From positions 124,001 through 188,000 of the forward strand of contig JBBPIG010000011.1 of the NCBI GenBank assembly GCA_038040445.1: DNA of 64,000 nucleotides, written 5' to 3'. The stretch is from Acidobacteriota bacterium (GTDB lineage Bacteria; Acidobacteriota; Blastocatellia; UBA7656). Below the pieces are notes generated by a model. It was not told where the DNA came from. It worked only from the letters and a program-made list of their open reading frames with translations, and searched no databases. How positions within the stretch are numbered: position 1 is the stretch's first letter; each line of letters begins with the position of its first letter. The position numbers were made by a program, and so were the translations under genes. Below are positions 1 through 64,000 of the stretch, one piece after another.

Positions 1-651
1 TCGACCAGCGCCAATTTTGCGGATGACGTTCGCGCGCAGGTTGATTATCTCCGCGAGCGCAGAGACATCGACCCCGATCGCATTGCGTTAGCCGGGCACA
101 GCGAGGGCGGAATGATCGCGCCGATGGTTGCGGCGAGCGATCCGCGCATCGCGTCCATAGTGCTGCTGGCAGGACCGGGCAAGCGCGGCGACGCGATCAT
201 CGCTTATCAGGTGAATCAAGGTCTGCGGGGCGACCCAACTCTGACTGAAGAAGCCAGAGCCAAAGCCCGCGCCGAGCAGCAAGAAGCTATGCGCAAGGCA
301 ATCGAAGGCGACGCGTCGGCGCCTGAAGCAATGCGCGCGACGTGGATGAGATACTTTCTTGCTTACGATCCACTGCCGGCGATTCGAAAGGTCCGTCAGC
401 CGATATTGATCCTGCAAGGCGAGCTTGATCGGCAGGTGACCGCTGACCAGGCGGAGATGCTTGAGAAGGCGGCGCGCGAAGCAGGCAATCGCGACGTGAC
501 CGCCCGCGTCTTCGTTGGGCTCAATCATCTGTTTCTTCCGGCGAAGACCGGCGCGCCCAGCGAATACTCTTCGCTTTCCACTAACGCGATCCCCGATGAC
601 GTGATGAAGCTGTTAAGCGATTGGCTTGCGCAAAAGCTGAAAGTGAAGTGA
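1..651 (+). CDS. Alpha/beta hydrolase, 5' end cut by the window
   Basis: At least 216 residues are visible; the frame is open from base 1, so the N-terminus lies outside the window. The nucleophile elbow GHSEGG is near residue 35. The acid is probably the Asp in LQGELDRQVT, and the base is the His in GLNHLF near the C-terminus, giving a complete Ser-Asp-His order. This is typical of serine hydrolases of the prolyl-oligopeptidase/dienelactone-hydrolase type. The substrate cannot be told. The next gene starts 12 bases after its stop, so the two may share a transcript. Family membership is secure, specific function is not. Confidence 0.85.
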   Translation, partial: STSANFADDVRAQVDYLRERRDIDPDRIALAGHSEGGMIAPMVAASDPRIASIVLLAGPGKRGDAIIAYQVNQGLRGDPTLTEEARAKARAEQQEAMRKAIEGDASAPEAMRATWMRYFLAYDPLPAIRKVRQPILILQGELDRQVTADQAEMLEKAAREAGNRDVTARVFVGLNHLFLPAKTGAPSEYSSLSTNAIPDDVMKLLSDWLAQKLKVK

Positions 652-662
652 CCCTGGATTCC

Positions 663-1682
663 ATGAATCGACTCGCTATCGTCGTTGCCGTTCTTTCCCT
701 GGTCGGGTATCCGCCGGCCCACCTCCGCGCCGCGATGGAACCCATCGCTAAACCTGCGCCGATTGCGCTTCAAACCCCGCTGCGCATCGCGCTCATCGGC
801 TTCTCTCGCGCAAAGGCAACCGGCGACTCCGTCGCCCTCGACTCCTCGTTTGCCGAAGCTTTCGGCCGCGACTCGCGCGTTGTGTTGATCGATCATTCGA
901 TGATGCAGCCGGCATTGAGCGGAATCGGCTATGAGGGTTCGATAAACATGAGCAAGGAAGAAGCGAGGAGGCTCGCCGCCGCCATCGGCTGCGACTTTTT
1001 CATTGTAGGCAAAGCTGAAGCGCTCACTCGCAGCGAGGTCAAGAACGAATCCCACGAAGAAGCGTTCGCGGGAGTGATGATTGTTGACGGGAGGACGGGT
1101 TCGCTTGCGGTCTTCTTTTTCGTCTCGGAAAAGGCGGCGACGCGGGAAGGCGCCTTGCGCGCAGTTGCGAGAGCACTGGGTGAACGCGCCCCCGGGTACA
1201 TCGATTCCATGATTCAAATCCGCACGCCGGGTCCGATGCCGGCTCTAAAGGATTCGGGCAACTCTGGTGATGTCATCGAAGATATGCCAGAAGAAGACTC
1301 GCCTCGCGCGGCCGGTTTCAAACCACCGCAGTTCCTCAGCCGAGTTAAGCCCGGTTATACAAGCGAAGCAGAGCAGGCGGATATCACGGCTACCGTGGAG
1401 GTGATGGCTGTCTTTCGTTCGAATGGAGAAGTTGGGGGCGTTGAGATAACTCGATGGGCCGGCTTCGGGTTGGACGAATCGGCAGTCGCGGCCGTACGAC
1501 AACTGAAATACGCGCCCGCGACGCGAGATGGCAATCCCGTTAACATCCGCGCGATGATCCGCTACAACTTCCGTCGAGTGAACGATGTCTCTCAACCTCA
1601 AGAGCAACTCGTTCCAAAGCCGCCGGATAACCCCGAGCGCGACCTGCGACAGCTCTTCAAACCAACCTATCGCCGCCCGTAG
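663..1682 (+). CDS. TonB C-terminal-domain protein with signal peptide
   Basis: 339 residues from the ATG at 663. An in-frame ATG at 621 would overlap the previous gene and bury the signal peptide, so 663 is preferred although its ribosome site is weak. Residues 1-25 form a signal peptide. The middle (about 35-200) has a TolB/CsgG-like look with alternating hydrophobic strands. A TonB C-terminal domain lies at about 235-315: a KPGYTSEA segment, then strands ending in MIRYNFRR. Family knowledge: TonB C-domains contact outer-membrane receptors or act as periplasmic scaffolds. There is no N-terminal proline-rich anchor, so it is probably not a classical energy transducer. A decayed relative of the C-domain occurs at 19028-19257. 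Confidence 0.8.
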   Translation: MNRLAIVVAVLSLVGYPPAHLRAAMEPIAKPAPIALQTPLRIALIGFSRAKATGDSVALDSSFAEAFGRDSRVVLIDHSMMQPALSGIGYEGSINMSKEEARRLAAAIGCDFFIVGKAEALTRSEVKNESHEEAFAGVMIVDGRTGSLAVFFFVSEKAATREGALRAVARALGERAPGYIDSMIQIRTPGPMPALKDSGNSGDVIEDMPEEDSPRAAGFKPPQFLSRVKPGYTSEAEQADITATVEVMAVFRSNGEVGGVEITRWAGFGLDESAVAAVRQLKYAPATRDGNPVNIRAMIRYNFRRVNDVSQPQEQLVPKPPDNPERDLRQLFKPTYRRP

Positions 1683-1691
1683 TTGTGAAGG

Positions 1692-1812
1692 AGGGTATCC
1701 GCGCAAATCCGTCTAATCAGTGTCATCCGTGGTCTATGCGGCGCTGGCAATTGCGATTCTTACAAACTCATAGACCACGGATGACGCGGCTTTGACGGAT
1801 TCGCACTGATTT
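1692..1812. repeat. Dispersed palindromic element A, copy 1
   Basis: A 120-base imperfect inverted repeat. The left arm contains GTCATCCGTGGTCTATG and the right arm contains CATAGACCACGGATGAC, separated by about 30 bases. The reverse complement of 33831-33951 matches it almost throughout, including the loop (GGCAAT..GCGATTCTTAC). It is non-coding and sits between two convergent genes. Confidence 0.85.
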
Positions 1813-1871
1813 CGTATTTTGATCGCTAGCGAAACGGCTGTTACAAGTCACTGGTTTATCCCACCGGCTCG

Positions 1872-2819
1872 CTACCTCTTGAACATATCCAAAACCCACT
1901 TCGGCGGATCGGGCTCCTGATCGAGTTTCATCTTCAATCCAAGACTCCCCGTCCATCTGTGCATCCACGACGGTCCATGCAAACCGATATAATCGTCTCT
2001 CGTCTGATAGGCCTTATCCTCCATCGCCTGATCCAGCGCGACGAAGCGATAACCGCGGGCCTCCAATCTCTTCAACAACTCGTCGAGGCAATCGGCATTG
2101 ATGTCGTTCGCATGAATCAAAAGGATCTGGCTGATCTCTCGCCCAAACATCTCGCTTGAAAGCCGCTCGAAGAACTCGAACTGCGCGTCGTTGTAGTCCA
2201 GATAGGTCTTGCGAAGCCGCTCCGTCAACGCCGTGTCCTTGCTGCGCCGGGCGTCAGAGTAAATCTGATTGAAGGTGTAGTCCGAATTCTCGATGGTGAA
2301 CGGCGCGACCTTGTAGCCGCGTTCGCGCAGGAAGGTCTCGAACGCAGCCTTCACTTCTTTGTTCGGCCCGGTGCTGGTGTAAGGGTGTCGAAAATAGAGT
2401 TGATAGGGCTGTCGCTCGTTCATCAGCCGCCGAGTGATGACCTCGCCCTTGATAACATCGTCCTCATACGCAAGCAGTGGAGTGTTCAACAGTCGAAGAT
2501 GGGAGAACGTGTGATTGCCAAGCGTCATTCCCGCGTCGACCCATTGCTTGAGCACTTCGATGCGAGCGTCGATCTCACCCGGTGTGTGCAGCTTGCCTTC
2601 GTTGACGAATCCGATGGCCGGAGCGCGGTGAAGCTTGAGCGTTCGCAGCAGCTCAGTCGTGTTGCGTCTCATCGTCGCAACGTCGCGGCTGAAGACCTCG
2701 GGCAGATCATCAAAAGTGAGCGCGACCGTACGGCGAGCCTCCCCACCAGCCTCGATGTGTTGAGCGTTCGACAAAGGAACAAACAGGATTGCGAGTAGTA
2801 TCAGCAAAAAGTGTTTCAT
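1872..2819 (-). CDS. Secreted polysaccharide deacetylase (NodB fold)
   Basis: 315 residues from the ATG at 2819, which has GGAG at good spacing; another ATG lies directly before it and a longer start at 2837 is less likely. The N-terminus MKHFLLILLAILFVPLSNA is a signal peptide. NodB motif 1 is VALTFDDLPE, with the catalytic and metal-binding Asp pair. Motif 2 is GNHTFSH, with both metal-binding His residues. The family are metal-dependent carbohydrate esterases (CE4) that remove acetyl groups from chitin, peptidoglycan or other N-acetyl glycans; the substrate here is unknown. The C-terminal 100 residues diverge from short CE4 enzymes but resemble the larger NodB-domain hydrolases. It is convergent with the TonB-like gene. 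Confidence 0.88.
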   Translation of the reverse strand: MKHFLLILLAILFVPLSNAQHIEAGGEARRTVALTFDDLPEVFSRDVATMRRNTTELLRTLKLHRAPAIGFVNEGKLHTPGEIDARIEVLKQWVDAGMTLGNHTFSHLRLLNTPLLAYEDDVIKGEVITRRLMNERQPYQLYFRHPYTSTGPNKEVKAAFETFLRERGYKVAPFTIENSDYTFNQIYSDARRSKDTALTERLRKTYLDYNDAQFEFFERLSSEMFGREISQILLIHANDINADCLDELLKRLEARGYRFVALDQAMEDKAYQTRDDYIGLHGPSWMHRWTGSLGLKMKLDQEPDPPKWVLDMFKR

Positions 2820-3436
2820 CATTTCTCCGTGAATCAAGATATCGAGTCCTGCTACTCGACATAATATCTAACTGCGATCCTTGCGCCCGGTTCCTCAAAC
2901 TCTGGGGATGCTGAGAAACTGCCTTCTGCCACCAGGACACCAAGGCACGAAGAGCACGAAGGTGGTCAACGTGACTTGGTGCGGCTTTGTGTCTTCGAGT
3001 CTTCGTGGCGGAACGGGTGGTCGTTGGATCGGTCCGGCACTCAGCTTGCCTCTTCGTTGCGACGTCCGGCACGCCGAAACACAGGCGGCCGGCTCGAGCG
3101 AACAGACCGGATCAAAGCCCGTGCTCGAGTTCTGTTGCATACGCAGGGGCTTACCGAAGTTTCTAGCGGTCGATCGCTGCGACCGAGGGCCCTTGAAGGT
3201 TAGACGGCGGAGCGTAATTTTTCCGCTCGTTGAGGGGATTTCCGCAGCCAGTTGGGGAAGATCTCCCGGTTGGGCGTGCGCCAGTAGCCTGCTTTTCAGA
3301 TTTGTCATCATCCATAGTTTTTTCAGACAGGCAGAGCGCACAAGCAAACCGATTGTCGCGAGACCGTCCGATACGGTATCCGCGCAGTCGAACGATCAAC
3401 CGGACTTCGGTCAATTAACTCAGGAGGGGAGGCTTC
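2820..3436. other. Intergenic region, about 600 bases
   Basis: No gene is supported here. An open frame over 2881-3588 exists but runs into the monooxygenase-like gene in the wrong frame, has no ribosome site and has an arginine/serine-rich composition typical of chance translation. The stretch holds an inverted repeat at 2929-3020 and presumably the divergent promoters for the flanking genes, which I could not place. Confidence 0.6.
2929..3020. repeat. Imperfect inverted repeat (CACGAAGA type)
   Basis: The left arm includes CACCAAGGCACGAAGAGCAC and the right arm TTTGTGTCTTCGAGTCTTCG. They are reverse complements with mismatches, around a loop of about 22 bases. It resembles intergenic stem-loop repeats; no second copy was seen in this window. 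Confidence 0.55.
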
Positions 3437-4858
3437 ATGAAACGCACAACTTACATTCTTCTTGTCTGTGTTATTGCAGCAGCGGCATTTGTCCTCTCAT
3501 CACAAGTCACCAGCGCGGGAGGGCCATCGGGCAAGGAGATCACCTTCGCCAAGGACGTTGCGCCAATCTTCAACAAGAGCTGCTCTGAATGCCATCGTCC
3601 CGGTGAGGCCGCGCCCTTCTCGACCCTGACCTTCGCCGGCGTGCGTCCGTGGGCAAGAGCCATCCGTGAAAAGGTCTTGCTTCAGTCGATGCCACCCTGG
3701 CACGCCGATCCGCACTACGGCGTCTGGGCCAATGACCGGCGCCTGACCCAACCCGAGATCGACACGATCGTCCGATGGGTGGACGGCGGGGCAAAGGAAG
3801 GCAATCCGAAAGACCTGCCCGCTGCGCCCCAGTTCCCCGAAGGCTGGAGCATTGGAAAGCCTGACCTCGTCATCCAAATGCCCGAACCGTTCACCCTCGA
3901 AGCAAGCGGCCCGGATGAGTATCAGTATTTCTCAGTTGACCCGGGTTTCAAGGAAGACGTTTACGTTCAGAGAACCGAGGCCCGGCCAGGCAATCGCAAA
4001 ATAGTTCACCACATCATCGCTTTCATCCAGTCTCCGAATGCGAACGGAAGACAGCGGCCCAATCTGAGCAAAGAAGAAATCGAGAAGCTGCGCGCGAAGA
4101 TGGAAAAGGACTCGCCCACCTATCGCGAAGGCTTCCTGGTTCGCACGAAGCTGGATGCGCCGGTGTTTGATGACGGATGCTCCGCGCCAAACGGCGGAAG
4201 GCTCAATCGATTGGACCGGGGCCAGGACATGGAGAACGGCCAATTGCTCGCCGGCTATGCGCCGGGGATGAATCAAGCGATCTGGGAACCCGGCACCGTT
4301 AAGCGGATTCCAGCCGGTTCGAAGATAGTCTTCCAGTTGCACTACTCGAAGGCCGCCGGTTCCGTGCAGACGGATCGCTCGAGCGTCGGACTCATCTTTG
4401 CTAAGACTGCGCCAAAAAGCCTGGTGCGTACCTACGGCATTTCAAACAACGCCTTTCTGATCCCGCCGGGCGCCGACAATCATCGGGTCACCTCGTGCTG
4501 GACCGCTAACGAAGACGTCCACATCATCAACTTCATGCCGCACCTTCACCTTCGCGGCAAGGCTGTTGAATACCGGGCCTTCTATCCGGATGGCCGCAGC
4601 GAGATTCTGCTGAACGTGCCGAGGTACGATTTCTCGTGGCAGACAGTTTATTACTTCAAGGAGCCGAAGGCGCTCCCCAAAGGCACGCGCATCATGGTGA
4701 CGGGGTACTTCGATAATTCGACGAAGAACAAATACAACCCTGATGCGGCGAAGGCGGTACGTTACGGAGAACCGACCTACGACGAGATGATGATCGGCTG
4801 GATGGATTACACATTGGACAAGCAGCCGGTGAAGCCTTCGATGCCAGCGAAGAACTGA
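3437..4858 (+). CDS. Secreted cytochrome c / copper type II monooxygenase-like protein
   Basis: 473 residues, with a strong ribosome site (AGGAGGGG) before the ATG. A signal peptide covers residues 1-27. One c-type heme site, CSECH, is at residues 49-53, followed by a planctomycete/acidobacterial-type cytochrome region to about 130. The rest resembles the copper type II ascorbate-dependent (PHM-like) fold: HH at 191-192, HLH at 369-371 and a Met-rich EMMIGWM near 450. Together these fit the CuH and CuM sites of that family. Proteins of this layout are common in Acidobacteriota and are often called thiol-disulfide isomerases without evidence. The likely location is periplasmic. An electron-transfer-coupled copper oxygenase is inferred; the substrate is unknown. 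Confidence 0.75.
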   Translation: MKRTTYILLVCVIAAAAFVLSSQVTSAGGPSGKEITFAKDVAPIFNKSCSECHRPGEAAPFSTLTFAGVRPWARAIREKVLLQSMPPWHADPHYGVWANDRRLTQPEIDTIVRWVDGGAKEGNPKDLPAAPQFPEGWSIGKPDLVIQMPEPFTLEASGPDEYQYFSVDPGFKEDVYVQRTEARPGNRKIVHHIIAFIQSPNANGRQRPNLSKEEIEKLRAKMEKDSPTYREGFLVRTKLDAPVFDDGCSAPNGGRLNRLDRGQDMENGQLLAGYAPGMNQAIWEPGTVKRIPAGSKIVFQLHYSKAAGSVQTDRSSVGLIFAKTAPKSLVRTYGISNNAFLIPPGADNHRVTSCWTANEDVHIINFMPHLHLRGKAVEYRAFYPDGRSEILLNVPRYDFSWQTVYYFKEPKALPKGTRIMVTGYFDNSTKNKYNPDAAKAVRYGEPTYDEMMIGWMDYTLDKQPVKPSMPAKN

Positions 4859-4885
4859 GCATCGCTCTAGCGATCTCTGCACGCC

Positions 4886-4928
4886 ACTGAATCCTGAATC
4901 TGCGACTGGGTCGGGTTCAGGATTCAGT
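4886..4928. terminator. Hairpin after the monooxygenase-like gene
   Basis: A perfect 13-base inverted repeat (ACTGAATCCTGAA / TTCAGGATTCAGT) with a 17-base loop, starting 27 bases after the stop codon. Its position suits a transcription end, but no T-tract follows, so it may instead be an mRNA-stabilising hairpin or a repeat. Confidence 0.4.
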
Positions 4929-5325
4929 GCTCACAACCGAGCGTTGGTGAGATTGGCCGTGACCGCTGTGTGTTACCGACTTTTTCAGCAGCCTGCTAGT
5001 GGAAAAGAGATGGCCATATTTCTCGAGCGCGACGCATCTCCCATTGAACCGCAACCACTCGAACCGGCACGATGCAAAAGGAACTGAATGAGGCAGCGGA
5101 GGGTGGATATCGGCTGTTGCCTCGAACGATGATCGCCAAAACACAGGCGATTATCGGCTCCGTGGAAATAGTAGTGATTTGGAGCGCCCGCCAGCAGCAC
5201 AAGAACGATATTAGTATAAGCTCTTAGCTGGTCAGAACGTCTCATCTATCAACCGAGCGGGAACTTCCCCAACAGGAAAGGTGTCTAATGAGCGATTCAA
5301 CTCTCTAGAAGCTAAAGGAAGAAGG
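4929..5325. other. Intergenic region before the ABC genes
   Basis: About 400 bases with no supportable gene; short open frames on the minus strand have no ribosome sites or recognisable motifs. It presumably contains the promoter of the ABC ATPase gene. Confidence 0.5.
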
Positions 5326-6207
5326 ATGCTCGGAATAAAGGAATTGAAAAAGACTTACCCGAGCGGGATTCAGGCGCTCAAAGGAATCACGCTCGACGTT
5401 CCTTCCGGGATGTTCGGGTTGCTCGGGCCAAATGGCGCCGGCAAGACCACGTTGATGAAGATAGTGGCGACTCTGCTCGAACCGGACTCCGGCACAGTTG
5501 AGATGAACGGCGTCGACTTGATCTCTCGCAAGGATAGAGCGCGTCAGATGCTTGGCTACCTGCCGCAAGAGTTTGGGCTTTACCCTACGCTAACAGCGGA
5601 GCAGACGCTCGATTACTTCGCGAAGCTGAAGGGCGTGTGGAAGAGAGAAGAGCGTCGCGCCTTGATCGGCGCTCTCCTCGAAAGAGTAAATCTGTCATCC
5701 GCTCGCAAGCAGAAGGTCGGAGAGTTTTCGGGAGGGATGCGACAGCGACTGGGAATCGCCCAAGCTCTAATCGGTGAACCGGAGCTGATTATTGTTGACG
5801 AACCCACAGCTGGATTAGACCCGGAGGAACGAGTTCGTTTTCACAACTTGCTTTCTGAAACCGCGGGTGAAGATACCGTAGTCATCCTCTCAACTCACAT
5901 TGTCTCCGACGTCTCGAACCTCTGCAGCCAGATGGCCATCATTCGACATGGCGAAATCCTCACGTCATGCACCCCGCGGCATGCTATCGACGGGCTCAAA
6001 GATTCCGTCTGGGAAGCAGCGGTGCCGCGCGAACACGTCTCGGCATTGAAGGCACGCTGCCAGGTAATCTCTTCGCAGATGTTGGGTGGAATGGCGCGCG
6101 TGAGGGTGATATCAAAGGGCGAGCGACCAGGCGAAGAGTTTAGTCCGGCAGCTCCGGCTCTCGAAGATTGCTATTTTGATTTGGTCAGTCAAACAAACGA
6201 TGTCTGA
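5326..6207 (+). CDS. ABC transporter ATP-binding protein
   Basis: 293 residues from the ATG at 5326, preceded by AAAGGAAGAAGG; a GTG at 5281 in frame adds 15 residues but lacks a ribosome site. Walker A GPNGAGKT is at 34-41, the signature FSGGMRQRLG follows, Walker B is LIIVDEPTAGLDP, and the H-loop is in STHIVSD. The C-terminal 70 residues form the extension seen in ABC-2 type export and gliding/antibiotic-resistance ATPases. It pairs with the permease 41 bases downstream. It would energise export or a mechanical membrane process from the cytoplasmic face; the cargo is unknown. Confidence 0.93.
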   Translation: MLGIKELKKTYPSGIQALKGITLDVPSGMFGLLGPNGAGKTTLMKIVATLLEPDSGTVEMNGVDLISRKDRARQMLGYLPQEFGLYPTLTAEQTLDYFAKLKGVWKREERRALIGALLERVNLSSARKQKVGEFSGGMRQRLGIAQALIGEPELIIVDEPTAGLDPEERVRFHNLLSETAGEDTVVILSTHIVSDVSNLCSQMAIIRHGEILTSCTPRHAIDGLKDSVWEAAVPREHVSALKARCQVISSQMLGGMARVRVISKGERPGEEFSPAAPALEDCYFDLVSQTNDV

Positions 6208-6248
6208 CAGGCTTCAGCTTGTCGGACCTTGGGTGAATTCAAACACAG

Positions 6249-8141
6249 ATGACCCTGAAGTTTATCGGACATCTTACCGGGCGCGTTAAGATGACAAATC
6301 CATTCCATACGCCGTTCGTTGCTGTCTTTCAGAACGAGGTGCTACTCAATAGTAAGCGCGTCGCTCCTTATGCGTTGATCATTCTATTCAGTGCCCATGC
6401 TGTTCTATGGTGGGGCTGGAGCGCTGCTGCTACCTACGGTTGGGCAACAAACGGAGACTACAACATCGTCAGGAACTTGCAGGGCTTCTCCTTACTGGGG
6501 CTCCCGATCTTCACCGCTCTCATCATGGGAGACGCCGTGATCAGAGATTTCCGCATCGGCGTTGACCCGCTTGTCTTTTCAAAGCCTGTCAGTCGCAGTG
6601 CGTATCTTCTCGGCAAATTTTTCGGCAACTTCTTTGTGCTCGTCTGTTGTCAGTCGACTTTCGCGCTAACGATGCTGTTACTGCAATGGTTCCCCCTGGC
6701 GCGGGTGGTTGTCCTGCCGGTGCGAGTCTTCCCTTATTTCAAGCATTTCTTTTTTCTTGTAGTCATCTCACATTTATTTTTGGCTGCCATCTACTTTACG
6801 GTCGGAACCCTTACACGCAACGCGAAGATCGTGTACGCCTCGGCCGTCGCTTTTTACCCGCTCTATATCGCTTACGGAGTACTCTTCTTGAAAGAATTAC
6901 CGCGACGCTGGGGCGTAACGCTCGATCCTATGCTAGTTGGCTTTAACAGCGTGGACCGGGTGAATTGGGAAGACGCCGATGGGATTAATCGGATTGTAAT
7001 CAGCTACAGCTCAGACCTGTTCGCGAACCGCGTGGGAGTGATTCTGATTGTGGCCCTGGTACTAACCCTCCTTTACTTTCGATTCTCAATAGCTGAGCGA
7101 CCGGGAAAGGCAGAAGAGTTTTCAACGCTCGGCCTTTCGACAGCAGCGGAAGGGGTTTATTACGACTCGGAGAGCTTCAAGGAGACCAGCGGGCCCCCAT
7201 CGCGGAGGACTGAATCCCCCGAAACCTTGAAAACGACTGTAGTCACCAGCGTCCCGCTCCCCGCAGTCAACACGGCAAGCGTGGGAATTCGCGCGCACCT
7301 CAACAAACTAATCGCGGCCCTGGGTGTTGAGTTTCGGCTACTGCGCAGTGAACGAAGTCTTGTGGTGATTCTGCCTCTGGCTATGCTCCTTTCTTTTTTA
7401 TCACTGCCTTTCCAGGCAGCGTTTTCCGGAGAGACCTATTCCGCGGCGTTTGCGAGTCGCACAGCGAGCGGACTGTTGGTGTTTCTGTTAGGCGTGATTG
7501 TCTTCTACACGGGCGAAGCAATGCACCGTGATCGCGAGGTGAGGATTGAGCCTGTCTTATGGAGCATGCCCGCTCCTAACAGCGTCTTGCTGCTCTCAAA
7601 GTTTCTGCTAACGATTTCATTGACCCTGGTTCTGATCGTCCTGGTTGGTCTTACCGCAATTGCGACCCAACTTCTTAGAGGGCATACGCCGGTTGAGATT
7701 CAAGCCTACCTGATAACCTACTCTGTAATTCTGCTTCCGAGCATAGTTTTCATGGCAGGGACATCCCTCGCGCTGAATGTTCTGCTGCGAGATAAATACC
7801 TCGCCTACGCAGTGAGCATCGGAACAGGCGCCGGCCTCTTCTATCTATACAGCATCGGCTATAACCACTGGCTCTACAATCCGCTCCTTTATCAACTCTG
7901 GAAGTATGCTGATCTAACCGGCGCAGGAAACAATCACGTCACAATCCTGACACATAGAATTTACTGTCTTGCAATTGGGGGTATGTGTCTCGCGCTCGCA
8001 CACCTCTTCTTCGAGCGTAGGTCAACAATGGGACTGACGATTGGCGGCCGTCTGCGCGGTAATGGTTGGTCGATCTTGATGATGGTCATATCCGCAGCGA
8101 TCGCTTTAATCGCAGGTTTAGTGATTGATGCGAGAGAGTGA
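6249..8141 (+). CDS. ABC-2 type permease, two membrane modules in one chain
   Basis: 630 residues; the ATG at 6291 (residue 15) is an alternative start and neither has a clear ribosome site. There are two hydrophobic halves. Residues about 35-275 carry about six TM segments (ALIILFSAHAVLWWGW onward). A hydrophilic linker covers about 280-355. A second set of about six segments runs from 370 to 625. Each half has the ABC-2 look (LVFSKPVSRSAYLLGKF in the first, EPVLWSMPAPNSVLLLSKF in the second), so the protein is a fused dimer of permease domains. With the preceding ATPase it would make a complete exporter of one permease chain plus two ATPases. Confidence 0.88.
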   Translation: MTLKFIGHLTGRVKMTNPFHTPFVAVFQNEVLLNSKRVAPYALIILFSAHAVLWWGWSAAATYGWATNGDYNIVRNLQGFSLLGLPIFTALIMGDAVIRDFRIGVDPLVFSKPVSRSAYLLGKFFGNFFVLVCCQSTFALTMLLLQWFPLARVVVLPVRVFPYFKHFFFLVVISHLFLAAIYFTVGTLTRNAKIVYASAVAFYPLYIAYGVLFLKELPRRWGVTLDPMLVGFNSVDRVNWEDADGINRIVISYSSDLFANRVGVILIVALVLTLLYFRFSIAERPGKAEEFSTLGLSTAAEGVYYDSESFKETSGPPSRRTESPETLKTTVVTSVPLPAVNTASVGIRAHLNKLIAALGVEFRLLRSERSLVVILPLAMLLSFLSLPFQAAFSGETYSAAFASRTASGLLVFLLGVIVFYTGEAMHRDREVRIEPVLWSMPAPNSVLLLSKFLLTISLTLVLIVLVGLTAIATQLLRGHTPVEIQAYLITYSVILLPSIVFMAGTSLALNVLLRDKYLAYAVSIGTGAGLFYLYSIGYNHWLYNPLLYQLWKYADLTGAGNNHVTILTHRIYCLAIGGMCLALAHLFFERRSTMGLTIGGRLRGNGWSILMMVISAAIALIAGLVIDARE

Positions 8142-8309
8142 TTGTGGTTTAAGGCTTAACTCCTGTTAAAGTGCGTCTAACAACTTCCTTGGACCGGAGC
8201 GCGGGTGGCATTACTTTGCTCTTTGCTTTCCAGGTTGTTGAGGATCGCGGCGCGCGGTCAACTCAACCGTTGGGGGTCGTCGCTTAATAATCGAACCTTG
8301 GAGTAGATT

Positions 8310-9017
8310 ATGAGTTTCTTAACAAGATCGCTCGCTGTCTTAATAGTAAGTTTCTTGTGCTTGTCGCAAAGCATAGCGCAACGCAACTCCGATGTTGCTC
8401 ACAATCCACGTCATATTTTGAGTGACGTGCCGCGGAGAGTTGATACAAAGGCGCGTTACTTGTTTTATCTACACGGAAAGATTGTCGAGCAAGGCAGGAG
8501 ACCGGCGCATCCGCAATACGGCGTTTATGAGTATGACCAAATACTCGACGCCTTTGAGCAAGAAGGGTTCGTCGTTATTAGCAAGCAGCGCAACAAAGAC
8601 ACCGGTATTGAGCAATATGGCAAAAGAGTCGCCGGACAAGTCAAACAGTTGCTCGAAGCCGGAGTGCCGCCTGAACACATCACGGTTGTGGGCGCGTCTC
8701 AAGGTTCGTGGATGACGATGCTTGCCTCGACGTATCTTGAAAATCGTAAAGTTAATTTCGTTATTATTGCTGCTTGCTCTGCCGAAGACGCCTTTTTGGA
8801 TTTGGTGAACCTGCACGGGCACGTGCTGTCCATTTACGAGCGCAGCGACCTTGCCGGTTCGTGTCAAAAGTATCGCACCGACGCGACAGGCTTGGGCGAA
8901 TACAAAGAAGTCGAACTTAACACCGGCTTAAAGCACGGTTTTATCTACAGACCGATGAAGGAATGGATTGAACCGACAGTCGCGTGGGCGCAAAGGAATA
9001 CGCTGAACGAAAACTGA
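8310..9017 (+). CDS. Secreted alpha/beta hydrolase-fold protein
   Basis: 235 residues with a signal peptide at 1-23 (MSFLTRSLAVLIVSFLCLSQ) and GGAG before the ATG. The core begins YLFYLHGKIVE. The serine elbow is GASQGSW near residue 130, and a His in GLKHGFIYRP near 215 is a plausible base. It is short for the fold but complete. The family includes esterases and small peptidases; the substrate is not predictable. The next small gene starts 16 bases later. Codon use is slightly more AT-rich than in neighbours, which with the following gene may indicate a separately acquired pair. Confidence 0.72.
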   Translation: MSFLTRSLAVLIVSFLCLSQSIAQRNSDVAHNPRHILSDVPRRVDTKARYLFYLHGKIVEQGRRPAHPQYGVYEYDQILDAFEQEGFVVISKQRNKDTGIEQYGKRVAGQVKQLLEAGVPPEHITVVGASQGSWMTMLASTYLENRKVNFVIIAACSAEDAFLDLVNLHGHVLSIYERSDLAGSCQKYRTDATGLGEYKEVELNTGLKHGFIYRPMKEWIEPTVAWAQRNTLNEN

Positions 9018-9033
9018 ATACGCTGTAAGAGAA

Positions 9034-9384
9034 ATGGAGCGTATGTACCGCGACGCAATCATGCAGCAAGATGTCGCAGCAGTCAGTCGCATCCTGGCCG
9101 ATGATTTTATCGCCACGAGCAGTCGTGGCGAAATAAGAGATAGGGCGAAGGAGATAGATGACATCAAACCTTTGCCAGATTACAAGATGGAAGCCTTCAA
9201 TCTTGACGACAGCAAGGTTCGCATCTTTGTTGATACAGCGATAGTCACGGGACGCTCTACGTTGCAAGTCGCCTTCAGAGGACAGAGCAGTACCAGCGTA
9301 TTTCGGCACACGCGCGTCTATGTGAAACGTAACGGACGTTGGCAAGCCGTCGCTCAGCAATTGACACGTATGCCGCAACAATGA
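9034..9384 (+). CDS. DUF4440 / SnoaL-like NTF2-fold protein
   Basis: 116 residues. The pattern DAIMQQDVAAVSRILADDF at the start, then GRSTLQVAFRG and FRHTRVYVKRNGRWQAVAQQ at the end, is the classic DUF4440 cone fold. No signal peptide is visible, although family members in such genomes often have one. The frame is open for a few codons upstream but contains no better start; ATG at 9034 or 9043 are both possible. It follows the secreted hydrolase closely and may be co-transcribed. Members are small enzymes or ligand-binding proteins; the function here is unknown. Confidence 0.75.
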   Translation: MERMYRDAIMQQDVAAVSRILADDFIATSSRGEIRDRAKEIDDIKPLPDYKMEAFNLDDSKVRIFVDTAIVTGRSTLQVAFRGQSSTSVFRHTRVYVKRNGRWQAVAQQLTRMPQQ

Positions 9385-9553
9385 GGAGAACGGCGCAATG
9401 TCACCGCCGCCGCCCAACAACCGCTAGCAACCTGACGCCCGATAACGTGACTCTAGAGGTGCTTCCTCGCGGCGAGGTTGAAGGCCATTCGCGGGCGGCA
9501 GGTGAAGCGGGGCGTTTCGCTGGCTTACTCGAGCCTTTGGATAGTCAATTGAG

Positions 9554-10075
9554 ATGCGGTATTCAAGAACGAAATCAATCGTCAGAATAGGTTGGCTAGC
9601 GCTGTTGATTGCGTTGGACAGTAGCATACATCCTAGCTTCGCCATATTAGCATCGGACCGATCTTCGCCAGAGCAGCACCGTTCAGAACCAGCAGTGGGC
9701 ACTTCGGAGGATGGCGAATACACCAGCTACCTAGTCGACGCAATCATTGCCGAGGTCCGTCAATCGGGTAGCATCGTGATTGTGATTAGCAGCCTCGGAA
9801 CAGGAGACACACGTCCAAGCCTTCACAAACGACGATTACACAATGCAGCAGCTCGTCTCGTTGACTATCAAAGTGCGATTCCAAGAAAACAGGTTGTAAC
9901 TGCGGAGGGCGACCGCGTCAAAGGTAAGGGTAAAGTCGAGTTCTATGTGAACGGCAGATTGGTGTATGTCGTGCTCTTCAAACCAAATGCTGATTTCACA
10001 ATGGACTGCTGTGATGGCGCAGATCCTAGCTATTACCCTTGGTATAAAGAACCGACGAAGAAAACTAAGCTGTGA
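9554..10075 (+). CDS. Hypothetical secreted protein
   Basis: 173 residues with a hydrophobic N-terminus (about 12-32, IGWLALLIALDSSIHPSFA) that looks like a signal peptide. The mature part contains GSIVIVISSLGTGDTRPSLH followed by a run of HKRRLHNAAARLVDY. That is a helix after a glycine turn, a pattern seen in secreted hypothetical proteins with an OmpA-like layout but without a clear peptidoglycan-binding motif. The C-terminus is Cys- and Tyr-containing (DCCDGADPSYYPWY). I do not recognise the family. It may be an envelope protein. Confidence 0.55.
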   Translation: MRYSRTKSIVRIGWLALLIALDSSIHPSFAILASDRSSPEQHRSEPAVGTSEDGEYTSYLVDAIIAEVRQSGSIVIVISSLGTGDTRPSLHKRRLHNAAARLVDYQSAIPRKQVVTAEGDRVKGKGKVEFYVNGRLVYVVLFKPNADFTMDCCDGADPSYYPWYKEPTKKTKL

Positions 10076-10164
10076 AGCGCCGCACTTAAGCAGGATTTCG
10101 GTTTCTGTTCTGTTGTGCACTACAAAGGGAAAATGATTTTGTTTGACTCGGGAACCGAAGCAAC

Positions 10165-10719
10165 ATGAATATCAAGTTCTTCAAATCACCCGGCGATTTT
10201 CGTAACTGGCTTCAGAAGTATCATGCTTCCACTCAAGAACTATGGGTCGGCTACTACAAGAAAGGTTCAGGGCACCCGAGCATTACCTGGCCCGAGTCTT
10301 TCGATCAAGCCCTGTGTTTTGGTTGGATTGATGGGATCAGACGGACTATCGATGACATCAGTTATACGATCCGCTTTACGCCTCGCAGACCGACAAGCAC
10401 ATGGAGTGGGGTCAATATCAAACGCGTCGAAGGACTGAGCAAGAACGGGCTCATGCAGCCTGCTGGGCTCAAAGCGTTTGAGGCCCGGAAAGAAAACAAA
10501 TCCGGAATCTATTCCTACGAGCAAAGGAGCGCTGAGCTCCCCGCGCCTTACGAGAAGAGGCTCGAGCAAAACAAGGCGGCGTGGGAGTTCTTTCACGCTC
10601 AACCAGCCTGGTATCGAAAGCAGGCTTTTTGGTGGGTAGTGAGCGCCAAGAAGGAAGAAACAAGGCTCAAGCGGTTGGAGACGCTCATCGAAGAATCCGC
10701 CCAGGGACGAAGGGTATAG
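10165..10719 (+). CDS. YdeI/OmpD-associated family protein
   Basis: 184 residues. The N-terminal FRNWLQKYHASTQELWVGYY and the following segments SITWPESFDQALCFGWIDGI and YTIRFTPRRPTSTWS are the conserved signature of the YdeI/OmpD-associated family. The C-terminal helices include FFHAQPAWYRKQAFWWV. E. coli-type members have been linked to stress or bacteriocin protection, but the biochemistry is not settled. It is cytoplasmic, with no signal peptide. It stands alone between unrelated genes. Confidence 0.88.
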   Translation: MNIKFFKSPGDFRNWLQKYHASTQELWVGYYKKGSGHPSITWPESFDQALCFGWIDGIRRTIDDISYTIRFTPRRPTSTWSGVNIKRVEGLSKNGLMQPAGLKAFEARKENKSGIYSYEQRSAELPAPYEKRLEQNKAAWEFFHAQPAWYRKQAFWWVVSAKKEETRLKRLETLIEESAQGRRV

Positions 10720-10915
10720 TCGGCTGGCTCGGACAAAACGCCCAAATGAAATTCCCAAGCGCGCCCAACCCGGAGTAGTCTGCCACTTCGAATGTTTTCT
10801 CTCAGTAATTTTTCGCGTGCTCTGCAGCTCTGCGGTGAACCCAACGCCGAAAGTCACTCGCCGAAGAGACGCAGAGCACCGAGGGATGGCGCAGAAATCT
10901 AGGTTAGGAGACCAA

Positions 10916-11707
10916 ATGGAAACACCCTCGACTCCAGGGCATACCGCGCCAGTCAACGATATCGAGATGTACTACGAACTTCGCGGAGAAGGCGAGCCGC
11001 TGGTTCTTCTGCACGGCGGAGGCGGGGTAGGCGCCAATTGGGAGTTGATCTTCAAAGTCCCCCCACAGGGATACCGGCTGGTCACACCCGATCTGCGCGG
11101 CCACGGACGGTCAACCAATCCCTCAATGGAGTTCACGTTTCGCCAATCGGCTCTCGACGTGTTTGCTCTGCTGGACCATTTGGGTATCGAACGATTCAAA
11201 GCAATCGGCATGAGCATGGGGGCCAAGACCCTTCTTCATATGGCGACCGGCCAGGCGGATCGAGTCGAGGCCATGGTCCTGGTTAGTGCGACGCCGTATT
11301 TTCCCGAGCAAGCTCGAGCCATCATGCGCGAGATGACTCCCAACAATCGAACCGACGCGGAGTGGCAACAAATGAGGCAATGGCATAAGCATGGCGATGA
11401 GCAAATCCGCGCTATATGGACGCAAGCCAATGGATTCAAGGACAGCTATGATGACATGAACTTCACGCCTCCTTACCTATCGACTATTGCGGCCCGCACC
11501 TTGATTGTGCATGGCGATCGGGATCCTCTGTATCCCGTCAACCTGGCGATGGAGATGTACGCTGCAATTCCTCGCTCGTACCTTTGGGTGATTCCTAATG
11601 GCGGTCACGGCCCTATCTTTGGCGAACATACTGGAAGCGGCGAGCTAACCCACCGTTTCGCCGAGACCGCGCTGGCGTTCCTTCGCGACGAATGGAAAAG
11701 CCTCTAG
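10916..11707 (+). CDS. Alpha/beta hydrolase
   Basis: 263 residues from the ATG at 10916, which has TAGGAG five bases upstream; in-frame starts at 10817 and 10886 lack this. The oxyanion segment is LLHGGGGVGANW, the nucleophile elbow GMSMGA, the acid the Asp in VHGDRDPLYP, and the base the His in NGGHGP. All catalytic elements are in order, as in haloperoxidase/esterase-type enzymes. There is no signal peptide, so it is cytoplasmic. The substrate is unknown. Confidence 0.9.
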   Translation: METPSTPGHTAPVNDIEMYYELRGEGEPLVLLHGGGGVGANWELIFKVPPQGYRLVTPDLRGHGRSTNPSMEFTFRQSALDVFALLDHLGIERFKAIGMSMGAKTLLHMATGQADRVEAMVLVSATPYFPEQARAIMREMTPNNRTDAEWQQMRQWHKHGDEQIRAIWTQANGFKDSYDDMNFTPPYLSTIAARTLIVHGDRDPLYPVNLAMEMYAAIPRSYLWVIPNGGHGPIFGEHTGSGELTHRFAETALAFLRDEWKSL

Positions 11708-12074
11708 GGGTCGGTTTTCCATTAGCCCAGGCGTTCAGAGGCTGTGTCAAAACTTCGGGAATTCCACCCACATGCCGCTGGGGAGCGCCGTCCATATGGA
11801 CTGCGCCGCCTTTGAGTGAGAAGTGTACTGGCGCTGGCAGCGGCGGCGCTTTGGCTTTGGCGGAGGCTGGATCGCTCTTTCAAAGAGGACCGTCTCGACT
11901 GCGAACCGAAAGCGGCGGCGCAGGTGTCGCGTGAGCGAAATGTAGCAGGGTGCCGCCGCAGTCCATATGGACTGCGCCCCCCACCGTTCACGCCTGGGGC
12001 TGCTAGCTGCTACACATTTTCTGGAAAATGCACTATTGTTTTTCAACCTAATTTACTCAATCAGGAGAGCCTCC
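11708..12074. other. Non-coding stretch framed by two identical-core palindromes
   Basis: No gene is supported. The core TCCATATGGA within GCAGTCCATATGGACTGC occurs at 11787-11807 (one mismatch in the left arm) and at 11958-11975, about 170 bases apart. The region between them is rich in GGCGGCGC/GCTTTGG words. It looks like a small mobile or repetitive element lying upstream of the S9 peptidase gene. Confidence 0.55.
11787..11975. repeat. Palindrome-bounded element D
   Basis: Each end carries a GTCCATATGGAC palindrome followed by TGCGCC. The right copy is a perfect 18-base palindrome and the left is the same with one change. The unit of about 190 bases has no coding capacity that I trust. 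Confidence 0.6.
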
Positions 12075-14240
12075 ATGAAAACCGGATTCCGCCGCTTCAG
12101 TTCCCTGCTTACAGTTGTGCTGATTATCACGCTCGGTCTTCCGGCGCGTTCGCTGGCTGCCGACAAGCGGATGATCACCGAGATGGATCTGTTCAAATTC
12201 GTCTGGATCGCGGATGCACAGATCTCACCCGACGGCTCGCGTGTAGCCTTTCTGCGCGTGTGGGTGAACCAGAAGGCAGATCGCTACGAGACCGCGTTGT
12301 GGATCGTTTCGACAAGCGGCGGCTCGCCGCGACAGATCACCGCCGGGCCGCGTGATGGTGCGCCCCGCTGGTCGCCCGACGGGAAGACGTTGGCTTTCAT
12401 TCGCTCGCCTGAACGCGACGGCCGGCCGCAGCCGCAGCAGATTTGGCTGCTGTCGCTCGAGGGAGGCGAAGCGCAACCGCTGACCGACGCACCGCGCAGC
12501 CCGGCAGGCTTCGAGTGGTCGCCCGATGGAAAGACCATCGCCTTCGTCAGTCGAGAGGACCCCAGCAAAGAGAAGGAAAAGCCAAACCCCGAAGATCCCG
12601 AAGTCAAAGACAAAACGCCCGAGCGCGTCAGCGACGTGCGCGTGATCACCAAAGCGGTTTATCGCGCGAACGGCGGCGGCTACCTCAATCCGAAAGTTCA
12701 CGCGCACATCTGGACCGTGACTGTGCCCGCCGCGGCCGGCGAAAAGCCGAAGCCAAAGCAAATCACCAAAGGCAACTTCGATGAGGGAAACATAAGCTGG
12801 TCGCCGGATGGCTCGCGGATCTACTTCGTTGCCGGCCGCTTGGCGGAGCCTTACTACGAACTGCCTCGCACCGATCTATTCTCGATTGCGCGCGATGGAA
12901 GCGATGAGCGAAAGCTGTTGAGCTTCGACGGCGGAATGCGCGACTACACGTTCAGCGGCGACGGAAAACGCATCGCGTTTGGCGGCGCGCAAGGGCACAA
13001 GCCGGTGAAATCCTACACCCAGCCTGACCTGTTCGTGGTGAACAATGAAGCAGGCGCGACGCCTAAGAACCTTAGCGCCGGCTACGATTTCGACATAGGC
13101 GGCGGCATCGGGGGAGATCAGCACGCGCCGCGCGGCGGAAATCCCGGAGGAGTCGTCTGGAGCAAGGATGACCGCTCGATTTACGTCAACGTCGCGGAGC
13201 ACGGAGCTGCAAATCTGAAACGCATCGACGCGGCCACCGGCAAAGTTGAAGCGCTCACCACTGGCAATCACGAAGTCGTAAGCTACACGGCGACTCCGGA
13301 TGCCGCGAAGATGGCGCTGGTGATCTCGACTTCGACCAACATCGGCGATCTGTTCCTGCTCGATACTTCAGCAGGCAAGCTGACTCAGTTGACGCGCGTC
13401 AACGATGAACTGTTTTCGCAGCTCAACCTGACCGATCCCGAAGAAATCTGGTACACGAGCTTCGACGGCAAGAAGATTCAAGCGTGGGTACAAAAGCCAC
13501 CGAACTTCGATCCTTCAAAGAAGTATCCTTTCATCCTGGAAATCCACGGCGGGCCGCATTCAGCTTACGGCCTCACGTTCACACATGAATTCCAATGGAT
13601 GGCAGCGAAGGGTTACGTCGTGCTTTACACGAACCCGCGCGGCAGCACCTCGTACGGGCAGGACTTCGGCAACATCATTCAGTACAACTATCCCGGCGAT
13701 GACTACAAAGACTTGATGGCCGGTGTGGATGAGGTTGTAAAACGCGGCTACATCGACACCAGGAAGATGGGCGTGACCGGCGGAAGCGGCGGCGGCGTGC
13801 TGACAAACTGGACGGTCGGCCAGACCACTCGATTTGCCGCGGCGGTGTCCCAGCGTTCGATCGCCGACTGGTCGGGCTTCTGGTACACGGCGGACTTCTG
13901 GCTATACATGCCGACGTGGTTCCGGGCGGCACCGTGGGAAGACCCCGCGGATTTCACCAAGCGCTCGCCGATCACTTACGTCAAGAACATCACCACGCCG
14001 ATGATGTTCATCGAAGGCGAAGCGGACTATCGCACGCCGCCCAACGAAGGCGGCGAGATGATGTTCCGGGCGTTGAAGTATCGCAAGATTCCGACGGCGA
14101 TGGTGCGCTTCCCGAACGAATCGCACGAGCTGTCCCGTTCGGGCGCGCCGTGGCATCGCATCGAACGCTTGCAACACATCGTCAACTGGTTCGATAAGTA
14201 TCTTCAGGACAAGCCGATCAAGATTTACGACGTGGAGTAG
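12075..14240 (+). CDS. S9-family peptidase (acylaminoacyl-peptidase type)
   Basis: 721 residues from the ATG at 12075, preceded by CAGGAGAGCCTCC; an upstream in-frame start at 11967 runs through the repeat. A signal peptide covers about 1-32. The N-terminal beta-propeller has TolB-like WSPDGKT repeats (about 65-420). The C-terminal alpha/beta hydrolase domain spans about 480-715. The nucleophile is Ser571 in GGSGGG, the acid is in [12 protein letters not shown], and the base His is in [10 protein letters not shown]. This is the S9C layout: it releases N-terminal residues or dipeptides from oligopeptides. It is likely periplasmic, serving peptide scavenging. Confidence 0.93.
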
Positions 14241-14328
14241 ACCGCTTGGGTAGGGCACGCATTGGGCATACTTGTTGCGATGCCCTGCCAGGCACGGTTA
14301 AGATAACCCTGCGAAAGAGGAGATCGAG

Positions 14329-14895
14329 ATGGTTACCTCCGTGAAGTTCACGTCCGCTGATCTGGAACTGATGCCCGATGACGGCAAGCGCTACGAGATC
14401 ATCGAAGGAGAACTTTACGTGTCCCGACAGCCGAGTATGGAGCACCAGTACAGTTGCAGTCGTCTGTGCCAGTTCCTTGGCGACTGGAATGACAAGGATG
14501 GTTTAGGAGTTGTGCTCACAGCTCCGGGGTTGATCTTTGGTGAAGGCGATGATGTGGCTCCCGACGTTGTGTGGGTCACGCGAGAGCGCCTCTCGCTTGC
14601 GACGGACAGAGCCGGTCATCTCCTTACCGCGCCGGAACTCGTGATCGAAGTGCTCTCGCCGGGCAAGACCAATGAAGACCGTGACCGCAGGGTCAAGCTT
14701 AAGCTTTACTCGCGCCAGGGTGTGCATGAATACTGGATTGTGGACGCCATGCTGCAGCAAATCACAGTCTATCGCCGCGATCACGACCAGCTTGTACTTG
14801 ACCGCACTCTGTACGCTAATGACACGCTAGAGTCTCCACTGTTGCCTGGTTTTTCGTGCAAAGTTGCGAAGCTGTTCTTGTCACCGCCAGAGTGA
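14329..14895 (+). CDS. Uma2-family restriction-endonuclease-fold protein
   Basis: 188 residues, with GAGGAG before the ATG. The Uma2 pattern is present: YEIIEGELYVS near the start, PDVVWVT, then ELVIEVLSPGKTNEDRDRR with the PD-(D/E)xK active-site residues, and YSRQGVHEYWIVD. Uma2 proteins are abundant in cyanobacteria and similar genomes and have a nuclease fold of unknown biological role. It is a single gene in its own unit. Confidence 0.92.
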   Translation: MVTSVKFTSADLELMPDDGKRYEIIEGELYVSRQPSMEHQYSCSRLCQFLGDWNDKDGLGVVLTAPGLIFGEGDDVAPDVVWVTRERLSLATDRAGHLLTAPELVIEVLSPGKTNEDRDRRVKLKLYSRQGVHEYWIVDAMLQQITVYRRDHDQLVLDRTLYANDTLESPLLPGFSCKVAKLFLSPPE

Positions 14896-15244
14896 CTTGA
14901 TTCGTGAACCGGTTGGCGAAGCTTTCTTGCGTAACGAGTCAATCGACGATCGGCAGAGTACGCGCGCCCTGAAGGTCCAGATTCACTCCTTGTTGAATAG
15001 ACGCTGATTCAACCAGGCGAGGTCGATGCGAGCCAATACCGCTAAGGGTCTCCGTTCGTTGGACGCCCCTGGGAGCGCAGGCATCCTTGCCTGCTCGGCG
15101 GTGCGCAAGAAGAGGCAGGCAGGGATGCCTCCGCTCCCAGCGAAACGTCAAAACAAGCGGTCCCGCCGACCGCGCGCGCGTTTGATTGAACGCATCACAT
15201 TTGCGGCTTGCATCCTAATCTCCGGCTGTCATCCAGCTCCGAAC
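14896..15244. other. Intergenic region with repeat C
   Basis: About 350 bases. The frame of the downstream gene is open across it, but there it translates an inverted repeat (15070-15140) and has no ribosome site, so I treat it as non-coding. Nothing else is seen. Confidence 0.55.
15070..15140. repeat. Dispersed palindromic element C, copy 1
   Basis: The left arm TGGGAGCGCAGGCATCCTTG and the right arm CAGGGATGCCTCCGCTCCCA are reverse complements with one or two mismatches, around a loop of about 30 bases. The same left arm recurs at 63980-64000, where the window ends. Confidence 0.85.
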
Positions 15245-15883
15245 ATGGAGACACCGATACTCTTGAAGATCGACCACCTCGTCTTTGCAACACCCGATCT
15301 CGCGGCTGGCATAAACCAAGTCGAGCGGCTCCTCGGTGTGAGCGCCGTGCCTGGAGGTCAGCACCCGGGCTGGGGCACTCGCAACGCGCTGATCCGATTG
15401 GGTGATAACACATACCTGGAGATCATTGGACCGGATCCAGACCAGCCGAAGCCTGACCGGCCGCGGCGCTTCGGCATCGACGAGCTTCAAGCGCCCCGGC
15501 TGGTCACATGGGCCGCGAAAGGAACGGACCTCGAAGCAATCGTCGAGAACGCAAAGAGCCACGGTCTCGACCTGGGTCAAGTCCAGCCCGGAAGTCGCCG
15601 CCGTCCGGATGGAGTGCTGTTGTCGTGGCGTCTCACCGTTTCGCCTGTGTTGAATGAAGGTGGAATCGTTCCGTTCTTCATCGACTGGGGCAAGACCCCA
15701 CATCCAGCCGCTGCCCTGCCTAAAGGTTGCGTGCTGGTCGCTCTTCGAGCCGAGCATCCTGATGCGAATCGGGTCCAAGCGGAGCTTTCTAGTCTCGGGT
15801 TGAATCTCCGCGTAGACTCAGGGTCCGCGCCCACCATCATCGCCACCATCCGCACAGCGCACGGCGACGTCGAACTCCGTTAG
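15245..15883 (+). CDS. Glyoxalase-like (VOC superfamily) protein
   Basis: 212 residues from the ATG at 15245, which begins METPILLKIDHLVFATPDL; this is the normal start of the glyoxalase-like domain. The pattern IDHLVFATPDLAAGINQVE, then GTRNALIRLGDNTYLEIIGP, then VPFFIDWGKTPHPA is the PF13468-type layout. The function is unproven; members bind metal or small ligands in a paired beta-alpha-beta fold. The upstream 73 codons in frame are not counted because they cover a repeat. Confidence 0.85.
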   Translation: METPILLKIDHLVFATPDLAAGINQVERLLGVSAVPGGQHPGWGTRNALIRLGDNTYLEIIGPDPDQPKPDRPRRFGIDELQAPRLVTWAAKGTDLEAIVENAKSHGLDLGQVQPGSRRRPDGVLLSWRLTVSPVLNEGGIVPFFIDWGKTPHPAAALPKGCVLVALRAEHPDANRVQAELSSLGLNLRVDSGSAPTIIATIRTAHGDVELR

Positions 15884-16601
15884 AAACGAAGAGGGCGGGC
15901 AACAATCTGGGGTCAAAGAGCTAGATGCTCGTCAGTGACATCAAGAGAGCCGTTTGCTGGAAGAAGCGAGCAAGAACTACCCGCATTGCACGAAAACATG
16001 TATATGCGTTTGCTTGAAAGGCGAGCTTGAGAGCTGCCCGTAGACCAGCGGTTCGCGGAACCACAATTATGCTCGTCGTGGCAGGCGTCTTGGCGATTCT
16101 GGTCGCCGTGCTTGTGCTTAATCTTCAGGCGCCTACCGAATCGAGAGTTTGTCACCAATGATTCGGCCCGCGCCAGATATCTCTAGATCGGCAACACCCG
16201 AAATGGGACCCCGTTCCTGATCCAGCGAAACCGCGCGAACGGAAACCAGAGACACCACAGTATCAGGGCGATTTGATGTTCAACCCCTTGCCGGTCGGAA
16301 TCTGTAACTAATCTCAAGTTATAAACATGGTGTTAGTCCGCAAGTGCGCCGCTGTGTGAGCGTTCTAATCACTGCCAGCCCCGTTAGCACGAATACAGCA
16401 GGATTTCGGGCATCATCGCAGCGATGCGCCGCATCAATCCGTTGTTGCACTGATGACGCAGATGGGGCGGCATGAGAAGAACCGGCACTTAATGGAAAGA
16501 AGCAGGCTGGGATGCGTCGCATGCGTCTCCGAAGAGCACTCACAGTTCATCACCGTTATCTGACCGCTCACTAATGCCGAACACAACAACGAGGAGAGCT
16601 G
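15884..16601. other. Intergenic region, about 700 bases
   Basis: No complete gene is supported. A frame open over about 16018-16161 encodes a hydrophobic stretch (MLVVAGVLAILVAVLVLNLQ) after RGTT. It looks like an isolated membrane anchor, perhaps the remnant of a pilin-like or anchored protein. The remainder is AT-richer than the surroundings and shows no motifs. Confidence 0.45.
16027..16161 (+). pseudogene. Possible small membrane-anchor remnant
   Basis: Up to 44 codons from a TTG at 16027, or 30 from the ATG at 16069. One TM segment (MLVVAGVLAILVAVLVLNL) follows a basic, RG-containing lead. There is no ribosome site, and it ends soon after the membrane segment. It could be a truncated gene for an anchored protein or a chance hydrophobic reading. 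Confidence 0.2.
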
Positions 16602-18959
16602 ATGAAATACACGCTTCGGCTGTGCGTAAGCATGCTCTGTTTTGTACTCCCCATAGCGACATTTGCTTTTGAGACTAACACTGGCAATTCGATTGAAACC
16701 GCGGGTCTCGCTAAACAAAGTCGCTCGATAACTCTACACGGCCGAGTAGTTGATGCTCGATCGGGAGAGCCTATCGCAAAGGTCAAGATCATAGTTGTTG
16801 CATCTCAACAAAGCACCTCTACGGACGAGAACGGTGTCTTCACGTTGGAAGGCGTCCAACCGGGCGAGCTTGATTTGTACATTACGACGGTCACCTATGG
16901 GTTGGTCAAAAAGACAATAACAGTCAAAGACGTGGAAAAGGCTGAGGTGGAGATTGCGCTGAACCAGGAAGGCGCTACATTGACGGAGAAAATCACAGTG
17001 TCCGCGGGTCCATTCGATGAGATCGAAACCAATGCGCCCTCCGAGAAGGCTCTTAATAAAACAGAACTGCAAACCCTTTCCATGGTGCTTGTAGGCGATC
17101 CCTTGCGAGCATCTCAATCGCTACCCGGCGTCACTGCCAATAACGATCTAAGGAGTGAATTTGCGGTTCGCGGGGCAGGTTACGATCACATAGGGATCTA
17201 TGTGGACGGGATACTCACCGATGATTTTGTCCATACGACAATCATAGACAATGAAACGGATAATAAGCTTTCGCTCTCGGTCATTAACTCCGACACGATA
17301 GGCGGTCTGTCTTTCTTTAGCGGAGCTTTCCCTGCAAAGTACGGAGAAAAGACAGCAGCCGTGCTCAATCTTGAAACAAGGGATGGCAATAGGATAAAGC
17401 CGTCAGGACGTTTTTCGACTGGCGTTCTCACCACTGCCGGAGTTGTGGACGGTCCCTTTGCGAACAAGAAGGGTTCCTGGCTCATCGCCGGCCGCACCAG
17501 TTACGTCGACTACCTCCAGCGCTTTATAGAGAAGATAACCAACACCGATGCGGCCAACACAGATAACGAATCAAACGGGAGTCTTGATTTCACCGACATG
17601 CAGAGCAAAGTAGTCTATGATCTCTCATCACGCCATCAGGTAGGGATCTCTGCGATTTATGGAATATTCCTTGGCGCAGACCCCGCCAGCGCTGATCGGA
17701 CTGATCCAAATGATCTGCATAAGCTCGACTCGCGCAACATGCTGGTGAACGCCCACTGGAATTATTCACCAAACGCTCAACTGCTTGCGCAGACGCGCGT
17801 CTTTGCTTTGCAAACGAATTCAACGACCGTAAATCGAAACGATGCGCCTATCGACGATAGAAACCGAACTCAGATCGGTGTTCGCAACGACACAAACTCT
17901 CTCACTCATGGCGGGCACCGGATCGAGGGAGGGTTCTATGTTCGCTCGATAGGCTCAAACCAGACCAGCAACTTCTTCCGGATATCTGAGCCCTCCGTTT
18001 TTGAGACGCTCGAGAGCTTCGATCGCGACGCCGTAGAACAGGCCTACTATGCGCAGGATACGTGGAGCAGCGAACGGAACGCTCTTTCGGTAACCGGTGG
18101 CGGCAGAATTCAGCACAGTGGACTAACCGGCGAGACTCTGTTTTCTCCTCGAGCTTCAGTGGCGGTATCAAGGTGGAATACCTGGAGATTCCGCGCGGGC
18201 GTCGGCAAGTACTATCAGTTCCCGGACTTCAGGCAGCTCTTCGGGTACCTTGGAAATCCTAATCTGCGCGCCGAGCGTGCGACGCACTACAATATGAGTG
18301 TCGAGCGAACCTTCGGGGACAGGACCCGGCTATTGGCCGAGGTATACAACAGAGAAGATAAGGATCAGATTTTCAGCCTCTCAGAGCCACGCATCCAGGC
18401 CGGTAATATAACGCTCGAAGGGTTCCCGTTTCAAAACTCATTGCGAGGCCACGCGCGGGGAGTCGAGTTGTCGCTGCAACGTAGAAGCGCCAACGGGCTC
18501 ACCGGATGGGTTTCTTATGCATACTCACGAACGCGGTTACAGGATCTGCAAGACAACCTCAGCTTCGTAAGTGACTTCGATCAGCGCCACACAATAAATA
18601 TGTACGGGAGTTATCGTCTCACCGCAACGTTCAATCTGAGCGCACAATGGCGGTACGGGAGCGGGTTACCCTGGCGAGGGTTTCTTGAGCCGGTGGGATC
18701 AACCTTCGCGGTGGGGAGCCAGAGGAACACTGCTCGATTACCGTACTACAGCAGGGTTGATCTAAGGGCGAACAAAGCCTTTCTTTTTCGGAAATGGAAG
18801 TTGACGCTTTCTGGCGAAGTTTTGAACCTGCAAAATCGGAAGAATTTCGTTGATGTTCGTTCTGATCCGGTCAGGATCAAGTCTCGCGGTCGAGCTTTCT
18901 ACGGGCTGACGGATTTGATGCCTATCTTGCCTTCAATCGGCGTGGCGTTCGACTTCTGA
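16602..18959 (+). CDS. TonB-dependent receptor with carboxypeptidase-regulatory N-domain
   Basis: 785 residues, with GAGGAG before the ATG. A signal peptide covers 1-23. A CarboxypepD_reg-like beta-sandwich is at about 45-125 (LHGRVVDARSGEPIAKVKI). The plug domain is at about 140-260 (FAVRGAGYDHIGIYVDGILT). The remainder is an outer-membrane beta-barrel ending in an aromatic residue (VAFDF). The family takes up ligands through TonB energy; this N-domain is usual in Acidobacteriota and Bacteroidota receptors for glycans or large molecules. The ligand is unknown. A TonB-domain remnant follows at 19028. Confidence 0.92.
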   Translation: MKYTLRLCVSMLCFVLPIATFAFETNTGNSIETAGLAKQSRSITLHGRVVDARSGEPIAKVKIIVVASQQSTSTDENGVFTLEGVQPGELDLYITTVTYGLVKKTITVKDVEKAEVEIALNQEGATLTEKITVSAGPFDEIETNAPSEKALNKTELQTLSMVLVGDPLRASQSLPGVTANNDLRSEFAVRGAGYDHIGIYVDGILTDDFVHTTIIDNETDNKLSLSVINSDTIGGLSFFSGAFPAKYGEKTAAVLNLETRDGNRIKPSGRFSTGVLTTAGVVDGPFANKKGSWLIAGRTSYVDYLQRFIEKITNTDAANTDNESNGSLDFTDMQSKVVYDLSSRHQVGISAIYGIFLGADPASADRTDPNDLHKLDSRNMLVNAHWNYSPNAQLLAQTRVFALQTNSTTVNRNDAPIDDRNRTQIGVRNDTNSLTHGGHRIEGGFYVRSIGSNQTSNFFRISEPSVFETLESFDRDAVEQAYYAQDTWSSERNALSVTGGGRIQHSGLTGETLFSPRASVAVSRWNTWRFRAGVGKYYQFPDFRQLFGYLGNPNLRAERATHYNMSVERTFGDRTRLLAEVYNREDKDQIFSLSEPRIQAGNITLEGFPFQNSLRGHARGVELSLQRRSANGLTGWVSYAYSRTRLQDLQDNLSFVSDFDQRHTINMYGSYRLTATFNLSAQWRYGSGLPWRGFLEPVGSTFAVGSQRNTARLPYYSRVDLRANKAFLFRKWKLTLSGEVLNLQNRKNFVDVRSDPVRIKSRGRAFYGLTDLMPILPSIGVAFDF

Positions 18960-19027
18960 AATAGAGAATGTCTACGTTGCCCGAGGTGATTGTCGCCCTG
19001 TCGGTTTCACGCCACTGAATCCCCGAT

Positions 19028-19257
19028 CGAATCAAGCCCGGCTACGCGCTGCAAGCCGAAAGGCCGACATCACGGCTATGGCAGAGACGATGGCCGTCTT
19101 TGCCGCAAGGTCCGGCGCGTTGAAAAACAACTCCCTCGGTAGTAAAGTTGCGCTGCCTTTCGAAACCGTAGATCAACGGACAGATGCAACTAAGGACAAT
19201 TGCAACTCAAGCATGATCTTCCATTATCGGATCATCTCAAAGCTCGGAGCTAGATAG
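19028..19257 (+). pseudogene. Decayed TonB C-terminal domain
   Basis: Bases 19028-19060 read RIKPGYALQAE, then after a one-base loss the frame at 19063 reads ADITAMAETMAVFAARSGAL and later SSMIFHYRII, ending at a TAG at 19257. The same order (KPGYTSEAEQADITATVEVM and later IRAMIRYNF) is found in the intact gene at 663-1682. It is therefore a diverged, frameshifted copy lacking its N-terminal part. It lies between the TonB-dependent receptor and the kinase island. The rest of 18960-19421 shows nothing. Confidence 0.75.
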
Positions 19258-19421
19258 GTGAAGTCCATCTGACGTAAGACGATCCGTTCGGCCGCAACGC
19301 CCGGCTCAATCTGCTCTATAGTCTGCGTATGAGCCAAGCGCCAGAATTTGTTCCGCCGCGTCGGGATGCTGCGGTAAAGGATAGATAGGCGATTCGTTCG
19401 CGCCAAGTCTTAAGGAACCTG

Positions 19422-22145
19422 ATGACAACTTGCCCATCTTGCTCGGTACCAGTGCCTCGCGAGGCGCTCTCCTGCCCGGCCTGTGGCGCGGCGCTTGTGA
19501 ATAGTGCTACGCCAACCCGTATGCCGCAATCTGAAGACAATGCCGGGCAGCAAGCTCCCTTGATTAGCTCCACTTCGGCTTCGCCCTCCAGGAGCGATGG
19601 CCGATTCGTCACCGGCGCGATGCTCGCCGGGCGTTATCGGATCGTCAGCTTGCTTGGACGCGGAGGGATGGGAGAGGTCTACAAAGCTGAAGACCTCAAG
19701 CTCAATCAAACCGTTGCGCTCAAGTTCCTGCCCGAACAGATTGCGCTCGATGGTGGAATGCTCGCTCGCTTTCACAATGAAGTCCGCATCGCTCGGCAGG
19801 TGGCGCACCCGAATGTTTGCCGCGTGTATGACATCGGTGAAGTCGAAGGATTGCACTTCATCTCGATGGAGTTCATTGACGGCGAGGACTTGTCTTCGTT
19901 GTTGCGCCGCATTGGGCGCTTGCCGGGCGACAAGGCTGTTGAGATCGCTCGGCAGCTCTGCGCGGGACTCGCGGCCGCGCACGAGCTGGGTATTCTGCAT
20001 CGCGATCTCAAGCCTGCCAACGTGATGATCGACGGTCGCGGCAAGGCGCGCATCACCGACTTCGGATTGGCGGTAGTGAGCGAGGAGCTTCGCGAAGAGG
20101 ATGTCCTGGCGGGCACTCCTGCGTACATGGCTCCCGAGCAACTGACGGGCAAAGAGGTCACGCATCGCAGCGACATTTACTCGTTGGGGCTCGTCCTCTA
20201 TGAACTGTTCACCGGCAAGCGAGTTTATGAAACCCAGAACATTCACGAACTGATTGAGCTTCACGACAAGTCCTCGCCTGCAACACCCTCAAGTCATGTC
20301 AAAGACATTGACCCGCTGGCTGAGCGCGTGATCCTGCGGTGTCTCGACAAGGACCCGAAGGCGCGGCCGGCTTCTGCCGTTCAAGTGGCGCTGGCGTTGC
20401 CGGGCGGCGATCCGCTTCAAGCCGCGTTGGCTATGGGCGAGACGCCGTCACCGGAGATGGTGGCCGCCTCATCAAAGGAAGGCGCGTTGCGTCCGGCAAT
20501 CGCCGGCGCTTGTTTCGCCGCCACGCTGCTGGTGCTGGCTCTCATTCTGTTCGGGTCGAAGTACCTCTCGCTGAATTCCAAAGTGGCGCTGCAAAAATCG
20601 CCCGAAGTGCTGGCCGAGCGCGCGGGAAATATCATCAACAAACTCGGCTACCTTGCCGCGCCCACCGATACCGCTTACGGGTTTGCCATTAGTGACAGCT
20701 ATCTGAAATACGAGCAGCAAAACCCGACTGCCGCCGACGCGCGAAAAAGCCTGGCGTCCGGCCAGCCGCTGACGATCTATTTCTGGTATCGCCAGAGTCC
20801 GCGCTATCTGGAACCGATCAACCCGCCGATCATGGTCTGGCTGAATGATCCGCCGCTGGATGTTCCGGGCATGACCAGTTTGATTCTGGATCAGCGCGGG
20901 CGGCTGGTGGAATTCCAAGGCGTTCCGCCGCAGGTTGAAACGACGGAGATACATAGCGATGGGGCGACAGTAGCGCAGGCCGTTGACTGGTCGCCCCTGT
21001 TTGCCGAAGCCGGTCTGAGCATCGCGAGCTTCACGGTGACCGCGTCGCAGTGGACGCCGCCGGTCTACGCCGATGCACGGGCGGCGTGGCAGGGGAGTTA
21101 TGCCGATCATCCGGATATTCCGATTCGCATTGAAGCCGCCGCCTGGCGCGGCCAGCCGGTCTATTTTCAGATCGTCGCGCCGTGGGACAAGCCGCGCCGG
21201 CAGGAAGAGGCATTGATCCCCACAGGCCTGAAGATTGCCGCCATCCTGCGGACGATTGTTTTTGCAGCGATCCTGCTTGGAGCCTTGCTGCTGGCGCGGC
21301 GGAACCTGCGGCTGGGGCGCGGCGACCGCCGGGGCGCGTTCAAACTGGGGCTGTTCATCTTTTCCATCAGCCTGTTGGGGTTGTTGCTTGCGGCGGATCA
21401 CGTGCCCACTTTCACTGAGTCCAGCATCCTGTATGAAGTCGTGTCTTCCGCCCTTTTCGACGCCGTCCTCTTTGGAATCATCTACCTGGCGCTGGAACCT
21501 TTCGTGCGGCGCTACTGGCCGCGCCTCCTTATTTCGTGGACGCGGCTGCTGGCAGGAGAGTTTCGTGATCCGATGATCGGACGAGACGTGCTGATTGGCG
21601 GGCTGCTCGGACTCATCGGTCTAACGGGCATGATCTATGTTCGCAGGTTCCTTAGTCTACAGCACACCCCGAATGCTGACATGCCCGCAGATTTTGATGG
21701 CGGGACTTTGGTCAGCTTCGGCCATCTGATCGCGTATTTCCTGGGCAGCGTGCCGCGAAGCATAACATTCGGGCTGGGTTTCTTGTTCCTTCTTTTACTG
21801 CTCTACATTTTACTGCGCAAGAAATGGCTGGCGGCCGGCGTCATGGGGCTGCTTTTCTACACGATCCCATCTTTGGTTTTTACCGGAGTGTGGTTCTCTC
21901 CGCCGGTCATGATCATGGCGACATTGATTGTGGTCACAGTTGCGCGTTTCGGACTGCTGGCGACGATGGCCTACTCGTTGTTCGGCTCCCTGACCATTGC
22001 CTATCCTCTGACGACCGATCTCTCCATCTGGTACGCCCCCAACTCGCTCTTCGCGCTGGCGGTGCTGGTCGCGTTGAGCGGCTATGGTTACTACACGTCG
22101 CTGGGCGGGCAGAAGGTGTTCAAGGGGAAGCTGCTGGAGGAGTGA
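19422..22145 (+). CDS. Zinc-ribbon Ser/Thr protein kinase with multi-TM C-terminal domain, paralogue 1
   Basis: 907 residues. A zinc ribbon is at 1-25 (CPSC, then CPAC), a linker at 26-65, and a PknB-type kinase at about 70-330. Its motifs are the Gly loop LGRGGMGEVYK, VALK lysine, HRDLKPANV, DFGLAV and APEQL; all catalytic residues are present. A single TM segment at about 348-372 is followed by a roughly 230-residue extracytoplasmic region, then about seven TM segments (610-895) and a cytoplasmic tail ending GGQKVFKGKLLEE. The likely role is transmembrane sensing with cytoplasmic phosphorylation; the signal is unknown. About 75% of the kinase part is identical by eye to the genes at 26128 and 29640. 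Confidence 0.9.
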   Translation: MTTCPSCSVPVPREALSCPACGAALVNSATPTRMPQSEDNAGQQAPLISSTSASPSRSDGRFVTGAMLAGRYRIVSLLGRGGMGEVYKAEDLKLNQTVALKFLPEQIALDGGMLARFHNEVRIARQVAHPNVCRVYDIGEVEGLHFISMEFIDGEDLSSLLRRIGRLPGDKAVEIARQLCAGLAAAHELGILHRDLKPANVMIDGRGKARITDFGLAVVSEELREEDVLAGTPAYMAPEQLTGKEVTHRSDIYSLGLVLYELFTGKRVYETQNIHELIELHDKSSPATPSSHVKDIDPLAERVILRCLDKDPKARPASAVQVALALPGGDPLQAALAMGETPSPEMVAASSKEGALRPAIAGACFAATLLVLALILFGSKYLSLNSKVALQKSPEVLAERAGNIINKLGYLAAPTDTAYGFAISDSYLKYEQQNPTAADARKSLASGQPLTIYFWYRQSPRYLEPINPPIMVWLNDPPLDVPGMTSLILDQRGRLVEFQGVPPQVETTEIHSDGATVAQAVDWSPLFAEAGLSIASFTVTASQWTPPVYADARAAWQGSYADHPDIPIRIEAAAWRGQPVYFQIVAPWDKPRRQEEALIPTGLKIAAILRTIVFAAILLGALLLARRNLRLGRGDRRGAFKLGLFIFSISLLGLLLAADHVPTFTESSILYEVVSSALFDAVLFGIIYLALEPFVRRYWPRLLISWTRLLAGEFRDPMIGRDVLIGGLLGLIGLTGMIYVRRFLSLQHTPNADMPADFDGGTLVSFGHLIAYFLGSVPRSITFGLGFLFLLLLLYILLRKKWLAAGVMGLLFYTIPSLVFTGVWFSPPVMIMATLIVVTVARFGLLATMAYSLFGSLTIAYPLTTDLSIWYAPNSLFALAVLVALSGYGYYTSLGGQKVFKGKLLEE

Positions 22146-22172
22146 GTGTTCTGTCTGCAAGGCTGTATCGAG

Positions 22173-22275
22173 ATGAAAACATCGTTAGCGACTGACGCCC
22201 TCCCTCACTACCGCATTCTGGCCCGACTTGGCGCTTGTGGGTGGGCGAAGTCTGGCGCCCGATTGACACGGTCAA
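22173..22275 (+). pseudogene. Kinase N-terminal stub, frameshifted
   Basis: From the ATG at 22173 the frame reads ALPHYRILARLGACGW, the start of a PknB-type kinase up to the glycine loop. One base is missing in the GGTGGGATGGGC word, and after the shift the sequence reads GEVWR as in the intact gene just downstream (22297). It ends within a few codons. It is a decayed copy of a kinase 5' end between two intact kinase genes. Confidence 0.7.
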
Positions 22276-22296
22276 TTGAACACTGGAGGTGAAGCG

Positions 22297-25200
22297 ATGA
22301 CCATTGTGCCGGGCAGTCAGCTCGGGCCTTACGAGATACTCTCTCCGCTCGGCGCGGGCGGGATGGGTGAGGTCTGGCGCGCGCGGGATACACGATTGAA
22401 TCGCGAAGTCGCCATCAAAGTCCTCCCCGCTTCTTTCGCCAGCGACGCAGACCGGTTGCTGCGATTCGAGCAGGAAGCGCGTGCCACGTCTGCGCTCAAT
22501 CATCCGAACATTGTCACGATTCACGAACTCGGGGAAATCGGGGCCGGACGCTTCATCGTGATGGAACTGGTTGACGGACGCACGCTCCGAACATTGATTG
22601 ACGAAGGGCTTTCGCTCGACGCGCTGGCACAACTGGGCAGCCAGATGGCGAAGGCGCTGGGTGCGGCGCATGCGGCTGGTATTACACACCGTGACATCAA
22701 GCCTGAGAACATCATGGTGCGCGATGACGGCTACGTGAAGGTGCTCGACTTCGGGCTGGCGCGACTCGTGCCCACTGCGATGGATGCCGAGGCAGCGACT
22801 TTGCAATACACGCAGCCGGGCACACTCCTCGGCAGCATTCGCTACATGTCACCGGAGCAGGCGCGCGGCGAAAGTTTGAGCCATCCTTCAGACATTTTCT
22901 CACTCGGAATGATCTTCTACGAGATGGCGACGGGGCGGCATCCGTTTGCGACAGATTCGATACTCGGCACGCTCAATGCCATTACCCAGCAAGTACCGCT
23001 CAGCCCTTCACGTTTGAACCCTGAAATCCCTTCTGCGATTGAAATCCTGATCCTGCAGATGCTCGAGAAGGACGCGCGGCTGCGGCCCACGGCGGCAGAA
23101 GTTGAGATGGCGCTGGCTGAAATCGGAGGGCAGCGCCCGAGCGGCGAGAGCCGCTCCCCGGTCCTGCGGCCACGCACACGTCATACGGTTGGCCGAGAGA
23201 AGGCGCACGCGGAACTGCGTGAAGCCCTCGCTTCTGCTTTCGCCGGCAAAGGACTGCTGTTGTGCGTGCCGGGCGAGCCGGGAATGGGCAAGACAACTCT
23301 GGTTGAGGACTTCCTGAGTGATCTGCGCGCCGGCGGCCAGTCTTGTATCATCGCGCGCGGACGATGCTCCGAGCGCCTGGCGGGGACCGAAGCCTACCTG
23401 CCGTGGCTCGAAGCGCTCGATGGCCTGCTACGTGGGGCCGATGGGCAGTCGCGGACCTCGCTACTGGGTGCTGAATCCATTGTGCAAACGACGAAGCGGC
23501 TTGCCCCCACCTGGTACGCGCAGGCTATGCCGCTTCAGGCGGATGATTCTTCGGTGGAGCGATTGCTAGCGGAACGCGCAGCTTCACAAGAACGAATGAA
23601 ACGCGAATTCGGCGCGCTGTTGGAGGAAGTTTCCGAACGCCGGCCGCTGGTGCTCTTCTTTGATGACCTCCACTGGGCCGATGTCTCAACGATTGATCTG
23701 CTAGCTTATCTGGCGAGCAAATTCGACTCGATGAGAGTGCTGATCATCGCGACGTATCGCCCATCGGATATGCTGCTGGCTAAGCATCCGTTTCTGCAGG
23801 TCAGGCCGGACTTGCAGGCGCGCGGCGTGTGCCGTGAGATTGAGCTCGAGTTCTTGTCGCGCGCAGAGATCGAGAAATATCTCGCGCTCGAATTCCCGGA
23901 ACATCGCTTCCCTGCCGAACTGCCCGCGTTGATTCATGCCAAGACCGAAGGCAATCCGCTTTTTATGGCTGATCTCGTCCGCTACCTGCGCGATCGCAAG
24001 GTAATTGCCTCCGAGCAAGGCCGATGGGTGCTCGCACAATCGCTGCCCAGCATTGAGCGTGACTTGCCGGAATCGGTGCGCGGGATGATTGAGCGCAAGA
24101 TCGCGCAACTGAGCGAAGAAGATCGGCGCTTACTGGTGGCCGCGAGCGTGCAGGGTTATGAGTTCGATTCGGCAATCGTGTCGAAAGCTCTCGAGCTGGA
24201 CCCGGCGGATGTTGAAGAACGCCTGGAGGCGCTGGAACGCGTTTATGCGTTGGTGCGGCTCGTCAATGAAAGGGAGTTTCCCGGACGCGTGCTGACGTTG
24301 CGTTATCGGTTCGTCCACGTGCTTTATCAGAACGCGTTGTACGCATCGCTCAGGCCAACGCGAAGGGCTCAGTTGAGCGCGACGGTGGCCGAGGCGCTGC
24401 TCGGTTGTTACGGGAAACAGAGCGCGACGGTGGCTTCGGAGCTGGCGTTTCTGTTCGAGGCCGCGCGGGATTGGTCACGAGCTTCCGACTATTTCCTTGT
24501 GGCAGCGAACAATGCCTCGGAAGTATTCGCCCTGCAGGAAGCCGGCGCGCTGGCACAGCGCGGTCTGGAAATGCTGCGCCTGCTGCCGGAAACGGCTGAA
24601 TGCGCGAAGCAGGAACTCGCGCTGCAAACGATGCTGGGGCAATCGCTGATGGTCGCCAAAGGCTATGCCCAGCCGGAAGTCGAGCAGGCATTCATTCGAG
24701 CACGCGAGCTTAGCTTGCAACTGCACGAAGTCTTTCAGCTTTTCCGCGCGCAGTTCAGCCTGGCCATAGTTTATGTTGTGCGAGCCGAATACGAACGCGC
24801 TTTCGACCACGGCGAACAATGCCTGCGCCTGGCGGAGAATTCGCGGAACCAGGCTATGCTTATGCAATCTCACTGGGTGATAGGGCTGAGCCAATGTTAC
24901 ATGGGCCAGTTCGCCGACGCCCGCGATCATTTCGAACAGACCATAGCCATTCACGATGCTGCCGGCATTACCTCGCAGGCCTCCATGTACGGGGCAGTGC
25001 TCAGCCGTGCGCATCTGTCACGGATGCTCCTTTATCTTGGCTATCCGGACCAATCACAACAGGTGATGAATGAGGCTAACGCCAAGTCAGAGCGTTTGCG
25101 CCTTCCGGTCGCCGCAGCCAACACGCTCGCGGTGGCTGCTTACCTGGAAGCGTTTCATCGCCATGCGCAGAAGACGCTCGAACTTGCCGCGGCGACGGCC

Positions 25201-25776
25201 CGGCACGCCGAAGAGCACGGGCTGCCATATTACGCCGCCATCGCAATGATGATGCGCGGCTGGGCGCTGGCCATGCAGAGTCAGGAAGAAGAAGGAATTG
25301 CGCTGATCCGACAAGGCCTGGCGTCGTCTCTCGCAATCGGAACCAGACAGCAGCACGGCTACTTCCTTGCCCTGCTGGCTGAAGCTCTGAACGAAGCCGG
25401 GCGGGTAGAAGAAGGACTCGTGACGCTCAAAGAAGCAATGGATGTGGCAACGCAAACCAATGAGCCTTTCTACGAGGCCGAGTTGTACAGACTCAGAGGA
25501 GACGCGTTGGTGAAGGCGGGAGTCGTCTCGCCCTCAGAAGCCGAGTCGTGCTTTCATCGGGCTATCGAAATTGCGCGGCAACAGCAGGCAAAATCATTTG
25601 AGTTGCGCGCAGTAATGAGCCTCGCGCGCTTGTGGCGGGAGCAGGGCAAGCGTGAGGAAGGCCGAGGGATCCTCGCGGACATTTACGACTGGTTCACGGA
25701 AGGCTTCGACACATTTGATCTGAAAGCCGCCAGAGTTTTGCTTGATGAACTGAGCGTTGATCAGCCCTTAGCCTGA
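22297..25776 (+). CDS. Ser/Thr protein kinase-AAA ATPase-TPR signalling protein
   Basis: 1159 residues from the ATG at 22297, with GGAGG eight bases upstream. The kinase spans 10-275 (Lys41 in VAIKVLP, HRDIKPEN at 131-138, DFG at 151-153). An AAA/STAND-type ATPase begins at about 298 (VGREKAHAEL) with Walker A GEPGMGKT at 326-333 and Walker B LVLFFDDLHWAD. A winged-helix/helical region (about 550-700) is followed by TPR-type repeats to about 1150. No membrane segment or signal is seen, so it is cytoplasmic. The STAND layout suggests a nucleotide-controlled switch with the TPRs as the sensing or assembly platform. It resembles residues 1-880 of the giant fusion at 47299-52941 but lacks its binding domains. 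Confidence 0.92.
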   Translation: MTIVPGSQLGPYEILSPLGAGGMGEVWRARDTRLNREVAIKVLPASFASDADRLLRFEQEARATSALNHPNIVTIHELGEIGAGRFIVMELVDGRTLRTLIDEGLSLDALAQLGSQMAKALGAAHAAGITHRDIKPENIMVRDDGYVKVLDFGLARLVPTAMDAEAATLQYTQPGTLLGSIRYMSPEQARGESLSHPSDIFSLGMIFYEMATGRHPFATDSILGTLNAITQQVPLSPSRLNPEIPSAIEILILQMLEKDARLRPTAAEVEMALAEIGGQRPSGESRSPVLRPRTRHTVGREKAHAELREALASAFAGKGLLLCVPGEPGMGKTTLVEDFLSDLRAGGQSCIIARGRCSERLAGTEAYLPWLEALDGLLRGADGQSRTSLLGAESIVQTTKRLAPTWYAQAMPLQADDSSVERLLAERAASQERMKREFGALLEEVSERRPLVLFFDDLHWADVSTIDLLAYLASKFDSMRVLIIATYRPSDMLLAKHPFLQVRPDLQARGVCREIELEFLSRAEIEKYLALEFPEHRFPAELPALIHAKTEGNPLFMADLVRYLRDRKVIASEQGRWVLAQSLPSIERDLPESVRGMIERKIAQLSEEDRRLLVAASVQGYEFDSAIVSKALELDPADVEERLEALERVYALVRLVNEREFPGRVLTLRYRFVHVLYQNALYASLRPTRRAQLSATVAEALLGCYGKQSATVASELAFLFEAARDWSRASDYFLVAANNASEVFALQEAGALAQRGLEMLRLLPETAECAKQELALQTMLGQSLMVAKGYAQPEVEQAFIRARELSLQLHEVFQLFRAQFSLAIVYVVRAEYERAFDHGEQCLRLAENSRNQAMLMQSHWVIGLSQCYMGQFADARDHFEQTIAIHDAAGITSQASMYGAVLSRAHLSRMLLYLGYPDQSQQVMNEANAKSERLRLPVAAANTLAVAAYLEAFHRHAQKTLELAAATARHAEEHGLPYYAAIAMMMRGWALAMQSQEEEGIALIRQGLASSLAIGTRQQHGYFLALLAEALNEAGRVEEGLVTLKEAMDVATQTNEPFYEAELYRLRGDALVKAGVVSPSEAESCFHRAIEIARQQQAKSFELRAVMSLARLWREQGKREEGRGILADIYDWFTEGFDTFDLKAARVLLDELSVDQPLA

Positions 25777-25823
25777 TGACTCCGAGACAGAAGGCAGGCC
25801 GGTTAAGTAAGAAGGCAGACCCG

Positions 25824-25976
25824 ATGAAGGAATCACCGTCCCCGAACACGACGCTCTCGCATTATCTCATCCTCTCTCAGCTCGGCGCGGGCGGGATGGG
25901 CGACCAGGCTGCCAAAAAGTTACGAGCGGATGCGATCAAATTTGATTTTATCATCGCCATCGAAGGTGGTCGTTGA
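25824..25976 (+). pseudogene. Kinase N-terminal stub
   Basis: After the kinase-AAA gene, a frame from the ATG at 25776 (overlapping its stop) or 25824 reads MKESPSPNTTLSHYLILSQL and then GAGGMGDQ. It thus begins as a PknB-type kinase and breaks off directly after the glycine-rich loop, continuing into unrelated sequence to a stop at 25974-25976. It is a 5' fragment of another kinase gene left behind by deletion. Confidence 0.7.
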
Positions 25977-25994
25977 ATTAGTGGGGCTGGCAAA

Positions 25995-26030
25995 CCGTGG
26001 TCAGTGGTCGTAGTCCGTGGTCCGTAGCTC
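25995..26030. repeat. Heptamer palindrome family B, partial copy
   Basis: GTGGTCAGTGGTCGTAGTCC followed by GTGGTCCGTAG: a short run of the AGTCCGT-type heptamer seen in full at 34321, 41407 and 54131. Only one arm is present. Confidence 0.6.
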
Positions 26031-26127
26031 GTTTCCACCCGTCCCTGCCGCCCGGCTTGCCGGTGATTGTGCGAACGAGGAAGACGGAGGATGATCTGTC
26101 TTTGTCAGCGAACGCGAAAGGGACCTT

Positions 26128-28845
26128 GTGACAACTTGCCCATCTTGCTCAAGACCAGTGCCTCGCGAGGCGCTCTCCTGCGCGGCCTGTGGTGCGGCGC
26201 TGGTGGATAGCGCTACGCCAACCCGGATGCCGCAAGCTGAAGACATTGTCGAGCAAGCTGCCCTGGTTCGCTCAAAGGATTCCACTTCGGCTTCGTCCTC
26301 GACGAGCGAAGGCCGATTCGTCACCGGCGCGGTACTCGCCGGGCGTTATCGCATCGTTAGCTTGCTCGGCCGTGGAGGCATGGGCGAAGTCTTCAAGGCC
26401 GAAGACCTCAAGCTCAATCAAACTGTTGCGCTCAAGTTCTTGCCTGAAAAGATCGCGCTCGACGGGGGAATGCTCGCTCGCTTTCACAATGAAGTGCGCA
26501 TCGCTCGACAAGTAGCCCACCCAAACGTTTGCCGCGTGTACGACATCGGTGAAGTCGACGGATTGCACTTCATCTCAATGGAGTTCATCGACGGCGAGGA
26601 CTTGGCTTCGTTGCTGCGGCGTATTGGTCACTTGCCTGGAGTCAAGGCGGTCGAGATCGCGCGTCAGATCTGCGGGGGACTCGCCGCCGCGCACGAGATG
26701 GGTATCCTGCATCGCGATCTGAAGCCTGCCAACGTGATGATCGACGGGCGAGGCAAGGCGCGCATCACCGACTTCGGATTGGCCGTAGTGAGCGAGGAGC
26801 TTCGCGAAGAAGATGTCCTGGCGGGCACTCCCGCGTACATGGCGCCCGAGCAACTGACGGGCAAGGAGGTCACGCAGCGCAGCGACATCTACTCTTTGGG
26901 CCTGGTGCTGTATGAATTGTTCACCGGCAAGCGAGTTTATGAAACACAGAACATTCACGAGCTGATCGATCTTCACGACAAGTCCTCGCCTCCGACACCC
27001 TCGAGTCATGTCAAAGACATTGACCCGCTGGCCGAGCGAGTGATCCTGCGCTGTCTCGACAAGGATCCGAAGGCGCGGCCGGCTTCTGCCGTTCAAGTGG
27101 CGCTGGCCTTGCCGGGCGGCGATCCGCTTCAAGCTGCGCTGGCGATGGGCGAGACACCATCGCCGGAGATGGTTGCGGAAGCGGGTGAGAAAACCGGCTT
27201 ACGTCCTGCTATCGCCGTGGCGTGTCTGGCCGCCGTCATTGCCGGACTCATCATCACTGCTTTACTGGGCAGCAAGTTGGATTGGAAAGCGCAGGCGATG
27301 CATGAAAATTCGCCGGATGCGCTGGCGCACAAGTCCCGCGACATCATCAACCGGCTGGGCTACACCGACCGGCCCACCGACAGCGCCAATGGGCTGCGCT
27401 TCAACTCTGACTATCAGCGCTACGTTGAGCGGAATGACAAACCCGCTAATCGCTGGAGCCAGCTCACGAAAGGCCAACCGGCCGCCATTTATTTTTGGTA
27501 TCGTGAAAGTCCGCGGTATCTTCAGGCGATTGCCATGTGGAGCGGTGGATGGGTTTCGGAAGATGATCCGCCGCAGAATGTTTCAGGCATGGTGAACATA
27601 AGCCTGGATCCGCGGGGACGCCTGCTCTCCTTCACTGCCGTGCCGCCGCAAGTAGATCAAGCCAGTGGTGCGCTGCCCCTGCCTGACTGGACGGCGCTCT
27701 TCGCGGCGGCGGGACTTGATATGGCGCACTTCACCCCGACCGAGCCGAAATGGACGCCGCTCGCCATCTGTGACGCGCGTGCAGCCTGGACAGGAGCGTA
27801 TCCCGATCAACCAGAGATTCCGTTACGCATTGAAGCAGCCGCCTACCGTGGCAAGCCGGTTTATTTTCAACTTATCGAGCCCTGGAGTAGCCCTGGGCGG
27901 ACGCAAGACTTTCAGCCAACCACGGGGCAGCGCATTAGCTTTGCGATTTTTATCTGCGTATTCCTTGCCATCCTGCTCGGAGCGGTGTTAATGGCCCGCC
28001 ACAATTTCCGTCAGGGCCGCGGCGACCGCCGCGGCGCGTTCAGGTTGGCGCTCTTTGTCTTTGCCGTCAGGATGCTCGCCTGGCTTTTCGGCGCCAGTCA
28101 CGCCCCGAGTATTGGAGAAGTACCCAGCTTCTTCTTTCTGGCCGTTAGCCAGGCGCTGCTGGTGGCTGGTGTCCTCTGGTTGCTTTATCTCGCGCTCGAA
28201 CCTTACGTGAGGCGGCGCTGGCCAGACACGATCATCTCGTGGAGCCGGGTGCTCAGCGGCAGTCTGCGCGATCCACTGGTGGGCCGTGATGTATTCGTCG
28301 GCATCCTTTTCGGCATCGGTCAGACGCTGCTTTATCAGCTCGAACAGCTCGTCAGCCTCTGGCTTAACGCAGCTCCGCAGTGGGGAAGCTTCTTGGACGC
28401 CTGGCTCGGCGTGCGCTACCTCATTGCTCAAGGGTTTTTGACTAATATAGGTCTGGCGCTTGCAATTGCGCTGTTCTTGTTTTTCCTGATGTTTCTGCTC
28501 CGCGTCCTCACACGTCGACAATGGCTGGCCGTGGGCATCTGGGTCTTGATCGCGGTTGTGCTGAAAGTCTTGGGATCAAGCAATCCGATGATTGCCGTGG
28601 TATTTGCTTGCTTAATTCCCGCGCTTGACCTCATCGCTTTGCTGCGCTTCGGCCTCGTGACGTTCGCCATCAGCCAATTTGTTTACTTGCTTTTGTTCAG
28701 CGTCCCGATCACGACCGACTTTTCAGCCTGGTACGCGGGCAGTTCGCTCTTCACGCTCCTCGCGGTGCTGGCGCTGGCGGGCTATGCTTTTTACACTTCG
28801 CTGGGCGGGCAAAAGGTGTTCGAGGGGAAGCTGCTGGAGGAGTGA
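26128..28845 (+). CDS. Zinc-ribbon Ser/Thr protein kinase with multi-TM C-terminal domain, paralogue 2
   Basis: 905 residues from a GTG at 26128, preceded by AAAGGGA; this aligns exactly with the ATG of paralogue 1. The layout is the same: zinc ribbon (CPSC..CAAC, 1-25), kinase about 72-335 with all motifs, one TM at about 352-375, an extracytoplasmic region, about seven TM segments, and the tail GGQKVFEGKLLEE. The kinase half is nearly identical to paralogue 1, whereas the extracytoplasmic half is clearly diverged (e.g. SGMVNISLDPRGRLLSF against SLILDQRGRLVEF). That fits duplication followed by divergence of the sensing part. It is likely in the inner membrane. Confidence 0.9.
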   Translation: MTTCPSCSRPVPREALSCAACGAALVDSATPTRMPQAEDIVEQAALVRSKDSTSASSSTSEGRFVTGAVLAGRYRIVSLLGRGGMGEVFKAEDLKLNQTVALKFLPEKIALDGGMLARFHNEVRIARQVAHPNVCRVYDIGEVDGLHFISMEFIDGEDLASLLRRIGHLPGVKAVEIARQICGGLAAAHEMGILHRDLKPANVMIDGRGKARITDFGLAVVSEELREEDVLAGTPAYMAPEQLTGKEVTQRSDIYSLGLVLYELFTGKRVYETQNIHELIDLHDKSSPPTPSSHVKDIDPLAERVILRCLDKDPKARPASAVQVALALPGGDPLQAALAMGETPSPEMVAEAGEKTGLRPAIAVACLAAVIAGLIITALLGSKLDWKAQAMHENSPDALAHKSRDIINRLGYTDRPTDSANGLRFNSDYQRYVERNDKPANRWSQLTKGQPAAIYFWYRESPRYLQAIAMWSGGWVSEDDPPQNVSGMVNISLDPRGRLLSFTAVPPQVDQASGALPLPDWTALFAAAGLDMAHFTPTEPKWTPLAICDARAAWTGAYPDQPEIPLRIEAAAYRGKPVYFQLIEPWSSPGRTQDFQPTTGQRISFAIFICVFLAILLGAVLMARHNFRQGRGDRRGAFRLALFVFAVRMLAWLFGASHAPSIGEVPSFFFLAVSQALLVAGVLWLLYLALEPYVRRRWPDTIISWSRVLSGSLRDPLVGRDVFVGILFGIGQTLLYQLEQLVSLWLNAAPQWGSFLDAWLGVRYLIAQGFLTNIGLALAIALFLFFLMFLLRVLTRRQWLAVGIWVLIAVVLKVLGSSNPMIAVVFACLIPALDLIALLRFGLVTFAISQFVYLLLFSVPITTDFSAWYAGSSLFTLLAVLALAGYAFYTSLGGQKVFEGKLLEE

Positions 28846-28916
28846 ACGCTTCATTCATCCTTGAACCGGAGGAATAGCTGGGAGAGAATCAACCGCAAGG
28901 AGGCCGAAGAAAGCTG

Positions 28917-29147
28917 ATGTTGCGAAAAATTGAAGCCGAAGAATCTGAGGCGAGCTCTTTGCAAGACTTGCACGAACAGTCGGTGGCCCAGATGCTGGCT
29001 GATCCGGAGCTGACGCAAGAAGAGAAACAGGAACTGCTACGCCAGCTTGAGATATCCGATGAGGACTGGCAGCCGGTCGAGTTGCCTGAAGGAGCGGAGC
29101 CGGTTTCCGAAACGATCATCAGGTTGAGGCAGGGAGACCGCCCGTGA
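28917..29147 (+). CDS. Antitoxin-like small protein upstream of PIN toxin
   Basis: 76 residues, highly acidic (many E and D), with AAGGAGG 12 bases upstream of the ATG. It has the short helical pattern MLADPELTQEEKQELLRQLE, and no clear DNA-binding fold is visible. Its stop overlaps the start of the PIN gene by four bases (GTGA), the usual coupling of antitoxin and toxin. It is named antitoxin by position and size only. Confidence 0.6.
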   Translation: MLRKIEAEESEASSLQDLHEQSVAQMLADPELTQEEKQELLRQLEISDEDWQPVELPEGAEPVSETIIRLRQGDRP

Positions 29148-29596
29148 TCTGGTACTGCGATTCCAGCGCGCTGGTGAAACGATACGTGCGTGAAACCGGC
29201 AGCCGGTGGTTTCGCGCGCAGATCAGTCAACACAAGTTGTTGACCTGCACTCTGGCGATTGCCGAGATTCCTGCGGCACTGGCGCGTCGCAAGCGCGACG
29301 GGACGATTTCGGCTTTTGAATTTCATCGCAGCCCAACGCAACTCACCCGCCACCTTCAAGCCAGTCAGTACGAACTGCTTCCCGCCACCCTGAGCGTGAT
29401 CGAACAGGCGGCGTTGCTGACTTACCGCCAGCCGCTGGCCGGCTATGATGCGGTTCATCTGGCCTCGGGGCTGAATTACCTGCGCACGACCGGCGTCGAT
29501 CCGGATCAGTTCTGTTTTCTGAGTGCGGATGATCAGTTGCAGCGAGCGGCTGAGGCGGAAGGATTGAGTACCGAAAATCCAAACGCGTACCCCTGA
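29144..29596 (+). CDS. PIN-domain ribonuclease (VapC-type toxin)
   Basis: 150 residues from a GTG at 29144. The PIN motifs are DSSALVKRYVRE near the start (first catalytic Asp), an EIPAAL Glu in the middle, and YDAVHLASGL near 105 (later Asp). A further Asp lies in LSADDQLQRAAEAEG. VapC-type toxins are magnesium-dependent RNases held by a partner antitoxin. The four-base overlap with the preceding gene supports a toxin-antitoxin pair. It sits between two copies of the kinase paralogues and may have been carried with the duplication. Confidence 0.88.
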   Translation: MIWYCDSSALVKRYVRETGSRWFRAQISQHKLLTCTLAIAEIPAALARRKRDGTISAFEFHRSPTQLTRHLQASQYELLPATLSVIEQAALLTYRQPLAGYDAVHLASGLNYLRTTGVDPDQFCFLSADDQLQRAAEAEGLSTENPNAYP

Positions 29597-29639
29597 CAGA
29601 TCAAGCTACAGGAATCGGATTCTCAACCTCAGGAACCAT

Positions 29640-31017
29640 ATGAGTACTTGCCGTTCTTGCTCACGCTCAGTGGCTGATGATCTTCTCGCCTGTCCTTCTT
29701 GTGGCGCGGCGCTGGCGGATAGCGCTACGCCAACGCGGATGCCGCAAGCTGAAGACAACGCCGAGCAGCAAGCTGTCCCTGTTCACCCTAAGGCTTCGCT
29801 TTCGGCTTCGCCCTCGAGTGGCGAAGGCCGATTCGTCACCGGCGCGATACTCGCCGGGCGTTATCGAATCGTCAGCCTCCTCGGCCGCGGAGGGATGGGC
29901 GAAGTCTTCAAGGCCGAAGACCTCAAGCTCAATCAAACCGTTGCACTCAAGTTCCTGCCCGAGAAGATCGCGCTCGATGGTGGAATGCTCGCTCGCTTTC
30001 ACAATGAAGTGCGCATCGCTCGGCAGGTGGCCCACCCAAATGTTTGCCGCGTGTATGACATCGGTGAAGTCGCCACAGAGTTCGGAAGTTTGCATTTCAT
30101 CTCGATGGAGTTCATCGACGGCGAGGACTTGGCTTCGTTGCTGCGGCGTATTGGTCACCTCCCTGGAATCAAGGCGGTCGAGATCGCGCGTCAGATCTGC
30201 GCGGGACTCGCCGCCGCCCACGAGATGGGTATCCTGCATCGCGATCTCAAGCCTGCCAACGTGATGATCGACGGCCGCGGCAAAGCGCGCATCACCGACT
30301 TCGGTTTGGCGGTAGTGAGCGAGGAGCTTCGCGAAGAAGACGTCCTGGCGGGTACTCCTGCGTACATGGCTCCCGAGCAACTCACGGGCAAAGAAGTCAC
30401 GCAACGCAGCGACATCTACTCTTTGGGCCTCGTGCTCTATGAACTGTTCACCGGCAAGCGAGTTTATGAAACGCAGAACATTCACGAACTGATCGAGCTT
30501 CACGACAAGTCCTCGCCTGCGACACCCTCGAGTCATGTCAAAGACATTGACCCGCTGGCTGAGCGAGTGATCCTGCGGTGTCTCGACAAGGATCCGAAGG
30601 CGCGGCCGGCTTCCGCCGTTCAGCACGGGTGGAGCAGTCTTCAACCCGCTCACATTTACTTTTCTGCTCACCCTGCTGCGCGTGCTACTGCGCCGAAACT
30701 GGCTGGCGGGGGCAGTTGTTGTGTTGATCTCTGTGCTCCCGGGCTTACTAAGCAGCTCCCTGTCCGTTGCCGTCATGGGCTTCATTTTTGTCAGTTTGCT
30801 CGTCCTGGTGTTCATCAGGTTCGGACAGCTGGCGCTGGCCGCCAGCGCCTTAATTTTTTTCTGGCTCAACAGCCTCCCGCTCACGACAAACTTCTGGGCC
30901 TGGTATGCAGGCACTTCGCTCTTTGTGGTGTTTCTGGTGACGGCGCTGGCCGCGCTTGCGTTTTACACGTCGCTGGGCGGGCAGAAGGTCTTCAAAGGGA
31001 AGCTTCTGGAGGAGTGA
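29640..31017 (+). pseudogene. Zinc-ribbon Ser/Thr kinase, paralogue 3, internal deletion and frameshift
   Basis: The zinc ribbon and kinase (residues 1 to about 327, all catalytic motifs present) match paralogues 1 and 2 to the word PKARPASAVQ. At about 30621 the sequence jumps to the last membrane segments of the family. They continue in the +1 frame (30682-31017: NWLAGAVVVLISVLPGLL, ending GGQKVFKGKLLEE). Compared with paralogue 2 about 1.35 kb is gone. The kinase frame itself reads on out of phase to 31139, adding about 170 residues of no meaning. It is either a pseudogene or a soluble kinase with a junk tail. Confidence 0.82.
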
Positions 31018-31038
31018 ATGCCCTTAGTGGAGGAGATT

Positions 31039-32229
31039 ATGCGATTGCTAATCTTGGGAATTGCTGCCTGTCTTGTTCCGCTCAATCTCTTTGGCGCTCA
31101 ACCGGCTTCGACCGCCGCTCTCCCTGCCAGGTTCGCTGAGCACACAATCGCCACTGATCTGAACGGCGGTTACCAGGTAGTCGTCTCAGACATCAATCAC
31201 GACGGTAAACCGGATTTGATTGCCGTCGCCAGCGGATTGAATGAACTCATCTGGTTCGAAAACCCCGGATGGCAGCGTCACGTACTTGTCGGGAATATTG
31301 CCCGCCCCATCAACTGCGCGGCCTCGGACATCGATGGAGATGGCATTCCGGAGATCGCCCTGGCTCACGAATTCTCCCCCGATCCCGCAAGAAGTATCGG
31401 TACCGTGTCGCTGCTCAAACACAGGGGCGATCCTTCGCAGCCGTGGGAAATGATCGAGATTGATCGGCTCTCCACATCGCATCGGCTGCGCTGGGTCGAT
31501 ATTGACGGGAAGGGGAAAAAGGTTCTGGTCAACGCTCCGCTCGCCGGCGCTTTCGTAAAACCGCCTGACTACAGAGGCGCCGTTCCGCTTGTGTTCTATC
31601 GCCCGGGAATTTGGAAACGAGAGATCATCTCGCAGGAGCTTGAAGGTGTGGTGCACGGGCTCGCAGTTACGGATTGGAATAAGGACGGGCGAGAAGACAT
31701 CCTGACGGCAAGCTTCCTGGGAGTCGACCTGTTCAGCTTCGGAAAGACGAAAGCGTGGGGGCGCAGCAGACTCGTCAATGGAAATCCCGATCCGTGGCCG
31801 CGAAGCGGGTCGAGCGAAATTGCCGTGGGCCGGTCGGGAAAGGATCGGTTCCTCTCCACCATCGAGCCCTGGCACGGCAACCAGGTCGTCGTCTACCGCA
31901 AGCAAGGACAGAGCTGGCAGCGGCAGGTGATTGACACGAGTCTGAACGACGGCCACGTGCTGCTGACGGCAGACCTGAATCAGGACGGAAGAGATGAAAT
32001 AATCGCCGGCTATCGGGGCCAAGGGAGAAGTGTTTACATCTACTCAGCCGAAGATCCCAAGGGCAGTCGCTGGTCACGACAGGTTCTTGATGATGGCGGC
32101 ATCGGGGCGGCCGGATGCGCCGTAGCTGACTTGAATGGAGATGCCAGACCGGATGTAGCTTGTATCGGCACGGCTACGACGAATCTAAAGTGGTACGAAA
32201 ACCTCGCCGCAACAAGTCCGAGGAAGTAG
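31039..32229 (+). CDS. Secreted FG-GAP/VCBS repeat protein
   Basis: 396 residues from the ATG at 31039, which follows GTGGAGGAG; the ATG at 31018 is less likely. A signal peptide covers 1-20 (MRLLILGIAACLVPLNLFG). Repeats of the VCBS/FG-GAP calcium-binding type occur in order: VSDINHDGKPDLIAV, SDIDGDGIPEIAL, VTDWNKDGREDILTA, TADLNQDGRDEIIAGY and VADLNGDARPDVACI, forming a beta-propeller. It is exported; members bind or present ligands outside the cell or help in adhesion. It begins right after the kinase paralogue 3 remnant. Confidence 0.88.
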   Translation: MRLLILGIAACLVPLNLFGAQPASTAALPARFAEHTIATDLNGGYQVVVSDINHDGKPDLIAVASGLNELIWFENPGWQRHVLVGNIARPINCAASDIDGDGIPEIALAHEFSPDPARSIGTVSLLKHRGDPSQPWEMIEIDRLSTSHRLRWVDIDGKGKKVLVNAPLAGAFVKPPDYRGAVPLVFYRPGIWKREIISQELEGVVHGLAVTDWNKDGREDILTASFLGVDLFSFGKTKAWGRSRLVNGNPDPWPRSGSSEIAVGRSGKDRFLSTIEPWHGNQVVVYRKQGQSWQRQVIDTSLNDGHVLLTADLNQDGRDEIIAGYRGQGRSVYIYSAEDPKGSRWSRQVLDDGGIGAAGCAVADLNGDARPDVACIGTATTNLKWYENLAATSPRK

Positions 32230-32310
32230 AAGCAGAAGGCAGAAAATAGAAAATCGTCACCAATGTCCAGTCTCTCTGCCTGCTGCTCGCTCTTCCGCTA
32301 GCCTACACTA

Positions 32311-33753
32311 TCAATTCTTCGGCACTGGAGGCGGACCGTCCGGAATGTACGGCTTGTAGACTTCGCCCTTGCTCTTATCTTTGAACTCCGCCTGAATTGC
32401 CTCACGAGTTTTCTCATCCTCAAACAAATCAACCATCGTTGCAGCGAGAGCCTTCGCCGCGTAGACCATCCCCTTGTGGCCGATTGACATTCCTCCGCAC
32501 GCAACCACCGGCCACGCGTGCCACGGAGCGTCCTCGGGCGCGGTCGTCACTGATAGGTGCAACGTGGGCACGATCCAGCTCACATCGCCTACGTCCGTCG
32601 AGCCACCTTCGGGATCTTTCTTCGGTGGTTCGAGCGGCTGGACTGCGCCGTTCAAGCCCTTGGGTTGGACACTGGTCGCGCGCTGAATCGCCTTTGCGAA
32701 TTCCTGCTCCTCGGACGTGTACCCGATCGGCCCGAGCCAGGTCATGTTCGCGTGGATCAGCTTAGCTCCGGTAATGTTGGCAAGCATCTCGTAATCGCCG
32801 CCCTGTATCGTGAGCTTTGATTCAACGCCTGCCATCAGTGCGGCGCCCTCAGCGATCTTTCGAGCTCGATTCAAAACCTCCTCCATGCCGGTGCGTTTCG
32901 AGTCGCGAATCCAGCACCAGAGCCTTGCATACTCAGGCACGACGTTTGGCACATCGCCGCCCTTCTGAATGACATAGTGCATTCGGACAGTCGGCTTAAC
33001 GAACTCGCGCATGCGATTGAGCCCTGTTGTGAAAAACTCAAGTGCCGCAACCGCGCTTCGTCCGTTCCAGGGATCGGCGGCGGCGTGAGCGGCTTTGCCT
33101 TTGAACTCGACGATGAAATCGACGATCGCCTGCGAGCTATCGACGTCAGCTACGATCTTGTCATCAGGGTGCCACGCCAGGCAAACGTCGAGGTCCTTGA
33201 ACAACCCGTCGCGAGCCATGTAGATTTTCCCGCCGATGGCTTCTTCGGCAGGAGTGCCATAGAAGCGAACTGTCCCTTTGAGCTTGCCCGCCGCGATCAA
33301 CTCCTTGAGCGCAACCGCGGCTCCAAGGCTCGCCGCGCCGAACAAATTGTGGCCGCAGCCGTGACCCGCAGAACCGGCTTCCAGAGCCTCTTTTACCGGC
33401 TGAGCCTTTTGAGAAATCCCTGGCAGCGCGTCGTATTCGCCGAGGATTCCAATGATCGGCCGCCCTTGTCCGTAGCTCGCGACAAACGCGGTAGGCATCC
33501 CGGCGACTCCGCGTTTGACCTCGAACCCCTGCTTCTCGGCATAGTCGGCGAGCAGCTTCGACGACCGAGTCTCACGAAGCGCCGTTTCAGCGAAGCGCCA
33601 TATCTGATCGCTCAGATTGGTAAGCTCCGCTTTGTGCTTTTCGATGGAGGCGACTGCTTCTTCTTTCTTTTTGATGTCGCCGCCGAAGGTCAGCAGGGGG
33701 TGAATCAACAGGGCGATAACCAAAATTGCAACCCTTCCCAGGCGTAGTTTCAT
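32311..33753 (-). CDS. M20-family amidohydrolase, secreted
   Basis: 480 residues, with AAAGGA before the ATG. A signal peptide or anchor covers 1-24 (VAILVIALLIHPLLTFGG). The M20D pattern is ILGEYDALPG followed by GHGCGHN, which carries the di-metal ligands. The dimerisation/lid domain (about 190-310, FKGKAAHAA) and the C-terminal SEEQEF region and STDVGDVSW are those of the AbgB/indole-acetyl-amino-acid hydrolase type. It hydrolyses an amide bond of an acylated amino acid or p-aminobenzoyl-glutamate-like compound; the exact substrate cannot be told. Confidence 0.9.
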   Translation of the reverse strand: MKLRLGRVAILVIALLIHPLLTFGGDIKKKEEAVASIEKHKAELTNLSDQIWRFAETALRETRSSKLLADYAEKQGFEVKRGVAGMPTAFVASYGQGRPIIGILGEYDALPGISQKAQPVKEALEAGSAGHGCGHNLFGAASLGAAVALKELIAAGKLKGTVRFYGTPAEEAIGGKIYMARDGLFKDLDVCLAWHPDDKIVADVDSSQAIVDFIVEFKGKAAHAAADPWNGRSAVAALEFFTTGLNRMREFVKPTVRMHYVIQKGGDVPNVVPEYARLWCWIRDSKRTGMEEVLNRARKIAEGAALMAGVESKLTIQGGDYEMLANITGAKLIHANMTWLGPIGYTSEEQEFAKAIQRATSVQPKGLNGAVQPLEPPKKDPEGGSTDVGDVSWIVPTLHLSVTTAPEDAPWHAWPVVACGGMSIGHKGMVYAAKALAATMVDLFEDEKTREAIQAEFKDKSKGEVYKPYIPDGPPPVPKN

Positions 33754-33830
33754 GGGTATCCTTTCTTGGAAAATGCTTCTGCTACCGCTGGCCTAGTGAC
33801 CCGTAACAGACGTTTCGCAAGCGAACAAAT

Positions 33831-33951
33831 GGGCAATCCGTGTGAATCCGTCAAATCAGCGTCATCGGTGGTCTATGAGTTCGTAAGAATCGCATTGCCG
33901 GGGTGGCATAGACCACCGATGACGCTGATTCGGCGGATTTGCGCGGATACG
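33831..33951. repeat. Dispersed palindromic element A, copy 2
   Basis: Inverted relative to copy 1 (1692-1812). Arms GTCATCGGTGGTCTATG and CATAGACCACCGATGAC flank a loop containing GTAAGAATCGCATTGCC. Stem and loop both match the reverse complement of copy 1, so the whole unit, not just the hairpin, is conserved. Confidence 0.85.
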
Positions 33952-33986
33952 ACTCCTTCATCAGTGAAGCGGATGTTACAGTCCGA

Positions 33987-34313
33987 CTAGTTCGCAGCTT
34001 GCCTTGCTGCCTTGCACTCTTCGCACGGGCACAGATCTCGGAGCCGTTCCCACGTATATATGCCGTCGTCGTGCCGGTCGCTAAACAAGAACTTCACACC
34101 GTAGCGGCCTACGTGCTCGGCGCTCAGGACCGTCAAGTCTTCGGCAACCGTCCTCGGATCGAGTACGCGAAGACCGGTCACTTCGCTGACGCAGTTGGCG
34201 CACATGCATTCCGACCTCAGATACTTGATCGCGTAGATGCTCACATGACCGTCGTCCCATCGGACGGTGATCTCGTGCGGACCGGTCTTCTTTATCTCGA
34301 GCGGAGTTGGCAT
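33987..34313 (-). CDS. DUF971-domain protein
   Basis: 108 residues. It has the gamma-butyrobetaine-hydroxylase-like N-terminal (DUF971) pattern: WDDGHVSIYAIKYLRSECMC, then DGIYTWERLRDLCPC followed by EEC. The Cys-rich clusters (CMCANC and CPCEEC) suit metal or Fe-S binding. Single-domain members are often encoded near iron-sulfur assembly genes, but no such neighbours are seen here. It is not closely linked to the crotonase operon, as a repeat separates them. Confidence 0.85.
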   Translation of the reverse strand: MPTPLEIKKTGPHEITVRWDDGHVSIYAIKYLRSECMCANCVSEVTGLRVLDPRTVAEDLTVLSAEHVGRYGVKFLFSDRHDDGIYTWERLRDLCPCEECKAARQAAN

Positions 34314-34320
34314 AAGGGAC

Positions 34321-34431
34321 GTCAGTAGTCCGTAGTCCGTAGTCCGTGGTCCGTGGTCCGTGGTCAGCTAGACAGAGTACCCCAGGTTGGACCTCAACTG
34401 ACTACGGACCACGGACTACGGACTACTGACC
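34321..34431. repeat. Heptamer palindrome family B, copy 1
   Basis: The left arm is a run of AGTCCGT/GGTCCGT heptamers and the right arm is their reverse complement (ACGGACT/ACGGACC), with about 35 bases between. The arms are flanked by GTCAGTAG and CTACTGAC. It lies between the DUF971 gene and the crotonase. Confidence 0.9.
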
Positions 34432-34435
34432 CATT

Positions 34436-35215
34436 TCACTTGTGTTTCCATCGAGGAGGACGCTTGGCGATGAAAGCCTCAACGCCTTCTTGCGGGTCCT
34501 TGAAAGACATCAGCTCGTTAAGGTAGATATCCTCCGCGCGTTTGAGCGCCTCATCGAAACCGAGGCCCCACGTCTGAACCATCGCCCGACGCGCCATCTC
34601 CAGTCCGGGGACGCTCATCTGCCGAAACGCTCCGAGCAACTCCTCTGCTTTCGCCTCCAGAGCGTTTTCGGCGACGACGTGATTGACCAGGCCTAGCGAC
34701 TGCGCGGCTTCGGCAGTCAACAACTCGCCAGTCAATATCATCTCGCGCGCTTTCTTCTCACCGATCACCTTCGGCAAAAGGAAGGCGGCAACCGGCGGAA
34801 AGACGCCGAGTTTGATCTCGGGCTGACCGAACCGCGCGGAGCCACTGGCAATGACGATGTCGGCAAAGGCGGCAAGCTCGCACCCACCGCCCAGCGCTGC
34901 GCCTCCGACCAGCGCAATCACCGGCTTCGACACCGCGTTGAGCGAGCGAAAGATCGAATGAAAGCCGTCAAGCATCTGAAACACCGTTTCGGCCTTGTGC
35001 TCTTCGATCGAGACGCCGGCGCAAAAAGCCCCGCTTGCCTGCGATGCGGCAAACACTATCGCGCAGGTGTCGGGCGTCTGGGCGATGCGATTGATCGCGT
35101 CGACGATCTCCTTCATCATCGCAATCGTCAAAATGTTCAACGGCGGCCGCGCAAAGGTTATCCGCGCAACGCGGTCGGTCACTGCCACCTGAATGTCTCT
35201 GTAGTGTGCTGCCAT
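34436..35215 (-). CDS. Enoyl-CoA hydratase/isomerase family (crotonase)
   Basis: 259 residues, with GGAAG upstream. The crotonase motifs are present: ASGAFCAGVSIEEH (CoA site) and GGAALGGGCELAAFADIVIA. Both catalytic glutamates are kept (GGCEL and FGQPEI). The usual PGAGGT after QPEI is replaced by PPVAAF, a pattern I associate with dienoyl/cyclohexadiene-carbonyl-CoA hydratases, so that activity is a guess. It is the third gene of a minus-strand run and starts 17 bases after the cyclodeaminase. Confidence 0.88.
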   Translation of the reverse strand: MAAHYRDIQVAVTDRVARITFARPPLNILTIAMMKEIVDAINRIAQTPDTCAIVFAASQASGAFCAGVSIEEHKAETVFQMLDGFHSIFRSLNAVSKPVIALVGGAALGGGCELAAFADIVIASGSARFGQPEIKLGVFPPVAAFLLPKVIGEKKAREMILTGELLTAEAAQSLGLVNHVVAENALEAKAEELLGAFRQMSVPGLEMARRAMVQTWGLGFDEALKRAEDIYLNELMSFKDPQEGVEAFIAKRPPRWKHK

Positions 35216-35232
35216 TGTAGAACTTCCGCGGG

Positions 35233-35880
35233 CTACATCTTCAACTTCGCTTCAACCTGTTCCGCGATGCCTTTCGACCGCTCGATCATAGCCTTCATCT
35301 GTTCACCCGTCTCGTCCGCGGCTTCGCGATCCGCAATCGAATCAAGGTTGACGCCAACGTTGTAAGAAGCACCCTTGATGGCGGCCTGTGCGAGCTGGGC
35401 TGCGACGGCCACATCGGATAGCGCGTTAGGGTTGCCGATCTCGGCAAGCTCACCCAGCAGCGCGAGAACATCGAAGCCGCGCTGCGCCGTTTCAAACGGA
35501 ACGTCAACCGCGCCTCGAAGCGCGATTTGAATCTGTCCGGCGCGATCCGCCTTTTGCTCGTCGCTTTCCTTCGGCAATCGATAAGCGCGGAGCACCGCTT
35601 CAAAACTTGCGGCGTCCTCTGCGATCAACTCTCGCAGCCGCGCGCTCAAACTTTCAAGGCTCGATCTGATTTCTTTTAGCCGCGGTTCAGCTTCGGCGTA
35701 CTTTTGCTTTCCGATTGTTAGATTGCACACCATCTGTCCGAGCGAGGCTGCAAGCACTCCGCAGTAAGCCGCGACGCTTCCGCCGCCTGGCGTCGGCGTG
35801 CCGGCCGCGACAAGGTCGGCGAACGCTCCTACGCTGGTTGACAGAACCGTCGTCTGATCGGCAATGGCGGGATCGCTCAT
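35233..35880 (-). CDS. Cyclodeaminase/cyclohydrolase (formimidoyl-THF cyclodeaminase)
   Basis: 215 residues. It has the FTCD_C pattern: FADLVAAGTPTPGGGSVAAY near the start, EAEPRLKEIRSSLESLSARL in the middle, and ALSDVAVAAQLAQAAIKGA towards the end. It converts 5-formimino-THF to 5,10-methenyl-THF and ammonia. Its start overlaps the stop of the formimidoyltransferase by four bases, so the two proteins that mammals carry as one polypeptide are here separate but translationally coupled. It is cytoplasmic. Confidence 0.92.
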   Translation of the reverse strand: MSDPAIADQTTVLSTSVGAFADLVAAGTPTPGGGSVAAYCGVLAASLGQMVCNLTIGKQKYAEAEPRLKEIRSSLESLSARLRELIAEDAASFEAVLRAYRLPKESDEQKADRAGQIQIALRGAVDVPFETAQRGFDVLALLGELAEIGNPNALSDVAVAAQLAQAAIKGASYNVGVNLDSIADREAADETGEQMKAMIERSKGIAEQVEAKLKM

Positions 35881-36797
35881 GCTTCGGCTTCCTCCATCGC
35901 TCCTGCAAGTCTGTGTTCCAGGATCTGGTCCTCGCTGAATTCTTCGAGCTGTAGATAGAAGTCCGCGACTGCATTCAGCGCGCGCTGCGGAACCAGCCCC
36001 ACGATCTCGGACCCGACGACCGCGACACCATAACGCTCAGCTTCGCGCTTGATCATTTCGAACGCGCGGAACAGCGGGGTGCCTTCATAGTTGACCATAT
36101 TCATCGAGACCTGAACGATGCCTCGATCCTTCAGCTCGAACCCCAGCGCTTTCACGTAGCGCAAGCCGCCCGACTGATGCCGCACGGCACGCGCGATCTT
36201 ATTGGCGACTTCCAGGTCGGAAGTGGCGAGGTTAACGTTATAAGCAATCAGAGGCGGACGCGCGCCTACAGCGGTTATCCCGGCGGTCGAATGAACTCGA
36301 AGCTCTCCGAAGTCAGGGCGGCGAGCTTCGTTGGCCGCGATCTCGTCACGTATGCCTTCGAACTGTCCCTTGCGCAATGTCGCGAGGTTCTCGCGTTCAG
36401 GTCTGGTCGCCGCTTTTTCGTAGAGGTAGACCGGGATTCCGAGTTCGCTCCACATCCGCTCTCCGCAAGCGCGAGCAAGGGCGACGCAGTCATCCATCGT
36501 CACTCCTGAGATTGGCACGAACGGAATTACGTCGGTCGCCCCCATGCGAGGGTGCTCGCCGGTGTGTTTGTTGAGGTCTATCAACGCAGCCGCCTTCTTA
36601 GCCCCTGCGAGCGCGGCGTCGACTACATGTTCGGGCGACGCAACGAAGGTGACGACTGATCGGTTGTGATTGGGGTCCGATTCGCGGTCCAGCAAAACCG
36701 CGCCGGTAACTGCTTTGATGGCTCCCACTATTTGATCTAAGACTTCGGTTCGCCGGCCTTCGCTGAAGTTAGGAATGCACTCGACTATGCTTCGCAC
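35877..36797 (-). CDS. ftcD: Glutamate formimidoyltransferase
   Basis: 306 residues. The start RSIVECIPNFSEGRR and the motif GEHPRMGATDVIPFVP (catalytic His) are diagnostic of the formimidoyltransferase domain; the C-terminal QVSMNMVNYEGTPL segment also fits. It moves a formimino group from N-formimino-glutamate (a histidine breakdown product) to tetrahydrofolate. The cyclodeaminase follows with a four-base overlap, then the crotonase; other histidine-utilisation genes are not in the window. It is cytoplasmic. Confidence 0.94.
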   Translation of the reverse strand: MRSIVECIPNFSEGRRTEVLDQIVGAIKAVTGAVLLDRESDPNHNRSVVTFVASPEHVVDAALAGAKKAAALIDLNKHTGEHPRMGATDVIPFVPISGVTMDDCVALARACGERMWSELGIPVYLYEKAATRPERENLATLRKGQFEGIRDEIAANEARRPDFGELRVHSTAGITAVGARPPLIAYNVNLATSDLEVANKIARAVRHQSGGLRYVKALGFELKDRGIVQVSMNMVNYEGTPLFRAFEMIKREAERYGVAVVGSEIVGLVPQRALNAVADFYLQLEEFSEDQILEHRLAGAMEEAEA

Positions 36798-37109
36798 GCT
36801 CAGAATCCTAACCGATTAGCTTTGGGCTTGCAAAGAAGCGGTAGCAGGACCGTGACGCGGTGCAGGTCGCGGATTACGTTCGCGGTCGAGCCGCTCTCTC
36901 ATTAACACCTCGATTCATCGAGGTGTCCAGCGTGCTATAGATCCGCGTTCAAACTGTTTCAACAGTTTTGCCGTTCGGGAGGACAAACCTATGTCTGGGA
37001 GCGCTACAAGGCGCGCGTGATTGCGAGAAGGTTGATTGATGTTCTTGACGCGGTGACGGTGGATTCTGCAACCGAGGGCAGGGTCAGCCACGGACTGGCA
37101 ATAGCGTGT

Positions 37110-37139
37110 AGCCCAGGGCGAGTCCGCGAGCCCTGGGTT
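37110..37139. repeat. Small hairpin AGCCCAGGG/CCCTGGGTT
   Basis: A 9-base inverted repeat (one mismatch) with a 12-base loop, GC-rich, followed by further short palindromes (GCCGCCCGGGCGC). It resembles intergenic stem-loop repeats; no second copy is seen here. Confidence 0.5.
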
Positions 37140-37234
37140 GACGCCGCCCGGGCGCGCAAGCCCGCGTATGCGGGCGACAGAAATTGGCGGGTCAGACTCG
37201 ACCCCAGAGGCTACCGCGCAAGCCGCGCCCGCTA

Positions 37235-37240
37235 TATAAT
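37235..37240 (+). promoter_or_regulatory. Possible -10 box of the ATP-grasp gene
   Basis: TATAAT within GCTATATAATCG, 25 bases before the GTG start of the next gene and just upstream of its AAAGGAG. No convincing -35 box is seen at 17 bases upstream, so this is weak. Confidence 0.25.
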
Positions 37241-37264
37241 CGCGCAACTGGAAAGGAGCGCGCC

Positions 37265-38467
37265 GTGTCCGACCAGACTCCACTAACGATGCTCTGTCTG
37301 GCAAGCTACGAGAAGGGCGAGGCCTTCCTCCGCCAGTGCAAGCGTGAGGGCTGCCGCGTCCTGCTGATAACCGTTGAAACACTTCGCGAGGCGAACTGGC
37401 CGCGCGAGGCGATCGATGAAATCTTTTATATGCCCGACGGCTACTCACGCGCCGACATAATCAAAGGCATCAGCTATCTGGCTCGCGCGCAAAACATCGA
37501 TCGCATCGTGCCACTCGATGAGTACGATCAGGAAACCGGAGCGCTCCTGCGCGAACACTTGCGCATTCCTGGCATGGGTGACACCACAGCTCGCTACTTC
37601 CGCGACAAGCTGGCGATGCGAGTCAAGGCCCGGACCGAACGCATACTCGTTCCCGAGTTCGTTCACGTCCTGAACTATGACCACCTTCGCGAATTCATGT
37701 CCCGCGTCGCGCCGCCGTGGGTGTTGAAGCCGCGCTCGGAAGCGGCTTCGATGGGCATCAAGAAGATCGCGGCCTCCGATGAACTGTGGCCGCTGCTTGA
37801 CGCGCTTGGCGACCGGCAGTCCTTCTACGTTCTCGAGCAGTATTTGCCCGGTGATATCTACCACGTTGATTCGATTGTGTCCGAGCGAGAAGTCGTGTTC
37901 ACGGTGCCTCACAAATACGGCCATCCGCCGATGGATGTCTCGCAGGGCGGCATCTTCACTACGCGAAAGATCCCTCGCACCTCGGCCGATGCGCAGGCGC
38001 TGGATTCGTTGAACCGTGAAGTGATCGACAAGCTAGGTTTGGTGCGGGGAGTCACCCACGCCGAGTTCATCAAGGCGCGGGCCGACGGTCGTTTTTATTT
38101 TTTGGAGATCGCCGCGCGCGTCGGCGGCGCTAACATTGCCGAAGCTATAGAAGCCGCGACTGACGTGAACCTGTGGGCCGAATGGGCCCGCATCGAGATC
38201 GCCGGAGAGGAAGGCTCATACCAGGTACCGCCGCATCGGGACGACTACGCTGGAGTAATCATCTCGCTTGCGCGGCAGGCACAGCCGGAGACTTCGGCGT
38301 ATGGTGATCCGGAGATCGCTTATCGTTTGAACAAGCCTCACCACGCGGGTCTGGTGGTGGCATCGAAGGACCCGCGGCGAGTCGAGCAGTTGCTCGAAGA
38401 GTACAGCCGACGCTTCTACGAAGACTTCTATACAACCGAGCCGCCGCTCGACAGGCCTGCCTCGTGA
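37265..38467 (+). CDS. ATP-grasp domain protein
   Basis: 400 residues from the GTG at 37265, preceded by GGAAAGGAG; a longer reading from 37184 adds 27 residues from the promoter region. The N-terminal Rossmann-like part (MLCLASYEKGEAFLRQCK) is followed by the ATP-grasp core: PPWVLKPRSEAASMGIKKI, then LEQYLPGDIYHVDSIVSE, then HAEFIKARADGRFYFLEIAA (metal-binding Glu). It is an ATP-dependent carboxylate-amine ligase; the layout resembles the biotin-carboxylase/carbamoyl-phosphate-synthase-like group. Partners are unknown, as the neighbour on the other strand is a bicupin. Confidence 0.85.
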   Translation: MSDQTPLTMLCLASYEKGEAFLRQCKREGCRVLLITVETLREANWPREAIDEIFYMPDGYSRADIIKGISYLARAQNIDRIVPLDEYDQETGALLREHLRIPGMGDTTARYFRDKLAMRVKARTERILVPEFVHVLNYDHLREFMSRVAPPWVLKPRSEAASMGIKKIAASDELWPLLDALGDRQSFYVLEQYLPGDIYHVDSIVSEREVVFTVPHKYGHPPMDVSQGGIFTTRKIPRTSADAQALDSLNREVIDKLGLVRGVTHAEFIKARADGRFYFLEIAARVGGANIAEAIEAATDVNLWAEWARIEIAGEEGSYQVPPHRDDYAGVIISLARQAQPETSAYGDPEIAYRLNKPHHAGLVVASKDPRRVEQLLEEYSRRFYEDFYTTEPPLDRPAS

Positions 38468-38483
38468 GCGACCGTTGAGAGAA

Positions 38484-38545
38484 GTTCAGAGTTCAGCCTT
38501 CAGGCTGCCGCAGCGCGCTCGCAGACTAAAGTCTGTACTCTAAAC
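38484..38545. repeat. Dispersed palindromic element F, copy 1
   Basis: Arms GTTCAGAGTTCAGCCTTCAG and CAGACTAAAGTCTGTACTCT, imperfect reverse complements, with a GC-rich loop between them. The right arm is shared with the element at 45160-45234. Confidence 0.65.
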
Positions 38546-38548
38546 ATC

Positions 38549-39310
38549 CTAGTCGTCGTATAGCGCGGCCGGACTGCCTGCCGGGTGAAATACGCCGAGC
38601 AACTTGATGCTACTTGAGCCGGTATTTTCGAGACAGTGGCTTACGAGTCGCGGAAGATAAATGCTCGAGCCTGCCTTGAACGTGGCGTCGCCGTCTTCGG
38701 TGTGCACGCAGCCTTCACCTTCGATTATGTAGATCGCTTCTTCGTAGGTGTGATGATGCATCGGCGCGCGGCCGGGCGGGATCACACCGATAAACTGCGT
38801 CACGCGGTGCGCGCCGATGTCTTGATTCACTAGAATCTTGAAGGTCCGGTCGCCGGCCGGGAGCGCCTCAACCTCATCCTCGCGCACCGTGCGAAACGGT
38901 TTCGTGTCCTGCGCCGCGCGCACTATCGGCTCTATTCCGGTTTCCGCGTCGTCATCCTCGGGGCAGCAGACACTAACGATCTCGAGATCGCTAACGCCGC
39001 GCCCTCGCTCGTCCAGGTTCTCGATCTGGTAGACGCTTCCAGGTGGAACATAGACCGCAGTGCCCGGCGCGAGCGGGTAGCTGTATCCGTCGATGTAACA
39101 GGTGCCCGTGCCGTTCACGACGTAGATAACTTCTTCGCCGACAGGATTGCGACGCGCGGAGGAGACGCCTTCGGAGTAGACGCTCACATATTGCGCGATG
39201 TCGCGAGCGCCCATCGCTCGCGAGATGGGAACGCTATAACGTCGCGCGCCCTCTGTCTGAGTGAGTTCGCCACGCTCGACCACTGCTGCAAGCCCAGATA
39301 ATGCTTTCAT
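38549..39310 (-). CDS. Two-domain cupin protein
   Basis: 253 residues with two cupin domains, at about 45-110 (YVVNGTGTCYIDGYSY) and about 180-250 (APMHHHTYEEAIYIIEGEGC). The second keeps the HHH metal-binding pattern, while the first has lost most His ligands. Bicupins of this kind include dioxygenases, isomerases and sugar-phosphate binders. The function is unknown and no operon partner is close. The start at 39310 has no unusual features. Confidence 0.83.
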   Translation of the reverse strand: MKALSGLAAVVERGELTQTEGARRYSVPISRAMGARDIAQYVSVYSEGVSSARRNPVGEEVIYVVNGTGTCYIDGYSYPLAPGTAVYVPPGSVYQIENLDERGRGVSDLEIVSVCCPEDDDAETGIEPIVRAAQDTKPFRTVREDEVEALPAGDRTFKILVNQDIGAHRVTQFIGVIPPGRAPMHHHTYEEAIYIIEGEGCVHTEDGDATFKAGSSIYLPRLVSHCLENTGSSSIKLLGVFHPAGSPAALYDD

Positions 39311-39451
39311 CCGCTTACCTCACACCTTCTCGGAGCCGGGTCCGGATTTGCCAACCGGCCTGGCTCCTCCTCAAATACAGCCGGTAGCAATGCTTTGATT
39401 GTCGAGGTCAATTTGAATCCCTCAAACGAAAATCGGAACTGAACTAAGAGC

Positions 39452-39784
39452 TCAGGCTACGCGCGTGGTCTGCGGATCACGGCGAGCCAGCAACGCTTCT
39501 ATGACCGTCGTGTTGATGCGTTGTCGCTTTGTTGAGTCAAACTGAACTTCAGCTACTGGAACCGCCCCAAGCAAGCGCTCAGCCTGTTCCGGCAGTAGCT
39601 CCCACGAACCTTCAAGCTCACTTTCCAAGATCGCAGGGAGTTGATAGACGCGATAGTGATCCGAGTAGTCGTCGAGATCATCATCGAAAGGGCAATCGAA
39701 AAGATATTCCTTTCCGTCGAGAGCCGTGATGAAGATGCGAGGGACATCGTAAAAGTCGCGATAACGAATTGTCGCCCAGTTCAT
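39452..39784 (-). CDS. Hypothetical 110-residue protein; possible partner of the toxin-like tail upstream
   Basis: 110 residues beginning MNWATIRYRDFYDVPRIFIT, with an acidic centre (CPFDDDLDDYSDHYRVYQLP) and a basic C-terminus. No signal or TM segment is seen. I do not recognise a named family. The upstream frame ending at 39812 encodes a toxin-like C-terminal segment and the two are only 27 bases apart on the same strand, as immunity genes often are. An immunity role is inference from position only. Confidence 0.6.
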   Translation of the reverse strand: MNWATIRYRDFYDVPRIFITALDGKEYLFDCPFDDDLDDYSDHYRVYQLPAILESELEGSWELLPEQAERLLGAVPVAEVQFDSTKRQRINTTVIEALLARRDPQTTRVA

Positions 39785-39811
39785 AGCAAGCTCCTTTGAT
39801 ATGCGGAACGC

Positions 39812-40099
39812 TTACCGAATCCGATCCCGCTTGGGTACCGGATTTGGCAATGCGCCAGAGAACGCTGATGGCGACGAGCCTTCAATCACGTTGACGTGGC
39901 GCTCGTTTATTCTACCACTTCTGGTGACTTCAGGTTTAAGCGTCACCGTGCCACCGCCCGCCAGGACTGCGCCGATAGTTGTAAACCGAATCGTGCCGTG
40001 TGGAACGTAGGCCGCTGCGTCTTCAACCGTTTTGCCCACTGCACCGGAGAAGGCCGTGCCGGGTCGGTGGCAACTCACCGGCGCCTCCTCGAACAACAA
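39812..40099 (-). pseudogene. Fragment resembling the C-terminal tail of a polymorphic-type toxin
   Basis: The frame runs from a TTG at 40099 (a stop lies directly upstream) and reads AAAYVPHGTIRFTTIGAVLA, later RHVNVIEGSSPSAFSGALPN and the end PNPVPKRDRIR. The end of this kind (NPVPK.DRI) is what I recall from C-terminal tails of RHS-like and other polymorphic toxins. It has no start signal and no N-terminal delivery part; the upstream 100 bases hold stops in all three frames. It is probably a detached or decayed tail. Confidence 0.4.
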
Positions 40100-40213
40100 T
40101 CACAAGATCAGTCAGCTCAATCAGAGACACAATAGCGCCTCCATTTTCAAACGAGTTTCAACCACGTGCGACACGCGCCGCGCTCCCAAACCCGGCCAAG
40201 CTCAGGACAACTG
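40100..40213. other. Short region with stops in all frames
   Basis: On the minus strand one frame reads NSFENGGAIVSLIELTDLVI between stops. It may be further remnant of the decayed protein whose tail is at 39812-40099. Confidence 0.3.
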
Positions 40214-41386
40214 TTAACAGGTCGTCATCATTGGGTCGCCAAGCCGCGACAGCTCAAACCGGCGGATATCGAAAGATGTGCGGCCATTCATCAGAAGTTC
40301 CGTCGCAATGCGCCCGATCGTCGGGCCAAACTTGAAGCCGTGCCCCGAGAAGCCCGTCACCACCAACACGCCCTCAAGCTGAGGATGCCAGTCGATGATG
40401 AAGTCGTCGTCGGGCGTGTTGTTGTAGACGCACACTCGCGCCTCGCGGACTCTCGCATCCGCAAGCCCGGGGATGAACTCGGAGAAAAACGCGCGGCAGC
40501 TCTCGATGAAGTCTTCGCCCGCGTGATCCTCTGCCGAATCCGGGTCAACTTCTGCGCCCTTGTGATGGTTGGCGATCTTCATCGAGCCGGCATGATGAAT
40601 CGGGAACCCGTAGAAGCCGCTCTCGAGTTCTAGAAAGATTGGGAAGCTGCCGGGTTCAAAGCTGAGGAGAGAGTGCGACGAGCCCGCTGAAATCGCGTTG
40701 CCGGGCTCGAAGTAAGCAATCTCCTGACGCGTGGTCGTTAGCTTGTCTTCGAGAAATGGAAGCAGCCTTCGCGACCACGGACCCGAAGCAATCATCACGC
40801 GCTCAGACACGATCTCCATGCCGGACTCGGCGACAATCGATATGCGAGACTCAGAGGCTTGCTTGACCTCGACGACACGCTCGCCTTCGATGATTGCCAC
40901 CCTTCGCCGGGTCGCCAGGTCGATCAAGGTTCGCATCGCCGTTTCCGCGTGCAAGATCGCGCCGCTTGGATCGTAAACGCCGTAAGCGAACGCACTCGCA
41001 TTGAACTGAGGAAATCGCGCGATCACCTCCTGGCTGTTCAGCCTTTCGCTTTCGAGCCCCAGCGAGCGCAACGCCTCGTAGCATTCGCTTTCAAAGGAAG
41101 GCTGGCGCTTCCCGAGAAGCAACGCTCCCGTGTTGGTTAGCAGCCGCGTGCCGGTCTGGGCTTCAAGCTCGCGCCATCGCTCGAGCGCATCGACCGCGAG
41201 CTTCACGTAGAGTGGATCGGGATACGCGAATCGGAACACCTTGGAGTGATCGACCGAAGCGGCTCGCGGATTAGGCAGAGAAGATTGGTCGATAAGGGCA
41301 ACGCTGGCGCCTTCGCGAGCAAGCTCACAAGCGGCGGCCGCGCCCATCACGCCCGCTCCGACGATTGCCACGTCGAATGTCTGCAT
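40214..41386 (-). CDS. FAD-dependent oxidase, monomeric sarcosine oxidase/N-methyltryptophan oxidase type
   Basis: 390 residues. The FAD-binding Rossmann motif GAGVMGAAAACELAREGA is at the start, followed by the E/D at the end of strand 2 (VALID). The segment CVYNNTPDDDFIIDWHP has Cys319, which lines up with the covalent-flavin cysteine of monomeric sarcosine oxidase, and GFSGHGFKFGPTIGR follows. The length matches the family (about 390). It oxidises an N-methyl amine such as sarcosine or N-methyl amino acids, giving peroxide. The heptamer repeat lies directly upstream. Confidence 0.9.
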   Translation of the reverse strand: MQTFDVAIVGAGVMGAAAACELAREGASVALIDQSSLPNPRAASVDHSKVFRFAYPDPLYVKLAVDALERWRELEAQTGTRLLTNTGALLLGKRQPSFESECYEALRSLGLESERLNSQEVIARFPQFNASAFAYGVYDPSGAILHAETAMRTLIDLATRRRVAIIEGERVVEVKQASESRISIVAESGMEIVSERVMIASGPWSRRLLPFLEDKLTTTRQEIAYFEPGNAISAGSSHSLLSFEPGSFPIFLELESGFYGFPIHHAGSMKIANHHKGAEVDPDSAEDHAGEDFIESCRAFFSEFIPGLADARVREARVCVYNNTPDDDFIIDWHPQLEGVLVVTGFSGHGFKFGPTIGRIATELLMNGRTSFDIRRFELSRLGDPMMTTC

Positions 41387-41406
41387 CGCGCCGGCGATTC
41401 TAACAT

Positions 41407-41504
41407 AGTAGTCCGTGGTCCGTAGTCCGTAGTCCGTAGTTCTCGAGTTTGTCCACTGACCACGGACTACGGACTACGGACTACGGACTACGGACTACGG
41501 ACTT
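41407..41504. repeat. Heptamer palindrome family B, copy 2
   Basis: The left arm has four heptamers of (A/G)GTCCGT, and the right arm has about six of ACGGACT in tandem, with about 20 bases between. The right arm is longer than the left, as if heptamers expand by slippage. It is placed between two divergent genes. Confidence 0.92.
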
Positions 41505-41542
41505 CCCTTTGATCAGGGGAGCACTTAGAATCATCGAGCCAG

Positions 41543-42430
41543 ATGCCGACGAAAGCTCACAGACGCCGAATAGTGACGCGCAGTTTCATGTCGTTCATGG
41601 ACAACGACCTGACGACCGCGGCCGCCGCCGTTTCATACTTTTCGATGCTGGCGCTGTTTCCGACGCTGTTGGTTCTGCTCGCGATCGGCAACCGTTTGAT
41701 CGGGCCGGAGACCGTTGAAAAATATGTCATCGGTCAAGTGCTGGCGCTTCTGCCCGGAGCTCGCCCGTTCGTCAGCAAAAACCTCGAGTCGATATCGACC
41801 ATCTCGACCGGCATCATCGTGAGCTGTCTGGTCGTGATGCTGTGGGCCGCGTCCTGGATGTTCACCGTGATCGAGAAAGCGTTGAACCGCATATGGGGCA
41901 CATATCCGCGATCGTTCCTGCACGGGCGTGCGGTGAACATCGCGGTGATGAGTCTGGTTTGGGCTTTGTTGGCATCTTCGGCCCTTTTCACCGCGTTCGT
42001 TACTGGAGTAAGGTCGGCGGCAGACAGGATTCCGCTGAGAGTTGCTCCGTGGCTCACGGCGCTGTCCGGCCACGTGTGGCAAATTGTGTTTGTGCTGACA
42101 AGTCTCGCCTTGACCGTCATCCTGTTTGCGGTTCTGTACAAGATATTGCCGAACACACGGGTGTCGATCATGGAAGCGTTGCCGGGCGCAGTGCTTGCCG
42201 GGGTGTTCTGGGAAGCGGCCAAGTTCGGCTTTGCCTACTTGCTGCCCTACTTCCACTACGACTTGTTGTACGGCTCGATCGGCGCGGGGGTGGCATTGCT
42301 GACGTGGGTTTATTTGTCCAGCGTCATAATGTTGTTCGGCGCGCAGTTCACGGCGCTGCTTCATCGCGATCACTTGTTCAACGCGTCTGAAACCCTCGCC
42401 CACCCCAGCGCCCCAAGCGCCCGCCATTGA
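41543..42430 (+). CDS. YihY/virulence factor BrkB family membrane protein
   Basis: 295 residues with about six TM segments. The family hallmarks are the start SFMDNDLTTAAAAVSYFSML, FRYLPN-like LYKILPNTRVSIMEALPGAV, and the C-terminal YGSIGAGVALLTWVYLSSVI. E. coli YihY was once called RNase BN, but the proteins are inner-membrane permease-like with unknown substrate. queA follows 52 bases later on the same strand and may be co-transcribed. Confidence 0.92.
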   Translation: MPTKAHRRRIVTRSFMSFMDNDLTTAAAAVSYFSMLALFPTLLVLLAIGNRLIGPETVEKYVIGQVLALLPGARPFVSKNLESISTISTGIIVSCLVVMLWAASWMFTVIEKALNRIWGTYPRSFLHGRAVNIAVMSLVWALLASSALFTAFVTGVRSAADRIPLRVAPWLTALSGHVWQIVFVLTSLALTVILFAVLYKILPNTRVSIMEALPGAVLAGVFWEAAKFGFAYLLPYFHYDLLYGSIGAGVALLTWVYLSSVIMLFGAQFTALLHRDHLFNASETLAHPSAPSARH

Positions 42431-42482
42431 AAGCCAGCGCGCAAAGTGAGAGGAGTTCGCGAGTGAGCGAGATTCATAACCC

Positions 42483-43595
<1,113 letters not shown>

Positions 43596-43599
43596 TGCG

Positions 43600-44082
43600 T
43601 TAGTGGGTGACTGCGCGGTCTCGAGGCACGAGCCGTCGCAGCAGCCACAACATCAAGCACCCCGTCGCTGCTCCGAACAACATGCCCGCGCCTATCCCAA
43701 AAGTCAGATGGCCGACTATGTGTCGAAGGTGATAAGGATCCTCAGCCGCGATTGAGAACTCAGGCGCCGTGAACACATTCTCAGTCTTGCTGATCACCGA
43801 GTAGATTATGGCGATAACTATCACCCCTTGTTCATAGATGACCAGAAGCAGGCTCGCGACTACCACGTTCGGATAGCTGCCGAATTTCTGCGTGTGAATC
43901 AGCCAGACCGATATCAGGATCGCAAGAGACGTCGCGACAGTCACGCTGAACACGCGCACCATGCCGTGCGAAACCCCTGCGGCGTCGAGCCCCCACCTCA
44001 GCGCCCAAACCAAGGTGATGAGACCAAACAACGGAGCCAACATTCGAATGTGATCGCGTAGTCCGCGCCCGCAAATGTTCAT
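43600..44082 (-). CDS. Hypothetical membrane protein
   Basis: 160 residues with four predicted TM segments: LFGLITLVWALRWGL, VFSVTVATSLAILISVWLI, VVVASLLLVIYEQGVIVIA and the glycine-rich HLTFGIGAGMLFGAATGCLM. It ends with a basic RRLVPRDRAVTH. Its ATG overlaps the TAA of the SpoIIE-type phosphatase by one base, so the two are co-translated. I know no family; it may act as the partner of the phosphatase in the membrane. It is convergent with queA. Confidence 0.68.
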   Translation of the reverse strand: MNICGRGLRDHIRMLAPLFGLITLVWALRWGLDAAGVSHGMVRVFSVTVATSLAILISVWLIHTQKFGSYPNVVVASLLLVIYEQGVIVIAIIYSVISKTENVFTAPEFSIAAEDPYHLRHIVGHLTFGIGAGMLFGAATGCLMLWLLRRLVPRDRAVTH

Positions 44083-45071
44083 TATGTCTCCCTGGTCTCG
44101 CTGGCCTCGATAGCCCGCACCATCAATAGCGTCATATCGTCCTCGAGCTCATCGCCCGCCCACTTACGCACAGCTTCAAGCACTCCGGCCTGGATCTCCT
44201 CAAGGGTCTTGTCCAAGCGCTTTTCGATCTCAGCTTGCAAACGCGCGTCGCCAAACTCTTCGCCGCTCTTCGACGCCGCTTCGGTGATGCCGTCCGAATA
44301 GAGCGCCAGCAAATCGCCGGGCTGCAACGTCACTTCGCCGGTTTGGAATTCCGAACCCGCAAACAACCCGAGCGGCAATCCACCTTCACACAACTGCCGC
44401 CCGCGCATCGAGCCGAGCAGGACTGGCGCATAGTGTCCCGCGTTAACATAGCTCAGACGCCGTTCGGCTGTGCTCCATTCAGCATAGAAAAAAGTCGCGA
44501 ACTTTGAGTCATCGGTTACTTGATGAAGATGATGGTTCAATCTCTTGCAGACTTCCGCGGGCGGAATTCCCGTCTCGCACAGCGTGCGCAACAGGGCTTG
44601 CACGTTGGCCATGAGGATCGCCGCCGAGATGCCTTTGCCGCTGATGTCGGCGATCGCGAACACCAGGCGCCCGTCAGGGAATTGCATCACGTCGTAGTAG
44701 TCACCGCTGATGCCGCGCGCGGGAATGCACACCGCCGCGAACTCCAATCCGTTCTTGTCCGGCAACTGCCGAGGAAAGAGCGCGCGCTGCACCTCGAGCG
44801 CGAAGCTCAGCTCGGCCTCCTTGCGAGCCAGTTGGCGGCGGCTCGCTTGCAACTCGATCTGAACGCGATAGAGCGACACCAGCAGGACGGCAACCGCCGT
44901 CGTAGCTCCAAACGTCAGTCCCCAAGTTGCCAGCGCTGAGCCCTGTACCAGTCCGCGCCCGAGAAACAACAGGAGGCCCGCTCCCACCACGAAGCCGATC
45001 AAATAAACCTTGTCCCGAGCCTCGATGGTGAAGCCTGGCTTTGATTGTTGAATCGTGTTTCCTATTTCCAA
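44082..45071 (-). CDS. Membrane-anchored SpoIIE/RsbU-type PP2C phosphatase
   Basis: 329 residues. Two TM segments lie at about 24-73 (KVYLIGFVVGAGLLLFLG and the next). A coiled-coil linker is at about 75-95 (LQASRRQLARKEAELSFAL), then the phosphatase at about 100-320. Its motifs are GDYYDV, ADISGKGI, NAGHYAP and SDGITEA, which hold the metal-binding Asp and Gly residues. Such enzymes dephosphorylate anti-anti-sigma (SpoIIAA-like) proteins in partner-switching. The signal may come from the membrane part or the next gene; no anti-sigma gene is in the window. Confidence 0.92.
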   Translation of the reverse strand: MEIGNTIQQSKPGFTIEARDKVYLIGFVVGAGLLLFLGRGLVQGSALATWGLTFGATTAVAVLLVSLYRVQIELQASRRQLARKEAELSFALEVQRALFPRQLPDKNGLEFAAVCIPARGISGDYYDVMQFPDGRLVFAIADISGKGISAAILMANVQALLRTLCETGIPPAEVCKRLNHHLHQVTDDSKFATFFYAEWSTAERRLSYVNAGHYAPVLLGSMRGRQLCEGGLPLGLFAGSEFQTGEVTLQPGDLLALYSDGITEAASKSGEEFGDARLQAEIEKRLDKTLEEIQAGVLEAVRKWAGDELEDDMTLLMVRAIEASETRET

Positions 45072-45159
45072 TTGAGTCCTTGACGCGATTGACGAGGCGC
45101 GGTGCTCTACACTTCGACATTATAGAGATGTTTCGCTGAGACCCAAGACGAAAATGGAA

Positions 45160-45234
45160 GTAGCACAGACTTTAGTCTCTGTCCCGTAGCTCCGCTATAG
45201 GAGTAACCACGAGGCACAGACTAAAGTCTATGCC
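45160..45234. repeat. Dispersed palindromic element F, copy 2
   Basis: Arms TAGCACAGACTTTAGTCTCT and AGGCACAGACTAAAGTCTAT, pairing imperfectly over about 22 bases, with a loop of about 28 bases. The core CAGACTAAAGTCT is shared with 38522-38545. Confidence 0.72.
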
Positions 45235-45869
45235 AACTCGCTCAAGTAGTAATGCCACAGGATCCGCGCGGCGACTGCTCTCCACGGCTTCCACGCCGCG
45301 CTCATCTCGTCGAGTTCCTCCGGAGTAGGGCGAGTCCCTAGCCGCTTGACCTTTTGCGCCGCGACCGCCAGCGCGAGATCTCCCGAGGGCCAGATATCAG
45401 GCCGGCGCAGCACCATCAGCAGATAGATATCCGCGGTCCAACGTCCGATGCCTTTGATCTTGATCAACTCGGATCTTACACTGGCGTCATCCATCGACCT
45501 CAAGGCGTCGAGATCAAGCAAGCCCTCGACAATCGCCTGTGCGAGGTAGCGTCCATAGGAAGTTTTCTGGCGGCTGAACCCGATGGCCTTCAATGCTACG
45601 TCATCCAGTTCGAGAAAGCGTCCCGGTGTGAGCGGCGAGGCAGCTTCCAGCAGTTTGCGATGAGCCGCTCTCGCTGACGCAAGCGAAACTTGTTGCTCCA
45701 GGATGATGTGAAGCAGAGTTGAGAATCCGGACTCGCGCGCCCACATCGGCGGGGCGCCGAACATCTTCACCACGCGGCCGAGGTCCGGATCACGCCGCGA
45801 TAAAAACCTGACTCCACGCATTAGCGCTTCATCGCTGAGGTAGGTAGCGTTCGTGTGAGGTCTAGTCAC
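45228..45869 (-). CDS. DNA-3-methyladenine glycosylase (AlkA type, HhH-GPD)
   Basis: 213 residues from the GTG at 45869, which has GGTGAG six bases upstream; an in-frame start at 46016 would add 49 residues without family character. It has the HhH-GPD pattern: the helix-hairpin-helix IKIKGIGRWTADIYLLMVL, and DIWPSGDLALAVA, in which the Asp of GDLAL is the catalytic residue of AlkA. It removes alkylated or deaminated bases from DNA and acts in base-excision repair in the cytoplasm. Confidence 0.9.
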   Translation of the reverse strand: MTRPHTNATYLSDEALMRGVRFLSRRDPDLGRVVKMFGAPPMWARESGFSTLLHIILEQQVSLASARAAHRKLLEAASPLTPGRFLELDDVALKAIGFSRQKTSYGRYLAQAIVEGLLDLDALRSMDDASVRSELIKIKGIGRWTADIYLLMVLRRPDIWPSGDLALAVAAQKVKRLGTRPTPEELDEMSAAWKPWRAVAARILWHYYLSELA

Positions 45870-46016
45870 TCTTGGCTCACCGGACCGTCCCGATCCTGGT
45901 TCAAGATATTCCAAACAGTGAGGTCGCGCATCACGTTTTCGCGCATACCCTCCTCGCCTGAAGTTGGAGGTATTTCCGGAGTTTGGTAAGTCGCGCGTCG
46001 ATGAGGGGTCTAGCAA

Positions 46017-46471
46017 GCGACCCGAAAAGCCTTTCCGCGGCGAGGCCGTTTACATCTGAGATCAGGGTGAATGATCGACCATCCGTTCAACCGGATCAGT
46101 TAGGCTTCTTGGCCGGGGCCGGGGCCGGTCTGCGCTGGGCGAACGGCATTGCAGCCAGCGGCCGAGCATGGCCCTGATGGCAATCATTGCAGCCTACTGC
46201 GCTGCCATCCTGTTTCACCAACCCTTGCGAGAACTGGGTCATCATGAAGCGAGCGATCTGCTTGCGAGGCGTGTCTTCGTCGAAGTCGGTGGTGTGGCAG
46301 TAAGTGCATTGTGTTGTTCATTGGTGCCTCCTCATGATGCAATTTGTGATGCCTGGTTCACCCAGAATCTTCTTGCTGCGCGCGTTCGGCTACGCTACTA
46401 ACTGCGGCGCGGCAAACTCGCGCCCGGTTGCCGCGCCCCAGATCCAACGCCGCGGTCGCCGGACCGCGCAA
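46017..46471. other. Intergenic region holding a cytochrome remnant
   Basis: About 450 bases. The cytochrome c remnant (46096-46321) occupies the middle; the rest shows no gene. Confidence 0.6.
46096..46321 (-). pseudogene. Diheme cytochrome c fragment, frameshifted at its start
   Basis: On the minus strand, bases 46317-46096 read TTQCTYCHTTDFDED, then RKQIARFMMTQFSQGLVKQD, then CNDCH and an Ala/Pro/Lys-rich end, that is 73 codons. Two CxxCH heme sites are clear. A stop lies four codons before the first heme, whereas a good ATG with GAGGAGG (46321) lies in another frame, so one indel separates start and heme. No signal peptide is left. The pattern resembles the photosynthetic-reaction-centre-cytochrome-like family of Acidobacteriota. 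It is either a pseudogene or a sequence error. Confidence 0.65.
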
Positions 46472-47158
46472 TCATTTCTTCTTCGGCGACTGCCACGACA
46501 GCGCTGAAGCGAGAGCTCGCGCTTCCGCCGGCATCTCGACTGCGCCTTCGAGCAGAATCTTACGCGCATCGACATCCTTGCCGTAGAAGTCGCGATTGTC
46601 GTCCTTGTCCGCTCTGAGCGTTGCGCCGTCCAACGAAATACCGGCGAACAATCCCTTGGCGCGCGAGTACGTGAGGATCTCGGCGTCCATCCTGATATTC
46701 GTCTGCGCCGCTGTTTGACGGCCGACGGGGCCGGCTGCCGCGGACGCATCGGCTCCTATGGTGAACTTGTCGCCGATCAGTTTGTCGACCCCTTTGCGAT
46801 TCATCATCAGCATCACCACATCTATCTGGGTGAACCCGATCTGGAAGCCGATGCTGCCGCCCTCGATGGTGATGAACGACGGCGCTGTCCAGCTTCGGTC
46901 AGGCTTGCGGCACATGATCAGGCCCTTGCCGTATTTCCCGCCGAGGCCCAGGCCGCCCTTCTTCAAGCCAGGCACGATACCGACGCACTCGCATTTGTTT
47001 AGCAGGTCTTCGGGAATCCCCTTGTCGGGCGTCTTCATTATTTCGCTGAAGACTTCGGTTGCTCGCTGCAGTCTTTTGACTACGTCTCTTCGATCGGCTG
47101 CCATCGCGGCGCTCGATAAAAGCAACAGAAGCGAACAGGAAACTAGAACTGATTTCAT
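46472..47158 (-). CDS. SYLF-domain (Ysc84-type lipid-binding) secreted protein
   Basis: 228 residues, signal peptide about 1-20 (MKSVLVSCSLLLLLSSAAMA). The SYLF pattern is RLQRATEVFSEIMKTPDKGI, then CECVGIVPGLKKGGLGLGGK, then the glycine-rich IGFQIGFTQIDVVMLMMNRK and GADASAAAGPVGR. In eukaryotes SYLF domains bind phosphoinositides; the bacterial role is unknown, possibly in the envelope. It is the next gene on the minus strand after the giant kinase fusion (140 bases between stop and start), so it may belong to the same unit. Confidence 0.9.
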   Translation of the reverse strand: MKSVLVSCSLLLLLSSAAMAADRRDVVKRLQRATEVFSEIMKTPDKGIPEDLLNKCECVGIVPGLKKGGLGLGGKYGKGLIMCRKPDRSWTAPSFITIEGGSIGFQIGFTQIDVVMLMMNRKGVDKLIGDKFTIGADASAAAGPVGRQTAAQTNIRMDAEILTYSRAKGLFAGISLDGATLRADKDDNRDFYGKDVDARKILLEGAVEMPAEARALASALSWQSPKKK

Positions 47159-47298
47159 GGGTGATGCCTCATACTCGCGATGATTTGGTTATTAGAGCGT
47201 CCACGCGGCCCGCGGCGAGTCTAGCCGCCGCCTACCTTTGCATCATACCGAAGCTGCCTCGTCGCTGTCACCCCATCGGCGACGATTGGGGGTCCCGT

Positions 47299-50200
47299 CT
47301 AGCTTCGGATCCGAAGACTCGCATAATCAACCACAGTCGCACCGTAGGACAGCGAGAGTCCCTCAACTTCCGGCCTCGCAAACCGGTAAGTCTGCTCGTG
47401 GAAGAGAGGAAGCAGCAGGGCATCGCGCACGATAATCTCCTCGATCTGGCGGTAGAGGGAATGGCGCACCGGTGGAGAGGTTTCGGCTCGTCCTCGTTCG
47501 ATAAGCCGGTCGATCTCAGCAGACCCACACAGTCGCCCGTTGATTCCCTCGCGAGAGTGCAGAATGTTGACGAAGGTGTCCGCGTCAGGGTAGTCGGCGA
47601 CCCAGCGCGCCACTGCCAGGTCGACCGTGGCTCGTGTCTGAGCCTCCATCAGCTCGGCCATTGTCCTGTTTAGAGGTCGAATGTTTATTCCCTTCTGACG
47701 AAAGGCGGCTGAGAGTTCCCGGGCGAGCGCCGAGTATTCGCCGAAATAAACCGGGTTGAGTGCCGCGGTCAATTCAATCTCGGCTAGTGGTTGTTCCGGC
47801 CCCGACGAAGCCGCGCCGGTCATGCGTGGTGTGTATGCGGGATCATGACCGAGGAGACCTGGCGGGATGAGCCCGTGTGCTGGTATTGCAAGACGCCCCA
47901 GCGTCTGACGAACGAGTGCGGCGACGTCGACTGACTGAACAAGGCTCTGGCGGACGCCCTTGTCGCTCAGAGGCCCCTGATGCGTATTGAACGCAACGTA
48001 GTATGTAATGAGCCGGGGCGTCTCGCGGTAGCCCGGAGCGAAGTCGGGCTCGCGTCGCAATGGCTCCACGTCCGACGGTAACAGATCCGACGCCAGCGAA
48101 AACCTGCCGGCGCGAAACTCCGAAACAATGTCTGCCGGGGAAACACCAAAACTGAAAACCAGTCCCTCGTTTCTGGGATACCCCGCGCGCCAATAAGTCT
48201 TGTTGCGTTCAAGCTCGAGCCGGCGGCCCGGATCGAACTTCACCACCCGATACGGTCCTGTTCCTACACAACCCTCGCGCCAGCTCTCGCCAACTGGTTC
48301 CACTCCCTCAGGTACGATTGAGGCCCCGGGATAAGAAATCAGAGCGGGGAAGATTGATACTGGTTCGTCGAGTTCGATCGTGAATTCATTGGCGGTGTGG
48401 ATTCGAAACCCGGCAAGATCCCCAGCCTCGCCGCCCAACAGCGCCTTCGCTCCCCGGATCCGAGAGTAGAACCACCGGCACCCGCTTTCAGGATTCTGCA
48501 GCAACCGTTCGAAGGAATAGCGGACATCGCGCGCGGTGAGTCTGCGACCGTCGTGGAAGCGAACATCGTCCCTGAGACGAAACAGGTATCTCCTGCCTCC
48601 CTCTTCCACTCTGAATTCAGCCGCGAGCCACGGAATAATCCTGCCCCCGACCTCGCGAGTCAACGTCTCGTAGATGCTCGGAAGCACCTCTGACTGTTCC
48701 AGAGTCGACGACAGTGACGGGTCCAGACTTGCAATCACCCCGGCGATGGGAACTTGGATATTCCCGCTGGCAGTACGGACGCTCTCGGTCACGGTGGCGG
48801 CCGATTCAACCTTGCCTAGCCCTGAATAGTTCACGTAAGGGGCGCTGCCCCACAGCTTAAGCCCGCGCACTTTCGCGCTGGCGAGGCGGTGATCAATGTC
48901 ATGAAATAGTGGGAAGAGTACACCGGATTCCAAGAGAAGGTTCTCGTACTTCCGATAAAGAGACGCTCTGACGTTCGGCCGGCTCTCCGAGCGAGCCTCT
49001 TCCAATATCTGATCGCCTTCAGCGGAAGCGATGTAGTTGCGATAGAGGCCGACACGCGAGTGAAACAGACTGTGCGTGAAATTGTCGGGATCGTCATAGT
49101 CGGCGTTCCACCGCCCGATGCGCAAGTCCAACCCTTCATTGTGCTGGTCGGCGTCCAGGTACTGGGACATAGTGGGTGTCGCGATCTCAACTTCAACTCC
49201 CAGTTCTGACCAGATTGAGAACAGAGTTTTCAGAAGCGATCCATATCGGTCCTGAAGCAGCGGATGGACCGAGGCCTTGAGCCGGATAGGCGGAGTCACC
49301 TCTGCCGCACGCAGCATTTCAATCGCCTCTTCGCGTGTGAGCATATGGCGTCTCCGGCCAGGGTCGTGGCCAAGCATGCCGGGTGGAATAAGGCAGACAG
49401 CGGGCTGCGAGAAGCGTCCCAGCGTTTGCCATACCAGATCATGTGTACGCACTACGCCGGAGAGCGCGCGGCGCACCGACAGGTTCTGCCCCACCGGGCC
49501 CGTGAGCGAGTTGAACATCACAAAATAAGTATTCTTTCGAGGGGCCTCGACGAGTCCACCGCGGAAGCGCGGGTCGCGCAGGAGCTCTTCCAGGTCCTGA
49601 GGCGAGAGGTCGCGCGCAAGATCCAGCTCACCCGAGCGCAGGCCCGAGGCGATTGCTGATGCGCTCAGGCCATGGCGAAACTCAATCGCATCAAGCGCGG
49701 CTGGTGTGCCCTTCCAATAGTCGCGGTTGCACTCGAGGACGATGCGTCCGCGATCATACGATGCCAGGCTGAAGGGACCTGTGCCAATTGGGAGCGAGCC
49801 GCCGGTGGCGTCTCGCGTGATGCCAGTCTTGTAGTCTGCGAGCAGCGCCGGATAGATCGAAAGCGGCTCGTTGAGTTGAATCTCGAGCTTGGTGCCAGAG
49901 TGAGCCACCATGCCCACCAGGCCGCTTGCTTCTTGCTCCGCGAAGTCTCGGACACCACGGATCGCGGCCATCGCAGCGGGCAGCTCTTGAGAAGCCTGGC
50001 GAATCGCGCGCTCGAATGACTGCTTGACGTCTTCGGCCGTAAGGAGATGACCATCTTGGAAGCGGACGTGATCGCGCAGGGTGAGTATGAACGATTCTCC
50101 TTCATTCGCCACTTCCCATTTCTCGCAGAGAGCCGGAACGAGATTGCCCTCCTGGTCAGTAGCCAGTAGAGTCTCGAAGACGTTCGTCAGAATCTCCGCC

Positions 50201-52941
50201 TCCTCTACGAGTTCCAGGTTGACAGGTTCGACGGCCTTGACCGGGTTGGCGATTGCTACAACTAACCTTCCACCCTTTGGGATCTCTTCCAGTGCGTCGG
50301 CCTCTTTCGACCCCGGAGCTAGCCTTGCCGCCTCCTCAAGGTACTCATTTGCCTTCTCGTATTCGCCGCCGAGATTGGCGAGCGTCGCCCCTAGCGAGAG
50401 CAGATGCCTGAGGCTCTCTGTCTCTGCGGCTGCGCGAGATGCCTCCATCCCTCTGTTCACCCATCGAGCAGTCTCTTCGGTCCTCCGCGCCTGCCATGCC
50501 GTTTCAGCCGCCAGTACGAGCGCACTCACGGCGCTCGTGTGTTGATTCTCACGCTCGAAAATCTTGATGGCGGACTCAGCCTCTTTTAGCGCCCCGTCTA
50601 CGTCTCCAGCCATCCGATGCGCCTCAGCCAGAAGTATCCGGGCTTTTGCTTCGAGAGACTTTTCCCCTTCCCATTCCTCATCGAGAAACTCGAGAGCGGT
50701 TTTTGCTGAACGCGCCGCCTCCTCTGCACTGAACGCGTCAAGCGCAGCCCTGGCGAGGCGCAGACCGTACTCAACCGTCTTGTCAGGAACATCACCTTGA
50801 GAGAAGTGGTAGACCAGTTGCGGGTAGATGCGTTCCAGCCGTCCTCCGTGACGGCTCTCAATCCGCTCGGCATACTTGCGATGAAGCGATCTGCGCTTCC
50901 GCCGCGAAATCGCCGCGTAGAGGACATCGCGGACAACCCCGCTTGAAAACGTCAAACGGTCTCCGCGCGATTCCCGCTCCTCTTCGATCAGCCCGTCCTC
51001 AACGAGCCGGTCAACTGCGTCCTCTACAGCCCCCTTCTCTCCGGCGAGCATTTCCAGGTCGCCGAAATCAAAAGTCTTGCCAATCACCGAAGCGATCGAA
51101 AGAATCTCTCGCAGGTCCTCCGGCAGCCGCTCGATTCGCTTTTCGACCGCCTGCTGAATCGTCGCCGGTAGCGCATCCGTCGACAGCCCGGTCTCAGCGG
51201 CTAGGCCCCAGGATCCGGTGTTGTCCTTTGCGATCCCGCCGGAATCCAGCAGCGAGCGGACTAGCTCTTTAGTAAAGAACGGGTTCCCTTCAGTCCCGTC
51301 GTATAGTCTTTGTACCAAGCCTCCGGCCAACTCGGGCCCACCAATCAGTGTCTCGAGGAATAACCTGTGCTCGGATGGTGAGAATGACCCGAGCGCGACG
51401 GACGAAAACCGCCGGTCACCGCGAAAGCTGTCGAGCATACGGATGAGCGGGTGGCGGTTGTCTGCGTCGGTCGACCGATAGGTCCCAACAATCAACGTAG
51501 GCGTCGGTCCTAAGCGCCGGACGATGTACTGAAGTGCTTCGATCGAGACCTCCGCCGCGTGCAGGTCTTCGAGGAAGAGGACAAGCGGCCTTCCGCCGGC
51601 GATGCGAGTCAAAGTTCGTGCGAGCAACTCGAAAATGTGCGTTCGGTTTTCAGGCGTTTGCGACTCGCTGGCACGCGCCAGCTTCGAATCGCCTGTAGCC
51701 GCCGAACGAATGTCGCTGATTTCTGAGAGCATTGGGAACAGCGAGACGAGATCGGCTGCCAAATCTGAAAAGTCAGATACGTTACCCGCGGTCGAGGAGC
51801 TTCCCTTCAAGAAGTATTCCTGGATGGCTTCGCAGAACCCCTGATACGGAAAAGATCCGTCCTGTTCGGCGCATCGCCCGTGAAGGACCGTGATCCTGCG
51901 AGCCTTTGCCAGGTTTTCGAGCTCATCAAGAAGGCGCGACTTTCCTATTCCGGCTTCGCCGGCGACGACCACAAACTGACACTCACCGGCCAGGGCGGCA
52001 TTGAATCGCTGGTGCAACTCCGCTAATTCCTTCGCTCGCCCAACGAAGGGCGAGAGCGCCGGTCGCGGGATCAAAAGCGTGCGAGTAAGGGCAACCGATT
52101 TTGCAAAGTCGCTGTCGCGGAGCCTCGACCTGTATCGCCTGAGAGCCTCTGCAATTTCGCTGGCCTTCTGTGGCCGCTTTGCGGGGTCCTTCTCGAGGCA
52201 ACCAAGGACGGTCTTCTGCAACTCCTCGTCAATCTCCGCTCCCAGCGAACGCGGCGGCTGCGGAATCTCATGGACGATGCGGTACAGGATCGATTGTATC
52301 TCACCTGAGAAGGGCGGCTCGCCAACCAGGCATTCGTAGAGCACTGTGCCAACCGAGTAAATATCCGAACGCCCGTCGATCCCGCTCGCAGTCACCTGCT
52401 CGGGGCTCAAATAGGCCATTGTGCCGATCAAGGTTCCAGTCTTGGTGATCCGGCTTTCGGTTGCGGCTCGGGCAAGACCGAAGTCCATTATTCGAATCCG
52501 GACTTTGCCACCTTCCTCGCGCGCAACCATTATGTTTTCCGGCTTGATGTCGCGGTGGACCACGCCTCGCGCGTGGCTGTACTCGAGCGCATCCGCCACC
52601 TGGATCCCCAGGTCGATCACGTCGCCGAGCATCAGGGAGCGGTCCCGCAAAAAGGGGCGCAAGTTTGTTCCTTGCACAACTGGCATCACGAAGAAGAGCG
52701 CCCCCTCATGTTGGCCAAAGTCGTAGATCGAAACGATCGCCGGGTGGTCCATCTGCGCGACCAATTGTGCTTCGCGTTGGAAGCGCTGTTCTGTCTCAGA
52801 ACTGAGCAGCGTTGGCGGGATCAGCTTGATGGCGACGTCGCGGTTCAGAAGCGGGTCGTGGGCGCGATACACCACACCCATCCCTCCGCGTCCAAGCTCC
52901 GCGGCAATCTCGTATCGATTTGAGAGCTTTTGTCCGATCAT
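47299..52941 (-). CDS. Giant fusion: Ser/Thr kinase-AAA ATPase-TPR-two family-5 solute-binding domains
   Basis: 1880 residues from the ATG at 52941 (GCGGAGCGGAG upstream; a longer reading from 52980 is less likely). The kinase spans 10-275 (Lys39, HRDIKPEN at 129-136, DFG at 153-155). An AAA/STAND ATPase starts at about 298, with Walker A GEAGIGKS at 328-335 and Walker B LVLFLEDLHAAE. A helical region and TPRs run to about 880. Two tandem SBP_bac_5 (OppA/DppA-type peptide-binding) domains follow: about 887-1375 (GGRLVVAIANPVKAVEPVN) and about 1389-1880 (NIQVPIAGVIASLDPSL). Each has the family segments RDHVRFQDGHLLTAEDVKQS and RDDVRFHDGRRLTARDVRYS. No TM segment or signal peptide is visible, so the binding domains seem to be cytoplasmic ligand sensors joined to a kinase. 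Confidence 0.9.
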   Translation of the reverse strand: MIGQKLSNRYEIAAELGRGGMGVVYRAHDPLLNRDVAIKLIPPTLLSSETEQRFQREAQLVAQMDHPAIVSIYDFGQHEGALFFVMPVVQGTNLRPFLRDRSLMLGDVIDLGIQVADALEYSHARGVVHRDIKPENIMVAREEGGKVRIRIMDFGLARAATESRITKTGTLIGTMAYLSPEQVTASGIDGRSDIYSVGTVLYECLVGEPPFSGEIQSILYRIVHEIPQPPRSLGAEIDEELQKTVLGCLEKDPAKRPQKASEIAEALRRYRSRLRDSDFAKSVALTRTLLIPRPALSPFVGRAKELAELHQRFNAALAGECQFVVVAGEAGIGKSRLLDELENLAKARRITVLHGRCAEQDGSFPYQGFCEAIQEYFLKGSSSTAGNVSDFSDLAADLVSLFPMLSEISDIRSAATGDSKLARASESQTPENRTHIFELLARTLTRIAGGRPLVLFLEDLHAAEVSIEALQYIVRRLGPTPTLIVGTYRSTDADNRHPLIRMLDSFRGDRRFSSVALGSFSPSEHRLFLETLIGGPELAGGLVQRLYDGTEGNPFFTKELVRSLLDSGGIAKDNTGSWGLAAETGLSTDALPATIQQAVEKRIERLPEDLREILSIASVIGKTFDFGDLEMLAGEKGAVEDAVDRLVEDGLIEEERESRGDRLTFSSGVVRDVLYAAISRRKRRSLHRKYAERIESRHGGRLERIYPQLVYHFSQGDVPDKTVEYGLRLARAALDAFSAEEAARSAKTALEFLDEEWEGEKSLEAKARILLAEAHRMAGDVDGALKEAESAIKIFERENQHTSAVSALVLAAETAWQARRTEETARWVNRGMEASRAAAETESLRHLLSLGATLANLGGEYEKANEYLEEAARLAPGSKEADALEEIPKGGRLVVAIANPVKAVEPVNLELVEEAEILTNVFETLLATDQEGNLVPALCEKWEVANEGESFILTLRDHVRFQDGHLLTAEDVKQSFERAIRQASQELPAAMAAIRGVRDFAEQEASGLVGMVAHSGTKLEIQLNEPLSIYPALLADYKTGITRDATGGSLPIGTGPFSLASYDRGRIVLECNRDYWKGTPAALDAIEFRHGLSASAIASGLRSGELDLARDLSPQDLEELLRDPRFRGGLVEAPRKNTYFVMFNSLTGPVGQNLSVRRALSGVVRTHDLVWQTLGRFSQPAVCLIPPGMLGHDPGRRRHMLTREEAIEMLRAAEVTPPIRLKASVHPLLQDRYGSLLKTLFSIWSELGVEVEIATPTMSQYLDADQHNEGLDLRIGRWNADYDDPDNFTHSLFHSRVGLYRNYIASAEGDQILEEARSESRPNVRASLYRKYENLLLESGVLFPLFHDIDHRLASAKVRGLKLWGSAPYVNYSGLGKVESAATVTESVRTASGNIQVPIAGVIASLDPSLSSTLEQSEVLPSIYETLTREVGGRIIPWLAAEFRVEEGGRRYLFRLRDDVRFHDGRRLTARDVRYSFERLLQNPESGCRWFYSRIRGAKALLGGEAGDLAGFRIHTANEFTIELDEPVSIFPALISYPGASIVPEGVEPVGESWREGCVGTGPYRVVKFDPGRRLELERNKTYWRAGYPRNEGLVFSFGVSPADIVSEFRAGRFSLASDLLPSDVEPLRREPDFAPGYRETPRLITYYVAFNTHQGPLSDKGVRQSLVQSVDVAALVRQTLGRLAIPAHGLIPPGLLGHDPAYTPRMTGAASSGPEQPLAEIELTAALNPVYFGEYSALARELSAAFRQKGINIRPLNRTMAELMEAQTRATVDLAVARWVADYPDADTFVNILHSREGINGRLCGSAEIDRLIERGRAETSPPVRHSLYRQIEEIIVRDALLLPLFHEQTYRFARPEVEGLSLSYGATVVDYASLRIRS

Positions 52942-53074
52942 CTCCGCTCCGCGACTCCGCGCTTCGCGGGTGCCGCACACGAACTAGGGGACTTCCATGG
53001 CTGGGTCATAAGCGAGGGAATAGCTAGCGAGAGACGAGTTCAGTTCATCACTCATCACGCATCACCGAGCGGCG

Positions 53075-54124
53075 TCATCCAAAGGTCACCATCAACTCGC
53101 GCCCGAAACTAAACTGGGGCCGGCGGCGCTGCTTCAAAGCCTTCGTTCCGGTCTGCGACAGTGCGGTCACCAGGATCGGCATCGCGATCGTCGGGTCGCA
53201 AAGCACGGACACGGTTTTCGCGTCCTTAGCGACGCGGCCCCACGTTTGAGCTTCTTCAAAGCTGCGCCCCGAAGTCGCGCTGCTTTCCGGAAGATCGAGC
53301 CCGATCTGCAAAGCGTACTTGTGACCTCGCATGGTCTGCTTGATGATCGAGGCGGTCACTTCGGTTTGGTGTACGAAACTCTTCGGCTGGCCGCCGCCGA
53401 ACAATACTACCGACGTGTTCACCGACCTGGCCATGATCTGCGCCGCCTCGACGACGTCCTGGATGATGTCAAACTGAAACGGGTTTTTGCGATTGACGCG
53501 GGACGTCGCTATTCCAACGGCGATGGCCGAGTCGGCGACGCCGGGGCAAAAGACCGGCACCTTAGCCTTGTATGCGGAAGTGAGTATGCCGTCCTCGGTC
53601 GCAATTTCCGCAAGCTCGCGGCCCAGCAGATGCAGAAACTCGCGCGTCGAATAAGGCCGCGAATGGTCCACGGTGTTCGCAAAGTTCCCCACCCACTCAT
53701 CTGCTTCGCGGTACTCGTGCTCGCTCGCCAGGGTGTCATAGAACCGGCCGACCTGGGCTTCTTGAAGCTCGTCGTCGGTGACGCCCGGAAGCGCTTGATA
53801 GTGATAGCGTCCCAGCGTCTCGTGCAGATCGTGGAAAAGGTTCGCGCCGGTCGACACGACTACGTCGACAAAATGATTCTTGATCAAATAAGAGATCAGC
53901 CGGCGCATTCCGGCTGCGACCAGCGCGCCGCTCAACCCCATCAAAACCGTCGAGTTGTCTTCCAGCATTTCCAGCCACAGGTTATGCGACTCGGCGAGGG
54001 CCCGCGCCTGAAAGCCCGCCCCTTCCATCTTCTGGAGAATGCCGGCCACTGATCGATCGCGATCGATCTGAATGGGGCGCGTGGGCGCCGTCAAATACTT
54101 TGAGCTCTTTTGCTTTCTCATCAT
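53075..54124 (-). CDS. Deoxyhypusine-synthase-like protein (probable polyamine enzyme)
   Basis: 349 residues. It has the deoxyhypusine synthase fold pattern: NSTVLMGLSGALVAAGMRR, VVSTGANLFHDLHE, VVLFGGGQPKSFVHQ and SATSGRSFEEAQTWGRVAKD. Bacteria lack eIF5A, and such proteins are thought to make homospermidine or related polyamines from putrescine/spermidine. The Lys of the SWGK motif that forms the enzyme-intermediate imine in human DHS is Arg here (WGR, read from the bases at 53236-53244). The arginine decarboxylase gene is directly upstream on the same strand, which supports a polyamine role. Confidence 0.88.
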   Translation of the reverse strand: MMRKQKSSKYLTAPTRPIQIDRDRSVAGILQKMEGAGFQARALAESHNLWLEMLEDNSTVLMGLSGALVAAGMRRLISYLIKNHFVDVVVSTGANLFHDLHETLGRYHYQALPGVTDDELQEAQVGRFYDTLASEHEYREADEWVGNFANTVDHSRPYSTREFLHLLGRELAEIATEDGILTSAYKAKVPVFCPGVADSAIAVGIATSRVNRKNPFQFDIIQDVVEAAQIMARSVNTSVVLFGGGQPKSFVHQTEVTASIIKQTMRGHKYALQIGLDLPESSATSGRSFEEAQTWGRVAKDAKTVSVLCDPTIAMPILVTALSQTGTKALKQRRRPQFSFGRELMVTFG

Positions 54125-54130
54125 CGCTGT

Positions 54131-54223
54131 TTAGTCCTTGGTCCGTAGTCCTTAGTCCGTAGTAGCCGCAAACGGGAATATTCTCATCCGCGCAACTGAC
54201 TACTGACTACGGACTACGGACAA
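54131..54223. repeat. Heptamer palindrome family B, copy 3
   Basis: The left arm TTAGTCCTTGGTCCGTAGTC and its continuation, with the right arm GACTACTGACTACGGACTAC, enclose about 35 bases. It lies in the gap between the two polyamine genes. Confidence 0.85.
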
Positions 54224-56122
54224 CTATTCGAGATATGTGTACCGATTGATGTCGGATTCATATTGCTTCATGAGCGAGCCGGCTTCTTCCTCGCTCAAGA
54301 ACCCGCCGGCGACGCGCGCGCTTATCATTCGCTGCAAGCTTTCCCACGCCTGGCCCTTGTCGTAGCGGGCTACCCTAAGCATGTCGCCGATGCGGCTTCC
54401 CTGCACGATCTTCTTGATGTGGTAGCGCCCATCGGTGTCGATGATCACGTGGGCTTCATTCGGGCGGCCGAACAGGTTGTGATTGCTGCCCATCACCTCT
54501 TGATAAGCCCCGACAAGAAAGATCGCGATGTAGTACGGGTCGCCGGTGAACGGGTGCAACTCGAGCACCTCTTTGACATCCTTCAAATCGACGAACTTGT
54601 CTATGTGGCCGTCCGAATCGCACGTTAGGTCCACGAACGTGGCGTAGTCGGTGGGTTGCTCATTAAGCCGATGGATCGGCATGATCGGGAAGAGTTGGTC
54701 GATCGCCCAGTGGTCAGGCAGCGAGCGAAAGACTGAGAAGTTGCACAGGTACTTCGATGCCAGGATCTTCTTCAAATCGTCGAACTCTTCTTCCTGAACT
54801 TTGGTCGTCTTAGCGAACTTCGATGCACGCGCGCACACTTCCCAGAACAGCACTTCGCCCTTCGCCCGATCCTCGAGACTGATCAGCCCGAGATTGAACT
54901 GCGTGTGCAGTTCGTCCTTGTGGTCGAGCGAGTCGTGATAGTACTCGCGATAGTTCTTCGCGTTTATGTCGTCGTAGAGCGCCTTCAGCTCGACAATCAC
55001 CTGGGGGTCGTCTTCGTCGACGCTGACCTCGGGCTGATCGTCGGCGAAGGTCTCTATCTCGTCGCGAATCGATGTGACGAACACCGCGTGATAAGCAGCC
55101 ATCACCCGCCCGCTTTCGGTCACCAGGTTCGGCTCCGGCACATTCTCGTCATCGCACACAGACTTGATGGTGTAGACGACGTCGTTGGCGAACTCTTGCG
55201 TCGTGTAATTCACCGACGACTCGAACGTGGTCTTCGATCCGTCGTAGTCGACGCCCATGCCGCCGCCTATGTCGAGGAACTCGACGTCGATATGCATCTG
55301 ACGAATTTTGGAATAGACCCTGGCGGCCTCTTTCATGGCAGCTTTGACGCGCTTGATGTCGGTGATCTGCGAGCCGATGTGAAAGTGCAGCAGCTTCAAC
55401 AGGTCGGTCATCTGGAACTCGCGCAGCAGGCGAATGCATTCGAGGATCTCCGAGGGCGTGAGCCCAAACTTCGCCGACTCGCCGCCCGAGGAAGCCCATT
55501 TGCCCGAGCCCTTTGAATAGAGCTTGGCGCGAATGCCAATGCTCGGCCGAATGCCGGTCTCTTGCGCGCGGCGGATGATCATCTTCAGCTCGTTCAGCTT
55601 TTCAACGACGATCACCACGCGCTTTCCGATTTGAACTCCGGTCAGCGCGAGGTTAATGAAAGCTTCATCCTTGAAACCGTTACAGATGAGCAGCGACTCG
55701 GGCACTTGTTCCAGCGACAGAGCCGCGTACAACTCGGCTTTGGAACCGCACTCGACGCCGAAGTTGTACTTCCCGCCCTCGCGTAGAAACTCCTCGACCA
55801 CCTCGCGACGGGGGTTGACCTTCATCGGAAATACGCCGAAGTGCCCGCCGGCATAGCTGAATTCGCGCGACGCATCCTGGAACGAGCGCTGAACTTTCTT
55901 GAGCTGGTTGGTGAGAATCTGTGGGAAGCGAAGCAGGATCGGGAGCTGAAGACGGCGCCCCTCAACGAGGTCGTCAATGAGTTCCTTGATATCGACGGAA
56001 CGGGTGTCGCCCTCGGCAGGGCGGACCGCAAGATGGCCCTTTCGGTTTACCTCAAAGTATCCTGCTCCCCAATTTTCCACACCATAGGTCTGAATGACCT
56101 CGTCCAGTGTGATGTTCTTCAT
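54224..56122 (-). CDS. speA: Biosynthetic arginine decarboxylase
   Basis: 632 residues, the usual length of SpeA (about 630-660). It has the PLP-binding lysine segment GVFPMKVNPRREVV near residue 100, a TIM barrel with HFHIGSQ and FLDIGGGMGVDYDG, and the C-terminal beta-domain with CDSDG. It converts arginine to agmatine and carbon dioxide, the first step from arginine to putrescine. AAGG lies seven bases before the ATG. It precedes the DHS-like gene by about 100 bases with a repeat between them. Confidence 0.96.
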   Translation of the reverse strand: MKNITLDEVIQTYGVENWGAGYFEVNRKGHLAVRPAEGDTRSVDIKELIDDLVEGRRLQLPILLRFPQILTNQLKKVQRSFQDASREFSYAGGHFGVFPMKVNPRREVVEEFLREGGKYNFGVECGSKAELYAALSLEQVPESLLICNGFKDEAFINLALTGVQIGKRVVIVVEKLNELKMIIRRAQETGIRPSIGIRAKLYSKGSGKWASSGGESAKFGLTPSEILECIRLLREFQMTDLLKLLHFHIGSQITDIKRVKAAMKEAARVYSKIRQMHIDVEFLDIGGGMGVDYDGSKTTFESSVNYTTQEFANDVVYTIKSVCDDENVPEPNLVTESGRVMAAYHAVFVTSIRDEIETFADDQPEVSVDEDDPQVIVELKALYDDINAKNYREYYHDSLDHKDELHTQFNLGLISLEDRAKGEVLFWEVCARASKFAKTTKVQEEEFDDLKKILASKYLCNFSVFRSLPDHWAIDQLFPIMPIHRLNEQPTDYATFVDLTCDSDGHIDKFVDLKDVKEVLELHPFTGDPYYIAIFLVGAYQEVMGSNHNLFGRPNEAHVIIDTDGRYHIKKIVQGSRIGDMLRVARYDKGQAWESLQRMISARVAGGFLSEEEAGSLMKQYESDINRYTYLE

Positions 56123-56388
56123 CTAGCGCCTTCCCTGCCGGAACTCATGCACCTGCCTCGAAAACCGTTGGGCTTATAAGGATTGGAATTTATCAGATTT
56201 AGCGGAGGGAAGTCTACAACTATTTTTTTCACCTGCCCGGGGGGCCGACCTCTCGCGCCTAGTAGAAACCAATCGCAGAACCACCGATCCCCGCGGCCCA
56301 AGATTTTGGTCATTGTGTTCGATTGACAACGAGCAAGCTCGGCAGCACTATTGATTCCTAAGCAACCTAAGCCTTATTTGGAGCCGAT

Positions 56389-56657
56389 ATGAAAGTACTA
56401 ACTCCCGCTACAGCAAAGAGGAGTTTGCACGGCGCGGCGATGAGATTTACGATCGCGATATCAAACCCCACGTTACTCACGGGGACGATGGCAAGTTTGT
56501 AGTCATCGACATTGAGACCGGTGACTATGAGATGGATCGTGATGAGATTGTCGCCCATGACCGCCTTGAGTTGCGCCGCCCTAACGCGCAAGTTTGGCTC
56601 ACGAAAGTTGGCCGAGGTTACGCTCGTCGCTTTCGGTACCGTTCGGCGTCAGCATAA
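56389..56657 (+). pseudogene. Small antitoxin-like gene, frameshifted at its start codon
   Basis: From the ATG at 56389 two extra bases shift the frame. The intended reading begins STNSRYSKEEFARRGDEIYD, continues GKFVVIDIETGDYEMDRDEI and RPNAQVWLTKVGRGYARRFR, and stops at 56657. It is the pattern of the small proteins that sit upstream of DUF433 or PIN genes in cyanobacteria and similar genomes. The start of those proteins (MSTN) would need ATGAGTACTAAC, while here the sequence is ATGAAAGTACTAAC. No alternative start in frame exists. Confidence 0.6.
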
Positions 56658-56669
56658 GAGAGCAAAACA

Positions 56670-56975
56670 ATGTCATCGATAACAACGCCGTACGAACATA
56701 TCGTGGTTGAAGACAAGGGCGTCGCCGTCGTTGCTGACTCTCGCATGAAAGTAGCGCAACTGGTCTCGGAAGTGATGGCTTATGGTTGGAGTCCCGAAGA
56801 GCTCCACTTCCAGCATCCTTACCTTTCCTTGGGACAGATTCATTCTGCGCTGGCCTACTATTGGGATCATCAGGAAGAAATTAGTCAGCAGATTGAAGAC
56901 GACTTACAGTACGCGGACAGAATGCGGCGGGCAGCCGGGGAACTGGCCAATCGAGTTGAGTTCCTGCCTTTGTGA
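56670..56975 (+). CDS. DUF433-domain protein (antitoxin-like)
   Basis: 101 residues. It has the DUF433 pattern: VVADSRMKVAQLVSEVMAYG, then WSPEELHFQHPYLSLGQIHS and ALAYYWDHQEEI. The fold is a winged-helix-like DNA-binding one, usually the antitoxin half of a pair with a PIN-like DUF5615 toxin. Here the next gene is a molybdenum hydroxylase subunit, so the toxin is missing. The upstream small gene is broken. Confidence 0.9.
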   Translation: MSSITTPYEHIVVEDKGVAVVADSRMKVAQLVSEVMAYGWSPEELHFQHPYLSLGQIHSALAYYWDHQEEISQQIEDDLQYADRMRRAAGELANRVEFLPL

Positions 56976-57001
56976 CTATCGATCCCGCGTGAGGAACCCG
57001 A

Positions 57002-57481
57002 ATGCAAAGAATCTCAGAACTTCACATCAACGGAAACAAGCTTCGAATCAATGCCGACGCTGATCGCAGCCTGCTCAGCGTCTTGCGCGACGATCTGGAT
57101 CTGACCGGCAGCAAGTACGGCTGTGGCGAAGGCCAGTGCGGCGCATGTACCGTCCTCATCGACGGGCAAGCGACTCGCTCATGCATCACTAAGCTGGGCG
57201 CTGCGGCTGGAAAGAAGATCATCACAATTGAGGGTCTCGAAAAGAACGGCAGGCTGCATCCTCTGCAGGAGGCTTTCGTCGAAGCAGATGCGCTGCAATG
57301 TGGCTACTGCACACCTGGAATGATCATGTCCAGCGTCGCGCTGCTCAACAAGAATTCGAGCCCCAACGAGCAGGAGATCGTTCGATTCATGGAAGGCAAC
57401 ATTTGCCGCTGCGGGACCTACCCTCGAATCGTGACCGCAATCCGCAAGGCCGCGCAGTCGATGAAAGGAGGTGGAAGGTGA
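57002..57481 (+). CDS. (2Fe-2S)-binding subunit of a molybdenum hydroxylase
   Basis: 159 residues with two Fe-S sites. The plant-ferredoxin-type site is KYGCGEGQCGACTVLIDG. The second, C-terminal one includes CGYCTPGMIMSSVALL and ICRCGTYPRI. This is the small subunit of the xanthine dehydrogenase / isoquinoline 1-oxidoreductase (IorA/CoxS) group that passes electrons from the molybdenum site. It overlaps the large-subunit gene by four bases. Confidence 0.95.
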   Translation: MQRISELHINGNKLRINADADRSLLSVLRDDLDLTGSKYGCGEGQCGACTVLIDGQATRSCITKLGAAAGKKIITIEGLEKNGRLHPLQEAFVEADALQCGYCTPGMIMSSVALLNKNSSPNEQEIVRFMEGNICRCGTYPRIVTAIRKAAQSMKGGGR

Positions 57482-59643
57482 GCGAGCAACACTTCATCGA
57501 CGATCCGATCGAGGCCGAGCGCTACGAACTCTTTGACGAGCCGCAGTATCACTTCAGCCTCGACCTTGATCGGCGCAACTTCTTCAAGCTTCTCGGCGGC
57601 GGGATCGTGTTGGTGTTCACGCTTGACGCCTTTGCTTCACAGGAGTCCGGACGACAGGAAGGTGAGTCGGGAGGGCGTCAAACTCGAGCGTCCACGCCGA
57701 AGGAGATCGCGGGGTGGCTGCACATAGGTGAAGACGGCGCCGTCACCGTCTATACCGGCAAGGTTGAGTTCGGTCAGAACATCCGCACGTCGCTCTCTCA
57801 AGTAGTAGCCGAAGAGCTTCGCGTTCCGGTCGGATCGATCCGGCTGACGATGGGCGACACCGATCTGACTCCCTTCGATATGGGAACGTTCGGGAGCCGC
57901 ACAACGCCTACGATGGCTCCGCTGTTGCGAAAGGCCGCCGCCGCCGCGCGCGAGGTGTTGATCGATCTGGCAGCCGAGGAGTGGAAAGTCGATCGCGCTT
58001 CGCTAGCGTTGAAAGATGGAAAAGTCATAGACGCGCGGTCGAAGCAATCGCTCGATTTCGGCAAACTGACAAAGGGACAAAAACTCCTGAAGGTCATCCC
58101 GGAGAATGCGCCCACAACTCCGCCGGCTAACTGGACGATTGCAGGCAAGTCGGTTGCTAAAGTAGATGGCCGGGCCTTCGTGACCGGAAAACATCGCTAC
58201 ACGTCCGACACCAGGCGCGCCGATATGCTGTTCGGCAAGATAGTGCGTCCCGCCGGGTTCAGCGCTTCACTTGAATCGGTCGATGCGCGAGAAGCCGAAG
58301 CGTTGCCGGGCGTAAAGGTGGTCCGCGATGCCAACTTCATCGGAGTCGCGGCGCCGACCGACCAGACGGCGGCGCGCGCGGCCAGTGCGATCAAGGCTGT
58401 ATGGAAAGTACCGCCGCAGCCGTCATCAAAGGAGCTTTTCGATTACCTTAGAAAACACGCAGCCGAGTCGCCGCGGGCCAACCTCAGCGGCTCGATCGCG
58501 GAGGGACTGGCAAGCGCCGACAAGAAGCTGGAGCAGACCTACACCGTGGCTTTCATCGCTCACGCGCCGATGGAGCCGCGCGCCGCGGTCGCTGAATGGA
58601 ACAAGGGAAGGCTCACGGTGTGGACCGGAACGCAGCGGCCGTTCGGAGTTCGTAGCGAACTCGCCGAAGCGTTTAGGATTCCCGAAGAGCGCGTACGGGT
58701 GATCGTGCCCGACACCGGCGCGGGATACGGCGGCAAGCACACCGGCGATGCGGCAATTGAAGCGGCTCGGCTGGCGGAAGCCGCAGGCAAACCCGTGAAG
58801 CTGGTGTGGACCCGCGAAGAGGAATTCACCTGGGCCTACTTTCGTCCCGGCGGAGTCATTGACATCTCGAGCGGTGTGCGCGACGACGGGACGATCACCG
58901 CGTGGGAGTTTCACAACTACAACTCAGGGTCCTCGGGCATTCAGCATCGCTACGACATCCCCAATCAGAAGATCGTGTTTCACCAGGCGAAGTCGCCACT
59001 GCGTCAGGGTTCATATCGCGGGCTTGCGGCAACGGCGAATCACTTCGCGCGCGAGACTCACATGGATGAGCTGGCGGCGGCGGTCAAGATGGACCCGCTG
59101 GACTTCCGCCTGAAGAACCTCAAGGATGAGCGATTGAAGGCGGTGCTGACTGCTGCCGCGAAGGCGTTCGGTTGGGGCAAGGCGAAGAGCGCTGCCAACT
59201 GTGGATACGGAATCTCCGCTGGATTCGAGAAGGGCGGATACGTGGCCGCGTGCGCGGAAGTCTCGGTCGACCGGACGAGCGGAAAGGTCAAGCTTGTGCG
59301 GGTCGTCGAGGCGTTCGAGTGCGGCGCGATCATCAACCCGGACCAGCTCAAGAATCAGATCGAAGGATCAATCGTGATGGCGATCGGAGGCGCGCTGTTC
59401 GAAGCGATCGACTTCGAGAAGGGGAAGATCGCCAACGGCCGCTTCTCACGCTACCGCGTTCCACGCTTCAGCGACGTTCCGCTGATAGAAACCGTATTGG
59501 TCGATCGCAAGGACCTTCCCTCTTCGGGCGCAGGCGAAACTCCGATCGTTGGGCTCGCTCCGGCAGTTGGCAACGCGATCTTCGACGCAACCGGTATCAG
59601 GTTGCGGTCGCTTCCGATGGCGCCGAATGGGCTGAAGGCGTAG
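57478..59643 (+). CDS. Molybdopterin-binding subunit of a xanthine-dehydrogenase-family hydroxylase (IorB-like)
   Basis: 721 residues from the GTG at 57478, preceded by AAAGGAGGTGG; the frame extends upstream but there it overlaps the small subunit. A twin-arginine-type lead, RRNFFKLLGGGIVLVFTLDA, at about 36-55 suggests Tat export. The IorB-like pattern is GKVEFGQNIRTSLSQVVAEE, then GTFGSRTT, VDGRAFVTGKHRYT, and the late GAGETPIVGLAPAVGNAI. With the small subunit and a cytochrome acceptor it would hydroxylate an N-heterocycle or aldehyde in the periplasm; the substrate is unknown. Confidence 0.93.
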   Translation: MSEQHFIDDPIEAERYELFDEPQYHFSLDLDRRNFFKLLGGGIVLVFTLDAFASQESGRQEGESGGRQTRASTPKEIAGWLHIGEDGAVTVYTGKVEFGQNIRTSLSQVVAEELRVPVGSIRLTMGDTDLTPFDMGTFGSRTTPTMAPLLRKAAAAAREVLIDLAAEEWKVDRASLALKDGKVIDARSKQSLDFGKLTKGQKLLKVIPENAPTTPPANWTIAGKSVAKVDGRAFVTGKHRYTSDTRRADMLFGKIVRPAGFSASLESVDAREAEALPGVKVVRDANFIGVAAPTDQTAARAASAIKAVWKVPPQPSSKELFDYLRKHAAESPRANLSGSIAEGLASADKKLEQTYTVAFIAHAPMEPRAAVAEWNKGRLTVWTGTQRPFGVRSELAEAFRIPEERVRVIVPDTGAGYGGKHTGDAAIEAARLAEAAGKPVKLVWTREEEFTWAYFRPGGVIDISSGVRDDGTITAWEFHNYNSGSSGIQHRYDIPNQKIVFHQAKSPLRQGSYRGLAATANHFARETHMDELAAAVKMDPLDFRLKNLKDERLKAVLTAAAKAFGWGKAKSAANCGYGISAGFEKGGYVAACAEVSVDRTSGKVKLVRVVEAFECGAIINPDQLKNQIEGSIVMAIGGALFEAIDFEKGKIANGRFSRYRVPRFSDVPLIETVLVDRKDLPSSGAGETPIVGLAPAVGNAIFDATGIRLRSLPMAPNGLKA

Positions 59644-59775
59644 GAACTGCTTGAAATCGAGTCGAGCGATGGTCCGCTCAATTGGTTCGGCAAATCCGTT
59701 TGTTGCGAGGTAGAATGCTTTCAGTTTGAAATGGAGAAGGCGGCTTACTAGAGTCGGCGCGTAAAGGCCGAGACT

Positions 59776-60141
59776 ATGAGTGAACAGGTCACAATTCTAG
59801 TATCCGATCAAGTGGTGCGCCAAGCAGCGACGGTAGCGTCGCAAACACACCGCCGAGTCGAAGACGTTCTGGCAGAGTGGCTGGAGTCGCGTGTGTCCGA
59901 CTTACCCGTCGAAGCGCTATCAGACAGCGAAGTGCTACGGTTGACCCATCTTCAGCTATCAGACGATCAGCAGTCGGCGCTGAGCGAGCTGCTGGAGCGG
60001 AACAGTGAGAACAGGCTCGATGAGCAAGACCGGCGGCACTTGGATGAGATGATGCGAGTGTACGAACAAGGTCTTCTCCGCAAGGCGCAGGCCCTTCGCG
60101 TTGCGGTGCAACGAGGACTGATCGAACCCTTACAGGCATGA
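59776..60141 (+). CDS. Orphan antitoxin-like protein of an HNH-endonuclease pair
   Basis: 121 residues, mostly helical: MSEQVTILVSDQVVRQAATV, then RRVEDVLAEWLESRVSDLPV and RRHLDEMMRVYEQGLLRKAQ. The pattern is known from small genes directly upstream of HNH endonuclease genes in cyanobacteria and relatives. The stop overlaps an ATG (60138, ATGA) whose frame reads MSPT and ends after 18 codons, so the partner appears deleted. Confidence 0.65.
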   Translation: MSEQVTILVSDQVVRQAATVASQTHRRVEDVLAEWLESRVSDLPVEALSDSEVLRLTHLQLSDDQQSALSELLERNSENRLDEQDRRHLDEMMRVYEQGLLRKAQALRVAVQRGLIEPLQA

Positions 60142-60194
60142 GTCCCACCAATGTCCATCCAGACTCGAGGTGTAAAGGTATAAAGACGATCTGA
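60138..60194 (+). pseudogene. Short remnant of a partner gene
   Basis: An ATG overlapping the stop of the preceding gene by the usual ATGA opens a frame of 18 codons that starts MSPT, as HNH endonuclease partners do, then ends. It is too short to identify. Confidence 0.25.
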
Positions 60195-60334
60195 GCTTTC
60201 ACGTCACGCGTCTGCCTCAAGCTCAGGTTGTCAAGGCTCACCCTCTCCTCTACAATTTCTCTTTCTTCACACACGAAGATTCCTCGCCGTACAGGCGTAA
60301 CCCGAAGAATTCTGTAGGAGGCTGTTAAAACGCT

Positions 60335-62467
60335 ATGTTGAAGTTCCTCAGAGGGCGCAAGCGATCGCGCAATGCGGTGTTGATAATTTTCATCGGGCTG
60401 TTGACTCTCAGCCTTGTTGCTCTGTTCTCAGCGTCCGGGACCGGCTCCGGCGTGTTCGGAGGCGCTGCGGGCAGCGACACCGCGGTCGCCAAAGTCGGCA
60501 AGTACGAAGTGACCGTTAGGGAGCTAAAGGATCAGCTTACTTACTTCGGTCAGCAGGTCTCCCAGGGACAAGGCCGGAACCGCAACGACGATATCGGGAC
60601 GCTGTTCGATATGTATGGCCCGCAAGTGCTGGACAGCCTTATCCGCCAAAAACTGGTTCTTTACGAGGCGGAACGTTTGAACCTGGGCGCGAGCGACAGC
60701 GAAGTCCAGTCACGGTTGAAGCAAATGTTCAACCCGTGGCCCGGCCCCGAGCAGTACCGCTTGCGATTGCAGCAGTATCAACCCGGTATGACGCCGGTGC
60801 GTTTCGAAGATGAGCTTCGCGCCTCGATCGCTCAGGAACACCTGCGCAGCTTCATCACTGCGGCCGTTGAGGTCGACCCCAAAGAAGTCGAGCAAGATTA
60901 CCGCCGCAACAATACGACCAACAGCGTGCGCTGGGTCGAGGTTGATCCGAAGAAGTTTCTCGACAAGGTTCAGGTCAGCGAGCCTGATTTGCGCGCATAC
61001 TTTGAGGCTCGCAAGAGCGACTTTGGTATCAAAACGGAACAACGGCGTGCTCGTTACATTTTCGTCGACCAGAACAAGGCTGGAGAGGCGATCCAGGTAC
61101 CAGACGACGAGCTTAAGCAGGATTTCAGTCCGGAGAGGTTCATCAAGCAGGTGCGTGTGAGTGAAATCGTCTTGAACGTTCCCAAACAAGAGTCGGCCGA
61201 GGGCAAAGATAAAACCGCCGAGAAGAAGCCGGGAGTCACCGAAGAGGACATAAGGAACAAGGCGCAGGGCATCGTGAAGCGAGCACAAGGCGCGGAGGGC
61301 CAGCCCGCGGAAGATTTCGCGAAGCTCGCTCGAGATTTCAGCGAAGACGCGAAGACCAAAGCCAAGGGCGGCGATCTCGGCTGGATTAACAAAGACGACA
61401 AACGCGAAACTGACGACCCGCTCAACCGCGTCTTCACGATGCAGAAGGACGAAACGAGTCAGCCCGTAAAAAAAGGCGACAAGTACTACATACTAAGAGT
61501 TACCGACCGCCAGAACCCCACTTTTGCCGATGCGCGAGAGGAGTTACTCAAAGCGGCGCGCTCGCGCAAGGGCTACTCGAAGGCGGTCGAGATCGCCACC
61601 GAGGCTGAGCAACAGTTTAAAGAAACCAAGAATGCCGAAGCGGCCGTCGCCGCAATCAACAAGAAGTTTGGCGCCCAAACGTCCTCGGTGAAAGAGACCT
61701 TGTTTTTCTCCGAAGGCGAGACGTTGCCGGATCTGGGTAACGCTCCTGAATTCGAGTCGTCGCTGTTCGAGCTTCAGAATCCTGGAGACATTGGCGACCG
61801 AATGAATGTCGACAAAGGATTCGCGATCGTCCAGTACGTTGAGAAACGCGACCCGCACGACCCGGCTTTCGAAGAAGTGAGCGCGAAGGTCGATAAGGCT
61901 TACCGCGCCGCGAAGGCCAAGGAGCTTGCGGCCGAGCGGGCCAACGAGCTTGCAAAGGCTCAGAACATCGATGAGCTTAAGAAGATGACCGGGTCAATGG
62001 GCTTGAAGCTCGATGAGCGAGGAGGGCTGACCGGCAGCGATTCAATCGGTCCATTGGTGAGCGAGAGCAGCCGCTCGCCTATCTACAAGCTCGATATCGG
62101 CGCGGTGACCAAAGACCCGATCAAAACCGACAGCGATGTGTATGTAGTTGCCGCGATCGAAAGTCGCAAGGAAGCCGATATGGGCGACACGTTTCAGAAA
62201 GAACGCAAGTCGATTGAGCAACGACTGCTGGACGAAAAGCGAAACACGTTCTTCTCAACCTATCTCTCAATGACTCAGAAGCAGTTGAAGGACGAGGGCA
62301 AGATCAAGATCTACGACGAGGTGATCGCGGCGGCGGTAGAAACAAGCGCGCCGTCGGCAGCGCCGGGCGGCCAGCCTAGCCTTCCTAGTCCAACCGGCGC
62401 TCGTCCTCGACGCACGCCACAAGGAGCGCAAGGCTCCCCCGGGACCCTGCCTCGCCAGGGGCGCTAG
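60335..62467 (+). CDS. SurA/PpiD-type periplasmic peptidyl-prolyl isomerase and chaperone
   Basis: 710 residues. One TM anchor is at about 13-33 (NAVLIIFIGLLTLSLVALFS) with a basic start, so the body is periplasmic. The SurA-N-like helical chaperone domain is at about 45-215 (KYEVTVRELKDQLTYFGQQV and GPQVLDSLIRQKLVLYEAER). A parvulin PPIC-type domain is at about 266-395 (IKQVRVSEIVLN, then GGDLGWINKDD). The rest is another helical chaperone region. It ends with a Pro/Ala-rich tail. PpiD/SurA help fold secreted or outer-membrane proteins; it follows the usual domain order. Confidence 0.93.
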   Translation: MLKFLRGRKRSRNAVLIIFIGLLTLSLVALFSASGTGSGVFGGAAGSDTAVAKVGKYEVTVRELKDQLTYFGQQVSQGQGRNRNDDIGTLFDMYGPQVLDSLIRQKLVLYEAERLNLGASDSEVQSRLKQMFNPWPGPEQYRLRLQQYQPGMTPVRFEDELRASIAQEHLRSFITAAVEVDPKEVEQDYRRNNTTNSVRWVEVDPKKFLDKVQVSEPDLRAYFEARKSDFGIKTEQRRARYIFVDQNKAGEAIQVPDDELKQDFSPERFIKQVRVSEIVLNVPKQESAEGKDKTAEKKPGVTEEDIRNKAQGIVKRAQGAEGQPAEDFAKLARDFSEDAKTKAKGGDLGWINKDDKRETDDPLNRVFTMQKDETSQPVKKGDKYYILRVTDRQNPTFADAREELLKAARSRKGYSKAVEIATEAEQQFKETKNAEAAVAAINKKFGAQTSSVKETLFFSEGETLPDLGNAPEFESSLFELQNPGDIGDRMNVDKGFAIVQYVEKRDPHDPAFEEVSAKVDKAYRAAKAKELAAERANELAKAQNIDELKKMTGSMGLKLDERGGLTGSDSIGPLVSESSRSPIYKLDIGAVTKDPIKTDSDVYVVAAIESRKEADMGDTFQKERKSIEQRLLDEKRNTFFSTYLSMTQKQLKDEGKIKIYDEVIAAAVETSAPSAAPGGQPSLPSPTGARPRRTPQGAQGSPGTLPRQGR

Positions 62468-62639
62468 AGCGTCGGGATGCGGCGCTTTGTAGGGAGTAGT
62501 GTTTACGCACTTCATTAGGAAGAGCGTCTCGATAGGTCGCCTTAGTCCACACGCTGCCGCAGCGGCTTGAAACTTGGGCTGCGATCTTCTATCCTCGCGC
62601 TGAAATTCAGGCCCAACTCTCTAGGCTTGGAGAAAGCCT

Positions 62640-63971
62640 ATGCGCTGTTCACTCCTCGTCGTGTCGCTCAGCCTGGTTTGCGCCGGGTCTATTCTTGCTT
62701 CTAGCGCGAACGCACAGTCTTCGGCATCGAGTGAGCAAACCAGCTCGCCGTCCAGCCCTTCAATCGAGAAGAAAGAGGCAAAGACCTACACGCTTCCGCC
62801 TGAGAAATACGAGAAGGCGGTGGCTTACTCGAGAATTCAGTACGGGCTTCACTTTGCGGGTGTCGCCTACTCGCTTCTTCTGCTTTTCGCCATCCTTTCG
62901 CTGCGGATCGCACCGCTGTTCCGCGATTGGGCCGAGCGTGTTTCGCGCCGGCGCTTCGTTCAAGCGCTTGTATTCGTGCCTCTGCTTCTGCTCACACTCG
63001 ACGCGCTCGAGTTGCCCCTGGCGGCTTATCATCATCACCTTGCCGTGAAATACGACATATCGGTTCAGGGCTGGGGCTCGTGGTTCTGGGATTGGACCAA
63101 GGGTGAGGTGATTCAGTTCGTCATCGCGTCAATTCTGGCCTACATTCTCTATGGCGCAATCCGGCGGAGCCGGCGTCGCTGGTGGCTGTACTTCGGACTT
63201 GCCTCGTTACCGATCCTGGTCTTCTTATTATTCATATCGCCGGTAGTGATCGATCCGCTGTTCAACAAGTTTGAGCCACTTGAGGCCAGTCGGCCGTCGC
63301 TTGTTGCGGAGATCGAGAAGGTTGTAAAGCACGCCGGCCTGGACATCCCCCGCGAGCGGATGTTTGAGATGAAAGCCAGCGAGAAGGTAAACGCAATCAA
63401 CGCATACGTGACTGGCGTTGGCGCGTCGAAGCGAGTAGTCGTGTGGGACACGACTATCGCCAACATGACGACCCCGCAAACTTTGTTTGTTGTCGGGCAC
63501 GAGATGGGTCATTACATGCTCGGACACATGCCCAAAGGTATTGCGTTCGCTGGAGCATTGATAATCGGAGTGCTGTTTCTGGTTCATCTCGCGGTAAACC
63601 GGACACTGGATCGCAGGCATAGGCGGTGGGCGCTGCGCGGATTGGACGATTGGGCTTCGCTTCCAGCGCTGCTGCTGTTCACTTATCTGTTTTTCTTTTT
63701 TGCCGAGCCGGTGTTCAACACCTTCAGCCGCTATCAAGAGCACCAGGCGGACGTTTATGGGCTGGAGGTGATCCACGGAATAGTGCCTGACTCTTCCGAG
63801 ACAGCCGCCGAAGCATTTCAGACTCTAGGGGAAGTCGATCTGGCGGATCCGAATCCGAGCGCGTTCATCAAGTTCTGGCTGTACAGTCACCCGCCGCTCG
63901 GAGAGCGTGTGACGTTCGCGCATGAATACGATCCGTGGTCAAAGGGTCAAGCGCCGATGTTCGTGCGATAG
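62640..63971 (+). CDS. M48 family metallopeptidase, CAAX-protease-1-like
   Basis: 443 residues, signal peptide about 1-23, then a Ser-rich stretch and several TM segments (AGVAYSLLLLFAILSL, VIASILAYILYGAI, ILVFLLFISPVVIDPLF). The zinc site is HEMGH at 287-291 (VVGHEMGHYMLGH) with a third ligand in EHQAD near 366. This is the Ste24/M48 pattern. Members cleave membrane or periplasmic proteins; Ste24 of eukaryotes removes CAAX tripeptides. The substrate here is unknown. Confidence 0.93.
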   Translation: MRCSLLVVSLSLVCAGSILASSANAQSSASSEQTSSPSSPSIEKKEAKTYTLPPEKYEKAVAYSRIQYGLHFAGVAYSLLLLFAILSLRIAPLFRDWAERVSRRRFVQALVFVPLLLLTLDALELPLAAYHHHLAVKYDISVQGWGSWFWDWTKGEVIQFVIASILAYILYGAIRRSRRRWWLYFGLASLPILVFLLFISPVVIDPLFNKFEPLEASRPSLVAEIEKVVKHAGLDIPRERMFEMKASEKVNAINAYVTGVGASKRVVVWDTTIANMTTPQTLFVVGHEMGHYMLGHMPKGIAFAGALIIGVLFLVHLAVNRTLDRRHRRWALRGLDDWASLPALLLFTYLFFFFAEPVFNTFSRYQEHQADVYGLEVIHGIVPDSSETAAEAFQTLGEVDLADPNPSAFIKFWLYSHPPLGERVTFAHEYDPWSKGQAPMFVR

Positions 63972-63979
63972 CGTTCCTG

Positions 63980-64000
63980 GGAGCGCAGGCATCCCTGCCT
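63980..64000. repeat. Dispersed palindromic element C, copy 2, cut by the window end
   Basis: GGGAGCGCAGGCATCCCTGC, the same arm as at 15070; the remainder lies outside the window. It begins 9 bases after the M48 stop. Confidence 0.8.

Follow-up and report, generated by a model that had tools for sequence, protein, structure and literature searches.

Dispersed palindromes with tandem heptamer arms at operon junctions of a Blastocatellia genome

Precedents among bacterial repeats

The inverted GGGAATC pairs of Xanthomonas are the closest precedent for the palindromes analyzed here. Rehm et al. (2015) described degenerate GGGAATC heptamers in runs of 2 to 26 units, with about 180 runs dispersed throughout each genome, about 90% of them intergenic, and 70–75 in opposed pairs that are mostly intergenic and lie nearer to the preceding gene (PMC4692102). 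Tandem degenerate 7-nt units and opposed, mostly intergenic pairs are common to both systems. In Xanthomonas, however, a single G-quadruplex unit is used, only some of the runs are paired, and the mean distances are 28 nt to the gene before and 160 nt to the gene after (PMC4692102), whereas we observed about ten unit families, of which AGTCCGT lacks any run of three G, with most arrays paired and medians of 3 and 7 nt. Homology within spacer families and loss of the SD sequence, both seen here, are not reported for Xanthomonas. The cyanobacterial STRRs and the TAACTGA repeats of Beggiatoaceae are likewise intergenic tandem arrays of heptamers, and the TAACTGA runs end beside start codons (PMC4679880), but these are direct arrays that practically never form inverted pairs, while most of our elements have two opposed arms. 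The original prediction for this locus, made from the DNA letters, drew a fair contrast with the cyanobacterial STRRs but overlooked that inverted heptamer pairs had already been described in Xanthomonas (PMC4692102).

Like our elements, the REP, BIME and REPIN sequences of enterobacteria and pseudomonads are dispersed palindromes in the gaps between genes of operons; many lie no more than 15 nt from a stop codon, and they form transcribed hairpins. GTAG/CGTC REPs have been described together with TIR-associated tyrosine transposases, which are known from an acidobacterium as well (PMC3733652), and E. coli REPs near stop codons are said to stall ribosomes, according to work cited in PMC12306157. 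Our elements differ from REPs in that their arms are tandem heptamers in variable number and in that no REP-associated tyrosine transposase (RAYT) accompanies them; the 5′ GTAG/CGTC tag that REPs carry outside the stem is absent, GTAG being found only inside the repeated unit of one family. Eukaryotic foldback transposons also have long inverted repeats composed of short units in tandem, with unequal arms and a variable middle, but they are kilobase-sized, while the elements described here span tens of bp and no transposase was found with them.

Elements of the window and their wider class

The window, i.e. the whole stretch of DNA analyzed, covers 64,000 nt (bases 124001–188000 of contig 11) of a Blastocatellia genome of 6.75 Mb in 72 contigs, hereafter G000. 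Four palindromes had been predicted in it; three full ones lie where they were expected, while the fourth is a half element that forms no hairpin.

34320-34431, element 1, whole: 7+5 units, 28-nt spacer
34320..34368, plus strand, element 1 left arm: seven (A/G)GTC(C/A)GT units
34369..34396, no strand, element 1 spacer (loop), unique
34397..34431, minus strand, element 1 right arm: five units
34436..35215, minus strand, gene upstream of the element 1 junction: enoyl-CoA hydratase/isomerase (Pfam PF00378)
33987..34313, minus strand, gene downstream of the element 1 junction: GBBH-like_N domain protein (Pfam PF06155)
41410-41503, element 2, whole: 4+7 units, 17-nt spacer
41410..41437, plus strand, element 2 left arm: four units, in a divergent intergenic region
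41438..41454, no strand, element 2 spacer
41455..41503, minus strand, element 2 right arm: seven units
54133-54222, element 3, whole: 4+4 units, 34-nt spacer
54133..54160, plus strand, element 3 left arm: four units, two of the four AGTCCTT
54161..54194, no strand, element 3 spacer: 91% similarity to its counterpart in the related species G001
54195..54222, minus strand, element 3 right arm: four units
about 25997..26027, plus strand, half element: degenerate left arm alone

On the minus (sense) strand, the right arm of element 1 is the 5′ arm, 4 nt past the stop of the enoyl-CoA hydratase gene, and its left arm is the 3′ arm, 6 nt from the start of the DUF971/GBBH-like_N gene. Element 3 is arranged in the same way, with its right arm (sense 5′ arm) 1 nt past the stop of an arginine decarboxylase-like gene and its left arm (sense 3′ arm) 8 nt from the start codon of a deoxyhypusine synthase-like gene. 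The direct succession of these two genes (window 53075-56122) was observed here in a bacterium. RNA folding predicted hairpins of −49 to −70 kcal/mol for elements 1 to 3 (z = −7 to −9), and of −48 to −70 kcal/mol (z = −5.7 to −9.2) when two other elements were included. The half element, for which no right arm was found, gave no hairpin above chance (z = +0.2).

With at most one mismatch, GTCCGTRGTCCGT has 24 matches in the window against 0.12 in dinucleotide shuffles, an excess of about 200-fold. Over the 6.75 Mb of the genome this 13-mer was found 248 times and its reversed control once, so that copies exceed chance genome-wide, as the original prediction supposed. All other element counts were drawn from about 0.9 Mb of G000, in which some 50 places were examined and 60 clusters parsed, a few of these being single arrays or related units. 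About 60 elements follow the order (RGTCMGT)n, spacer, (reverse complement)n, and this polarity is fixed with hardly an exception. Arms contain 2 to 17 units, spacers are mostly 4–97 nt long, and AGCT...AGCT is frequent at the inner border of AGTCCGT elements. Heptamer arrays seem to break short-read assemblies, the contigs of a related MAG ending at or inside elements. G001 contigs C447 and C498 terminate inside one element, and a 17-unit arm adjoins a run of N (L167:8270-8540).

A scan of 0.81 Mb of G000 for tandem arrays of any kind having an inverted counterpart no more than 150 nt away returned 117 inverted pairs of period 7, against 0, 1, 1, 0 and 0 for periods 5, 6, 8, 9 and 10. AGTCCGT makes up about half of the 117 pairs and is one family within a larger class of heptamer-armed palindromes; about ten unit families occur in all, the others being GGGTTCA, GTGATGC, TTGAAAA, ATTTTCC, GATTGCC, GATCGAG, CAGAAGG, AAGGGCA and more, each of constant polarity. 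Seven merged elements, all of period 7, lie in the initial 100 kb of contig 1, a stretch not selected for elements, and together with the three strict ones of the window this suggests, by extrapolation, about 400 heptamer palindromes per genome. Genomes G005 and G004 have 4 and 1 per 100 kb, respectively, with other units, and the same scan found none in G003. Several palindromes with (GGGTTCA)n arms contain inner (GGTTTCT)n (L158:230-442, L158:2943-3078, L207:407-573, L206:3291-3406), and several copies of this family share a core resembling GTTACGAGACTGGACACC, which may face either way. Two ATTTTCC-family palindromes at unrelated sites (L200:12617-12704 and L228:5618-5730) have near-identical spacers. 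The spacers of elements in G002 and G004 often contain a second hairpin, GAAACTGGCTCCTGTAGCCGGTTTC (L180:8336-8463, L190:7883-8004, L191:13384-13505, L194:4458-4574).

Our phylum scan revealed a patchy distribution of AGTCCGT elements. G282, which belongs to another family within the phylum, has 272 matches of the heptamer 13-mer, mostly of the GGTCCGT type. In G152 the reversed control TGCCTGRTGCCTG has 110 matches, which suggests that another abundant heptamer family is present there. The occurrence of AGTCCGT in several phyla was set aside as proof of transfer, because many heptamer families exist, the collection scan asked for AGTCCGT, and G152 is rich in another heptamer. AGTCCGT palindromes are also carried by six stretches (L325-L330) on several viral-collection contigs of putative phage origin, and loci of Acidimicrobiia (e.g. 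L036, L042, L067) hold long AGTCCGT/AATCCGT arrays lacking an inverted partner, several of them at contig ends. A literature search, mostly outside subscription journals, found no report that describes palindromes of this heptamer type from Acidobacteriota, Chloroflexota or Planctomycetota.

Placement between stop and start codons

We analyzed the position of AGTCCGT elements relative to genes and starts called with a simple codon-usage caller, in G000 and in G001, a genome of the same genus with flanks about 75–80% identical. Between co-directed genes, 65 of 75 elements either overlap the upstream stop codon or begin no more than 15 nt from it, and 42 of the 75 combine this with an end no more than 15 nt from the next start, about 19 sites common to both species being counted twice in the 75. 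Uniform insertion in same-strand gaps predicts 7.1% near the stop and 0.8% near both ends, compared to 87% and 56% observed (binomial p below 1e-60). G000 by itself gives 41 of 48 near the stop and 24 of 48 near both stop and start. The median distances are 3 nt from the stop and 7 nt to the start, and the element itself supplies the stop codon in 26 of the 75 cases. As with REPs, the elements are extragenic, near stops and in operons (65/75). Other heptamer families also prefer the place after a stop codon; some elements are divergent, intragenic or distant from any start. AGTCCGT palindromes of a Thermomicrobiales MAG (Chloroflexota) lie at medians of 3 nt from the stop and 15 nt before the start, and those of Gemmataceae/Singulisphaera MAGs (Planctomycetota) at −2 and 6.5 nt, while the AGTCCGT arrays of Acidimicrobiia are single and lack stop-codon placement. 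The original prediction, sound but understated in its observation, had missed both this stop-to-start position and the multiplicity of unit families.

Element junctions of Blastocatellia are mostly SD-less: GGAG, GAGG or AGGA precedes the start at 3 of 36 of them, compared to 55 of 93 comparable short junctions lacking an element (p = 9e-8). Thermomicrobiales copies leave about 15 nt ahead of the start and several have an SD in that gap, which indicates that SD loss is not universal. Reading the junctions with the element looped out restored an SD in 7 of 36 cases against 5.3 in shuffles, and an SD bridged across the looped-out hairpin was dropped as a candidate because this is no enrichment over shuffles. 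The GGA of the 3′ arm was dropped as an SD as well, since the last unit showed no enrichment (34/45 vs 35/45).

These observations very probably describe a dispersed, REP-like, heptamer-armed palindrome residing at operon junctions. Given that a stop-to-start distance of about 20 nt nearly abolishes reinitiation (Huber et al., 2023; PMC10666635), an insert of 60–180 nt would be costly unless folded away. We propose that the element is a non-autonomous dispersed palindrome, its arms consisting of tandem degenerate R-GTC-M-GT heptamers and their reverse complement, and that the hairpin predicted by folding (−48 to −70 kcal/mol) would form at the junction. Folding would hide 60–180 nt, so that about 10 nt of unfolded path would separate stop from start, and a ribosome finishing the upstream gene would open the foot of the stem and reinitiate at the SD-less start beyond. 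Translation coupling would thereby be kept, and it is at the junction that an element would be tolerated or of use. For reinitiation, the hairpin probably holds the stop and the start near each other; the bridging mechanism as such, which draws on position, folding and the missing SD, is put forward tentatively. Taken as a whole, the reading of a dispersed REP-like element at stop–start junctions whose hairpin couples translation falls slightly short of being evenly balanced in our judgment. We consider it doubtful that heptamer-armed hairpins bridging a stop and an SD-less start, with reinitiation across a folded-out spacer of 60–180 nt, make up a previously undescribed kind of translational junction element recruited in at least three phyla (Acidobacteriota, Chloroflexota and Planctomycetota).

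Dispersal and competing explanations

The most serious competitor is that these are purely selfish or neutral REP- or MITE-like repeats that insert widely and survive only between operon genes, since copies in coding sequence or promoters are not tolerated, the hairpin having no role; this deserves real weight, although we find it somewhat improbable. Dispersal itself is supported. Seven elements at unrelated sites, in both orientations, have spacers falling into two clusters of 4 and 3 copies (scores 32–50, compared to at most 21 in shuffles), which implies that whole elements were copied. As in MITEs, inverted arms are present throughout and these homologous-spacer copies are dispersed. The spacers, originally predicted to be unique, are so within the window but not always elsewhere in the genome, and the idea of hairpins spreading between genes agrees with the strong predicted hairpins, about 60 copies, shared spacers and an intergenic placement far above chance. 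Copies inside genes and in a riboswitch also fit selfish spread. In-frame elements are read through in hyuA-like and glnE-like genes of both species (L173:7727-7805, L260:1039-1117, L156:8009-8095, L262:5769-5918), and a solved homologue of the hyuA-like protein lacks the element-bearing segment. Rickettsia palindromic elements (RPEs) are similarly in-frame palindromes in protein genes, but few of the copies described here are intragenic (3 loci in G000), and RPEs are not known to have tandem arms. In both species a cobalamin riboswitch holds an AGTCCGT element in its variable insertion (L207:8524-8754, L253:1935-2196). A second cobalamin riboswitch lies on L207 at 5268-5484.

The patchy distribution in the phylum and the many unit families equally suit a selfish origin, as does the relation between the arms: their variable positions agree at chance level in every register tried, which led us to reject maintained pairing and indicates that precise pairing is not the thing selected. 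Against this view, survival in non-coding DNA alone would place 7% of elements near a stop and 0.8% near both ends, far from the 87% and 56% observed, unless insertion is biased toward stop–start junctions, and five of the seven unit positions are kept across species while spacers drift (similarity mostly 0.55 between G000 and G001, barely above the random 0.44). Most comparable sites of the two genomes retain an element, a fraction that is inflated because G001 loci were chosen mostly for holding elements. Sites kept in both species include rpsJ-rplC and rpsC-rplP of the S10 ribosomal-protein operon (Pfam), a site ahead of pth and the arginine decarboxylase/deoxyhypusine synthase junction (window 54133). 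The L206:8746 slot is occupied by a different heptamer family in G001, at the L174:7134 site G001 has nothing but CACGGAC, and at window 34320 G001 contigs terminate on both sides; no clean empty site was found among the sites compared.

It is unlikely that the arms are arrays of binding sites, in which a DNA- or RNA-binding protein reads each RGTCMGT and the palindrome merely sets two opposed rows. The pattern of variation speaks for such a reader. Among 644 units, positions 2, 3, 4, 6 and 7 are fixed at 95–98%, A and G share position 1 (71/25%) and C and A share position 5 (74/24%), with T at position 5 in merely three units though C to T is the commonest expected mutation; units are independent of their neighbours and of the facing arm, and in other families, too, most variation falls on two or three set positions. 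However, no protein has emerged as a candidate, each of a dozen unit families would require its own reader, and the position-5 variation is absent from the AGTCCGT arrays of other phyla.

Still less probable is that local slippage and template switching build the palindromes afresh at each site, without dispersal. In many bacteria, heptamers outnumber all other long repeats (Mrazek, as cited in PMC4692102 and PMC4679880), and 22 of 32 arms differ in unit number between G000 and G001 while keeping the unit motif, in line with the original description of the hairpins as slippage-prone. Nevertheless, neighbouring units resemble each other no more than units picked at random from the full set (130 vs 126–135 expected), so there is no slippage signature and slippage alone did not make the arrays; together with the uncorrelated arms this also argues against template switching. 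The presence of the AGTCCGT unit at about 60 loci and the shared spacers are further difficulties.

We rejected mobilization as REP/REPIN elements by a RAYT, which now appears highly improbable, because the transposase genes carry their own, different REPs. GTAG does occur at every unit junction (GTAGTCC), seven Y1_Tnp matches are present in the genome, and stop-codon adjacency is known for E. coli REPs (PMC12306157), but two transposase genes own GGAGACTCCTGACGGAGTCC and CCCTCCTGACGGAGGG rather than heptamers, no AGTCCGT element or flanking heptamer palindrome was found in the inspected flanks of any Y1 gene, GTAG is missing from the GGGTTCA, GTGATGC and TTGAAAA families, and G006 has 18 Y1 matches yet no AGTCCGT arrays. 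The RAYT-like genes beside tandem copies of GGAGACTCCTGACGGAGTCC and CCCTCCTGACGGAGGG are located at contig ends (L228:10090-10294, L229:1-700). No transposase flanking the elements and no copying enzyme for them was found in the DNA examined. An autonomous element with heptamer arms was rejected, as the long-range inverted pairs enclose no recognized transposase-like candidate; so was the IS200-type gene that G005 has in the vicinity of two heptamer arrays, as these differ in unit and do not abut the gene. Transcription terminators or attenuators, suggested by strong predicted hairpins after stop codons, are the least credible explanation, given that the T run following the G+C-rich hairpin of an intrinsic terminator is absent after the stem in the listed flanks, that several copies lie within the S10 ribosomal-protein operon, and that element 3′ ends are 4–8 nt ahead of start codons.

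Even if the elements are purely selfish, the strict seven-nt period, the many families and the single architecture point to a common mechanism that generates or copies them. A real role at the junction would mean that operons can hold large intergenic inserts without loss of coupling, and natural arm-length variants would make the question of how a terminating ribosome reaches the next start testable.

Follow-up and report, generated by a model that had tools for sequence, protein, structure and literature searches.

A putative cytosolic STAND-type sensor kinase of Acidobacteriota with two family-5 solute-binding domains

Solute-binding domains of family 5 (SBP_bac_5) normally act outside the cytoplasm. 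What could two of them do at the end of a protein kinase that does not appear to leave it? This question is raised by a single gene in the window, by which we mean the whole stretch of 64,000 nucleotides of acidobacterial DNA analysed here. The open reading frame 47299-52941 on the minus strand encodes 1880 amino acids plus a stop codon. An earlier note had described kinase motifs, a Walker-A/B ATPase, a TPR-like region and two SBP_bac_5 domains in this one frame, and Pfam, motif inspection and AF2 models bear out this description. The product, from a soil bacterium, is probably a large switch protein that responds to small intracellular peptides or comparable molecules. Its features are as follows:

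47299..52941, minus strand: whole gene, protein P0001, kinase - STAND-like NOD - TPR arm - SBP1 - SBP2; uninterrupted frame, colinear homologues, purifying selection in two close orthologues
52159..52914, minus strand: Hanks-type Ser/Thr kinase, residues 10-261, effector; Pfam PF00069 (2e-51), all catalytic motifs intact, nearest fold PknB
51487..52050, minus strand: AAA_16 nucleotide-binding domain, residues 298-485; Pfam PF13191 (3e-23), Walker A and Walker B
51280..51288, minus strand: GNP (GxP-type) motif of the STAND-like switch, residues 552-554 in TEGNPFFTKEL; conserved with few substitutions in 19 aligned members
50947..51120, minus strand: winged-helix-like segment after the ATPase, residues 608-665, H-E-H-H-E-E in the AF2 model
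50323..50904, minus strand: TPR-like helical arm, residues 680-873; antiparallel helix pairs in the AF2 model, TPR profile match
48808..50286, minus strand: SBP1, first complete family-5 solute-binding domain, residues 886-1378; PF00496, full-length MppA/OppA/DppA matches, model, own clade
49099..49101, minus strand: codon of D1281 in SBP1 (RWNADYDDPD), equivalent of OppA Asp419 by alignment to E. coli OppA
47302..48774, minus strand: SBP2, second complete family-5 solute-binding domain, residues 1390-1880; PF00496, full-length OppA/MppA matches, model, SBP2 clade
47593..47595, minus strand: codon of D1783 in SBP2 (RWVADYPDAD), equivalent of OppA Asp419 by the same alignment

Kinase, STAND-like switch and predicted location

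An alternative GTG start at 52980 would add 13 residues. We favour the ATG at 52941 because MIGQ.LSNRY also opens close orthologues. Chimerism or an assembly fusion was ruled out by colinear homologues in many assemblies, which are mostly 45-72% identical within the SBPs. For AF2 modelling, the protein was divided into residues 1-885 (kinase-NOD-TPR) and residues 886-1880 (SBP1-SBP2). The model of the first part (mean pLDDT 81, low pTM of 0.39) bears on the single domains, not on their mutual arrangement.

All kinase motifs (GRGGMG, VAIK, HRDIKPEN, DFG and SPE) are present, and across the family the kinase and ATPase motifs are intact. In a fold search with the kinase-NOD-TPR model, PknB was the nearest fold (TMt 0.90); the matches were dominated by kinases and are silent on the NOD. 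The PASTA kinase profile NF033483 matched the kinase part alone and stayed below its cut-off (317.8 versus 450 bits).

Behind the kinase, Walker A (GEAGIGKS, 51937-51960, minus strand) and Walker B (LVLFLEDLH) are conserved in the family. The winged-helix-like segment was modelled with pLDDT values of about 63-90 per 10 residues, and the order of elements suggests that it represents the WHD. For the TPR-like region, a profile match to a TPR protein was obtained (E 4e-4), with no Pfam match at E 0.001. Taken together, the AAA_16 domain, the GNP motif and the modelled winged helix point to a STAND-like switch, with the TPR arm and the SBPs C-terminal to the NOD and the kinase, or Trans_reg_C in some relatives, N-terminal to it. 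The earlier suggestion that the AAA/TPR part serves as a switch is supported in this STAND-like form.

This layout resembles the STAND regulators of the MalT/PknK type, large cytosolic proteins composed of an effector, an ATPase-winged-helix switch and a TPR-like arm, with a kinase as effector in PknK (PMC4381067). PknK is likened here by description. Unlike in these regulators, the putative sensor consists of two family-5 SBPs following the TPR part, and the NOD has no clear relation to MalT: profile comparison with the E. coli protein gave weak similarity. The kinase-AAA-TPR core is also shared with the TOMM system kinase/cyclase fusion TIGR03903, which matches residues 297-882. However, the score of 293.6 bits falls short of the cut-off of 705.75, the cyclase is absent and SBPs are present instead.

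Nothing in the sequence suggests export. Kyte-Doolittle means over 19 residues do not exceed 1.22, indicating that a membrane segment is absent, compared with about 2.2-3.0 for the transmembrane hairpins of the related MCP-SBP proteins described below. No signal peptide or lipobox was found in the 1880-residue protein, short polar linkers lead into SBP1 and SBP2, and none of 17 family members checked has a membrane segment. Hydropathy therefore agrees with the previous description of a cytoplasmic protein lacking a signal peptide and any membrane segment, including between TPR and SBP domains, and a cytosolic location in vivo is predicted. The SBPs also do not look like transporter components: in addition to the missing signal peptide or lipobox, neither a conserved transporter neighbour nor a fixed operon partner was found around the family loci.

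Two solute-binding domains with distinct pockets

SBP_bac_5 (PF00496) was found twice (1.5e-112, 376.8 bits over two stretches, gathering cut-off 32.4). Both domains are full length with about 490 residues each and were modelled with a mean pLDDT of 87 (residues 886-1880). Among solved structures, they come closest to MppA, a Mesorhizobium peptide-binding protein, OppA and further peptide binders. OppA, MppA and DppE share the same full-length fold, are among the best PDB matches and carry the Asp419 equivalent, but they are exported parts of transporters, whereas SBP1 and SBP2 are fused to the switch and predicted to be cytosolic. In a tree of SBP domains, the SBP1 domains group together without exception (SH-aLRT 100), SBP2 and the single SBPs of other members make up a second clade (99), and the two are joined at 98-100. 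This sister relationship indicates one ancient tandem duplication before the family spread, and SBP1 appears to have been lost afterwards in some members.

OppA Asp419, which binds the amino terminus of the peptide in OppA, has an equivalent in 16 of 19 SBP1 domains and in 18 of 20 SBP2 or single domains; in a few domains it is replaced by Glu, Ser or Ala. Both SBPs share this Asp with OppA, MppA and DppA, and it is missing from NikA and SgrR. Near the Asp lies a conserved Arg (RWxADY) that is absent from OppA. Among provisional pocket columns, chosen by OppA contacts and not on a structure, R415, W416, Y420 and H484 (OppA numbering) are almost invariant, and SBP1 consistently differs from SBP2 at positions 161 (D versus Y/H), 245 (R versus S/W), 421 (D versus P) and 487 (D versus T/S). 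Thus, each domain has kept its own conserved binding-pocket pattern, as the earlier note had proposed to examine by aligning the two. The steady differences suggest different ligands; together with the early divergence of the domains they support the view that the two SBPs may bind different molecules.

Of the ligands considered in the earlier description, nickel or haem-like compounds found no support. The NikA equivalog TIGR02294 scores 142.4 bits against a cut-off of 393, and the pocket Asp is not of the NikA type. The SgrR equivalog NF010149 is similarly distant (39.7 versus 476 bits), so that neither a nickel- nor an SgrR-type ligand domain is supported by equivalog scores and pocket Asp. 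Short peptides, or a different solute bearing a free amino group, are the likeliest candidates for the ligands. Decay of the SBPs was ruled out by their dN/dS of 0.10-0.13.

Distribution, variants and relatives of the family

A search of relatives recovered full-length homologues in one order-level and one class-level relative. A full-length copy is absent from the sampled genomes of the same genus and from most sampled genomes of the same family, indicating a patchy distribution. Scanning 84,980 species genomes yielded 75 loci. The first 24 of them (L051-L074) belong to the kinase-STAND-SBP family; as two short ATPase motifs were used, at least this number exists. These 24 loci belong to Pyrinomonadaceae, other Blastocatellia, acidobacterial groups 7 and 22, Thermoanaerobaculia and two Myxococcota. 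When 297 genomes were sampled evenly across the phylum Acidobacteriota, long STAND-SBP frames turned up in 11, some of which hold more than one copy. Among 189 sampled genomes of the phylum of the Polyangia genome, only that genome, the centre of the search, was positive.

Between the orthologues L057 and L074, dN/dS is about 0.05 for the kinase, 0.08 for the NOD, 0.10 for both TPR and SBP1, and 0.13 for SBP2, indicating that all five parts are maintained by purifying selection. The N-terminus is more variable between family members. At L055 (genome G013) and L156, a Trans_reg_C DNA-binding winged helix precedes the same AAA-TPR-SBP chassis in the place of the kinase. The kinase of L040 (genome G007) is truncated and accompanied by one SBP, and L209 combines a kinase with one SBP. 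A second frame of G007 (L039:4101-8360), which ends at a contig edge, reads HRALRPEN for HRDxKPEN and is a probable pseudokinase. With the kinase swapped, truncated or degenerate in relatives, the N-terminus looks like an exchangeable effector and the SBPs like the constant sensor. This supports the kinase as output, as had been proposed before, Trans_reg_C taking its place in relatives; the degenerate and truncated paralogues indicate that kinase output is not universal.

Other proteins carry related SBPs. Fusions of MCPsignal to SBP_bac_5 are widespread in Acidobacteriota (L043:3471-6566 in the same genome, L044-L046, L158-L161, L165-L167, L173 and L174), and Pfam confirmed MCPsignal in three of the fusions (P0004, P0005 and L165). 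MCPsignal precedes the C-terminal SBP_bac_5; some of these proteins have no membrane segment and others an N-terminal hairpin, which would leave both domains in the cytoplasm. They can be described as chemoreceptor-like proteins with a predicted cytosolic peptide-binding domain. Their SBPs form the branch nearest to the kinase-STAND-SBP family, with moderate support (SH-aLRT 81-89), and share the cytoplasmic-side position; they differ in the chemotaxis-type signalling domain, the single SBP and, in many, the membrane hairpin. Chloroflexota encode cyclase-AAA_16-TPR-SBP_bac_5 proteins. In L230:1995-7016, CHAT, a cyclase-like domain, AAA_16, TPR and SBP_bac_5 occur in one frame of 1674 residues. 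The order of effector, AAA_16, TPR and SBP is the same as here, but the effector is a cyclase (in one case with CHAT) and the single SBP falls on another tree branch. A common origin of the Chloroflexota and Acidobacteriota SBPs was not rejected (AU p 0.32); we favour a separate origin of the Chloroflexota form. The long frames L162-L164, which also entered the SBP tree, have an internal signal segment and the look of ordinary lipoproteins, and were not counted as fusions.

A ligand-driven switch and its alternatives

In MalT, the inducer pulls the arm away and the NOD opens (PMC4381067). By analogy, we think it probable, though well short of certain, that this is a soluble sensor kinase of the STAND type, in which the tandem SBPs bind a cytosolic peptide-like solute, release the ATPase/TPR lock and activate the kinase. 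At rest, the TPR arm and the tandem SBPs would hold the NOD closed. Binding of a cytosolic ligand by one or both SBPs would lead to Venus-flytrap closure, which would pull the arm off the NOD. The freed NOD could then exchange ADP for ATP and oligomerise, and the clustering would bring kinase domains together for autophosphorylation and phosphorylation of targets. We infer the ligand class, the direction of regulation, oligomerisation, the phosphorylation targets and the reporting of binding by phosphorylation. Trans_reg_C in place of the kinase on the NOD-TPR-SBP chassis is expected if the SBPs are the input and the N-terminus the output, and we also count in favour the other cytosolic-SBP designs, MCP-SBP in the same genomes and cyclase-AAA-TPR-SBP in Chloroflexota.

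Alternatively, the SBPs could be scaffolds that no longer bind small molecules, the switch being controlled by contact with a partner protein such as a transporter subunit or a kinase target. STAND sensors of the repeat type often bind proteins, and the loss of the key Asp in a few members would fit. However, both SBPs are full length and constrained, and the four almost invariant pocket positions together with the consistent SBP1/SBP2 differences argue against this reading, and we consider mere scaffolds rather unlikely. A placement of the SBPs in the periplasm, their usual site of action, with the kinase in the cytoplasm would require an unrecognised membrane passage. This we regard as highly improbable: a hidden passage was ruled out on hydropathy, with no hydrophobic segment in any of the 17 members, short and polar linkers, and the kinase at the N-terminus.

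Two further readings keep a cytosolic ligand and change its meaning. The STAND layout with exchangeable effectors, the absence from most same-family genomes sampled, and the Chloroflexota relative with CHAT protease-like and cyclase-like domains before AAA-TPR-SBP would suit an NLR-like immune or cell-death receptor, whose SBPs detect an infection- or damage-related cytosolic peptide and whose N-terminal effector triggers defence. Yet the strongly conserved pocket residues do not suggest an arms race, no defence genes were seen near the family loci, and a defence system was rejected because PADLOC matches cover generic kinase or cyclase domains alone; such a role seems unlikely to us. We are equally doubtful about a nutrient regulator of the SgrR type, in which a sugar, sugar phosphate, amino acid or other metabolite is bound and the kinase adjusts metabolism. 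Family 5 also takes non-peptide ligands such as agrocinopines, whose binding protein is in the SBP match list, and SgrR and DsvR carry a C-terminal SBP_bac_5 in the cytoplasm (PMC13060122), presumably as sensor, with an N-terminal effector. They have one SBP fused directly to a DNA-binding domain, however, without ATPase switch or kinase, and their SBP is not closely related, as the low equivalog score and the missing Asp of SgrR illustrate.

The ligand-driven sensor kinase thus combines ingredients that each have a precedent, MalT/PknK for the STAND part and SgrR for a cytosolic SBP, in an apparently new way. SBP-type domains are known more generally as cytosolic sensors (PMC9602780), and in 2005 the fusion of a kinase with a Glu/Gln-type SBP was listed for Streptomyces (PMC1262709). 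Neither SBP_bac_5 with AAA_16 nor SBP_bac_5 as sensor of a STAND kinase was found in the searchable literature, subscription papers and domain databases lying outside the search. The earlier claim of an undescribed architecture was overstated, since the ingredients are known and the family, which is small, scattered and apparently undescribed, spans several phyla; it is the SBP_bac_5-STAND combination that appears new. More tentatively, there may be a bacterial class of NLR-like cytosolic peptide receptors with SBP sensors on STAND switches, exchangeable outputs (kinase, DNA-binding, cyclase, CHAT) and more than one origin, whose Acidobacteriota form would read two different ligands through an ancient SBP pair; we see this as a possibility with the odds against it. 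If the favoured mechanism is true, ATP-driven signalling switches of the cell interior have taken over as their sensor the domain with which nutrient importers catch peptides. STAND ligands are hard to find, and family-5 SBPs are soluble, crystallisable and often retain their ligand through purification. The family would then offer a direct route to a STAND ligand and to the relay from ligand through switch to kinase.

Several neighbouring genes deserve mention. Downstream of the kinase gene, at a distance of 2.2 kb, the window encodes a SpoIIE-type phosphatase (44082-45071). Comparable phosphatases occur close to L070 and L071, making three loci in all; they may be partners or present by chance. 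Immediately upstream, and in the same orientation, lies a polyamine pair consisting of a deoxyhypusine-synthase-family gene (53075-54124) and a gene for a biosynthetic arginine decarboxylase (54224-56122). The pair is not conserved beside homologues, but polyamines are candidate ligands. The window also encodes a kinase-AAA-TPR protein without SBP (22276-25776, 1166 residues), flanked by two similar Ser/Thr kinases of about 905 residues (19422-22145 and 26128-28845) with apparent membrane segments, which look like a duplicated pair.
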